From Buttiauxella warmboldiae (lineage in GTDB: Bacteria; Pseudomonadota; Gammaproteobacteria; Enterobacterales; Enterobacteriaceae), in the NCBI RefSeq assembly GCF_003818135.1, contig NZ_RPOH01000116.1, positions 1 to 37,455 of the forward strand: 37,455 bases of DNA, in the 5' to 3' direction. This document shows, one piece after another, positions 1 through 37,455 of the stretch; the first letter of the stretch is position 1; every line of letters begins with the position of its first letter. The translations under genes and the position numbers were made by a program. The notes below the pieces were generated by a model. The model did no database searches and had not been told where the DNA came from. It was given only the letters and a program-made list of their open reading frames with translations.

Positions 1-20
1 TCTTTGTCAGCAACCTCAAT

Positions 21-37
21 GGGCGGTTAACCCGCCC
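21..37. other. GC-rich hairpin beyond the ddc terminator
   Basis: GGGCGG and CCGCCC form a 6-bp stem around the 5-nt loop TTAAC. No T-run follows on either strand. It lies between the ddc terminator-like hairpin and the window edge. It could belong to the neighbouring gene outside the window, but this cannot be decided here. Confidence 0.35.
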
Positions 38-59
38 ACTCTATTGGTCTAATAAATAT

Positions 60-78
60 CCTCCGGCCATGCCGGAGG
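60..78 (-). terminator. Terminator-like hairpin after ddc
   Basis: An 8-bp perfect stem (CCTCCGGC / GCCGGAGG) with a 3-nt loop lies 9 bp beyond the ddc stop codon. On the ddc strand it is followed by an A/T-rich stretch rather than a clean T-run, so the call rests on position and stem strength. Confidence 0.6.
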
Positions 79-87
79 GCATTTATT

Positions 88-1569
88 TTAGCTAACCAGC
101 AGTGGCTGCGCGGTTTTCTCCACCAGCGCCAGCAGGACTTTAATATCCTCAAGCGTCACGGTTGGGTTCAGCAGCGTCAGCTTCAGGCAGGTCACGCCGT
201 TATGCTCGGTCACACCGACGTTTGCACGGCCAGAATCCAGCAGCGCATCACCGATTTTCTGGTTGAGCAGCGCGATAGCCGCATCGTCGCTGGTGGCCAG
301 TTGCTCAGGACGGAAACGGAACAGCACGCTCGCCAGCTGTGGCTTCATCACCAGTTCCAGTGAAGGTTGTTCCGTCACGAACTGCGCCACTTGCTGCGCA
401 AGCGTTACGCCGTGATCGATAATCGCCGCGTATTGCTTCTGTCCCAACGCTTCCAGCCCCATCCACAGTTTCAGCGCGTCGAAACGACGGGTGGTCTGCA
501 ACGATTTAGACACCAGATTGGGTACGCCAGCGGCTTCATCGAACTCAGAGTTCAGATAAGCCGCCTGATAGCGCATCAACTCGTAGTGGCGTGCTTCTTT
601 GAGCAAGAAAGCACCGCAGCTGATGGTCTGGAAGTATTGTTTGTGGAAGTCCAGAGTGATGGAGTCCACTAACTCAATGCCGTCCAGATAGTCGCGATAC
701 TTCTCGGACATCAGTAACGCGCCGCCCCAGGCTGCGTCAACGTGCACCCAAATCTGGCGCTCTGCTGCAAGGCTGGCGATTTCACGCAGCGGATCGATAG
801 CACCCGCGTCGGTGGTACCGGCGGTGGCCACGATCGCCAGGATCTGCTCGTCGTTTGCCTGAGCCTGAGCCAGCTTCTCGCGCAGATCGTTAATATCCAT
901 GCGCGCGAATTCGTCAGTTTTCACCAGGGTGACGGACTGATAACCAAGGCCCATCAAAGCCATGTTCTTCTGCACGGAAAAGTGCGCATTCTCTGAACAC
1001 AGAACTTTAATTTTGCGCAGGTTACCAATCAGACCATCCTGCTGAATGGAGTGCCCCTGACGGGCAAAGAAGGCATCACGCGCCAGCATCAGCCCCATCA
1101 GGTTACTTTGGGTACCGCCGCTGGTGAATACGCCTGCGTCGCCTGCCTGGTAACCGACCTGAGCACGCAGCCATTCGATCAGCTTCATCTCGATGATGGT
1201 CGCAGACGGGCTTTGGTCCCAGGAGTCCATGCTCTGGTTAGTGGCGTTGATCAGCACTTCTGCCGCCTGGCTTATCACCAGGCTTGGGCAGTGCAGGTGC
1301 GCCACACATTGCGGGTGGTGCACTGACAGGCTGTCTTTTAAGAAGTACTCAATCGCACGTTCAATCGCTGCCTGGTTGCCCAGGCCCTCGGCGTTAAAAT
1401 CGAGCTGAATGCGTTCACGCAGCTCAGCAACGGATTTGCCCTGGTACATTTCAGGCTGCTGTAGCCACTGCACCACCGCAGCGCTGGTCTGTGCGATCGC
1501 CTGCTGATAGGCTGCGGTACTCTCCGCAGAGCCTGCCAGAATCGGGTTTAGTTCAGACATCGTGGTCAT
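88..1569 (-). CDS. ddc: L-2,4-diaminobutyrate decarboxylase
   Basis: This is a PLP-dependent group II decarboxylase of 493 aa that converts L-2,4-diaminobutyrate to 1,3-diaminopropane and CO2 in the cytoplasm. The PLP-binding region is visible: HVDAAWGG (Asp278) precedes DFHKQ, where Lys310 would form the Schiff base. The SGGTQSN segment around residues 150-156 is also typical of the family. Length matches Acinetobacter and enteric Ddc. It lies 9 bp downstream of dat, so the two genes form a dat-ddc operon, and dat supplies its substrate. The chosen ATG has GGAG a few bases upstream; a second in-frame ATG three codons later (MSELNP) is an alternative. The pair identifies the pathway more firmly than either gene alone. 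Confidence 0.93.
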   Translation of the reverse strand: MTTMSELNPILAGSAESTAAYQQAIAQTSAAVVQWLQQPEMYQGKSVAELRERIQLDFNAEGLGNQAAIERAIEYFLKDSLSVHHPQCVAHLHCPSLVISQAAEVLINATNQSMDSWDQSPSATIIEMKLIEWLRAQVGYQAGDAGVFTSGGTQSNLMGLMLARDAFFARQGHSIQQDGLIGNLRKIKVLCSENAHFSVQKNMALMGLGYQSVTLVKTDEFARMDINDLREKLAQAQANDEQILAIVATAGTTDAGAIDPLREIASLAAERQIWVHVDAAWGGALLMSEKYRDYLDGIELVDSITLDFHKQYFQTISCGAFLLKEARHYELMRYQAAYLNSEFDEAAGVPNLVSKSLQTTRRFDALKLWMGLEALGQKQYAAIIDHGVTLAQQVAQFVTEQPSLELVMKPQLASVLFRFRPEQLATSDDAAIALLNQKIGDALLDSGRANVGVTEHNGVTCLKLTLLNPTVTLEDIKVLLALVEKTAQPLLVS

Positions 1570-1578
1570 TTACTCCAC

Positions 1579-2964
1579 TCAGACAGGCTTGATGCCGGCC
1601 GCTAACAGCGCCTGCTCAAACTTATCGAGGAAAATAGCCAGCTCATCATTAGTGATAAGCAACGAAGGTAACAGACGCAGTACCACGCCGTTACGACCAC
1701 CACGCTCCAGGATCAGCCCGGCTTTGAAGCAGTTTTTCTGCAGCAGCGCGGACAGCTCAGGATCCGCCGGGTAGCAACCCATGTGATCTTTCGCTTCGTT
1801 TGGTTTCACGATCTCAATACCGATCATTAAGCCCAGACCACGAACCTGACCAATCACCGGGTAACGTTTTTGCAGCTCAGCCAGTTGGCCTTTCAGCCAT
1901 TCGCCCTGGGCGGCAACTTTGTCAGCAATCTTGTTTTCGGTCAGATGCTTAAGCGTAGTCAGACCGGTTGCCATCGCCAGCTGGTTACCACGGAAAGTGC
2001 CGGTGTGGTGACCAGGTGACCATGCATCAAACTCTTTCTTAATACCCAGAACAGCCAGAGGTAAACCACCACCAACCGCTTTAGACATCACAATGATGTC
2101 CGGCTCGATACCCGCGTGTTCGAAGGCGAACAGTTTACCGGTACGGCAGAAGCCAGCCTGGACTTCATCGACGATCAGCAGGATGCCGTGTTCTTTGGTG
2201 ACTTTACGGATGCGCTGTAACCACTCGACCGGTGCCGGGTTAACGCCGCCTTCACCCTGAACCGCTTCCAGAATGACCGCCGCAGGTTTGCGCACGCCAC
2301 TCTCAACGTCGTTGATCAGGTTTTCGAAGTAGTAAGTTAATGCTTTCACGCCGGCGTCACCACCAATGCCCAGCGGGCAGCGGTACTGGTGCGGGTAAGG
2401 CATGAACTGCACTTCTGGCATCATGCCGTCAACCGCTTCTTTCGGCGACAGATTACCCGTTACCGAAAGCGCGCCATGAGTCATGCCATGGTAGCCGCCG
2501 GAGAAGCTGATGATGCCTGAACGGCCGGTCACTTTCTTAGCCAGTTTCAGTGCGGCTTCAACCGCATCCGCACCGGATGGGCCGGTGAATTGCAGGCAGT
2601 ACTCTTTACCCTGCGCAGGTAATAAAGAGAGCAAATATTCTGAGAACCGATCTTTCAACGGCGTTGTAAGATCCAGTGTATGTAACGGCAAGCCGCTGGT
2701 AATGACGTTTTGGATGCTTTGCAGCACGTCAGGATGGTTATGTCCAAGTGCAAGGGTACCTGCACCGGCCAGGCAATCAAGATATTGATTATTATCAACA
2801 TCAGTGATCCACACGCCGTTGGCCTGCGCAATTGCTAAAGGCAATTTACGGGGATAACTTCTGACATTCGATTCAAATTCAGCTTGTCTCGCTAAATAGG
2901 TTTCATTGTTACCATTGAATGAATTAGCACCTAAACTATCAATACGGACTTTATCCGTCATCAT
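1579..2964 (-). CDS. dat: L-2,4-diaminobutyrate:2-oxoglutarate aminotransferase
   Basis: This 461-aa class III (fold type I) PLP aminotransferase makes L-2,4-diaminobutyrate from aspartate semialdehyde with glutamate as amino donor. The cofactor site is clear: [13 protein letters not shown] near residues 128-140, [13 protein letters not shown] with Asp266, and [10 protein letters not shown] with the Schiff-base Lys295. It is the first gene of the dat-ddc operon, whose product 1,3-diaminopropane is a polyamine and a precursor of norspermidine-type compounds. The start has a strong site (GGGAGAG) just upstream; ATGATG leaves a one-codon ambiguity. The gene is preceded by a long AT-rich, regulatory-looking region. 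Ectoine or siderophore aminotransferases are relatives, but the adjacent ddc settles the role. Confidence 0.93.
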
Positions 2965-3157
2965 ATCTCTCCCACAACGCCCGGTTCGTTAACCAGCCGT
3001 TGAATTAATGAATGTAGAAAATCTAACCACCATAGAAAAAACGCCGCCAATATAGGTTCTTTTTCTTCGCTACTCAATATTTTATTTTGTTAATGTCCGT
3101 ATGTTGTGCTGATGTTTTTATCTTGTGCTTATTTTATGAAAATCAGTACATTAAGCG

Positions 3158-3179
3158 TTCAGCAGTTTCTTGTGCTGAA
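3158..3179. promoter_or_regulatory. Inverted repeat upstream of dat
   Basis: TTCAGCA and TGCTGAA form perfect 7-bp arms 8 nt apart, about 195-215 bp upstream of the dat start codon. The right arm overlaps one of the three TTGTGCT direct repeats in this stretch. A regulator-binding site is possible, but the protein is unknown. Confidence 0.3.
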
Positions 3180-3198
3180 TAACTATGTTTTTTAGCTG

Positions 3199-3387
3199 TT
3201 AAATCTGAAAGGTGTCGTTTTTAAATGATAAAACCTGAGTCGCAGCAAGAACAACCGCAACGCAAGAGAGGCATTGAATGAGAAAAGAGGAAAAAAGCGC
3301 CATTCCGGGTCGTTCAGGGCGATAACGGCTCAATCCCCGGGGCTCAGTGAACGGGCTATTGATGCTTGTTGCTAAAGAATTATTCAT
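3199..3387 (-). CDS. Possible small membrane protein (doubtful)
   Basis: A 62-aa reading frame has a hydrophilic, Arg/Pro-rich N-terminal half (residues 1-29) and one hydrophobic segment of about 20 residues (GMALFSSFLIQCLSCVAVVL), consistent with a single-pass small membrane protein. I do not recognise the family. The AAGG upstream directly abuts the ATG, so the ribosome-binding spacing is poor, and no in-frame alternative is better. It lies alone in the dat regulatory region. It may be a chance ORF. Confidence 0.2.
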   Translation of the reverse strand: MNNSLATSINSPFTEPRGLSRYRPERPGMALFSSFLIQCLSCVAVVLAATQVLSFKNDTFQI

Positions 3388-3418
3388 CCTTCGCGCTGCT
3401 ATGATTTACTTTCCATCT

Positions 3419-3464
3419 GGCCTGCGTAGCGGCATTAATTTGGTCGCCAAATTCCGCTCAGGCC
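3419..3464. other. Nested hairpin in intergenic DNA
   Basis: Nested complementary arms can be read directly: GGCCTG/CAGGCC outside, CGG/CCG in the middle and ATTTGG/CCAAAT inside, closed by a TCG loop. No T-run follows on either strand, so it is not a classical terminator. It could be a structured leader, part of an RNA, or a relic of a repeat element. Confidence 0.4.
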
Positions 3465-3528
3465 ATGATTTGTTATTAAGTCGGTAAACCTATCCCCTGC
3501 CCCATCAAATGAAGCGAGGGGAAATATA

Positions 3529-4521
3529 TTATTCAATGGTTACAATGATTTTGCCTACCTGACCATTTGCTTCCATATAGCGATGCGCATCTGCAATATC
3601 TTCGAGCCTGAAGGTTTTATCGATTACCGGTTTCAGCTTGCCTGAACGCAGACCTTCTGAGACGAAGGATTTCGCCCGCGCCATTTTTTCCGCGTCGGTG
3701 GTGATTTCGAACAGCTCATAGCCGCGTAGCGTGAGATGTTTACCGAGAATATCGAATACAGGCACCAGCATGTCACGGCTGTCGAGCGCGCCGTACTGGA
3801 AGTACATGCCCTGTGGGGCCATAATTTTAGTCAGCTTTGCCACATCCGGGCCGCCAACCGGATCAAATACCATGTGAACACCTTCGTTATTTGTCGCCCG
3901 GTTGATTTCAGCCACCATATCCTGCTCCGCAGTAGCGATAACAGCAGCTGCGCCTGCTTTCAGAAGCATCTCGCGTTTTTCGCTGGTTCGGGTCAGGGCA
4001 ACAGGTTTTGCGCCCAACATATTCGCTATCTGAATGGCTGCCAGGCCAACGCTGCTTGATGCTGCGCGGATAATAATATTCTGCCCGGCCTGCAGGTTAC
4101 CGTATTCAATCAGCGCGCCGTAAGCTGTTACGTACATCATCCAGCTGGCAGCAGCTTCTGCAAAAGATAAATTGTCAGGATGTTTCACCACAGCGTGCAC
4201 CGGCGCATTAACAAGTTCACCGTACATGCCGTATTCGTTAAACATGAATGAAGGGATCACGCTGACCAAATCCCCCCGGGCAAAACCTTCGACATTCTCA
4301 CCAACAGCCTCAACCACGCCCGCAGCTTCATACCCCAGGCGTGCCGGGAATTCGGGGTCAATCACGTACTGACCATTGCGGTACATTATTTCAGCGCGAT
4401 TAAGACCAATGGCATGTACGCGGATCTGGACTTCTCTGGCCGCAGGCGCCTGCACTTCTACATCAATAACTTCCAGAACTTCCGGGCCGCCGGTGCGGTT
4501 AAACGTGACAACTTTAGACAT
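3529..4521 (-). CDS. Zinc-independent MDR-family oxidoreductase (quinone-oxidoreductase-like)
   Basis: This 330-aa protein has the medium-chain dehydrogenase/reductase layout: an N-terminal GroES-like domain (about 1-125, with GYEAAGVVEAVG) and a Rossmann domain (about 126-290). The nucleotide-binding stretch is IIIRAASSSVGLAAIQIANMLG. The catalytic and structural zinc cysteines of alcohol dehydrogenases are absent, so it belongs with NAD(P)H:quinone oxidoreductase or enoyl-reductase-like members; the cofactor is probably NADPH. The physiological substrate is unknown. The codirectional LysR regulator gene 139 bp upstream probably controls it, and the gap carries two palindromes. It is often annotated generically as a zinc-dependent alcohol dehydrogenase, which the missing ligands argue against. 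Confidence 0.85.
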   Translation of the reverse strand: MSKVVTFNRTGGPEVLEVIDVEVQAPAAREVQIRVHAIGLNRAEIMYRNGQYVIDPEFPARLGYEAAGVVEAVGENVEGFARGDLVSVIPSFMFNEYGMYGELVNAPVHAVVKHPDNLSFAEAAASWMMYVTAYGALIEYGNLQAGQNIIIRAASSSVGLAAIQIANMLGAKPVALTRTSEKREMLLKAGAAAVIATAEQDMVAEINRATNNEGVHMVFDPVGGPDVAKLTKIMAPQGMYFQYGALDSRDMLVPVFDILGKHLTLRGYELFEITTDAEKMARAKSFVSEGLRSGKLKPVIDKTFRLEDIADAHRYMEANGQVGKIIVTIE

Positions 4522-4541
4522 ATTTGGATCTCATCAGTTAG

Positions 4542-4553
4542 CGGTATATACCG
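4542..4553. promoter_or_regulatory. Palindrome near the oxidoreductase start
   Basis: CGGTATATACCG is a perfect 12-bp palindrome 21 bp upstream of the oxidoreductase start codon. It is a possible operator for the upstream LysR protein or another regulator. Confidence 0.35.
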
Positions 4554-4631
4554 TGGACGATATACTCGATTCATCTGCCAACAATCTACGTGGTTATAAC
4601 CCGGGTAAAAATAGCCGCTGAGGAATTTCAG

Positions 4632-4650
4632 TGTTATTCATTCGATAACA
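4632..4650. promoter_or_regulatory. Candidate LysR-type box upstream of the oxidoreductase gene
   Basis: TGTTAT and ATAACA form a perfect inverted repeat 7 nt apart. The repeat contains a T-N11-A core, the usual form of a LysR-family recognition site. It lies about 110-130 bp upstream of the oxidoreductase start and just after the lysR stop. The assignment is by pattern only. Confidence 0.4.
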
Positions 4651-4660
4651 ATCGATCAGT

Positions 4661-5563
4661 TTAAGCCGTTCTGCGGGCAAAAATTTCGCTGAACCAGTCG
4701 ATAAAAACGCGTACCTGGGGGGAAAGATAGCGCCTGTCCGCATACATCACCGACACCGGTTTGGAAACGGAAGGGTAGTGCGTCAGGATTTCTTCAAGCT
4801 CGCCGGAAGCAATATGCCGGGCAAGGGTGCCATAGGACGCCTGGATAATACCCAGCCCGGCCAGGCCACAGGACAGCAGAATATCAGAGTTATCAACCAG
4901 CATGCTGCTGGGCGGGCGCCGCGAAACAATCACACCATCCTCGATAAACTTCCACTCCATCGCCTCACGGCTGCGATCGCTGAAGAAGTTAACCGCCCGA
5001 TGCTGCTCCAGTTCTGCCAGTGTTTCCGGCCGTCCGTGTCGTTGCAGATAGGAAGGAGCAGCACAGGTGACCATTCTGATCTCCCCGAGACGCCGGGAAA
5101 TAAAGCTTGAATCCTGTAACTCACCCAAACGCACCACGCAGTCCACGCCTTCGGCGATCAAATCGGTTTTTTTATCCGATGAAACCAACACTATTTCAAT
5201 ATCGGGATACAGGGACTGGAACTGCGTCAGATGGGGAATGATAAGGGTATGAGCCAGTGCCAGCGGGACATCAAGCCTGAGCCGTCCACGCGGTGGCAGG
5301 GTCGATGAAAAATTGGCCATCATGCCATCAACTTCAGCCAGAACCTGTCTGGCGCGCTGGTAAAACTCGTCGCCTTTAGCCGTAATGCTCAGCTTGCGGG
5401 TGGTACGATGGATGAGCTTTACTCCGAGGTCGTTCTCAATTTGCTGTATTGCTTTACTCACTGCCGGGCGGTGCAGCTGCAGAATATCAGCGGCTTTGGT
5501 GAAGCTGCCCTGTTCAACGACCTGTATAAAAATGCTAATATTTTCAATCATGTTAGAACGCAT
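4661..5563 (-). CDS. LysR-family transcriptional regulator
   Basis: This 300-aa protein has the standard LysR layout: an N-terminal winged helix-turn-helix (about residues 5-65, with FTKAADILQLHRPAVSKAIQQIENDLGVKL and HRTTRKLSITAKG read as two separate stretches) followed by a LysR substrate-binding domain (about 92-298). The chosen ATG has AGGTGG at good spacing; an internal Met at residue 5 has no ribosome-binding site. It probably controls the oxidoreductase gene 139 bp downstream on the same strand. The co-inducer is unknown. The sequence resembles the E. coli YafC/DsdC-like branch of single-gene regulators, so no specific name is given. Confidence 0.9.
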   Translation of the reverse strand: MRSNMIENISIFIQVVEQGSFTKAADILQLHRPAVSKAIQQIENDLGVKLIHRTTRKLSITAKGDEFYQRARQVLAEVDGMMANFSSTLPPRGRLRLDVPLALAHTLIIPHLTQFQSLYPDIEIVLVSSDKKTDLIAEGVDCVVRLGELQDSSFISRRLGEIRMVTCAAPSYLQRHGRPETLAELEQHRAVNFFSDRSREAMEWKFIEDGVIVSRRPPSSMLVDNSDILLSCGLAGLGIIQASYGTLARHIASGELEEILTHYPSVSKPVSVMYADRRYLSPQVRVFIDWFSEIFARRTA

Positions 5564-5629
5564 ATAGCCACCTGAACCACCACCGCTGCCAACTGTGCCG
5601 ATCGATTTCCCTGAAACGCGTCGGGGAAA

Positions 5630-5953
5630 CTATTTTTTCATCCATTGCCCATTAATTCCGCGCACATATTCTCCAGGCTGGGCACGCTGCACCAGCTTCT
5701 GCCCTGCCAGTTCGGCCACCTGATTGACCGGGATATTATTGCTATCGGCAAGCTGCTGGTAATGCTGCGCCCGCGCCTCATTAATCCTCTTCACTAGCGC
5801 CTGCGTCTGTGCGTCTTGTTTTATGGGGGCGATATAGCCGCTTAACGTCTCCCCTGCCCGCCCCTGCAGGCGGGCTTCGGTCAGCGTTAGCGCCGCAGCC
5901 TGTTGGCTTAGCAACAGCGCTGCCAGCAGAATGCTGTTCACGATATTTTTCAT
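5630..5953 (-). CDS. ydbL: YdbL, DUF1318 periplasmic protein
   Basis: This small secreted protein (107 aa from the ATG) has a signal peptide (about residues 1-22, cleavage near AAA-LT) and a DUF1318 domain ending in AQPGEYVRGINGQW. In E. coli it is encoded with ydbH and ynbE and modulates the YdbH-YnbE intermembrane bridge that takes part in phospholipid transport to the outer membrane. The ribosome-binding site AGGAG overlaps the ynbE stop codon, indicating translational coupling. A GTG one codon upstream (5956) is an alternative start. Strong match to the E. coli family and operon order. Confidence 0.9.
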   Translation of the reverse strand: MKNIVNSILLAALLLSQQAAALTLTEARLQGRAGETLSGYIAPIKQDAQTQALVKRINEARAQHYQQLADSNNIPVNQVAELAGQKLVQRAQPGEYVRGINGQWMKK

Positions 5954-5958
5954 CACGC

Positions 5959-6159
5959 TTACTCCTGGCCGAATAAATCACTGCGGCTTTTCAGCAACGT
6001 TTCAACGTCTTTATCCACTTTAATATGAATTTCATGCTCAATTTTGACATTCATATTAATGGTGATAGGTTCTTTCGGCGCGGCCACTTCAATGCGCGGC
6101 GTACAGCCGCTTAATGTGCCAATGCCGGTTAACAGCAGCATAACAATGCCGAGTTTCAT
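5959..6159 (-). CDS. ynbE: YnbE outer-membrane lipoprotein
   Basis: This 66-aa lipoprotein has a lipobox LSGC (Cys19), followed by TPRIEVAAPKEPITINMNVK, which is nearly invariant in enteric YnbE. In E. coli YnbE is an outer-membrane lipoprotein that joins the beta-sheet of YdbH to complete a lipid-conducting bridge. Its ATG overlaps the ydbH stop codon by 4 bp (ATGA), and it is followed immediately by ydbL. The residues after the lipidated Cys are Thr-Pro, with no Asp that would retain it in the inner membrane, consistent with outer-membrane sorting. Confidence 0.93.
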   Translation of the reverse strand: MKLGIVMLLLTGIGTLSGCTPRIEVAAPKEPITINMNVKIEHEIHIKVDKDVETLLKSRSDLFGQE

Positions 6160-8798
6160 TGTGTTTCCTCACAAGTTTTATCGCGCGTCTGACAACGTTC
6201 ATCCGGCAGTTCGGTATGTTGCTCAAGCCAGGTTTGCAAATTATCCCCGAAACGCAGGCTACGCCATAACGTAAAGAGGTTCTCCTGATGGCGATAATTC
6301 AGCCGCACCGCATTCCTTTTCCCTGCCACCTGGCTTGTGCCCTGCACATTTGCCCGCAAAGTTAATTCCCCAAGATTATCTAAATCGATATGGGTCCAGC
6401 TATGGGAGATTTCCATATAGCGTAACCAGTTAACCGCAACGCCTGCGGCAATATTGTTCTTAACAATGGCATCCGCCATGTCCTTATCCAGTCTTAACGT
6501 CAATGGCCCCGGGTTGGTAAGCCAGCCATCTTTAACGACCCACTGGGGGTGGTTAAGCCACAGCGGCAGCGCGCCGTTCACCCGGCCGGAGAGCGTAAAC
6601 TGTTTCGGATTCACCGCCGTAATCAGCTCGCTCGATGAAATATTTTCTAAGCGCAGTAAGGCGGCATCCCGTTGCGGCATGCGCAGCTGTTGCAGATGAA
6701 GTTTTCCGCCCAGAATATCGGCATTCACATTACTGAGCATCAGCGGCTGCGCTTCGCTCCACGGGTACCAGCCTTCGAGATCGGCGGTGAGATTGGTCGA
6801 GGTGAACTGGTTTTTAATTTCGGCGATGCGCAGCGTGACTGGGCCGTCTGTTCCGAGGTGCCAGGTGCTGTGGCCGAAACGGAACGGCAGCACAAAATCG
6901 ACACCGTTAATCTGGTTATCCGGCAGCCACACGCTGCCGCTCTTCACCACACCATGCCCGCCGGCTGCAAAACCTTGCCCGGCAGCGGCGGAAAATGCGA
7001 CCTGCGAATAGAGCGATCCCTCTTTTAACAGCATTTTCCAGGCACCGGGGATCAGCGGCTGGAATACCGCCAGCTCTTGTTGTGGCCACCACGCATTCCC
7101 ACGCAGACGCGCACCATCCCAGCGACCATTCACGCGTACCGGACCAATCGCTCCCGCGTGCAGCTCCCCTTTATACTGGAACGAAGCCGGATCTTCCCCC
7201 GTTACGCTGAAGGTTAATACAGAAGGCGGTAAGGTGCTGCCGCCGCTAAAAGTGGTTTCCCCGGCGTTGAGGATAAAAGAGCCGTCAAAAGAAGGTGCCG
7301 TTTGCGAGCGCTGCCAGTGCAGCGGCTTTTCAAGCTTTAAGCGCGGCTCGCTGACCAGCATTGAACCGTAAGCCAGCTTATCAAAGCCGGTGGAAAGCGA
7401 ATGGAGCTCAACGATGCTGTCGCGCCACTCACCCTGCCCGCCTACGTCCCATTTGGCCTGCAGCGGCGTGAACTCGCCGTTGCCCCAATATTTCCAGCGC
7501 CACAGGCCCGCATCGGGTAAAAAGTCGTCCGCTTTGCCATCGAGATGCAGCACAAAATTGCCCATCTGGTTTTCATGCGCGCGCACTATCGCCCGTAAGC
7601 GCCCGTCAACGCCGCGTTGGGTAACGCTGACGCCCGCCAGCGGCCAGCGAACTTCATCAACATCCAGAGAATCGATGACGCGCCCGCGCGAGCGCAGCAG
7701 CGCCCCGGGGCGGAATAACAGCTGCGGATCGACAATTGCCCCGCTAATTTCACCCGGCAGTACCGCATAAAACACCATGCCATCTTGTTTCGCCTCGCCG
7801 GTTAATTGCACCGGTAGGACGCTATGGGTCATGCTGAGTTTTCCCGGGCCGATATTTAACACCGCGTTGGCTTTGCCTGCGCGGCCCTGGGTAATAGCGT
7901 TCAAGCGCCCGCTTATCAGGGCATTTTCCAGACCCAATCGCCAGTCATCCACCCGCAAAGCTATACCGCCGCGCAGTGGAAAACCTGCGTATGGCCAGAA
8001 CCACTGCCCGCCGTTGATTTCAAAAATCTTATCGCTAATGGTCCAGGGTAAAGAGACCAGTGCTTCCGGCTCATCAGGCCGCGTCACCGCGAAAGTACCC
8101 TGTTCTTCATTCCAGTTCAGCTCGACATCCACCGCTGCCGCTTCTTGTGGAATACGCAATTTGGTGGCGAGATGGCCCTGCTGGGGCAGTTTGTCCGTGA
8201 GCGGCGGCAAGGTAATGGTGCCCACCAGCTCAACGGGGTCTATCCCTGCAAGCGCCTGAACTTTTAATTTTTTAAGTTCCAGTACCTGCCCGTTTAGCCG
8301 CGCATCAACGCTGAGCAACGGGCCTTTATAATGCAACGCTTGCTGCTGCGGGGAGAGCGTCAGGCGTAAGCCACCGGAGAACAGTTGCCAGGGCGTGATA
8401 TTAACCTTATCTATAGTTAACAGGCTTTCAGGCAGTAGCGATTGCCATTCTGCCAGGGTGCGCGGCGCGGCAGGCGCGGATTTATTCGGCGGGATGTGAC
8501 TCAGGCAATCAACGTTAAAATTGAGCGAATCCAGATGAAGACGCCAGCGCTTAGGGTGGCTGAGCGTCGCGTCTTTAATCACCGCCAGTTCACACTCCCC
8601 GGCAAAATAGCGCAGATCGGGGATCATCACCGCGCCACGCGTCAGTCGTGGGCTGGCTTCCATGGCGACGCTTGTCCCCTGCGGCAGCCAAATTCCTGCG
8701 AGGGTCGGCAGCCAATGGGCTATAGTCATCAATAGCGTTAACGGCAGCAGAATGAGTATCAGTACCAGCGCAATAATGGCTTTATATCTACCCTTCAT
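6156..8798 (-). CDS. ydbH: YdbH, AsmA-like intermembrane lipid-transport protein
   Basis: This 880-aa protein has an N-terminal membrane anchor (about residues 8-30) and a long beta-rich periplasmic domain of the AsmA-like/DUF2125-type superfamily. YdbH, TamB and YhdP are partly redundant proteins that move phospholipids between the inner and outer membranes in E. coli. The length matches the E. coli protein (about 880 aa). It is the first gene of ydbH-ynbE-ydbL and is divergent from ldhA across about 210 bp. Little sequence motif detail can be seen apart from the anchor and repeated beta-strand pattern; identity rests on overall similarity plus the ynbE and ydbL neighbours. Confidence 0.92.
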   Translation of the reverse strand: MKGRYKAIIALVLILILLPLTLLMTIAHWLPTLAGIWLPQGTSVAMEASPRLTRGAVMIPDLRYFAGECELAVIKDATLSHPKRWRLHLDSLNFNVDCLSHIPPNKSAPAAPRTLAEWQSLLPESLLTIDKVNITPWQLFSGGLRLTLSPQQQALHYKGPLLSVDARLNGQVLELKKLKVQALAGIDPVELVGTITLPPLTDKLPQQGHLATKLRIPQEAAAVDVELNWNEEQGTFAVTRPDEPEALVSLPWTISDKIFEINGGQWFWPYAGFPLRGGIALRVDDWRLGLENALISGRLNAITQGRAGKANAVLNIGPGKLSMTHSVLPVQLTGEAKQDGMVFYAVLPGEISGAIVDPQLLFRPGALLRSRGRVIDSLDVDEVRWPLAGVSVTQRGVDGRLRAIVRAHENQMGNFVLHLDGKADDFLPDAGLWRWKYWGNGEFTPLQAKWDVGGQGEWRDSIVELHSLSTGFDKLAYGSMLVSEPRLKLEKPLHWQRSQTAPSFDGSFILNAGETTFSGGSTLPPSVLTFSVTGEDPASFQYKGELHAGAIGPVRVNGRWDGARLRGNAWWPQQELAVFQPLIPGAWKMLLKEGSLYSQVAFSAAAGQGFAAGGHGVVKSGSVWLPDNQINGVDFVLPFRFGHSTWHLGTDGPVTLRIAEIKNQFTSTNLTADLEGWYPWSEAQPLMLSNVNADILGGKLHLQQLRMPQRDAALLRLENISSSELITAVNPKQFTLSGRVNGALPLWLNHPQWVVKDGWLTNPGPLTLRLDKDMADAIVKNNIAAGVAVNWLRYMEISHSWTHIDLDNLGELTLRANVQGTSQVAGKRNAVRLNYRHQENLFTLWRSLRFGDNLQTWLEQHTELPDERCQTRDKTCEETQ

Positions 8799-9010
8799 GG
8801 GTGGTTAATATCCTGATTCAGCGACAATTTAAGCCGACGTAGGCGATGATTCTTACATGATTTGGACCGGGCGTGAAGGTCATGTCTGGTTTAAGCGTAG
8901 CTAACTTCGCGTCGGCCGCTGCGTTTGAATGCTGAAAATAATTTTTAAGATTTGTAAGAAATTTTGAGGCGTGGTAGTTTTACTTTAATATCATTCTGGA
9001 GATAAGTCTC

Positions 9011-10000
9011 ATGAAACTGGCAGTGTATAGCACAAAACAGTACGATAAAAAGTATCTGCAGCAGGTTAACAATGAATATGGCTTTGATCTTGAATTTTAT
9101 GACTTCCTGCTAAGCGAGAAAACAGCGAAAACGGCTCACGGCTGTGAAGGGGTCTGCATCTTCGTTAATGACGACGCCAGCCGTCCGGTACTCGAAGAGC
9201 TGAAAAAACAAGGCGTAAAATTTATCGCGCTGCGCTGCGCGGGTTTTAACAACGTTGATCTCGACGCGGCTAAAGAGCTGGGTTTGCCTGTCGTCCGCGT
9301 TCCGGCCTACTCGCCCGAAGCGGTGGCAGAGCATGCCGTGGGCATGATGATGTGCCTGAACCGCCGTATTCACCGCGCCTATCAACGCACCCGCGACGCG
9401 AATTTTTCACTGGAAGGGCTGACCGGTTTTACAATGTTTGGCAAAACCGCGGGCGTGATTGGCACCGGGAAAATTGGTATTGCCGCGCTGAAAATATTAA
9501 AAGGTTTCGGGATGCGCCTGCTGGCGTTTGATCCTTACCCAAGCGCGGCGGCGCTGGAGCTTGGCGTGGAGTATGTCGATTTACCCACGCTGTTTGCACA
9601 CTCAGATGTCATCTCCCTGCACTGCCCGCTAACGCCTGAAAACTACCATTTGCTTAACCGCGCGGCGTTTGAGCAGATGAAAGATGGCGTGATGATTATC
9701 AACACCAGCCGTGGCGGGCTGATTGACTCACAGGCCGCCATCGAGGCCCTGAAAAATCAAAAAATTGGCGCGTTAGGGATGGACGTCTACGAGAACGAGC
9801 GCGATCTGTTCTTTGAAGATAAATCTAATGACGTTATCCAGGATGATGTCTTCCGCCGCCTCTCCGCCTGCCACAACGTGCTGTTTACCGGCCACCAGGC
9901 ATTCCTGACCGCGGAAGCGTTAATCAGCATTTCCCAGACGACGCTGGAAAACCTGCGTCAGTTAGAAAACGGCGAGTCCTGCGTTAACCAGGTTAGCTGA
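9011..10000 (+). CDS. ldhA: D-lactate dehydrogenase (fermentative)
   Basis: This 329-aa enzyme reduces pyruvate to D-lactate with NADH during fermentation. It belongs to the D-isomer-specific 2-hydroxyacid dehydrogenase family and has the same length as E. coli LdhA, with near-identical blocks. The NAD-binding GTGKIG lies near residue 151, the catalytic Arg is in NTSRGGLIDS (about 231-240), and the catalytic His is in FTGHQAF (about 295). A GGAG site lies 9 bp before the ATG. It is monocistronic, with a GC-rich inverted repeat element after its stop. The enteric gene order ydbH-ldhA-hslJ-ydbJ-nifJ supports the call. Confidence 0.98.
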   Translation: MKLAVYSTKQYDKKYLQQVNNEYGFDLEFYDFLLSEKTAKTAHGCEGVCIFVNDDASRPVLEELKKQGVKFIALRCAGFNNVDLDAAKELGLPVVRVPAYSPEAVAEHAVGMMMCLNRRIHRAYQRTRDANFSLEGLTGFTMFGKTAGVIGTGKIGIAALKILKGFGMRLLAFDPYPSAAALELGVEYVDLPTLFAHSDVISLHCPLTPENYHLLNRAAFEQMKDGVMIINTSRGGLIDSQAAIEALKNQKIGALGMDVYENERDLFFEDKSNDVIQDDVFRRLSACHNVLFTGHQAFLTAEALISISQTTLENLRQLENGESCVNQVS

Positions 10001-10013
10001 CTGCGTATTAACG

Positions 10014-10062
10014 CCCTCACCTTAACTCTCTCTCCCTCAGGGAAAAGCAGGGATGAGGGGGG
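10014..10062. repeat. Short GC-rich dispersed repeat copy after ldhA
   Basis: CCCTCACC...TCTCCCTCAGGGA...ATGAGGGG reads as a small imperfect inverted repeat with CCCTCA/TGAGGG ends. It shares the CTCCCTCAGGGA core with the longer element at 32977-33068. Such elements are typical extragenic repeats in Enterobacter-like genomes and may also act as the ldhA terminator. Confidence 0.55.
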
Positions 10063-10150
10063 GCTTTAAGAATATCCTTATAAAAATGAGCTCTAATTTT
10101 GATATAGTGTCGCCAACTCATTGAAGAAACGAATAACTTAGGGAAAAGAG

Positions 10151-10576
10151 ATGAAAAAATTAGCGTCAATTGCTCTGGCTGTCATGGTGCTCGCGGGCTG
10201 TGCGCAACCTGGTGATAAATCGACCCTCACCGCCGGGGATCTGCAACACCACCGCTATGTGCTGCAAAGCGTCGACGGCAAACTGCTGACCGGCATTGAG
10301 CGTATGCCGGAGCTGAGTTTTGGTGAAAACATGCATCTATCAGGCGCGATGTGTAACCGTTTTATGGGGCAGGCTACGCTTGAAGGCAACACGCTGAAAG
10401 CAAAAGGGCTGGGAATGACCATGATGATGTGTGCAGAGCCGCAGCTTAACGGCCTGGATAGCATGATTAACGACATGCTGAGCGCAGGGGCGAAAGTGGA
10501 TTTAGCGCCACAGCAGCTGACGCTCAAAACCAGCCAGCATACCTTAGTTTATAAGCTGGCTGAACTGGTCAACTAA
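10151..10576 (+). CDS. hslJ: HslJ, META-domain lipoprotein (heat-shock inducible)
   Basis: This 141-aa lipoprotein has a signal sequence and lipobox VLAGC (Cys17), then a single META/HslJ domain (about 30-137) including LSFGENMHLSGAMCNRFMG. E. coli HslJ is a heat-inducible outer-membrane lipoprotein linked to novobiocin resistance. GGGAAAAGAG precedes the ATG. Its stop codon overlaps that of the convergent ydbJ by 4 bp. Gene order with ldhA and ydbJ matches E. coli. Confidence 0.95.
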   Translation: MKKLASIALAVMVLAGCAQPGDKSTLTAGDLQHHRYVLQSVDGKLLTGIERMPELSFGENMHLSGAMCNRFMGQATLEGNTLKAKGLGMTMMMCAEPQLNGLDSMINDMLSAGAKVDLAPQQLTLKTSQHTLVYKLAELVN

Positions 10577-10839
10577 TAGGCGCCACATGTTCCGGCGGCA
10601 AGCGCGTTTTCACTACAGCGTTTGCCGTTCGGCATGGCGCACATGCCAATAGCCGAGCCATCCAGCTGCCGAGCCACGCTCAGCGTCCCTCCTACCATGG
10701 CACAACTCGCCTGCCCTTGATTTGACATCGCCGCACGCATACCCGGCGGAACGTGAGCCGCAGTGGCCTGTTGCGGTGGTTCATTACTACATGCCGACAA
10801 TAATATTGCCGCACAACCGGCTAAAAACACAGCGCGCAT
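10573..10839 (-). CDS. ydbJ: YdbJ, DUF333 lipoprotein
   Basis: This 88-aa protein has a signal peptide with lipobox LLSAC (Cys17) and a C-terminal DUF333 domain (about 45-86): CAMVGGTLSVARQLDGS, then GMCAMPNGKRCSENALAAGTC. DUF333 proteins are small Cys-rich lipoproteins of unknown function, sometimes labelled putative haemolysins without support. GGGGAGA lies upstream of the ATG. It is convergent with hslJ (stop codons overlap) and divergent from nifJ, as in E. coli. Confidence 0.93.
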   Translation of the reverse strand: MRAVFLAGCAAILLSACSNEPPQQATAAHVPPGMRAAMSNQGQASCAMVGGTLSVARQLDGSAIGMCAMPNGKRCSENALAAGTCGAY

Positions 10840-11068
10840 GACTCTTCTCCCCCTGAACGTTGCAAAACCCAGGAATCATAAGCGCTGGCGTCCTGTTACG
10901 TCGAGGGTGCAAAGAGATAAAATATGTATGATTTTGCAACGGCGATCGCTTTATTGCGCAAAACATCACCACCCGCCTCTTTTCAGGACCTCAATCAAAG
11001 CGCTATCCAGCACACAAAAGCGAAAATCGCCTTTTGCAGCCTTTGCTAGTATTAACAGACTATTCTTC

Positions 11069-11094
11069 GACTCGCGCAGCCAGGCGGGTCTTTT
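11069..11094 (+). promoter_or_regulatory. Attenuator-like hairpin in the nifJ leader
   Basis: GACTCGC and GCGGGTC form a 7-bp stem (one U-G pair) with an 8-nt loop, followed at once by TTTT. It ends 36 bp before the nifJ start codon. It looks like a short intrinsic terminator inside the leader, or the end of a small transcript from the ydbJ-nifJ gap. Confidence 0.4.
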
Positions 11095-11129
11095 CGCTTG
11101 ATTATTTTGCGCAATGTAAGGGTGTCTTC

Positions 11130-14100
11130 ATGATCACAACCGACGGCAATAGCGCGGTCGCTTCCGTGGCATTTCGCGCCAGTGAAGTCATGGCCATCTA
11201 CCCGATAACGCCCAGCTCCACCATGGCCGAGCTGGCTGATGCCTGGTCCGGGGACCACCGCAAAAACGTGTGGGGCGATACGCCGCGCGTGGTAGAAATG
11301 CAGTCTGAAGCGGGGGCTATTGCCGCGGTGCACGGCGCGTTACAAACCGGGGCGCTCGCGACCTCCTTTACCTCATCGCAGGGTTTACTGCTGATGATCC
11401 CAACGCTCTACAAGCTGGCCGGGCAGCTAACGCCGTTTGTCCTGCATGTAGCCGCACGCACCGTCGCTACCCATGCGCTTTCCATCTTTGGCGATCATTC
11501 GGACGTTATGGCAGTGCGCCAGACCGGCTGCGCCATGCTGTGTGCCAGCAGCGTACAGGAAGCCCAGGACTTCGCGCTGATTTCTCACATCGCCACCCTG
11601 AAAAGCCGGGTGCCGTTTATTCATTTCTTTGATGGCTTTCGCACCTCGCATGAGATCAACAAAATTGTGCCGCTGGCGGACAGCACCCTTCTGCAATTGC
11701 TGCCGCAAAAAGAGATTGATGAACACCGCGCCCGCGCGCTGGATCCTGATCATCCGGTGATCCGCGGGACCTCCGCCAACCCCGATACCTATTTCCAGTC
11801 CCGCGAAGCCAGCAACCTGTGGTATGACGCGGTGAATGAGCACGTTGAACAGGCGATGGACGGCTTTGCCGCCGCCACCGGCCGCAAGTATCGCCCGTTT
11901 GAATACTATGGCCACCCGCAAGCCGAGCGCGTGATTATTCTGATGGGTTCCGCCATCGGCACCTGTGAAGAGGTAGTGGATGAATTACTGACGCGCGGCG
12001 AACAGGTCGGCGTGCTGAAAGTGCGTCTGTTCCGCCCCTTCTGCGCCAATCGTTTACTGGAAGCGCTGCCAGAAAGCGCGCGTCAGATCGCGGTGCTCGA
12101 CCGCACCAAAGAGCCAGGCTCGCTTGCAGAACCGCTCTATCTCGATGTGATGACGTCGGTTGCCGAAGCCTTTAGCCGTGGCGAGCGCGAAACGCTGCCG
12201 CGCGTAATTGGCGGGCGTTACGGTCTGTCATCGAAAGAGTTTGGCCCGGATTGCGTGCTGGCGGTGTTCAACGAACTAACCCAGGCGAAACCGCGCCCGC
12301 GCTTTACGGTGGGGATTTACGACGACGTCACTAATTTATCCCTGCCGCGACCGGAAAACACCCTGCCCAACCGCGCCAGACTCGAAGCGCTGTTTTATGG
12401 CCTGGGCAGCGATGGCAGCGTGTCCGCAACCAAAAACAACATCAAGATTATCGGTAATTCAACGCCGTTTTATACCCAGGGTTATTTCGTCTACGACTCG
12501 AAAAAAGCCGGCGGCCTGACGGTTTCGCATCTGCGCGTCAGCGAACAACCGATTAATTCCACCTACCTGATTGATAAAGCTGATTTCGTTGGCTGCCACC
12601 AGTTGCAGTTTATCGACAAATATCAGATGGCCGAACGCCTGAAACCCGGCGGCATTTTTCTGCTTAACACGCCCTATGGTGCAGAAGAAGTGTGGCACCG
12701 ATTGCCGCAAGAAGTTCAGGCGGTGCTGAACCAGAAAAAAGCGCGTTTCTTCGTGGTCAACGCGGCGAAGATCGCCCGCGAATGCCAGCTTGGAGCGCGT
12801 ATCAACACCGTCATGCAGATGGCGTTCTTCCATCTCACCCACATTCTGCCGGGCGACAGCGCGCTGACTGAGTTGCAAGGTGCGATTGCCAAAAGCTACA
12901 GCAGCAAAGGCCAGGAACTGGTTGAGCGCAACTGGCAGGCGCTGGCGTTAGCGCGTGAATCGCTCGCGGAAGTCACGCTGCAAGAAGTCAACGAAACCAG
13001 TCCGATGCGCCCGCCGGTAGTTTCCGATGCCGCACCGGATTTCGTCAAAACGGTAACCGCCGCCATGCTCGCAGGGCTTGGGGATGCGCTGCCTGTTTCA
13101 GCATTGCCGCCGGACGGCAGCTGGCCGATGGGCACCACGCAGTGGGAAAAACGCAATATCGCTGAACAGATCCCCATCTGGAAACCGGACATCTGTACCC
13201 AGTGTAACCACTGCGTGGCCGCCTGCCCGCATTCGGCGATCCGCGCCAAAGTGGTGGTGCCGGACGCGATGGCAAACGCTCCTGCCGCGCTGCAATCGCT
13301 GGATGTGAAATCCCGCGATATGCGTGGGCAGAAATACGTGTTGCAAGTGGCACCGGAAGATTGCACCGGCTGTAATTTGTGCGTGGAAGTGTGTCCGGCG
13401 AAAGACCGCCAGAACCCAGAAATCAAGGCCATCAATATGATGTCGCGCCTTGAACACGTTGAAGAAGAGAAACAGAACTACGATTTCTTCCTCCAGCTGC
13501 CGGAAATGGATCGCACCAGCCTCGAGCGCATCGACATCCGAACTTCGCAGCTGCTCCAGCCGCTGTTTGAATATTCCGGCGCATGTTCCGGCTGTGGTGA
13601 AACGCCGTACATTAAATTACTGACGCAGCTGTATGGCGACCGCATGCTGATTGCCAACGCCACCGGCTGTTCATCAATTTACGGCGGTAACCTGCCCTCA
13701 ACGCCCTACACCACCGACGCCTTTGGTCGCGGCCCGGCGTGGGCCAACTCGCTATTTGAAGACAACGCCGAGTTTGGCCTGGGATTCCGCTTAACCGTCG
13801 ATCAGCACCGCGCCCGCGTGATGCGTCTGGTGGATAAATTTGCTGACCAACTGCCCGCCGAACTTAATGAGCAGCTTCACGCGCAAGCCACACCAGAAGT
13901 ACGCCGAGAACAAGTTGCGGCACTACGCCAGCATCTGGCTGATATCGACGACCCGGATGCGCGCCAGCTAATGACCGACGCCGATGCAATGGTGGATAAA
14001 TCAATCTGGCTGATTGGCGGCGACGGCTGGGCGTATGACATCGGTTTTGGCGGGCTGGATCACGTATTAAGCCTGACCGAAAACGTCAATATCCTGGTGC

Positions 14101-14660
14101 TGGATACGCAATGCTATTCCAATACGGGCGGCCAGGCCTCGAAAGCAACGCCGTTGGGCGCGGTGACCAAATTCGGCGAGCACGGCAAGCGTAAAGCACG
14201 CAAAGATCTCGGCGTCAGCATGATGATGTACGGGCATGTTTATGTGGCGCAGATTTCGCTTGGCGCGCAGCTAAACCAGACGGTGAAAGCGATTCAGGAA
14301 GCGGAAGCCTATCCCGGGCCGTCGTTGATTATCGCCTACAGCCCTTGCGAAGAGCACGGCTATGACCTGGCGTTAAGCCATGATCAGATGCGCCAGCTCA
14401 CCGCCACCGGTTTCTGGCCGCTGTACCGCTTCGACCCGCGTCGTGCCGATGAAGGGAAACTGCCGCTGGCTCTGGACTCGCGCCCGCCGTCTGATGCGCT
14501 GGCCGATACGCTGATGAAAGAGCAGCGTTTCCGCCGCCTGAATGCGCAGCAGCCGGAAGTCGCCGAGCAACTGTGGAAAGAGGCCGCCGTCGATTTGCAA
14601 AAACGCTACGATTTCCTGGCACAAATGGCCGGGAAAGCGGAAAAAGCTGATAGCGATTAA
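11130..14660 (+). CDS. nifJ: Pyruvate:flavodoxin/ferredoxin oxidoreductase
   Basis: This 1176-aa single-chain enzyme (E. coli YdbK orthologue) oxidises pyruvate and CoA to acetyl-CoA and CO2, reducing flavodoxin or ferredoxin. An N-terminal pyrimidine-binding domain (YPITPSSTMAE) and the CoA domain are followed by two ferredoxin-type 4Fe-4S motifs: CTQCNHCVAACP at about 689 and CTGCNLCVEVCP at about 745. A third cluster Cys pair is in CSGCGETP (about 819). The thiamine-diphosphate motif starts at GGDGWAYDIGFGG (about 964). The start is placed at MITTDGNSAV, which matches the family and has AAGGG upstream; an upstream in-frame ATG would add 32 unconserved residues. In a non-diazotroph context it serves anaerobic or oxidative-stress metabolism. 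No nif genes are near. Confidence 0.97.
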   Translation: MITTDGNSAVASVAFRASEVMAIYPITPSSTMAELADAWSGDHRKNVWGDTPRVVEMQSEAGAIAAVHGALQTGALATSFTSSQGLLLMIPTLYKLAGQLTPFVLHVAARTVATHALSIFGDHSDVMAVRQTGCAMLCASSVQEAQDFALISHIATLKSRVPFIHFFDGFRTSHEINKIVPLADSTLLQLLPQKEIDEHRARALDPDHPVIRGTSANPDTYFQSREASNLWYDAVNEHVEQAMDGFAAATGRKYRPFEYYGHPQAERVIILMGSAIGTCEEVVDELLTRGEQVGVLKVRLFRPFCANRLLEALPESARQIAVLDRTKEPGSLAEPLYLDVMTSVAEAFSRGERETLPRVIGGRYGLSSKEFGPDCVLAVFNELTQAKPRPRFTVGIYDDVTNLSLPRPENTLPNRARLEALFYGLGSDGSVSATKNNIKIIGNSTPFYTQGYFVYDSKKAGGLTVSHLRVSEQPINSTYLIDKADFVGCHQLQFIDKYQMAERLKPGGIFLLNTPYGAEEVWHRLPQEVQAVLNQKKARFFVVNAAKIARECQLGARINTVMQMAFFHLTHILPGDSALTELQGAIAKSYSSKGQELVERNWQALALARESLAEVTLQEVNETSPMRPPVVSDAAPDFVKTVTAAMLAGLGDALPVSALPPDGSWPMGTTQWEKRNIAEQIPIWKPDICTQCNHCVAACPHSAIRAKVVVPDAMANAPAALQSLDVKSRDMRGQKYVLQVAPEDCTGCNLCVEVCPAKDRQNPEIKAINMMSRLEHVEEEKQNYDFFLQLPEMDRTSLERIDIRTSQLLQPLFEYSGACSGCGETPYIKLLTQLYGDRMLIANATGCSSIYGGNLPSTPYTTDAFGRGPAWANSLFEDNAEFGLGFRLTVDQHRARVMRLVDKFADQLPAELNEQLHAQATPEVRREQVAALRQHLADIDDPDARQLMTDADAMVDKSIWLIGGDGWAYDIGFGGLDHVLSLTENVNILVLDTQCYSNTGGQASKATPLGAVTKFGEHGKRKARKDLGVSMMMYGHVYVAQISLGAQLNQTVKAIQEAEAYPGPSLIIAYSPCEEHGYDLALSHDQMRQLTATGFWPLYRFDPRRADEGKLPLALDSRPPSDALADTLMKEQRFRRLNAQQPEVAEQLWKEAAVDLQKRYDFLAQMAGKAEKADSD

Positions 14661-14668
14661 CCGCTAAA

Positions 14669-14702
14669 CTTCACGCTCATCAGTCATCTGGTGAGCGTGA
14701 AG
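14669..14702. terminator. Strong hairpin after nifJ, no T-run
   Basis: CTTCACGCTCA and TGAGCGTGAAG form a perfect 11-bp stem, and the loop can extend it (CAG/CTG around TCAT). It starts 8 bp after the nifJ stop codon. There is no T-run on either strand, so it could be a weak terminator or an RNA-stabilising 3' structure. Confidence 0.5.
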
Positions 14703-14725
14703 CTTCTGTCAGATAAACTTCAAAA

Positions 14726-14744
14726 CAATATTTCAATAATATTG
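14726..14744. promoter_or_regulatory. Inverted repeat upstream of the secreted hydrolase
   Basis: CAATATT and AATATTG are perfect 7-bp arms separated by 5 nt, about 90-110 bp upstream of the hydrolase start. The AT-rich palindrome could be an operator or part of the promoter. Confidence 0.3.
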
Positions 14745-14834
14745 CGCCACTGATTCATAAATGAGCACTCCATCCCTTTTCTGAGATTAACGGTATGTTA
14801 TATCTGCGTTAATTACGCTAAAAAAGGAAAGGTT

Positions 14835-15788
14835 ATGTCAGGTCGTTCCCTGCTCGCTACATCCATTTTACTGTCCATGAGCGGTGCCGCATTCGCGCTG
14901 CCTGAATTTCCTGTCTGGCCGCAAGGTGAAGCGCCTGGCGCTAAAAACAGCCCAGTGCGGGAAGAAACCGTTGACCGGCGTAAAGACGGCGGCCTTGCTG
15001 ACCGAGCCGTCACGGGGATCCGCACGCCCACCATCACCGCATATTTACCGAAGAAACCCAATGGCATTGCGCTGCTGGTCACGCCTGGCGGCTCCTATCA
15101 GCGCGTGGTGCTGGATAAAGAAGGCAGCGACCTGGCGCCCATTTTCAACGCTCAAGGCTACACTCTGTTTGTAATGACATACCGGATGCCCGCGGACGGA
15201 CATGCAGAAGGCGCCGACGCCTCACTGGCGGATGCACAGCGGGCAATACGAACGCTGAAAGCCGACGCGAATAAGTGGAAAATCGACCCACAGCGCATCG
15301 GGGTACTGGGATTTTCAGCGGGCGGTCATGTGGCGGCAAGCCTTGCCACGCGCTATAACGAAACCGTTTATCCGGCTCGCGACGCGGTAGACCAAATCAG
15401 CGCGCGCCCGGATTTCCTGGCGTTGATGTATCCGGTCATTACCATGCAGGAAAACATCGCCCATCCAGGTTCGCGCAAGGCATTAATTGGCGAGCAGCCA
15501 CCGGCCGGGCAAATTAAGAAATATTCCCCGGAGATGAATGTAACAGAACAAACTCCGCCGACCTTTATCGTTCACGCGGTGGATGATCCTTCGGTGCCGG
15601 TTGATAACAGTCTCGTGATGTTTAACGCGCTGCGTGCCCACCATGTGCCAGTGGAAATGCATCTTTTTGAGCACGGTAAACATGGTTTTGGCATTCGTGG
15701 CGCAGCTGGGTTACCTGCCGCCAGCTGGCCAGAATTGCTGATGAACTGGGTTGAAGCTTTGCCCACTTCCGGGGTAAAGGGTGGATAA
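14835..15788 (+). CDS. Secreted alpha/beta hydrolase (BD-FAE/acetylxylan-esterase-like)
   Basis: This 317-aa protein has a signal peptide (about residues 1-21, ending AFA-LP), so it is likely periplasmic or exported. The alpha/beta-hydrolase fold shows the oxyanion region TPGGSY (about 83-88), the nucleophile elbow GFSAGGH (Ser161), the acid AVDDPSVPV (Asp250 or Asp251) and the His in EHGKHGFG (His283). This arrangement fits carbohydrate or hydroxycinnamate esterases of the BD-FAE/Axe1-like group, which remove acyl groups from plant polysaccharides or oligosaccharides. The exact substrate is not shown. It is monocistronic with AGGAAAGG before the ATG and convergent with yncE. The context of plant-sugar cassettes nearby is suggestive only. 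Confidence 0.85.
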   Translation: MSGRSLLATSILLSMSGAAFALPEFPVWPQGEAPGAKNSPVREETVDRRKDGGLADRAVTGIRTPTITAYLPKKPNGIALLVTPGGSYQRVVLDKEGSDLAPIFNAQGYTLFVMTYRMPADGHAEGADASLADAQRAIRTLKADANKWKIDPQRIGVLGFSAGGHVAASLATRYNETVYPARDAVDQISARPDFLALMYPVITMQENIAHPGSRKALIGEQPPAGQIKKYSPEMNVTEQTPPTFIVHAVDDPSVPVDNSLVMFNALRAHHVPVEMHLFEHGKHGFGIRGAAGLPAASWPELLMNWVEALPTSGVKGG

Positions 15789-15810
15789 CACCACCCCGAG
15801 TTTTTTTGTC

Positions 15811-15845
15811 TGTCGGGTAAGCTCCGCGCCGCCCGACAATTTTTG
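15811..15845. terminator. Bidirectional terminator between hydrolase and yncE
   Basis: TGTCGGG/CCCGACA form a 7-bp stem with a 14-nt GC-rich loop. A T-run follows on the plus strand (ATTTTTG), and on the minus strand the arm is followed by GACAAAAAAAC, i.e. A on that strand, with T7 at 15801-15807 on the plus strand preceding it. It serves the convergent pair, most clearly the plus-strand hydrolase gene. Confidence 0.65.
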
Positions 15846-15849
15846 AATC

Positions 15850-16911
15850 TTACTTAAAGCTAATACGCACGATATCATCCGGGCTGGCTGGCTCTTTTTC
15901 ACGGCTGCCCGGCTGTTTCACGCTGACAAACAGCTGCTGCCCGTCAGGCGACAGTGCGAGGCTGTTTGGCAATGCCGGCGTGTCGATGGTTTCCAGCACC
16001 TTGTAGCTTTTCGCATCAATCACGCTGACTTTACCGGCTTTACGGTGCGTCACATAAATCTCATTACGCACCGGGTTAAACAGCACATCCAGACCCAGCG
16101 GCACATCCACTTTGCTCAGCACTTTGCTGGTTTTGGTATCCACAACCAGCAGCTGCGGTGTCTTAGAATCGCTGACGAACGCGCGGTTATTTGCACTATC
16201 CAGTGCAATATTCAGATAAAAATGCTCGCCTTCGGTTTCCAGCTTAGTACGCGAGACAACTTTGTCCGTTTTGCTGTCGATAACGATAAATTCGTTGTCA
16301 GCGTTGGTCATGTAAATGCGTGATGCTTGCGCATCAATCGCCAGTCCCGTCGCCATTTTACCGAGATCTTTAATGGTATCGCGCAGCGTTAACGAGTCAC
16401 CGTTAATGACCCACAGCACGCTGGATTCACCCAATCCGCTCATATACAGCGTATTGGTTGCTTCATTCACCACTAGCTGGCGCGGCATTAGCGGACGCGT
16501 GGTTTCAGTGCGTTTAGTTTCATCCACCACCAGCGTCTTAATCACCTCACCCGTTTTGCTGTTAAGCGCCGTCACCGCGCTGCTGGTGGTGTTGCCGAGA
16601 AACAAAGTGCCAGTGGTTTTGTTGAGCGCCACACCGAACGGTTTCAGGTTGTTATGGATCGCCTGAGTCACTTCGAGCGTTGCCGGATCAAGCCGATAAA
16701 CCACCCCGCCTTTGTCCATTTTACGGCTCTGGGACGTAGCAACATACAGCGCAGATTGATCCGCACTGTATGCCATTTCATACACACCTTTGCCAACGGG
16801 TTTTCTTTCCACCGTGAATGAGGCATCAGCAAACAGAGAAGTGGAAAACAGCAGGCTGGAAAGCATTAGCGCGGGCAACACAGATAAACGGGTTTGTGGT
16901 AAAGCAGACAT
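15850..16911 (-). CDS. yncE: YncE, iron-repressed periplasmic beta-propeller protein
   Basis: This 353-aa exported protein has a signal peptide (about residues 1-29, cleavage near LFA-DA) and a seven-bladed YVTN/NHL-type beta-propeller. Repeated VIDxKTxKV-like strands are visible (VIDSKTDKV, VVDTKTSKV, VIDAKSYKV). E. coli YncE has the same length, is exported, binds DNA in vitro and is repressed by Fur; its physiological function is unresolved. The start at MSALPQ gives a proper signal peptide and has AGGA upstream; the longer frame to 16977 would cross a palindrome and lacks support. A perfect 7-1-7 Fur box lies 70-84 bp upstream. Confidence 0.93.
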   Translation of the reverse strand: MSALPQTRLSVLPALMLSSLLFSTSLFADASFTVERKPVGKGVYEMAYSADQSALYVATSQSRKMDKGGVVYRLDPATLEVTQAIHNNLKPFGVALNKTTGTLFLGNTTSSAVTALNSKTGEVIKTLVVDETKRTETTRPLMPRQLVVNEATNTLYMSGLGESSVLWVINGDSLTLRDTIKDLGKMATGLAIDAQASRIYMTNADNEFIVIDSKTDKVVSRTKLETEGEHFYLNIALDSANNRAFVSDSKTPQLLVVDTKTSKVLSKVDVPLGLDVLFNPVRNEIYVTHRKAGKVSVIDAKSYKVLETIDTPALPNSLALSPDGQQLFVSVKQPGSREKEPASPDDIVRISFK

Positions 16912-16939
16912 AAATATCCTTATCAACAGCAGGTGGATA

Positions 16940-16968
16940 TCTTTAGCTAACAGAACGTTAGCTAAAGA
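16940..16968. promoter_or_regulatory. Perfect 12-bp inverted repeat in the yncE leader
   Basis: TCTTTAGCTAAC and GTTAGCTAAAGA are perfect arms around the 5-nt spacer AGAAC. It lies between the Fur box and the yncE ribosome-binding site, and 50 bp or more past the aldA stop. No T-run follows on the minus strand. It may be an operator, an mRNA stem-loop, or both. Confidence 0.55.
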
Positions 16969-16980
16969 CCGGAGCAATGT

Positions 16981-16995
16981 TGATAATTATTATCA
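16981..16995. promoter_or_regulatory. Fur box upstream of yncE
   Basis: TGATAAT-T-ATTATCA is a perfect match to the 7-1-7 Fur consensus. It sits 70-84 bp upstream of the yncE start codon, which fits the known Fur repression of yncE in E. coli. Confidence 0.85.
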
Positions 16996-17018
16996 TTTAT
17001 AAATGAGAAAGTAAATCA

Positions 17019-18458
17019 TTACACCTGCAAATAGACCATCTGCGTCTGCAGATACTCGTTCAGACCATGACGCCCGTCGGCGCCGCCAATTCCTGATTTG
17101 CGCCAGCCCGCATGGAAGCCCTGCATCGCCTCAAAGTTTTCCCGGTTGATGTAGGTTTCACCAAATTTCAGCCCTTTGATGGCTTTCATGGCGGTGTTTA
17201 AATCACGGGTATAGACCGACGATGTCAGGCCATAGTCGCTGTCGTTCGCCATTTCCAGCGCTTGCTCCAGCGTTTCAAACGTCGTGACAGGCAGCACGGG
17301 ACCAAAGGTTTCGTCGTGCATAATCGCCATTTCCTGACGCACATCCACCAGCAGCGTCGGCGGGTAGAAATACCCTTTTCCTTCCGGCGCTTTGCCGCCC
17401 AATACCACACGTGCGCCTTCGCTTACCGCATGAGCGACTTTCTGCTCCACGCGCTCAAGTGCGGCGGCGTTAATCAACGGTCCCATCGACACATCGTTAC
17501 GCTCGCCCGTATCGCCAAAGCTCACCTGTTTAAAGGCTTCGCTCAGGCGAGTAATAAATTCGTCGTAAATGCCTTTTTGCACATACACACGTTCCGCGCA
17601 GTTGCACACCTGCCCGGTGTTAATCATGCGCGAGTCGACAATCGCTTTTACCGCGATATCCAGGTCGGCGTCTTCCATCACGATAGCGGGCGCTTTACCA
17701 CCCAGTTCGAGGCAAACTTTGGTGATGTTTTTAGCCGCAGCGGCCATGATTTTCTCGCCCGCGCCAACGCTGCCCGTCATGCTGACCATCGCCACTTTCG
17801 GGTTGCCCGCCAGCTCCTGGCCAACCGTTTCGCCGCGCCCCAGCACCAGGTTAAACACCCCTTTTGGTAACCCGATATCATGAACAATTTCTGCAAAAGC
17901 GATGGCGTTATTCGGGGTAAATTCGCTTGGTTTGATGACGATAGTATTGCCGGTGATTAGCGCTGGCGCGAGTTTGCGGGCAATCAGGAAGAACGGGAAG
18001 TTCCACGGCAAAATCCCGGTTGTCACGCCTAATGCACGTTTGAATACCAGAATATTTTCACCCGGACGGTCGCTTTGCAGGATTTCGCCTTCGTAACGGC
18101 GCGCCCATTCAGCCATGTAATCGAGATAATCGGCGGTGAAAGCCACTTCAACTTCCGCCAGCTGTTGGGTTTTGCCGCCTTCGGCAACAATCAGGGCGCT
18201 TATTGCCTGCGCACGTTCCCGAATACCCGCAGAAATTTTACGCAGCCAGCCCGCACGCTCAATGGCGGGTAACGCTTCCCAACCGGCCTGGGCTTTTGCC
18301 GCGGCATCAATCGCATCACGCGCCTGCTGCGCGCTACCGTCAGGAATGCGCGAAATCAGCGCTTCAGTGGCAGGATTAATCACATCAATCCACTTCTCGC
18401 CCTGCCATGGAACAAATTGACCATCTATATACATCGGGTGTTGTACAGGTGCTGTCAT
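17019..18458 (-). CDS. aldA: Aldehyde dehydrogenase A (lactaldehyde/glycolaldehyde dehydrogenase)
   Basis: This 479-aa NAD-dependent enzyme oxidises L-lactaldehyde to lactate and glycolaldehyde to glycolate. Length and sequence match E. coli AldA throughout. The catalytic Glu is in CLELGGKAP (about 251) and the catalytic Cys in GQVCNCAERV (about 285); the substrate and NAD region includes GILPWNFPFF (about 148-157). AAGGAG lies before the ATG. In E. coli aldA is directly downstream of ydcF; here the same relative orientation is kept but a sugar cassette of about 10 kb lies between them. It is CRP- and ArcA-responsive in E. coli, and a CRP-like site is visible upstream here. Confidence 0.98.
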   Translation of the reverse strand: MTAPVQHPMYIDGQFVPWQGEKWIDVINPATEALISRIPDGSAQQARDAIDAAAKAQAGWEALPAIERAGWLRKISAGIRERAQAISALIVAEGGKTQQLAEVEVAFTADYLDYMAEWARRYEGEILQSDRPGENILVFKRALGVTTGILPWNFPFFLIARKLAPALITGNTIVIKPSEFTPNNAIAFAEIVHDIGLPKGVFNLVLGRGETVGQELAGNPKVAMVSMTGSVGAGEKIMAAAAKNITKVCLELGGKAPAIVMEDADLDIAVKAIVDSRMINTGQVCNCAERVYVQKGIYDEFITRLSEAFKQVSFGDTGERNDVSMGPLINAAALERVEQKVAHAVSEGARVVLGGKAPEGKGYFYPPTLLVDVRQEMAIMHDETFGPVLPVTTFETLEQALEMANDSDYGLTSSVYTRDLNTAMKAIKGLKFGETYINRENFEAMQGFHAGWRKSGIGGADGRHGLNEYLQTQMVYLQV

Positions 18459-18550
18459 GACCGGCTCCTTTGCGTTCGCTGTTTTGTTTATGTAAAGCAG
18501 TTGTGAACACTTTAGATAGCAAAAACGGCCATTCGGGCAAAACGGTCATG

Positions 18551-18570
18551 AAATGTGATAGCACTCAATA
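18551..18570 (-). promoter_or_regulatory. Candidate CRP site upstream of aldA
   Basis: The stretch contains AAATGTGA followed, 6 nt later, by TCAAT. The left half matches the CRP consensus fully and the right half partly. It is about 95-110 bp upstream of aldA, which is catabolite-repressed in E. coli. Assigned by pattern only. Confidence 0.45.
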
Positions 18571-18618
18571 AAAACAACACAAAAGAAGCAATTTAGCTAC
18601 ATATGTGAAACATAAAAG

Positions 18619-18653
18619 TGACCGTTTTCAACGTGGACGGATGAAAACGGTCA
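18619..18653 (-). terminator. Terminator-like hairpin after the SorC-family gene
   Basis: TGACCGTTTTCA and TGAAAACGGTCA are perfect 12-bp arms around an 11-nt loop, starting 12 bp beyond the regulator stop codon. On the regulator strand it is followed by CTTTTA, a short T-run. It insulates aldA from the regulator transcript. Confidence 0.65.
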
Positions 18654-18664
18654 TCCGCAGAGCG

Positions 18665-19609
18665 TTACAGCAGCTGGCTGGCCGTTGGAAAATCCGTGAT
18701 CAGGACGTCAATGTATCCCCCCAGCAGCGCCCCGCGAATGGCATTGGCTTTGTCGTTGCCCCCCGCCAGCGCCACCACATGCGGGCAAGCACGAACCTGG
18801 CTTAGCTCCATGCCGATAACCGGATCTTCTTCTGTGCTCAGAACCGGCTCCCCCCGGGCATTAAAATAATGCAGGCAGATATCCCCAACCGCACCGCGTT
18901 CGGCCAGCGTTTTAAGCATCGCTTCGCCGTAATAGTTACCCGAATTTTTCAGCAGTTGAGAAGGTTCAAGATCGCCGATACCGAGAATTGCCATATCCAC
19001 TTCGGCAAATTTGTTCACCACTTCGGCAACATCATCGCTGGCCACCAGTCTTGCCCGTTCTTCAACGGAATGTTCAATACTTTGAGAAGGTAACAACCAG
19101 GCCGGGCAACCAAGCTGTGCGGCCAGGTTTTGCGTCAGAATCGTCGCCTGCACGTTGCCATTGGGCCCCACGCCGCCCAGCAGTTGAATCACGCCACGCG
19201 CTTTTATGCTTTGGGGATGCAGTTCATCAACCATGGCGCGAATGGTTGTACTCCAGGAGGAGATACCCACAAGATCGTTTGGTCGTAACCGCGTTTCAAC
19301 GTAATGCGCCGCTGCACTACCAATCGCATGTTTGATTTGCATAGCCGCTGCGGATTCGTCAACATCCACCACAATCGCCTGGCGAATGCCGTACTTTTTC
19401 TCCAGCGCCTGCTCAAGAGAGAGAAAAATATTGGCGGGCTGAATCACGCTGATTTTTACCACCCCCTCTTTCTGGCAGCGGGTAATGGCACGCGATACAA
19501 ATGACTGTGACAGCTGCAATAGCCCGGCGATTTCTGACTGCTTCATCCCTTCAACAAAATAGAGTGTCGCAATCTTGACCAACAAACGTTGTTCATCCTG
19601 CTTTGACAT
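18665..19609 (-). CDS. SorC/DeoR-type sugar-responsive regulator
   Basis: This 314-aa protein has an N-terminal helix-turn-helix (about 18-56: MKQSEIAGLLQLSQSFVSRA then ITRCQKEGVVKISV) and a C-terminal SorC-type sugar-phosphate-binding domain (about 60-312), including GVGPNG and VALAGGNDKANAI. The start MSKQDEQ has AGGAGG upstream and gives the usual family length; the open frame runs 43 codons further without a site. It is divergent from the sugar ABC/transketolase operon across 210 bp that contain several palindromes, so it most likely controls that operon and itself, with a pathway sugar phosphate as effector. Whether it represses or activates is not visible. Confidence 0.9.
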   Translation of the reverse strand: MSKQDEQRLLVKIATLYFVEGMKQSEIAGLLQLSQSFVSRAITRCQKEGVVKISVIQPANIFLSLEQALEKKYGIRQAIVVDVDESAAAMQIKHAIGSAAAHYVETRLRPNDLVGISSWSTTIRAMVDELHPQSIKARGVIQLLGGVGPNGNVQATILTQNLAAQLGCPAWLLPSQSIEHSVEERARLVASDDVAEVVNKFAEVDMAILGIGDLEPSQLLKNSGNYYGEAMLKTLAERGAVGDICLHYFNARGEPVLSTEEDPVIGMELSQVRACPHVVALAGGNDKANAIRGALLGGYIDVLITDFPTASQLL

Positions 19610-19637
19610 AAGCGCCTCCTGATTTCCTTTCTGTATT

Positions 19638-19657
19638 TTTATGCAAGCCTGCATAAA
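19638..19657. promoter_or_regulatory. Candidate operator upstream of the SorC-type gene
   Basis: TTTATGCA and TGCATAAA are perfect 8-bp arms with a 4-nt spacer, 29-48 bp upstream of the regulator start codon. The position suits autoregulation. Confidence 0.5.
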
Positions 19658-19725
19658 TAACAAGGCAGCTTTCCTTTTGCCGCTTAACTGTACAATTTGT
19701 GATCGCATCCGCCTTTTTATGATTT

Positions 19726-19748
19726 TTCTGTCCTCCACATGGACAGAA
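19726..19748. promoter_or_regulatory. Inverted repeat in the divergent control region
   Basis: TTCTGTCC and GGACAGAA are perfect 8-bp arms around a 7-nt spacer, midway between the regulator and the binding-protein gene. Its sequence differs from the AT-rich palindromes beside it, so a second protein or an RNA stem is possible. Confidence 0.4.
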
Positions 19749-19769
19749 CCATCGGTGGGGCATATCGTT

Positions 19770-20761
<992 letters not shown>

Positions 20762-20774
20762 TCCAGGAGGCTGT

Positions 20775-21377
20775 ATGTCGCTCAAACAATGGGGTATTGG
20801 CTGGTTATGTTGCAGTGCCCTGTTGCTCACTGCCTGCCGGGTGGTGGATCTGGATGAAAACGGGCAACCGATTATTCCGCCAGACCCGAATGCGAAAGCA
20901 AGTTTCGCAAACCAGACACCCGCGCAGATAGCGCAACAAACCTGGAACAGCAAAGTACTGACTCCCGCGCAGAGCCATGCACTGGATAGTACGACCCTGA
21001 AAACCCGCGCCGCCAACGCCAACAACGAAAGCGTATTCGTCAAAGTACAAGGCAAAGTCGATAGCGTTTCCCTGGATAACGAACGCGAACGCACGTTGAC
21101 CGTGACCGTCAATGACCAACCGCTGCAGGTGCAGATCGGGCCGATGATCCGCGGCAATGCGATTCGTGATGCAACGGGTTACAAATTTGCGGATTTCACT
21201 AATCAGGTGCAGTTTGCGCAGCTGTCAAAAGCTTATAACCGCGAAGCAGCAAAACACCTGCCGAAAGTGGATGAAAGCTGGCAGCAGCAACCGGTCACCG
21301 TGGTGATGGCCGTCACCATGCGCAACGGCACACTGAGTGATGCAGCAGCCATTTCACTGGAACGGGGGCAACCATAA
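20775..21377 (+). CDS. DUF2291 lipoprotein
   Basis: This 200-aa protein has a lipoprotein signal with lipobox LLTAC (Cys20), then RVVDLDENGQPIIPPDPNA, which is characteristic of DUF2291. The rest has no recognised domain; a conserved NQTPAQIAQQTW block lies near residues 47-58. Members are repeatedly found beside ribose-type ABC sugar importers, but no role is established. It sits between the binding-protein gene (14-bp gap with AGGAGG) and the ATPase gene (1-bp TAATG overlap), so it is translationally tied to the transporter. An anchoring, docking or sugar-presentation role at the membrane is an inference. Confidence 0.88.
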   Translation: MSLKQWGIGWLCCSALLLTACRVVDLDENGQPIIPPDPNAKASFANQTPAQIAQQTWNSKVLTPAQSHALDSTTLKTRAANANNESVFVKVQGKVDSVSLDNERERTLTVTVNDQPLQVQIGPMIRGNAIRDATGYKFADFTNQVQFAQLSKAYNREAAKHLPKVDESWQQQPVTVVMAVTMRNGTLSDAAAISLERGQP

Positions 21378-22894
21378 TGTCGCAAGATCCTATTATTCTG
21401 CGCACCCGCAGCATTTCGATGCTGTTTCCCGGCACCGTGGCGCTGGACAACATTGATTACAACGTCTGGCGCGGCAAAGTGAACGTGATTATTGGCGAGA
21501 ACGGCGCGGGAAAATCAACGTTAATGAAAATCCTGGCGGGCGTGCAGCAGCCGAGCCTGGGTGAAATCGAACTGAACGGTGAAGTCGTTGCGTTCAACAG
21601 CACGCGCCAGGCGGCAGCTCATGGGATCGGCATGGTTCACCAGGAACTGAACCTGTTTGAAAACCTGACGGTGGCTGAAAACATTTTTCTCGGGCGCGAA
21701 TTGCAACACGGTTTATCCCCTATTGATGAAGCCACACAGCAGGCGCGTAGTGCTGAATTGCTCAAACGCCTGGACCAGCCTATTTCGCCAAAAGAGCTGG
21801 TCGCCAATCTCAAAGTTGGTCAGCAACAGCTGGTGGAAATTGCCAAAGCGCTGGCTGAAAACGCCGATATTTTAATTCTTGATGAACCCACTTCGGCGCT
21901 CAGTAAAACCGAAGTGGAAATCCTGTTCCGGGTGATTCGTGAACTCACCCGCCAGGGCGTCACCATTATTTATATTTCCCACCGCCTCGAAGAGTTAATG
22001 GCGATTGGCGACGTGATAACCATTTTGCGCGATGGCAAATTTCAGGCCGAAGCTCAGGTGTGTGATATCGACGTACCGTGGATCGTGCGTGAAATGCTCG
22101 GCAGCGAACCGGTATCCAGCTTCCTGAAACCGGGGCGTAAATTTGGAGCCGCGATTCTTGAAGCCGAGCACATCACCTGTGTCAACGCGGCGGGAAATAC
22201 CGTGGTCGATGACGTAAGTTTCCAGGTGCGCGCCGGGGAAATTGTCGGTATTTACGGGTTGATGGGGGCCGGACGCACCGAACTGTTTGAGTGCCTGCTG
22301 GGCACCCAGCGCAGCTATCTGGGCAAGTTATGGCTCGACAGTAAGCCGGTGCCGCCACGGCTGGCGACGGCTGAACGCATCCGCATGGGCATGAGTCTGG
22401 TGCCGGAAGATCGCAAACGCACCGGAATATTTCCGATATCGTCGGTTGCCAGCAACTTAACGATTGCCAGTTTATGGCGGCGTTTGCAGCGTGGCTTTGC
22501 CATTTCACAGGTCGATGAAACGGCGGTTGTGGCCAGCACCATTGGCAATCTGTCGATAAAAGTGTCTTCACCGGATGTTGAAATTCAGGCGCTGAGTGGC
22601 GGGAACCAGCAAAAAGTGGTGATTGGCCGCTCGCTGCTCACCAACCCGAAACTCCTGCTGCTGGATGAACCAACGCGCGGCATTGATGTGGGCGCCAAAG
22701 CTGACGTGTTTCGCATGATGGTTCAGCTCTCCGAACAGGGTATTGCCGTGGTGTTTTCCACTTCCGATCTGAAAGAGATCATGGCGGTTTCCGACCGCAT
22801 TCTGGTGATGTCCGGCGGAAAAATCACCGCCGATATTCCCCGCGAACAGGCCGAAGAATCGGCATTGGTTTCCGCTAGTGCACAAGGGTTCTGA
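21377..22894 (+). CDS. Sugar ABC importer ATPase, RbsA/MglA type
   Basis: This 505-aa protein has two fused ABC domains. Domain 1 has Walker A GENGAGKST (about 40-48), signature region LKVGQQQLVEIAKAL and Walker B LILDEPTSALS. Domain 2 has the degenerate Walker A GLMGAGRTEL, signature LSGGNQQKV and Walker B LLLDEPTRGIDVG. This asymmetry is normal for carbohydrate-uptake family 2 ATPases. It energises uptake through the permease encoded next and overlaps the DUF2291 gene by 1 bp. Confidence 0.95.
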   Translation: MSQDPIILRTRSISMLFPGTVALDNIDYNVWRGKVNVIIGENGAGKSTLMKILAGVQQPSLGEIELNGEVVAFNSTRQAAAHGIGMVHQELNLFENLTVAENIFLGRELQHGLSPIDEATQQARSAELLKRLDQPISPKELVANLKVGQQQLVEIAKALAENADILILDEPTSALSKTEVEILFRVIRELTRQGVTIIYISHRLEELMAIGDVITILRDGKFQAEAQVCDIDVPWIVREMLGSEPVSSFLKPGRKFGAAILEAEHITCVNAAGNTVVDDVSFQVRAGEIVGIYGLMGAGRTELFECLLGTQRSYLGKLWLDSKPVPPRLATAERIRMGMSLVPEDRKRTGIFPISSVASNLTIASLWRRLQRGFAISQVDETAVVASTIGNLSIKVSSPDVEIQALSGGNQQKVVIGRSLLTNPKLLLLDEPTRGIDVGAKADVFRMMVQLSEQGIAVVFSTSDLKEIMAVSDRILVMSGGKITADIPREQAEESALVSASAQGF

Positions 22895-22895
22895 T

Positions 22896-23996
22896 ATGAA
22901 AATGAATGATACTGTCGCGCTCAACGCCAGACCAGGCTCGCCGTTCAGCTCGCGGGAAAATCTGCTGCTGTTACTGCTCAAGCTGCGCACCTTTATTGCG
23001 CTGTTTTTGATTGTCGGTTTCTTCGCCATCATGGTGCCGAACTTCCTCGCCATGGGCAGTATGGTGATCATGATTAAACACATCGCTATCAACGCCTTCC
23101 TGGCGCTCGGCATTACCTTTGTCATCATCACCGCCGGTATCGATCTCTCGATCGGCGCAACGCTTGGATTGTGCGGCATGATTGCCGGCTGGCTGATCAC
23201 CAAAGGCATTGTGCTGCCGATGTTCGGCATCGCTATTTTTCCGAGCGTCTGGGTGATTGTGCCGCTGGTTTTGTTGATTGGCGGGCTGATTGGCGCAACC
23301 AACGGCTGGATTATTACCCGCTATAACGTCGCACCGTTTATCTGCACGCTGGGCACTATGTACGTACTGCGCGGCGCGGCGATGTTGACCTCAGGTGGCG
23401 AAACTTTCCCGGGTCTGTCCGGCAACCCGCAGCTTGGCAACACCGGTTTTGATTTGATTGGCTCCGGCACGCTGTTCGGCATTCCCTGGGCAATCTGGAT
23501 GATGATCGTGCTGGCGCTGGCGATTGCCTATGTCGCCCGCCGCCTGCCTTTTGGCCGCCATGTCTATGCGATTGGCGATAACGAACGCGCGGCTGAACTT
23601 TCCGGGGTAAAAGTCCGTCAGGTCAAAATTTGGGTCTATACCCTTTCGGGGCTCTGCGCCGCCATCGCTGGGATTGTGGTTTCCGCGCAGTTGGTTGCCA
23701 GCCATCCAGCAAACGGTACGGCATTTGAGATGAACGCTATCGCAGCGGTAGTGCTTGGCGGTACTTCGCTTGCCGGTGGGCGCGGCACCATTCTCGGCAC
23801 CCTGGTCGGCGCTTTTGTGATTGGTTTCCTGGCCGATGGCTTAGTGATGATGGGCGTGAGCGAATTCTGGCAAATGGTCATCAAGGGAATCGTGATTATC
23901 GTGGCGGTTATCATCGATCAGATGCAGAACCGCATGCAGCAGAAAGCCGCGGTCGTGGCACAAAAAGCGCTGATGGAAAGCAGCGGGAAAGTGTAG
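22896..23996 (+). CDS. Sugar ABC importer permease, RbsC type
   Basis: This 366-aa inner-membrane protein of the BPD_transp_2 family has about ten hydrophobic segments and the family blocks FVIITAGIDLSIGA, GATNGWIITRYNVAPFI and AVVLGGTSLAGGRGTILGT. It starts one base after the ATPase stop codon; ATG at 22896 is preferred over the GTG at 22878, which lies inside the ATPase gene. A single permease gene suggests a homodimer, as in the ribose importer. The downstream gap carries a hairpin that separates the transport and catabolic parts of the operon. Confidence 0.95.
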   Translation: MKMNDTVALNARPGSPFSSRENLLLLLLKLRTFIALFLIVGFFAIMVPNFLAMGSMVIMIKHIAINAFLALGITFVIITAGIDLSIGATLGLCGMIAGWLITKGIVLPMFGIAIFPSVWVIVPLVLLIGGLIGATNGWIITRYNVAPFICTLGTMYVLRGAAMLTSGGETFPGLSGNPQLGNTGFDLIGSGTLFGIPWAIWMMIVLALAIAYVARRLPFGRHVYAIGDNERAAELSGVKVRQVKIWVYTLSGLCAAIAGIVVSAQLVASHPANGTAFEMNAIAAVVLGGTSLAGGRGTILGTLVGAFVIGFLADGLVMMGVSEFWQMVIKGIVIIVAVIIDQMQNRMQQKAAVVAQKALMESSGKV

Positions 23997-24016
23997 CCCG
24001 TCACAAATTCTGAACG

Positions 24017-24036
24017 GCGGGTATTTTTTTACCCGC
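24017..24036 (+). terminator. Intra-operon hairpin between transporter and enzymes
   Basis: GCGGGTA and TACCCGC form a perfect 7-bp stem with a T6 loop. It begins 20 bp after the permease stop. No T-run follows the stem, so partial termination or mRNA stabilisation is more likely than full termination. Confidence 0.45.
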
Positions 24037-24039
24037 ATG

Positions 24040-24051
24040 GAATAATTATTC
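24040..24051 (+). promoter_or_regulatory. Palindrome upstream of the transketolase genes
   Basis: GAATAATTATTC is a perfect 12-bp palindrome, similar in layout to the GAATATATATTC core of the operator before the binding-protein gene. It is 31 bp upstream of the transketolase start and may mark a second operator or promoter. Confidence 0.4.
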
Positions 24052-24082
24052 ATCTATGATTTTTAATGCATGAGGTAACGCT

Positions 24083-24913
24083 ATGAATCCGTTCGCCCTG
24101 TCAGTTACGGATCTGGAAAAGAGAGCGCGCGCCGTCCGTCGCCGCATCGTCCTGCTCAATGCCCACAGCCCGGCTGGCGGCCATACCGGGGCTGATCTAT
24201 CGCAGGTAGAAATCTTGACCGCCCTGTACTTCCGGATACTGAATTGTTCGCCGCAGCTGATTAACAGCGATGAACGTGACATCTACATTCAGTCTAAAGG
24301 CCATGCGGTAGGCGGTTATTACTGTGTGCTGGCTGAAGCCGGGTTTATTCCCGTGGAGTGGCTGCCGACTTATCAGCATGCCGACTCTCACCTGCCCGGC
24401 CACCCGGTGAAACACAAAACGCCGGGTGTTGAACTGAATACAGGTGCGCTCGGTCACGGCCTGCCGGTCGCCGTTGGCATCGCGCTGGCGGCCAAACGCA
24501 ACAACAGCCAGCGCCGCGTCTTTGTGGTGACCGGCGATGGCGAACTGGCTGAGGGTAGCAACTGGGAAGCGGCGCTGGTCGCGGCGCATTACCAGCTCGA
24601 TAACCTGATCATCATTAACGACAAAAACAATCTACAGCTCGCGGGCTCGACCAAAGAGATCCTCAATACCGACCCGCTGGATGAGAAATGGCGCGCGTTC
24701 GGCATGGAAGTGACCGAGTGCCGTGGCAACGACATGGCTGATGTGGTCGCCACAATTGAAGGACTACAGCCACAGGGCAAACCGCATGTGGTGATTGCCA
24801 ATACCACTAAAGGCGCGGGCATCTCCTTTATTCAGGGACGCGCCGAATGGCACCACCGGATCCCAAAAGGTGACGAAATCGAACTGGCGCTGGAGGAACT
24901 GAAAGATGAGTAA
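24083..24913 (+). CDS. Transketolase N-terminal subunit (candidate AptA)
   Basis: This 276-aa protein corresponds to the thiamine-diphosphate-binding N-terminal third of transketolase. The SPAGGHTGADLS block (about 29-40), SKGHAVGGYY (about 71-80) and the cofactor motif GDGELAEG (151-158) with Asn in INDKNN (about 179-184) are visible. GAGGT precedes the ATG. It overlaps the gene of the second subunit by 8 bp, so the two form one split enzyme. In the D-apiose route, AptA/AptB transfer a two-carbon unit from apulose 4-phosphate to glyceraldehyde 3-phosphate, giving dihydroxyacetone phosphate and xylulose 5-phosphate. The kinase and isomerase genes following support this, though sequence alone cannot fix the substrate. 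Confidence 0.92.
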   Translation: MNPFALSVTDLEKRARAVRRRIVLLNAHSPAGGHTGADLSQVEILTALYFRILNCSPQLINSDERDIYIQSKGHAVGGYYCVLAEAGFIPVEWLPTYQHADSHLPGHPVKHKTPGVELNTGALGHGLPVAVGIALAAKRNNSQRRVFVVTGDGELAEGSNWEAALVAAHYQLDNLIIINDKNNLQLAGSTKEILNTDPLDEKWRAFGMEVTECRGNDMADVVATIEGLQPQGKPHVVIANTTKGAGISFIQGRAEWHHRIPKGDEIELALEELKDE

Positions 24914-25850
24914 TAGCGAACATCTGGCCACCGTAATGGTGAATGCCTTTATTGACGCCGTCGACCGCGGCATAGACCTGGTGCCGGTGGTGGCAGACTC
25001 AACCTCTACGGCAAAAATCGCCCCGTTCATAAAGCAATTTCCGGACAGGTTGGTGAACGTCGGTATTGCCGAACAAACTCTGGTCGGTACGGCAGTGGGC
25101 CTGTCAATGGGCGGGAAAATCGCCGTCACCTGCAACGCGGCACCGTTTTTGATTTCGCGCGCCAACGAACAGATCAAAGTCGACGTTTGCTACAACAACA
25201 GCAACGTAAAATTGTTTGGCCTGAATGCCGGAGCCAGTTATGGCCCGCTCGCCAGCACCCACCACAGCATTGACGACATCGCCGTGCTGCGCGGTTTTGG
25301 CAACATTGAAATCTATGCGCCATCGTGCCCGATTGAATGCCGCCAGATTATTGACTACGCGCTGGAACACGTTGGTCCGGTTTACATTCGTCTTGACGGC
25401 AAAGCACTGCCAGAACTGCACGACGCAGATTATCAGTTCAAACCAGGTGCCATTAATCAGCTGCGCGAAGGGGAAGATGTGGCGCTGGTGGCAATGGGTT
25501 CAACGGTGCATGAAGCTGTCACGGCGGCGGCTCAACTCGCGGACTTGGGTATTAATGCGGCGGTGATCAACGTTCCGTCTATCCGCCCTTGCGATACGGC
25601 ACAGCTTCTCAGCATGCTTAAAAAATCACGCAGCGTGATAACCGTTGAAGAGCACAACGTGAATGGTGGTGTCGGCAGCCTGGTCGCTGAAGTGTTAGCG
25701 GAAGCCGGATGCGGTATTCCGCTGTTGCGGCTCGGAATTGCAGACGGTAGCTATGCTATTGCGGCGGATCGCAAGGAGATGCGTGCTCATCATGGAATTG
25801 ACGCCGCAGGAGTCACACGTTCCGCCACGGCGCTTTGCAAAGGAGCATAG
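24906..25850 (+). CDS. Transketolase C-terminal subunit (candidate AptB)
   Basis: This 314-aa protein supplies the pyrimidine-binding and C-terminal transketolase domains. The catalytic Glu is in VNVGIAEQT (Glu56). The substrate-binding block reads SYGPLASTHHSIDD (about 112-125), and VEEHNVNGGVGSLVAE (about 249-264) is in the C-terminal domain. It overlaps the first subunit by 8 bp and is followed within 2 bp by the kinase gene. Split transketolases are common in dedicated sugar pathways, unlike the single-chain housekeeping TktA. D-apulose 4-phosphate is the inferred donor. Confidence 0.92.
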   Translation: MSNSEHLATVMVNAFIDAVDRGIDLVPVVADSTSTAKIAPFIKQFPDRLVNVGIAEQTLVGTAVGLSMGGKIAVTCNAAPFLISRANEQIKVDVCYNNSNVKLFGLNAGASYGPLASTHHSIDDIAVLRGFGNIEIYAPSCPIECRQIIDYALEHVGPVYIRLDGKALPELHDADYQFKPGAINQLREGEDVALVAMGSTVHEAVTAAAQLADLGINAAVINVPSIRPCDTAQLLSMLKKSRSVITVEEHNVNGGVGSLVAEVLAEAGCGIPLLRLGIADGSYAIAADRKEMRAHHGIDAAGVTRSATALCKGA

Positions 25851-25852
25851 CC

Positions 25853-27343
25853 ATGTCCAGCCCGGTAATTCTGGCTATTGATGAGGGCACCACTAACGCC
25901 AAAGTGGTGGCGGTGAATAGTAACGGGGAAATCTGCACCCGTTACAGTCTCGGCGTGGCAATGACGCACCCGGCACCAGGGCTTGCAGAACAAGACCCCG
26001 TTGCGCTGTGGCATGCCGTGTGTGAAGCATTGAGCGGCTGCCTGCAACAACTCGGCTCCGTCACCGTCGCGGGCGTTACGATAAGCAACCAGCGTGAGTC
26101 AGTGTTGGTGTGGCAGCGCAATAACGGTCAACCGCTAACACCCGTTGTGAGCTGGCAAGATCGCCGTTCAGAACAAACTTGCGAGCAACTGTTAATGCGG
26201 GGCCATGGCGAACTCATCACTCGCCTGACTGGCCTGCCCGTCGATCCCTTATTCCCGGCGGCGAAAATCCGCGCCCTGCTCGATGCTATTCCGGACGGCA
26301 TGAAACGTGCCGAAGCGGGTGAACTGTGCATCGGGACCATCGATAGCTGGCTGAACTGGCAGCTAACCGCCGGGCATTCCTTTACCACGGATTATTCCAA
26401 CGCCGCCCGCACCCAGCTGTTTAATATTTACCGGGGCGAATGGGACGACGAATTACTCAAATTATTCGGCATTCCACGGGCGGCTCTGGCGGAAGTGCGC
26501 CCTTCCGCCTGTCATCACGGCGAAGTACAAATCAACACCATTGCCGGTTTGCCCATTGGCACGCCAGTGCTGGCACTTATCGGTGACTCACACGCGGCAC
26601 TCTACGCGCAGCGCAGCGTCTGTGGCCACGTGGTGAAAGCCACTTATGGTACCGGATCGTCATTGATGCTTTCGATCCCAGAACCGGTTAACCGCAGCAC
26701 TCGTCTGAGCACTACGCTTGCCTGGCATGACGGCGAGCTGAACTACGCGCTGGAGGGTAACATTACCCATACCGGTTCCGGTAGTGCCTGGCTTGGGAAC
26801 ATGCTGGGCATCAGCGATCCGGTAAAACTCACCGAGCTTGCGCAATCTACCGCCACCAACCAGGGGGTCTATTACGTGCCCGCACTTTCTGGCCTCGGTG
26901 CGCCGTGGTGGGATTTACATGCCCGCGGCATGATTTGCGGCCTGACGGATGCCGCGACTCCAGCCGTGCTGGCGCGAGCCGCGCTGGAATCGCAGGTCTA
27001 CCAGATTGCCGATGTCTTTTTCGCGATGGAGCAGGCAACCGGCGAGCGCCTCGAATCACTGTGTGTTGACGGCACGGCCACCCGAAACCGCTGGTTAATG
27101 CAGCTACAGGCTGACGTATTACAACGCCCGTTAATTATCCAACCGGCGGCGGAAATCTCCGCACTCGGCGCAACGCTGTTAGCCGGAAAAACTCTCGGCT
27201 GGTGGCAGGACGGCACACCTCTTGCGGCGCTGTCCAACTGCGGCGAGCGCTTAATGCCTCAAACAGAACAACAAAAACTCATGCAGCACAATTATAAACA
27301 ATGGCTTGAAGCGGTAGCACGTTGCCGCTTTCAGCCAAATTAA
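25853..27343 (+). CDS. FGGY-family carbohydrate kinase (candidate apulose kinase)
   Basis: This 496-aa kinase has the two-domain FGGY layout. Visible motifs are the phosphate-1 loop AIDEGTTNAKVV (about 7-18), SWQDRR (about 95-100) in the sugar site, GDSHAALYA with the likely catalytic Asp (about 245), YGTGSSLML (phosphate 2) and the C-terminal GTATRNRW and SALGATLLAG blocks. The start has AAAGGAG upstream and lies 2 bp after the transketolase stop; the frame to 25835 is inside the preceding gene. It resembles glycerol and xylulose kinases, but its place between a split transketolase and an isomerase favours phosphorylation of a ketose such as D-apulose. Confidence 0.92.
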   Translation: MSSPVILAIDEGTTNAKVVAVNSNGEICTRYSLGVAMTHPAPGLAEQDPVALWHAVCEALSGCLQQLGSVTVAGVTISNQRESVLVWQRNNGQPLTPVVSWQDRRSEQTCEQLLMRGHGELITRLTGLPVDPLFPAAKIRALLDAIPDGMKRAEAGELCIGTIDSWLNWQLTAGHSFTTDYSNAARTQLFNIYRGEWDDELLKLFGIPRAALAEVRPSACHHGEVQINTIAGLPIGTPVLALIGDSHAALYAQRSVCGHVVKATYGTGSSLMLSIPEPVNRSTRLSTTLAWHDGELNYALEGNITHTGSGSAWLGNMLGISDPVKLTELAQSTATNQGVYYVPALSGLGAPWWDLHARGMICGLTDAATPAVLARAALESQVYQIADVFFAMEQATGERLESLCVDGTATRNRWLMQLQADVLQRPLIIQPAAEISALGATLLAGKTLGWWQDGTPLAALSNCGERLMPQTEQQKLMQHNYKQWLEAVARCRFQPN

Positions 27344-27367
27344 ATCTATTTTGAGCGGAGTGAAGCT

Positions 27368-28786
27368 ATGTCCAGAATCCCAAAACAACTCACCTTCGGG
27401 GTGATCATCGGCAATCGCGGTTTTTTCCCAAGTTACTTAGTGGCGCAGGCGCACGAACAAGCCGAAGCCCTGTTTAACAAATTGGGTATTAATACCGTGA
27501 TGCTCAACGATGGGGAAACCCATCTTGGCGGCGTGGAAACCCGTCAGGACGCCAAAGTGTGCGCCGGGCTATTCCGTCAATATCGTGATGAAATTCATGG
27601 CATTGTGGTATTGCTTCCCAATTTTGGCGACGAAAAAGCGGTGGCCGAGGCGATTCGCCTGTCTGGCCTGAATGTGCCGGTACTAATCCAGGCCGAAGAA
27701 GATAACCTCGACAAAATGGGCCTGGCGACGCGCCGCGACAGCTTCTGTGGCAAAATTTCCCTGTGCAACAACCTGCGCCAGTACAACATCCCCTTCACGC
27801 TCACCACGCAGCATGTTTGCGCGTTAAGCGGTGAAGTGTTCGAACAAGATTTACAGCGCTTCGCGCAAATCTGCCGGGTGGTGAAATCGATGCAGGGCGT
27901 GCGTATCGGGGCAATTGGTGCACGCCCGGCCAGCTTTAACACCGTGCGTTACAGCGAAAAACTGCTCGAAAAAATGGGCGTGGCGGTGGAAACCCTCGAC
28001 CTTTCGGAGATCTTCACCCGTATTAAACACATCAGCGACGGCGACCTGCGGGTGCAGGAAAAACGCGGCATCTTAATTGAAAACGCCGATGCCAGCGGCA
28101 TTCCCGCCGATAAGTTAACTCAGATGGCAAAACTGTTTGTGGTGATCAGCGAATGGGTAGTGGCAAACGACATCGACACCACCGCTATTCAGTGCTGGAC
28201 CTCGCTTCAGGAAAACCTCGGCATTAACGTTTGCTCGATTATGAGCGTAATGTCCGGGCAGCTGATGCCGAGCGCCTGTGAAGTCGACGTGATGGGCGCA
28301 TTATCGATGTATGCCCTCGCCAGCGCGTCGCTTAACCCGGCCTCAATTGCCGACTGGAACAATAACTTCGGCGACGATCGTAATAAATGCGTGCTGTTCC
28401 ACTGCGGGAACTTTGCCAGCAGTAGCCTGGAATCCCCGTCGATGGGCACCGCCGATATTATCGGCACGACGGTCGGCAAAGAGAACACCTGCGGCGCAGT
28501 ACATGGTCGTCTGAAAAGCGGCCCGCTGACCTACTTCCGCCTGTCGTCTGATGATTTTACCGGTGAGGTGAAAGCCTATGTCGGCGAGGGGCAATCCGTT
28601 GATGATGCGTTAGATACCGTCGGCTGCCGTGCGGTCATAGAAGTGCCGCATCTGGAGAATTTACTGGCGTGGATTTGTAACAATGGCTTTGAGCACCACG
28701 TCGCCATGAACCATTCGGCGACGGGTGCGGTGTTGCAGGAAGCATTCAGCAAATATTTAGGCGTGAGCTGCTACCTGCATCGCTAA
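27368..28786 (+). CDS. L-fucose/L-arabinose-isomerase-fold sugar isomerase (candidate D-apiose isomerase)
   Basis: This 472-aa protein has the fold of L-fucose isomerase-like enzymes, which interconvert aldoses and ketoses using a divalent metal. Probable metal ligands are Glu305 (PSACEVD), Asp329 (IADWNNN) and His449 (AMNHSATG), in the order and spacing seen in FucI. It is shorter than FucI (about 590 aa) because the N-terminal substrate domain is reduced. It is the last gene of the operon, 24 bp after the kinase, and convergent with ydcF (6-bp gap). Isomerase, then kinase, then transketolase matches the D-apiose route, where the isomerase makes D-apulose. Another branched or four- to five-carbon aldose remains possible. 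Confidence 0.88.
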   Translation: MSRIPKQLTFGVIIGNRGFFPSYLVAQAHEQAEALFNKLGINTVMLNDGETHLGGVETRQDAKVCAGLFRQYRDEIHGIVVLLPNFGDEKAVAEAIRLSGLNVPVLIQAEEDNLDKMGLATRRDSFCGKISLCNNLRQYNIPFTLTTQHVCALSGEVFEQDLQRFAQICRVVKSMQGVRIGAIGARPASFNTVRYSEKLLEKMGVAVETLDLSEIFTRIKHISDGDLRVQEKRGILIENADASGIPADKLTQMAKLFVVISEWVVANDIDTTAIQCWTSLQENLGINVCSIMSVMSGQLMPSACEVDVMGALSMYALASASLNPASIADWNNNFGDDRNKCVLFHCGNFASSSLESPSMGTADIIGTTVGKENTCGAVHGRLKSGPLTYFRLSSDDFTGEVKAYVGEGQSVDDALDTVGCRAVIEVPHLENLLAWICNNGFEHHVAMNHSATGAVLQEAFSKYLGVSCYLHR

Positions 28787-28792
28787 CGGTAT

Positions 28793-29593
28793 TTACAAGC
28801 CGCGCTCGCGCATCAACTGCGCCAGCGCGGCGTCATTAACGAGAATTTCCCAGGCGCCGATCGCCGCAGGCGGAATATCGACGTGAGCAATAAAATCGCG
28901 CCCTTGCGGCCCGTAGCCTTGAGCATCATCGCGCAGACGTGGAATTTCCCCCAGCAGCAACGAAATATAACGCGCCACCGGCCACAGCCCCTTTTCATGG
29001 GGAGTGAATGTCGTCCGGGCCTCATCGCTTGCCAGCACGGGCACAAATCCCGGCCAGCTACGCCATTGCACAGAGTGAGTCTCACCCTGCCAAACCCGCT
29101 CAAAAGTGGCAACGGTGCGGCGCTGCATGGTTGGATCCTGAATAATAATGGCTCGTTCCGGCGTGATACCCAGCGCTTGTATTAACCCGTGGGTAAAGCG
29201 TGCATTTTCTCCGCAGTTCGTCGACTTCTCTTCCGTCAACACCTTCTCGTGCGGGATCTTCCAGAACTGCGTCGCTATATCTTTGATGATGGCCGCTTCC
29301 GCGCGCCCCGTGGTGGGAATGGCGTTATAGCGCGGATGTTTAGCAATGGCGGCGTATAAAAACGTGGTGGAGTGGCCGATACCGCCGGTAATCAACAGCG
29401 GCCGTTCGGTATTAGCAGCAAGCTGGCATGCCGCGTCAATGGTGGGGATAACGGCGTTGCCTGCGAGAATAATCATGTCTGCGTCAGACGCCGCTGGCGG
29501 CGCGGCAAACTCATGATATGAGAGCCACTCGCCAAGCGTGTTGATGGCATTAATCGTGGTGGCCTGCAAAGCTGGAAATGCTGTCGTCAACAT
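28793..29593 (-). CDS. ydcF: YdcF, DUF218 protein
   Basis: This 266-aa cytoplasmic protein has a DUF218 domain with the motifs LAGNAVIPTIDAA, ITGGIGHSTTFL (about 69-80), STNCGENARF (about 124-133) and IIIQDPTMQRRT. E. coli YdcF has the same length and binds S-adenosylmethionine; its reaction is unknown. AGGAGG precedes the ATG. In E. coli it is immediately upstream of aldA; here it is separated from aldA by the whole isomerase-to-regulator cassette. The upstream sugar-hydrolase operon ends 69 bp before it on the same strand without a clear terminator, so read-through is possible. Confidence 0.95.
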   Translation of the reverse strand: MLTTAFPALQATTINAINTLGEWLSYHEFAAPPAASDADMIILAGNAVIPTIDAACQLAANTERPLLITGGIGHSTTFLYAAIAKHPRYNAIPTTGRAEAAIIKDIATQFWKIPHEKVLTEEKSTNCGENARFTHGLIQALGITPERAIIIQDPTMQRRTVATFERVWQGETHSVQWRSWPGFVPVLASDEARTTFTPHEKGLWPVARYISLLLGEIPRLRDDAQGYGPQGRDFIAHVDIPPAAIGAWEILVNDAALAQLMRERGL

Positions 29594-29661
29594 AACCCCT
29601 CCTTGTTAAAAACCAGCGCATATCATAACCCAGGCAGCCCCGTGACTACATAAGGTTGCTC

Positions 29662-31311
29662 TTAGAGCTTATAAACTCGTGCCTCCCACGCATGGAGGCG
29701 GTAAGTTTCCTCCACCGGTGCGTAATTCCCCAGCACAAACCGTGCCCCGTCGAGCGAAAGTTCAGCCTCGGACCAGCGAGCAGATTTTGACGACATATTG
29801 CACAGTACGACAAATTCCACTCCTTCCAGCATCCGGCTGTAGGCATAAATTTGCGAGTGTCCTTCCAGTTCCAGCACGTAACGACCATAAATCAACGTCC
29901 GTTCCTGGCGGCGTAGCTGAATCAATGCACGATAAAAATTCAGCACCGAATCCGGGTCCTGCTGCTGGCTGGCCACGTTGATCATCTCGTAGTTGGCGTT
30001 AACCTTAAACCAGGGTTTGGCATCGCTAAAACCGGCATTCGGCCAGGCGTTCCACTGCATCGGAGTGCGGGAGTTATCGCGCCCGGTGTTAGTGAGAAAG
30101 GCGATAATTTCCTCTTCGCTTTTGCCCTGTTCCGCCATTTCGCGCCACATATTTTTCGCTGACACATCATCAAAATCTTCAAGCCCCTCGAAACGGGTAT
30201 TGGTCATACCAATTTCCTGGCCCTGATAGATAAACGGCGTGCCCTGCATCAGGAAATAGAGGGCTGCGATGCAGGTGGCGCTCTCACGCCAGTAGTGTTC
30301 GGTATCACCCCAGCGTGAAGTAATGCGCGTGAGATCGTGGTTTTCTACATACAACGCGTTCCAGCCTTTGCCTTCCAGCGCTTCCTGCCAGGCGGTAAAT
30401 ATTCTCTTCAGTGCCGCAGGTTCCGGGCGTAAACCCGCTTCCGGTTCCCATAAACGAACGTGTTCAAACTGAAACACCATATTCAGCCGTCCACGATGCT
30501 CCCCCACCCACTCCTCAGCGTTTTCTGCATACAGGCCATTCATTTCACCAACGGTGACAATATCGTAATGCTGTAAAACGTTGCGGCTCATATCGTCGAC
30601 GTAATCCAGCAGCCCGTCATAGTTAAGGTGGCTTTTCATCGCAGGGGCGTAGCGTAATTTATCAGGGTTAGGAACATCATCCAGCAGCGGCTCTTTTTTC
30701 AGGTGCGCGATGGCATCGATGCGGAAACCATCAATACCTTTGTCGAGCCACCAGCGCATCATGTCGTACACCGCGCGGCGCACATCGTGGTTTTCCCAGT
30801 TGAGGTCCGGCTGGCGGCGGGTAAATAAGTGCAGATAATATTGCTGTGTTTGCGGGTCAAATTCCCATGCCGAGCCTTTAAAAATGCCTTCCCAGTTGTT
30901 CGGTTCTGCCCCATTTTTGCTATCACGCCAGATGTACCAGCCACGTTTCGGGTTATTGCGCGACGAACGGGATTCCAGAAACCACGGGTGTTCATCAGAG
31001 GTATGGTTCACCACCAGGTCAATAATCAGCCGCATTCCACGGGCATGAACTTGTTCAAGAAGGCGATCAAAATCCGCCATCGAGCCAAATTCAGCCATGA
31101 TTTCCTGATAATCGCTGATATCGTAGCCGTTATCGTCATTCGGCGATTTGTACATCGGGCAGATCCAAATTAAATCGATGCCGAGATCTTTGAGGTAATC
31201 GAGTTTTTCGCTGATGCCGTTGAGATCGCCTATACCGTCACCGTTGCTGTCCTTAAAACTACGCGGATAAATCTGGTAGGCTACCGCCTCTTTCCACCAG
31301 TTTGCCATCAT
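29662..31311 (-). CDS. GH13 alpha-glucosidase, Ala-type (trehalulose/isomaltulose hydrolase-like)
   Basis: This 549-aa cytoplasmic GH13 enzyme has an (alpha/beta)8 barrel and a small C-terminal beta domain. Catalytic residues are the nucleophile Asp199 (GFRIDAIAH), acid/base Glu256 (TVGEMNG) and Asp326 (VENHD); the Ca/Mg site DSNGDGIGD is at 21-29. After the nucleophile the residue is Ala200, where oligo-1,6-glucosidases carry Val; this favours alpha-1,4 or broader specificity. It starts directly after the stop of the other GH13 gene (TAAATG), with GGGAGG as ribosome-binding site. It resembles the second hydrolase (PalZ-like) of the E. rhapontici palatinose operon. Confidence 0.88.
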   Translation of the reverse strand: MMANWWKEAVAYQIYPRSFKDSNGDGIGDLNGISEKLDYLKDLGIDLIWICPMYKSPNDDNGYDISDYQEIMAEFGSMADFDRLLEQVHARGMRLIIDLVVNHTSDEHPWFLESRSSRNNPKRGWYIWRDSKNGAEPNNWEGIFKGSAWEFDPQTQQYYLHLFTRRQPDLNWENHDVRRAVYDMMRWWLDKGIDGFRIDAIAHLKKEPLLDDVPNPDKLRYAPAMKSHLNYDGLLDYVDDMSRNVLQHYDIVTVGEMNGLYAENAEEWVGEHRGRLNMVFQFEHVRLWEPEAGLRPEPAALKRIFTAWQEALEGKGWNALYVENHDLTRITSRWGDTEHYWRESATCIAALYFLMQGTPFIYQGQEIGMTNTRFEGLEDFDDVSAKNMWREMAEQGKSEEEIIAFLTNTGRDNSRTPMQWNAWPNAGFSDAKPWFKVNANYEMINVASQQQDPDSVLNFYRALIQLRRQERTLIYGRYVLELEGHSQIYAYSRMLEGVEFVVLCNMSSKSARWSEAELSLDGARFVLGNYAPVEETYRLHAWEARVYKL

Positions 31312-32952
31312 TTACCTCCCGATTAATAATGCAAAGGATTCATAAGGTTGTAGCTCAAGACTGACCGCCAATTGGTCACGTGGGGCATAGTTGCTAATCA
31401 GACATTCGCCGTGCCAGTTCTGCATCGTTTGCGGAATATCAAGCGTGAGATGTTCGCGCGTGAAGTTGTTTATCACCACCAGGCGCTCATCACCCAGCGT
31501 GCGTAGCCAGGCGAATACCTGCGGATGCTCAGCCAGCACCGGTTCAAAATCGCCATACACCAGCACCGGATACTGTTTGCGCAAGGCGATGAGCTTTTGG
31601 TAATGCCAGAGAATCGAATCCGGCTGCTCGAGCGCCGCCGCAACGTTAATTTCATGGTAGTTTGGGTTTACCGCAATCCACGGCGTTCCTTTGGTAAAAC
31701 CGGCGGATGGGCTGTTGTCCCACTGCATCGGCGTGCGGGCGTTGTCTCGCCCGTTAGCATGGATCCCCAGCATCATCTCTTCATGGCTCATTCCTCCGGC
31801 GAGCCGTTCCTGATAAAGATTCAGACTTTCGATATCCCGGTATTCGCCGATCTGCGCGAAGCGAACATTCGTCATGCCGATCTCTTCACCCTGATAGATA
31901 TACGGCGTGCCTTTCAGGCAGTGCAGCGCGGTGGCAAGCATTTTGGCCGACGGTTCGCGAAACTCTCCTTCATCGCCAAATTTCGATACCGCACGAGGCA
32001 GATCGTGATTGCTCCAGAACAGCGAATTCCAGCCCTGATGCGCCAGCGCGGTTTGCCATTTCTCGATAACCGCCTTAAAGCTCGCCAGCTTAAAAGGCTG
32101 GCTGCGCCATTTCCCTGCCTGTTCATCCCAGAACTGCTTGATATGGTCGAACTGGAAAACCATCGACAGCTCTTCACGTTCGGCCGCGCTGTAGAGCAGC
32201 GCATCTTCCGGCGTCGCGCTCCAGGTTTCGCCTACGGTGACATAATCCCCGTGTCCAAAAGTGGCGCGGTTCATCTGGCGTATCAAGGCATGCAGATGTT
32301 TGCCGTTCGCCATGATCTGCGCATCCACCTGTTTGCCGATAAGATCGATTACGTCCATACGAAAGCCGCCGATACCTTTGCCCAGCCAGCGGTTCATCAT
32401 GGCGTGGACCTCCTGCTGGACGCGTGGATTTTCCCAGTTGAGATCCGGCTGGCGCTTCGAAAACTGATGCAGATAGTATTCACCGCTGGCGTCATCAAAA
32501 GCCCAGCCGCTGCCGCCAAAATACGAGCGGAAATCGTTCGGCGGGCCGCCGTCTGCGGACGGTTTACGCCAGATATAAAAATCACGATAAGGGTTATCTT
32601 TTGATTTCAGCGCTTCAATAAACCAGGGGTGTTCGTCAGAAGTGTGGTTAACCACTAAATCCATCAGGATATGAATGTTACGCCGTTTTGCCTGCGCAAT
32701 CAGAGCGTCCATATCCGCCAGGGTGCCAAATTCAGCGGCGATATCTTCATAGTCGGAGATATCGTATCCGTTGTCATCCATCGGCGAGCGGTAAACTGGC
32801 GAGAGCCAAATCAGGTTGATGCCAAGCTGTTGCAGGTAGTCGAGTTTGCTGATAATACCGGGGATGTCGCCGATACCATCACCGTTGCTGTCCATAAAAC
32901 TGCGCGGATAGATTTGGTACACCACCGCATTGTGCCACCATTTTTTTTCCAC
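31312..32952 (-). CDS. GH13 alpha-glucosidase, Val-type (oligo-1,6-glucosidase/palatinase-like)
   Basis: This 546-aa GH13 enzyme has nucleophile Asp200 (GFRMDVID), acid/base Glu242 (TVGETWS) and Asp317 (WSNHD); the metal-binding DSNGDGIGD is at 22-30. Val201 after the nucleophile is the residue that favours alpha-1,6 bonds in oligo-1,6-glucosidases, so isomaltose or isomaltulose are likely substrates. The RLDRD-type product-specificity motif of isomaltulose synthases was not seen, so it is taken as a hydrolase. The start is GTG with AAGGAG at good spacing. It is separated from the ATPase gene by about 90 bp that contain a dispersed repeat. Confidence 0.88.
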   Translation of the reverse strand: MEKKWWHNAVVYQIYPRSFMDSNGDGIGDIPGIISKLDYLQQLGINLIWLSPVYRSPMDDNGYDISDYEDIAAEFGTLADMDALIAQAKRRNIHILMDLVVNHTSDEHPWFIEALKSKDNPYRDFYIWRKPSADGGPPNDFRSYFGGSGWAFDDASGEYYLHQFSKRQPDLNWENPRVQQEVHAMMNRWLGKGIGGFRMDVIDLIGKQVDAQIMANGKHLHALIRQMNRATFGHGDYVTVGETWSATPEDALLYSAAEREELSMVFQFDHIKQFWDEQAGKWRSQPFKLASFKAVIEKWQTALAHQGWNSLFWSNHDLPRAVSKFGDEGEFREPSAKMLATALHCLKGTPYIYQGEEIGMTNVRFAQIGEYRDIESLNLYQERLAGGMSHEEMMLGIHANGRDNARTPMQWDNSPSAGFTKGTPWIAVNPNYHEINVAAALEQPDSILWHYQKLIALRKQYPVLVYGDFEPVLAEHPQVFAWLRTLGDERLVVINNFTREHLTLDIPQTMQNWHGECLISNYAPRDQLAVSLELQPYESFALLIGR

Positions 32953-32976
32953 TGATTTCTCCTTAAAGAATTTACC

Positions 32977-33068
32977 ACTCCCCCTTATCCTCCTCCCAAA
33001 GGAGCGAGGGGACAGGATCGCATCGGTCTTCTCCTTCTCCCTCAGGGAGAGGCCGGGATTAAGGGTGA
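32977..33068. repeat. Dispersed GC-rich extragenic repeat
   Basis: Two pyrimidine/purine-rich parts flank an inner ACAGGATCGCATCGGT segment: CCCTTATCCTCCTCCCAAAG then GAGCGAGGGG on one side and TCTCCCTCAGGGAGAGG with GGGATTAAGGGTG on the other. The outer ends can pair imperfectly. It shares CTCCCTCAGGGA with the copy after ldhA and resembles extragenic elements common in Enterobacter-like genomes. It overlaps the last codons of the ATPase gene. Confidence 0.6.
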
Positions 33069-34160
33069 AAATCGCATAAACGCCCGCCCGTCGCTATTGA
33101 ACAAATAGCAACTCTCCGGCTGTAGCCGCAGGCCGATACGCCGGTCAGGCTTAATTTCAAGTCTTAAAGTATGGCGCATCACCAGGGGTTCGCTACCGTA
33201 ACCGCTATTAACATACAGCAGCGTCTCGTTACCCATCTGCTCAACAAACAGCACTTCACCTTCAACATCAGCATTCACCAGCTCTGTTATCTGGATATGT
33301 TCCGGGCGAATGCCCAGACGCACCGCCTGGCCTTCTGGCACGCCCGCACTATTAACCGGTAAGGTAATATGCTGGCGATTTTCAAGCATCACATCGGTGC
33401 GCCGGGCGCTGCCATGCACTAACACGCCAGGGATCAGGTTCATCTTTGGCGAGCCGATAAACTGCGCGACAAACACATTCGCCGGGCAGTCATATAACTC
33501 AAGCGGTGTTCCCACCTGCTCGATTTGCCCCTGGTTTAACACCACGATGCGGTCAGCCAGCGTCATCGCCTCTACCTGATCGTGAGTGACATATAAAATG
33601 GTGGCGTTGATGCGTTTATGCAGCGCGGCGATTTCCATCCGCATTTGTACACGCAGCGAAGCGTCGAGGTTAGAAAGCGGTTCGTCGAACAAAAACAGAC
33701 TCGGCTCGCGCACAATCGCCCGCCCTATCGCCACGCGCTGGCGCTGACCACCGGAAAGATCTTTAGGCCGTCGGTCGAGCAGTTGCTCCAGTTGCAGAAT
33801 GCGCGCGCTTGCACGTACTTTTTCGTCAATGACTTTTGCCGGCAGTTTTGCCATCTCCAGCGCAAACGCCATATTTTGATACACGGTCATATGCGGGTAG
33901 AGCGCGTAAGACTGGAACACCATGCCAATGCCACGCTCCGATGGGGAATCGTCGTTCACGCAAACCCCGTTGATGCGCATCTCGCCGCCGCTGATTTCCT
34001 CAAGCCCGGCAACCATGCGTAACAGCGTGGATTTCCCACAGCCGGAAGGGCCGACCACCACCACAAACTCTCCGCTGTTGATCTTCAGATCCAGCGGCTT
34101 AATTACCTCGGATGAGGTGCCGTAGCGTTTTTGAATTTTATCGAGTACGAGTTGCGCCAT
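33042..34160 (-). CDS. Disaccharide ABC importer ATPase, MalK/UgpC type
   Basis: This 372-aa ATPase has an N-terminal ABC domain and a C-terminal TOBE/OB region. Walker A is GPSGCGKSTLL (about 38-48), the signature is LSGGQRQRVAIGRAI (about 135-149) and Walker B is LFLFDEPLSNLD. It follows the two permease genes with a 2-bp gap; the AAGGGA site lies in the preceding stop region. The last residues (after DGRAF) are encoded by the dispersed repeat that starts here, so the C-terminus appears replaced or extended. MalK-type proteins usually end soon after that point. Transports the substrate of the two GH13 enzymes downstream. Confidence 0.93.
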   Translation of the reverse strand: MAQLVLDKIQKRYGTSSEVIKPLDLKINSGEFVVVVGPSGCGKSTLLRMVAGLEEISGGEMRINGVCVNDDSPSERGIGMVFQSYALYPHMTVYQNMAFALEMAKLPAKVIDEKVRASARILQLEQLLDRRPKDLSGGQRQRVAIGRAIVREPSLFLFDEPLSNLDASLRVQMRMEIAALHKRINATILYVTHDQVEAMTLADRIVVLNQGQIEQVGTPLELYDCPANVFVAQFIGSPKMNLIPGVLVHGSARRTDVMLENRQHITLPVNSAGVPEGQAVRLGIRPEHIQITELVNADVEGEVLFVEQMGNETLLYVNSGYGSEPLVMRHTLRLEIKPDRRIGLRLQPESCYLFNSDGRAFMRFSPLIPASP

Positions 34161-34162
34161 GG

Positions 34163-35008
34163 TTATCCCTTAATCGCTCCACTGGTCAGCCCGCTGACAA
34201 TGCGTTTCTGGAAGATGAGCACCAGCACGATAATCGGCAGCGTTACCACCACCGACGCCGCCATAATGCTGCCCCACGGCAGCTCAAACGTAGAGGCGCC
34301 GCTGAACATGCTGATGGCGACCGGCACCGTACGTTTGTCACCAGAAATGATAAACGTCAGCGCAAACATGAATTCATTCCAGGCGCCGATAAACGCCAGC
34401 AGCCCCGTTGTCACCAGCGCAGGTGCCAGAATCGGTGCAAACACGCGGCGGATTATGGTCCAGCTTTTGGCGCCATCGACAATCGCCGCCTCCTCCAGTT
34501 CCACTGGAATCGACTTCATAAAGGTCGTTAACACCCAAACGGTAAACGGCAGAGAAAACGTAGTGTAAGAGAGCACTAAAGCGCCGAGGGAATCATACAA
34601 TCCAAGAAAACGTACCAGTTCGAACATGCCGCTCAGCACCGCCACCTGCGGGAACATCGACACGCAAAGAATAGTGAACAGCAGGAATTTGCGGCCACGA
34701 AACTGCACGCGAGCCAGCGCGAAAGAGGCGGTAATTGACACCAGAAGGCAGATGCCGACGGTGATGGTCGCCACCAGAACCGAGTTCAGCAGACTGCGGG
34801 CGATGCCGTTTTGCACCAGCGCGGTAACGTAGTTTCCCCAGTGATAGCCGCTCGGAAAATAAGCCGGTAAAAACAGCTCCTGCCCGGTGCGTAACGACGT
34901 GATAATGGCGTAATAAAACGGGAATAAGCAGAACAGCACAGCGATTGCGGCACCAGAATAAATCACCAAATTGAGCCCAATTTTGCGCTGCCGACGGGTC
35001 GTTTTCAT
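34163..35008 (-). CDS. Disaccharide ABC importer permease, MalG type
   Basis: This 281-aa inner-membrane protein of the MalG-like BPD_transp_1 family has about six hydrophobic segments and an EAA loop reading EEAAIVDGAKSWTIIRRVFA near residues 176-195, which docks the ATPase. The ATG overlaps the stop codon of the upstream permease (TGATG); a GTG one codon earlier (35011) is an alternative with closer ribosome-binding spacing. It pairs with the MalF-type permease encoded just upstream. Confidence 0.93.
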   Translation of the reverse strand: MKTTRRQRKIGLNLVIYSGAAIAVLFCLFPFYYAIITSLRTGQELFLPAYFPSGYHWGNYVTALVQNGIARSLLNSVLVATITVGICLLVSITASFALARVQFRGRKFLLFTILCVSMFPQVAVLSGMFELVRFLGLYDSLGALVLSYTTFSLPFTVWVLTTFMKSIPVELEEAAIVDGAKSWTIIRRVFAPILAPALVTTGLLAFIGAWNEFMFALTFIISGDKRTVPVAISMFSGASTFELPWGSIMAASVVVTLPIIVLVLIFQKRIVSGLTSGAIKG

Positions 35009-35925
35009 CACCGCGTCTCCTTCTCATTTAAGCGTGAGACGCGGATAAAGCAGGCGGCGATGCCCGCCACCATCATAAATACCAATACCGATGCCGCCGA
35101 CCCCATACCCATCTCCTGATACGAGATGATTTGCTCACGGGCGTAGCCGGAAACGGACATCGTCGCCTCACTGTTGGAAGTCAGTACGAAGATCAAATCG
35201 AAGATGCGCATCGCATCCATCACGCGGAAGATCAGCGCAACAATCATGGCGGGCATAATCAACGGTAGCGTAATGCGCTTAAAGCGTTGCCAGGCGCTGG
35301 CCCCATCCACGCGAGCCGCCTCGTAAAGATCGTTGGGAATAAGCTGGAGCGCCGCCAGCAGCATTAGCGCCATAAACGGCGTGGTTTTCCAGACGTCTGT
35401 AATGACCACCGCCCACATGGATAACGACGGTTCGGCAATCCATGCCAGATACGCCTCATAGCCGAATATTTTCGCCAGCAAATCGTTTACCACGCCGTAC
35501 CGATCGTGGAACATCCAGCCCCACATTTTAGCGCTCACAATGGTGGGGATCGCCCACGGCACCAGAATTGCGGTGCGCACTAAACCCTGGCCGCGAAATT
35601 TCTGGTTCATCAGCAGCGCCAGCAACATCCCCAGTATCAGCTCGAAGCCAACAGAAACTACGGTAAACCATAACGTGTTACCCACGGCTTGCCACCAGAG
35701 CGGATCGGCCAATACCCCGCGACTCTCGCCTTCATGGATAGCGTAATAGTTTGCCAGCCCCACCATTTCGTACCCGGAGGGGTTGTCGAGCATGGCGTTG
35801 GTGAAGCTGAAAAAGAAGGTGCGCGCAAGCGGCCAACCTGCCGCCAGTGCAAGCAGTATTAGCGCTGGCGCCACCAGTATCCATGCGGTACGGCGGCGCC
35901 GCTGCTGATAGCCTGAATGCAGCAA
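35008..35925 (-). CDS. Disaccharide ABC importer permease, MalF type
   Basis: This 305-aa inner-membrane protein of the BPD_transp_1 family has about six hydrophobic segments and an EAA loop, YEAARVDGASAWQRFKRITL, near residues 195-214. The start is a TTG directly after the binding-protein stop codon; AAGGA lies about 10 nt upstream and no in-frame ATG or GTG is suitable without removing the first membrane segment. Tight packing suggests translational coupling to the binding-protein gene. It pairs with the MalG-type protein to form the channel. Confidence 0.92.
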   Translation of the reverse strand: MLHSGYQQRRRRTAWILVAPALILLALAAGWPLARTFFFSFTNAMLDNPSGYEMVGLANYYAIHEGESRGVLADPLWWQAVGNTLWFTVVSVGFELILGMLLALLMNQKFRGQGLVRTAILVPWAIPTIVSAKMWGWMFHDRYGVVNDLLAKIFGYEAYLAWIAEPSLSMWAVVITDVWKTTPFMALMLLAALQLIPNDLYEAARVDGASAWQRFKRITLPLIMPAMIVALIFRVMDAMRIFDLIFVLTSNSEATMSVSGYAREQIISYQEMGMGSAASVLVFMMVAGIAACFIRVSRLNEKETR

Positions 35926-37191
35926 TTAATGCCAGTCCTTACCTTTGACGCGCTCAAGGCGTTTTTGCAGCTCCGCCACGGCGGTCTTGCCGTCGCTGCC
36001 CCCGTTGAGCACTTTGAAGGTTACGTTGAAGATGGCGTTAGAGACGCGTGGATACTGACTCTTGGTCGCCGTTGCCGGACGAGGAACGGCGTTAGCAAAG
36101 ATATCTTTAAACATCGTTAAATGCGGTGCAGCTTCCAGCACGGCTTTGTCTTCATAGAGTGCTGAACGCGTCGGTGCGAAGCCTAAAAATTTAAGCTGCA
36201 TCTTCTGCGAGTCGGCATCGGTGAGAATTTTCAGCAGCGCAATGGCCGCCTCTTTGTTTTTGGTATTGGCATTAACCGACCACTGCCAACCACCGAGTGC
36301 ATTCGCCGATTTACCATCCGGCCCGGCTGGCAACGGCGCTACGCCAACTTTACCTTTCAGCGGGCTATCCGCCCCTTGTGAGAGTAAGTACGCATAAGGC
36401 CAGTTGCGCATAAACAGCGCGTCACCATTCTGGAACACCGCCCGCGACTCTTCCTCCTTATAGCCTAGCGCCCCTTTCGGCGTAATGTTGCCAATCCAGC
36501 CCGCAACCATATCCAGCGCTGCCGCCGCCTGCGGATTGTTAACCGTCACCTTCCCTTTTTCGTCGATAATGGTGCCGCCACCGTAGGAATCAATCCACTC
36601 CAGCGCGTTGCACGTCAGCCCTTCATACGATTTGCCCTGGAAGATCATCCCCCAGAAGTTTTTATGCCCCGCCTTGCGCTCTTCGTCCTGAATTTTGGTG
36701 GCGATGCGCGTCAGATCTTCCCAGGTTTTCGGCGGCTGCTCCTGGTATTTCTCCAGCAAATCTTTGCGGTAATAAAGCACGCCGGTATCAAGATACGCCG
36801 GAACCGCTTTCACCTTGCCGTTGACCGTGTTGTTCGCCCACGGGCCGGGGAAGAAATCCCCTTTCATATCGCTCACCGCATCGGTCAAATCAAGCGTTTG
36901 CTTATCCAGCAGCCCGACCCAGATGGTATCCGACTGGAATAAATCCACCGCTTTTTCATCTTTAGCGGCAAACAGTTGTTGCAGCAGCGCAAGTTTTTCA
37001 TCTGACGCTGCCGGGAATTCGATAAACTCCAGCTTATTGCTGGTCTGTTTTTCAAAACGATCTTTGACGTAGTTGCAGTATTCCTTACCGCCAGGGGAGA
37101 TTGGGCATTCCATACGCAGAGTGTCGGCAAGCGCGGCGTTAGAAACGCCCGCGAGCGCTAAGGTAATAAGACTTAACGTCAGCTTTTTCAT
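35926..37191 (-). CDS. Extracellular sugar-binding protein of a disaccharide ABC importer
   Basis: This 421-aa periplasmic protein has a signal peptide (about residues 1-22, cleavage ALA-DT) and the type II solute-binding fold of the SBP_bac_1 family (MalE/ThuE-like). Blocks such as VPAYLDTGVLYYRKDLLEKY (about 128-147) and GNGDALFMRNWPYA-like FQNGDALFMRNWPYA are typical of sugar-binding members. AGGA lies before the ATG. It heads a six-gene operon: binding protein, two permeases, ATPase and two GH13 enzymes. Relatives bind trehalose, maltose, sucrose or isomaltulose; the linked hydrolases favour isomaltulose/trehalulose-type alpha-glucosides. Confidence 0.92.
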   Translation of the reverse strand: MKKLTLSLITLALAGVSNAALADTLRMECPISPGGKEYCNYVKDRFEKQTSNKLEFIEFPAASDEKLALLQQLFAAKDEKAVDLFQSDTIWVGLLDKQTLDLTDAVSDMKGDFFPGPWANNTVNGKVKAVPAYLDTGVLYYRKDLLEKYQEQPPKTWEDLTRIATKIQDEERKAGHKNFWGMIFQGKSYEGLTCNALEWIDSYGGGTIIDEKGKVTVNNPQAAAALDMVAGWIGNITPKGALGYKEEESRAVFQNGDALFMRNWPYAYLLSQGADSPLKGKVGVAPLPAGPDGKSANALGGWQWSVNANTKNKEAAIALLKILTDADSQKMQLKFLGFAPTRSALYEDKAVLEAAPHLTMFKDIFANAVPRPATATKSQYPRVSNAIFNVTFKVLNGGSDGKTAVAELQKRLERVKGKDWH

Positions 37192-37455
37192 TGTTTCCTC
37201 GTTTGTTCAGAACCCAGGAGAGGTGAAAAAACAGCCACATCAGTCCAGAACTTAGTCAACAACCTGGCCTGGCGGCAACTTAGCGCCCTGACCTTTGTGC
37301 GAATACTCGACCTGGTGCACGTATCGTTATTTTTTATTTCATTTTTCCCGAAGACGCGCTACACAGCGCGCCTCAGGCTGATGACAAACCCCATGGGTTT
37401 CGCAAAACGAACAGAGACCATCAATAAAAAACAAGGAAAATCAATTTATTGATTT
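37192..37455 (-). promoter_or_regulatory. Upstream region of the disaccharide operon
   Basis: These 264 bp up to the window edge contain no convincing gene. AAACCC-CAT-GGGTTT (37386-37400) is a perfect 6-bp inverted repeat that could bind a regulator. A GC-rich imperfect hairpin (ACGCGCTACACAGCGCGC) lies near 37350. The regulator gene of this operon is not inside the window. Confidence 0.4.

Follow-up and report, generated by a model that had tools for sequence, protein, structure and literature searches.

Which sugar does the nine-gene cassette between aldA and ydcF in Buttiauxella warmboldiae serve, and which enzyme brings that sugar into the pathway? Apiose, a branched sugar, occurs in plant cell walls, and the chemistry of its non-oxidative breakdown, via apulose and apulose 4-phosphate, is established. 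In Pectobacterium, the non-oxidative D-apiose pathway consists of ApsI, ApsK and AptA/AptB (MetaCyc PWY-8089). A sequence-only reading of the window (the whole analyzed stretch of 37,455 nucleotides) had proposed that the cassette at 18665-28786 uses D-apiose or a close relative, and had equated its isomerase with ApsI by role. Judging from the gene content and the comparisons below, we consider it highly probable that the cassette is a regulated operon for D-apiose uptake and non-oxidative catabolism, with a D-apiose isomerase that is not orthologous to ApsI.

All nine open reading frames proved intact at the positions listed in Table 1, and the families claimed for eight of them held: a SorC-type regulator, a ribose-type binding protein, ATPase and permease, the N- and C-terminal halves of a split transketolase, an FGGY kinase, and an isomerase with the L-fucose-isomerase C-terminal domain. 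The ninth gene, for a DUF2291 lipoprotein, had been left unnamed. The tight spacing described earlier exists along the plus strand, with a 13-bp gap between the sugar-binding protein (SBP) and DUF2291 genes, overlaps of 1 bp (DUF2291-ATPase), 17 bp (ATPase-permease, assuming the GTG start at 22878) and 8 bp (aptA-aptB), and gaps of 2 bp (aptB-kinase, assuming the kinase ATG at 25853) and 24 bp (kinase-isomerase). It does not extend to the divergent pair. The regulator probably starts at 19609, at an ATG behind GGAGG, rather than at the GTG at 19738; with the binding-protein start at 19820, the two genes flank a divergent promoter region of about 210 bp. The single 86-bp gap was found at 23997-24082. 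It is not empty, being occupied by a conserved operator-like palindrome, and its folding is slightly stronger than that of shuffled sequences (z -2.1), from which we draw no inference. A promoter and terminator scan gave nothing above shuffles, and promoter-like sites were fewer than in shuffles (4 vs 6.7).

Table 1. Features of the cassette, in positions of the window
Feature	Position	Strand	Remarks
SorC/DeoR-type regulator	18665..19609	-	PF04198, 205 bits; ORF open to 19738; ATG 19609 preferred
Operator-like palindrome TTGAATATATATTCAA	19791..19806	.	5' of binding-protein gene
Periplasmic sugar-binding protein, ribose-type CUT2, putatively D-apiose-binding	19820..20761	+	ORF open from 19787
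DUF2291 periplasmic lipoprotein, transporter companion	20775..21377	+	PF10054, 99 bits
Sugar ABC transporter ATPase	21377..22894	+	PF00005, two stretches
Sugar ABC transporter permease	22878..23996	+	PF02653, 157 bits; probable start a few codons downstream
Second, weaker operator-like palindrome TGGAATAATTATTCAT	24038..24053	.	Within 86-bp gap 5' of aptA; 4 mismatches to TTGAATATATATTCAA
AptA, N-terminal half of split transketolase, ThDP-binding	24083..24913	+	PF00456
AptB, C-terminal half of split transketolase	24906..25850	+	PF02779 and PF02780
FGGY kinase, glycerol-kinase-like, putative D-apulose kinase	25853..27343	+	365 bits to glycerol kinase 6ude
Arabinose/fucose-isomerase-fold aldose isomerase, putative D-apiose isomerase	27368..28786	+	PF02952, 119 bits

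The gene order is conserved far beyond chance. In a genome_contigs scan that found 364 relatives, 80 loci were kept, and aptA, aptB and the kinase gene share a locus with the isomerase gene in 74 of them; two of the remaining six are short contigs. Within Buttiauxella, aptA and the isomerase gene are both present in eight of 12 genomes and both absent in the other four, two of which have aldA directly adjoining ydcF as an empty site, while the other two have no aldA within the 1.5 kb fetched.

We then turned to the isomerase, whose fold was settled by fold comparison after phmmer had given no match in the PDB and the best profile-search hit had reached only E 0.06. The structure model (pLDDT 89.7) matches the L-arabinose/L-fucose isomerase fold over its full length (TM 0.81/0.78), in keeping with the PF02952 domain; Foldseek returned L-arabinose isomerase (E 2.7e-24), followed by D-arabinose and L-fucose isomerases. 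The whole-length fold is shared with the solved L-arabinose and L-fucose isomerases (TM-score 0.73-0.83, depending on the query length), but at only 12-14% identity the protein represents a sequence family of its own. Residues E305, D307, D329, H345, H443 and H444 are invariant in 16 sequences, including relatives of 26-29% identity, and may correspond to the known metal ligands of an acid-acid-histidine site. This arabinose/fucose-isomerase-fold protein would convert D-apiose to D-apulose.

The equation with ApsI did not survive comparison. One genus of our set (g52) is presumed to be Pectobacterium because a polygalacturonase in G157 is nearly identical to 1bhe, which we take to be a Pectobacterium protein; this is one marker in one of four genomes. 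In its clusters the isomerase slot is filled by a 335-aa TIM-barrel protein (PF01261), which we infer to be ApsI from its place in the cluster. The window isomerase shows no sequence similarity to that protein (E = 0.12) and is not its homolog, and the B. warmboldiae genome holds no ApsI-family relative at E 1e-80. Taking the TIM-barrel protein as ApsI, the cassette has no D-apiose isomerase of that family. As far as sequence can tell, the cassette represents a variant of the described pathway that begins with another enzyme, rather than a copy of it, and its isomerase appears to be a non-orthologous replacement of the TIM-barrel ApsI.

The distribution of the two isomerases was examined in 392 genomes of the family, in which AptA (at least 75% identity) was found in 83, the fucose-type isomerase (E 1e-100) in 48 and ApsI (E 1e-80) in 12. 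All 48 isomerase genomes and all 12 apsI genomes were AptA-positive. Among the 83 AptA-positive genomes, the isomerase and apsI never occurred together, against 6.9 expected, with p-values that ignore phylogeny. The order SBP-DUF2291-ATPase-permease-aptA-aptB-kinase-apsI-regulator was present in all four AptA-positive genomes of presumed Pectobacterium; Yersinia has this gene order too, but with the fucose-type isomerase in the slot. A third cluster type, carrying dehydrogenases, is not exclusive, since it coexists with the isomerase (G463, G574, G644 and G482) and with apsI (G491 and G492). In the first three of these genomes (g176), the isomerase gene lies apart from the dehydrogenase-type cluster with aptAB and the kinase, and in L057 and L056 (Pseudescherichia vulneris) it stands beside a transporter at a locus without aptAB and the kinase.

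The later enzymes resemble those of known apiose clusters. AptA scored 227 bits against the split-chain transketolase 6yak, and AptB 189 bits against 6yaj; at 78% and 76% identity to their E. coli counterparts, and with an AptA tree as further evidence, they are orthologous to the transketolase of clusters that, according to the accessible part of PMC13001218, belong to a type found in strains able to grow on D-apiose. Both GDSHAAL and YGTGSS are present in 128 of the 131 distinct kinases from clusters of every type, the former in place of the GDQQAAL of two aligned glycerol kinases. A kinase phylogeny, proposed earlier as a check, placed the window kinase in one supported group (24 rows, 98/90) with the four kinases of presumed Pectobacterium, and tree and signature together indicate orthology to the latter. 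The glycerol-kinase-like enzyme would make D-apulose 4-phosphate, from which AptAB would transfer two carbons to an aldose phosphate, with dihydroxyacetone phosphate as the remaining product.

For the transporter, the binding protein scored 435 bits against PDB 5ibq, which we take to hold D-apiose, and 434 bits against 4ry0, the same protein deposited as a ribose transporter. The best NCBIfam matches of the ATPase were xylose, arabinose and ribose ATPases, all under their cut-offs. An ortholog of the binding protein (71% identity) is encoded by RHE_RS26605 on Rhizobium etli p42f, accompanied by DUF2291, ATPase and permease genes and close to genes that match ApnL, a D-apionate lactonase (1050 bits against a cut-off of 750), and OiaX, a 3-oxo-isoapionate-4-phosphate decarboxylase (784 bits against 700). 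Two other rhizobial orthologs speak against the apiose reading: one in S. meliloti has no apiose-named neighbor and one in Rhizobium has a RuBisCO-large-subunit-family gene nearby. The ribose-type transporter would import D-apiose.

The regulator shares 73% identity with its counterpart in the E. coli cluster and scored 185 bits against NF053881 DeoR, under the cut-off of 420. The palindrome TTGAATATATATTCAA, with at most one mismatch, was found at 111 of 152 cluster loci, including clusters of all types, whereas each of three Markov controls gave 0 of 152; the other 41 loci had no site at one mismatch. It also precedes seven of eight apsI genes outside any kinase-transketolase cluster (0 of 140 Markov copies of seven of these stretches had a site), but an unlinked isomerase relative in Pantoea ananatis (72%) has no palindrome. 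When 125 distinct regions upstream of aptA, drawn from all cluster types, were compared, 116 had the sequence GAATAWWTATTC no more than 120 bp from the gene (rate in Markov controls 0.0004), and in the 37-kb window it occurs only within the second palindrome and at 19793. We propose that the SorC/DeoR-type repressor acts at two putative operators, before the transporter and before aptA, and that it probably senses a phosphorylated intermediate that every variant shares. We also considered ArgR, because the palindrome core is similar to an ARG box, matching its consensus, and because the only other site in the whole genome with at most two mismatches, hence the only further candidate regulon member, precedes an aspartate/ornithine carbamoyltransferase-family gene. 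Arginine control of the operon is nevertheless very unlikely and is not favored, as the site goes with the SorC-type regulator and aptAB across all cluster types, and in other places with apsI genes. Moreover, its ATTGAA-N6-TTCAAT form resembles the operator of DeoR, a SorC-family protein, and the two 14-base cores are 4 bp apart before the binding-protein gene vs 7 bp before the carbamoyltransferase gene.

The substrate itself could be another pentose or branched sugar, such as D-ribose, D-xylose or a close apiose relative, with the isomerase setting a different specificity. The ribose-type annotation of the transporter, the 4ry0 deposition, the arabinose and fucose specificity of the fold's solved members and the low identity to them would fit this, but we regard it as unlikely: the ortholog of the transporter belongs to an apionate locus, presumed Pectobacterium and E. 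coli clusters have the kinase signature, AptAB, the regulator and the palindrome in common with the cassette, and one slot takes either the isomerase or apsI, which are never found together in the 83 AptA-positive genomes. A sulfoquinovose pathway, with an SftI-like isomerase and an SqwGH-like sulfofructose transketolase, was suggested by the isomerase's only NCBIfam match (NF048012 SftI) and by the two-subunit transketolase likewise used in sulfo-transketolase pathways in the accessible part of PMC11659671. We rejected it as extremely improbable, because the match reaches 115.8 bits against a cut-off of 700 and the cassette's enzyme families include no sulfolactaldehyde, sulfoacetaldehyde or sulfoquinovosidase family; that part of PMC11659671 also describes no kinase for the pathway. 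The D-apiose reading, by comparison, draws on the binding-protein orthology and genome-wide co-occurrence, on AptAB and the regulator, and on the kinase signature and palindrome shared by all cluster types.

It is likely, in our view, that entry of D-apiose has been solved in at least three unrelated ways before one conserved kinase-transketolase module with one regulator and operator, namely by a TIM-barrel isomerase, a dehydrogenase pair and the arabinose/fucose-fold isomerase (48 of 83 AptA-positive genomes), the first steps having been exchanged more than once and sometimes residing in unlinked regulon members. If the isomerase's role is confirmed, it is a clear non-orthologous replacement of one step in an otherwise conserved and apparently co-regulated pathway. 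A protein whose sole annotation is 'L-fucose/L-arabinose isomerase family' would gain a concrete, testable function; a screen requiring apsI, present in 12 of those 83 genomes, would overlook the majority of these clusters; and the shared palindrome offers a means of finding unlinked members. In the open full-text literature we found no enzyme assay of this isomerase and no paper joining apiose with apulose, fucose isomerase, arabinose isomerase or Buttiauxella, although subscription papers may differ.

Among known systems, the oxidative apiose/apionate locus of R. etli p42f shares the SBP-DUF2291-ATPase-permease order, the DUF2291 gene being annotated between binding protein and ATPase in E. 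coli as well. Unlike the cassette, it has ApnL, OiaX and OiaK-like kinase genes (the last under its cut-off), and the annotation of the 32 kb shown lists a sugar-phosphate isomerase of RpiB/LacA type and a triose-phosphate isomerase, but neither a transketolase nor an FGGY kinase or fucose-type isomerase. In E. coli, the apiose cluster lies downstream of the genes for enterobactin and is accompanied by two oxidoreductases, and tested carriers grew on D-apiose whereas K-12 failed, as stated in the accessible part of PMC13001218; the cluster at entD in E. coli 4/1-1 has the arrangement given there. The entD-locus cluster of E. coli ST131/STc14 and Klebsiella shares aptA, aptB, the regulator, palindrome, kinase signature, DUF2291 and a CUT2 transporter with the cassette, but has two short-chain dehydrogenases in place of the isomerase; in E. 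coli the binding protein is only 43% and the kinase 45% identical, and transcription units diverge. Given these differences, the growth evidence transfers best to the transketolase and regulator. In the presumed Pectobacterium cluster, the transporter, the DUF2291 lipoprotein, AptAB, the kinase and the regulator are all orthologs of those in the cassette, in identical order from binding protein to kinase, whereas its regulator stands at the other end of the operon and its first step is a TIM-barrel protein instead of an arabinose/fucose-isomerase fold. What is new here is the isomerase.

All nine genes of the cassette (18665-28786) are intact in the window, as the sequence-only reading had stated. 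Its proposal that the cassette uses D-apiose is also well supported, both by a transporter family that appears tied to apiose and by the 73-78% identity of AptA (78%), AptB (76%) and the regulator (73%) to their counterparts in the E. coli apiose locus L014; the corresponding values for the kinase and the binding protein are 45% and 43%. The closest named relatives of the window isomerase are those of six Buttiauxella loci (97% identity). Among 12 Buttiauxella genomes, the isomerase and aptA occur together in eight and neither is found in four, in two of which aldA directly adjoins ydcF. In the cassette-free Buttiauxella loci L248 and L249 (genomes G011 and G010), no aldA lies within 1.5 kb of ydcF, and therefore other DNA may occupy the site. 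Elsewhere in the window, the first gene of a treC-like GH13 pair exceeds the NF008183 cut-off by about 1 bit and the second by 95 bits, and an esterase-like protein could possibly, at a guess, target plant wall esters.

Features of the window, with positions in nucleotides
Feature	Position	Strand	Remark
Diaminobutyrate decarboxylase-like gene beside diaminobutyrate transaminase gene	88-2964		former under, latter over its cut-off
Esterase-like protein	14835-15788		BD-FAE/Abhydrolase_3 type; signal-peptide-like start
aldA	17019-18458		cassette's neighbour on one side
Operator-like palindrome TTGAATATATATTCAA	19791-19806		between divergent regulator and binding-protein genes
DUF2291 lipoprotein gene	20775-21377		between binding-protein and ATPase genes
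ydcF-like gene	28793-29593		cassette's neighbour on the other side
Second uptake cassette	29662-37191	-	two tandem GH13 enzymes (treC-like) and ABC importer

The predicted model of the window isomerase (pLDDT 89.7) has the L-arabinose/L-fucose isomerase fold, and every one of the 41 Foldseek matches with an E of 0.001 or lower is an arabinose or a fucose isomerase. In four genomes of genus g52, the gene order is binding protein, DUF2291, ATPase, permease, aptA, aptB, kinase, X and regulator, where X is a 335-aa PF01261 TIM-barrel protein for which no homology to the window isomerase could be detected. The polygalacturonase of G157, the one g52 genome compared, is nearly identical to 1bhe, whose source organism is presumably Pectobacterium. 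Therefore, we take g52 to be Pectobacterium and, consequently, X to be ApsI. Larkinella and a Phycisphaerae bacterium likewise carry the isomerase (53-54% identity) together with aptAB, the kinase and the transporter. We strongly infer that the arabinose/fucose-isomerase fold supplies a second D-apiose isomerase.

We also searched 392 genomes of the family for AptA and fetched the surroundings of many positives. AptA relatives were found in 100 genomes; identity was 75% or higher in 83, including two fragments, and 40-50% in the other 17. With presence cut-offs of E 1e-100 for the fucose-type isomerase and E 1e-80 for ApsI, the former was found in 48 genomes and the latter in 12, all inside the set of 83. 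Both are associated with aptA (p 2.6e-39 and 4.2e-9, respectively, phylogeny ignored), and none of the 83 genomes carries the two together, against 6.9 expected (hypergeometric p 8.6e-6, likewise ignoring phylogeny). Twenty-three AptA-positive genomes have neither; both E. coli-type dehydrogenases lie on the fetched stretch in 20 of these and one of the two in G697, while the stretch of G732, which is without them, stops at a contig edge and G708 is outside the fetched sample. G463, G574, G644 and G482 also combine the dehydrogenase type with the isomerase, and G491 and G492 combine it with apsI.

Kinase and AptA trees were calculated from 59 hand-chosen loci, including two distant plasmid rows. 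With these two rows counted, the starred branches require that the TIM label changed at least three times in the kinase tree and at least twice in the AptA tree. In the enterobacterial part of the kinase tree, the presumed Pectobacterium rows and locus L183 fall in separate starred groups amid fucose-type rows, so that the first step was probably exchanged more than once. The parts of the pathway can also be found apart. In G463, G574 and G644, all of genus g176, the isomerase is separate from a dehydrogenase-type cluster holding aptAB and the kinase; at L057 (ESNIH1) and L056 (Pseudescherichia vulneris) it stands beside a transporter, with aptAB and the kinase absent from the locus; and an Erwinia plasmid carries the regulator and aptAB with neither kinase nor first-step enzyme beside them. 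A plasmid of Streptomyces sp. NBC_00184 (L211 4585-19025) encodes an ApsI-like TIM-barrel protein, a split transketolase and an FGGY kinase, and the surrounding pectinesterase, GH28, GH95 and beta-L-arabinofuranosidase genes point to pectic plant wall sugars.

Of 152 cluster loci (some genomes being present twice and some loci cut), 111 contain TTGAATATATATTCAA at one mismatch or fewer and 41 lack a site at this stringency; three Markov controls each gave 0 of 152. The matches include one E. coli, one Klebsiella and one presumed Pectobacterium cluster. The related palindrome GAATAWWTATTC, whose window copy is inside the 86-bp gap before aptA, is found 120 bp or less from aptA in 116 of the 125 distinct upstream regions (control 0.0004), namely 25/28 of the dehydrogenase type, 79/83 of the fucose type, 4/5 of the TIM type and 8/9 with none. 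Seven of eight apsI genes outside a kinase-transketolase cluster are preceded, at a distance of up to about 200 bp, by a palindrome site with no more than two mismatches, compared with 0 of 140 Markov copies of seven of these stretches; the eighth gene is positioned after the transporter genes. The palindrome is absent at an isomerase relative of Pantoea ananatis (L115 10001-11413; 72% identity), which is separate from the aptAB cluster. The ATTGAA-N6-TTCAAT shape resembles the operator of DeoR, a member of the same regulator family. Because the three first steps have in common only apulose onward, the inducer would probably be phosphorylated apulose. The sole other near-match in the window's own genome (contig C15 33665-33680; L246 7666) sits before an aspartate/ornithine carbamoyltransferase-family gene; the putative apiose operator looks like an ARG box.

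The window binding protein matches PDB 5ibq, presumably solved with D-apiose, at 435 bits and 4ry0, the Rhizobium etli CFN 42 protein RHE_PF00037, at 434 bits. It is 71% identical to RHE_RS26605 on R. etli plasmid p42f, beside which the DUF2291, ATPase and permease genes follow the window's order. Genes close to RHE_RS26605 exceed the NCBIfam cut-offs for the D-apionate lactonase ApnL and for OiaX, and an OiaK match falls under its cut-off. This orthologue near ApnL and OiaX genes is independent evidence that the transporter family is tied to apiose, in R. etli through a different catabolic route. At the one S. meliloti locus viewed, no gene neighbouring the orthologue has an apiose name; at the one locus viewed in Rhizobium sp. 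RCAM05350, a RuBisCO-large-subunit-family gene is near. The DUF2291 gene keeps its place in most clusters with this transporter, including those of R. etli and E. coli, and its lipoprotein is a conserved extra component of this transporter type.

Of 5426 E. coli genomes, 629 contain DNA 60-80% identical to the window; in the 15 listed, the matching stretch is aptA-aptB (72.5%), or 40% of the query. PMC13001218 describes growth on D-apiose for those apiose-cluster carriers that were tested, namely E. coli STc131 and STc14, E. fergusonii and P. carotovorum, and no growth for K-12; it places apsI in P. carotovorum and, instead, two putative oxidoreductases in Escherichia. Both GDSHAAL and YGTGSS occur in 128 of 131 distinct cluster kinases, the remaining three deviating in one motif, whereas two aligned glycerol kinases have GDQQAAL, and YGTGCF or YGTGSF, at these positions. 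D-apulose can be regarded as approximately glycerol substituted at C2, which would fit a glycerol-kinase-like enzyme. The cassette very probably encodes the known non-oxidative D-apiose pathway with an unusual first enzyme.
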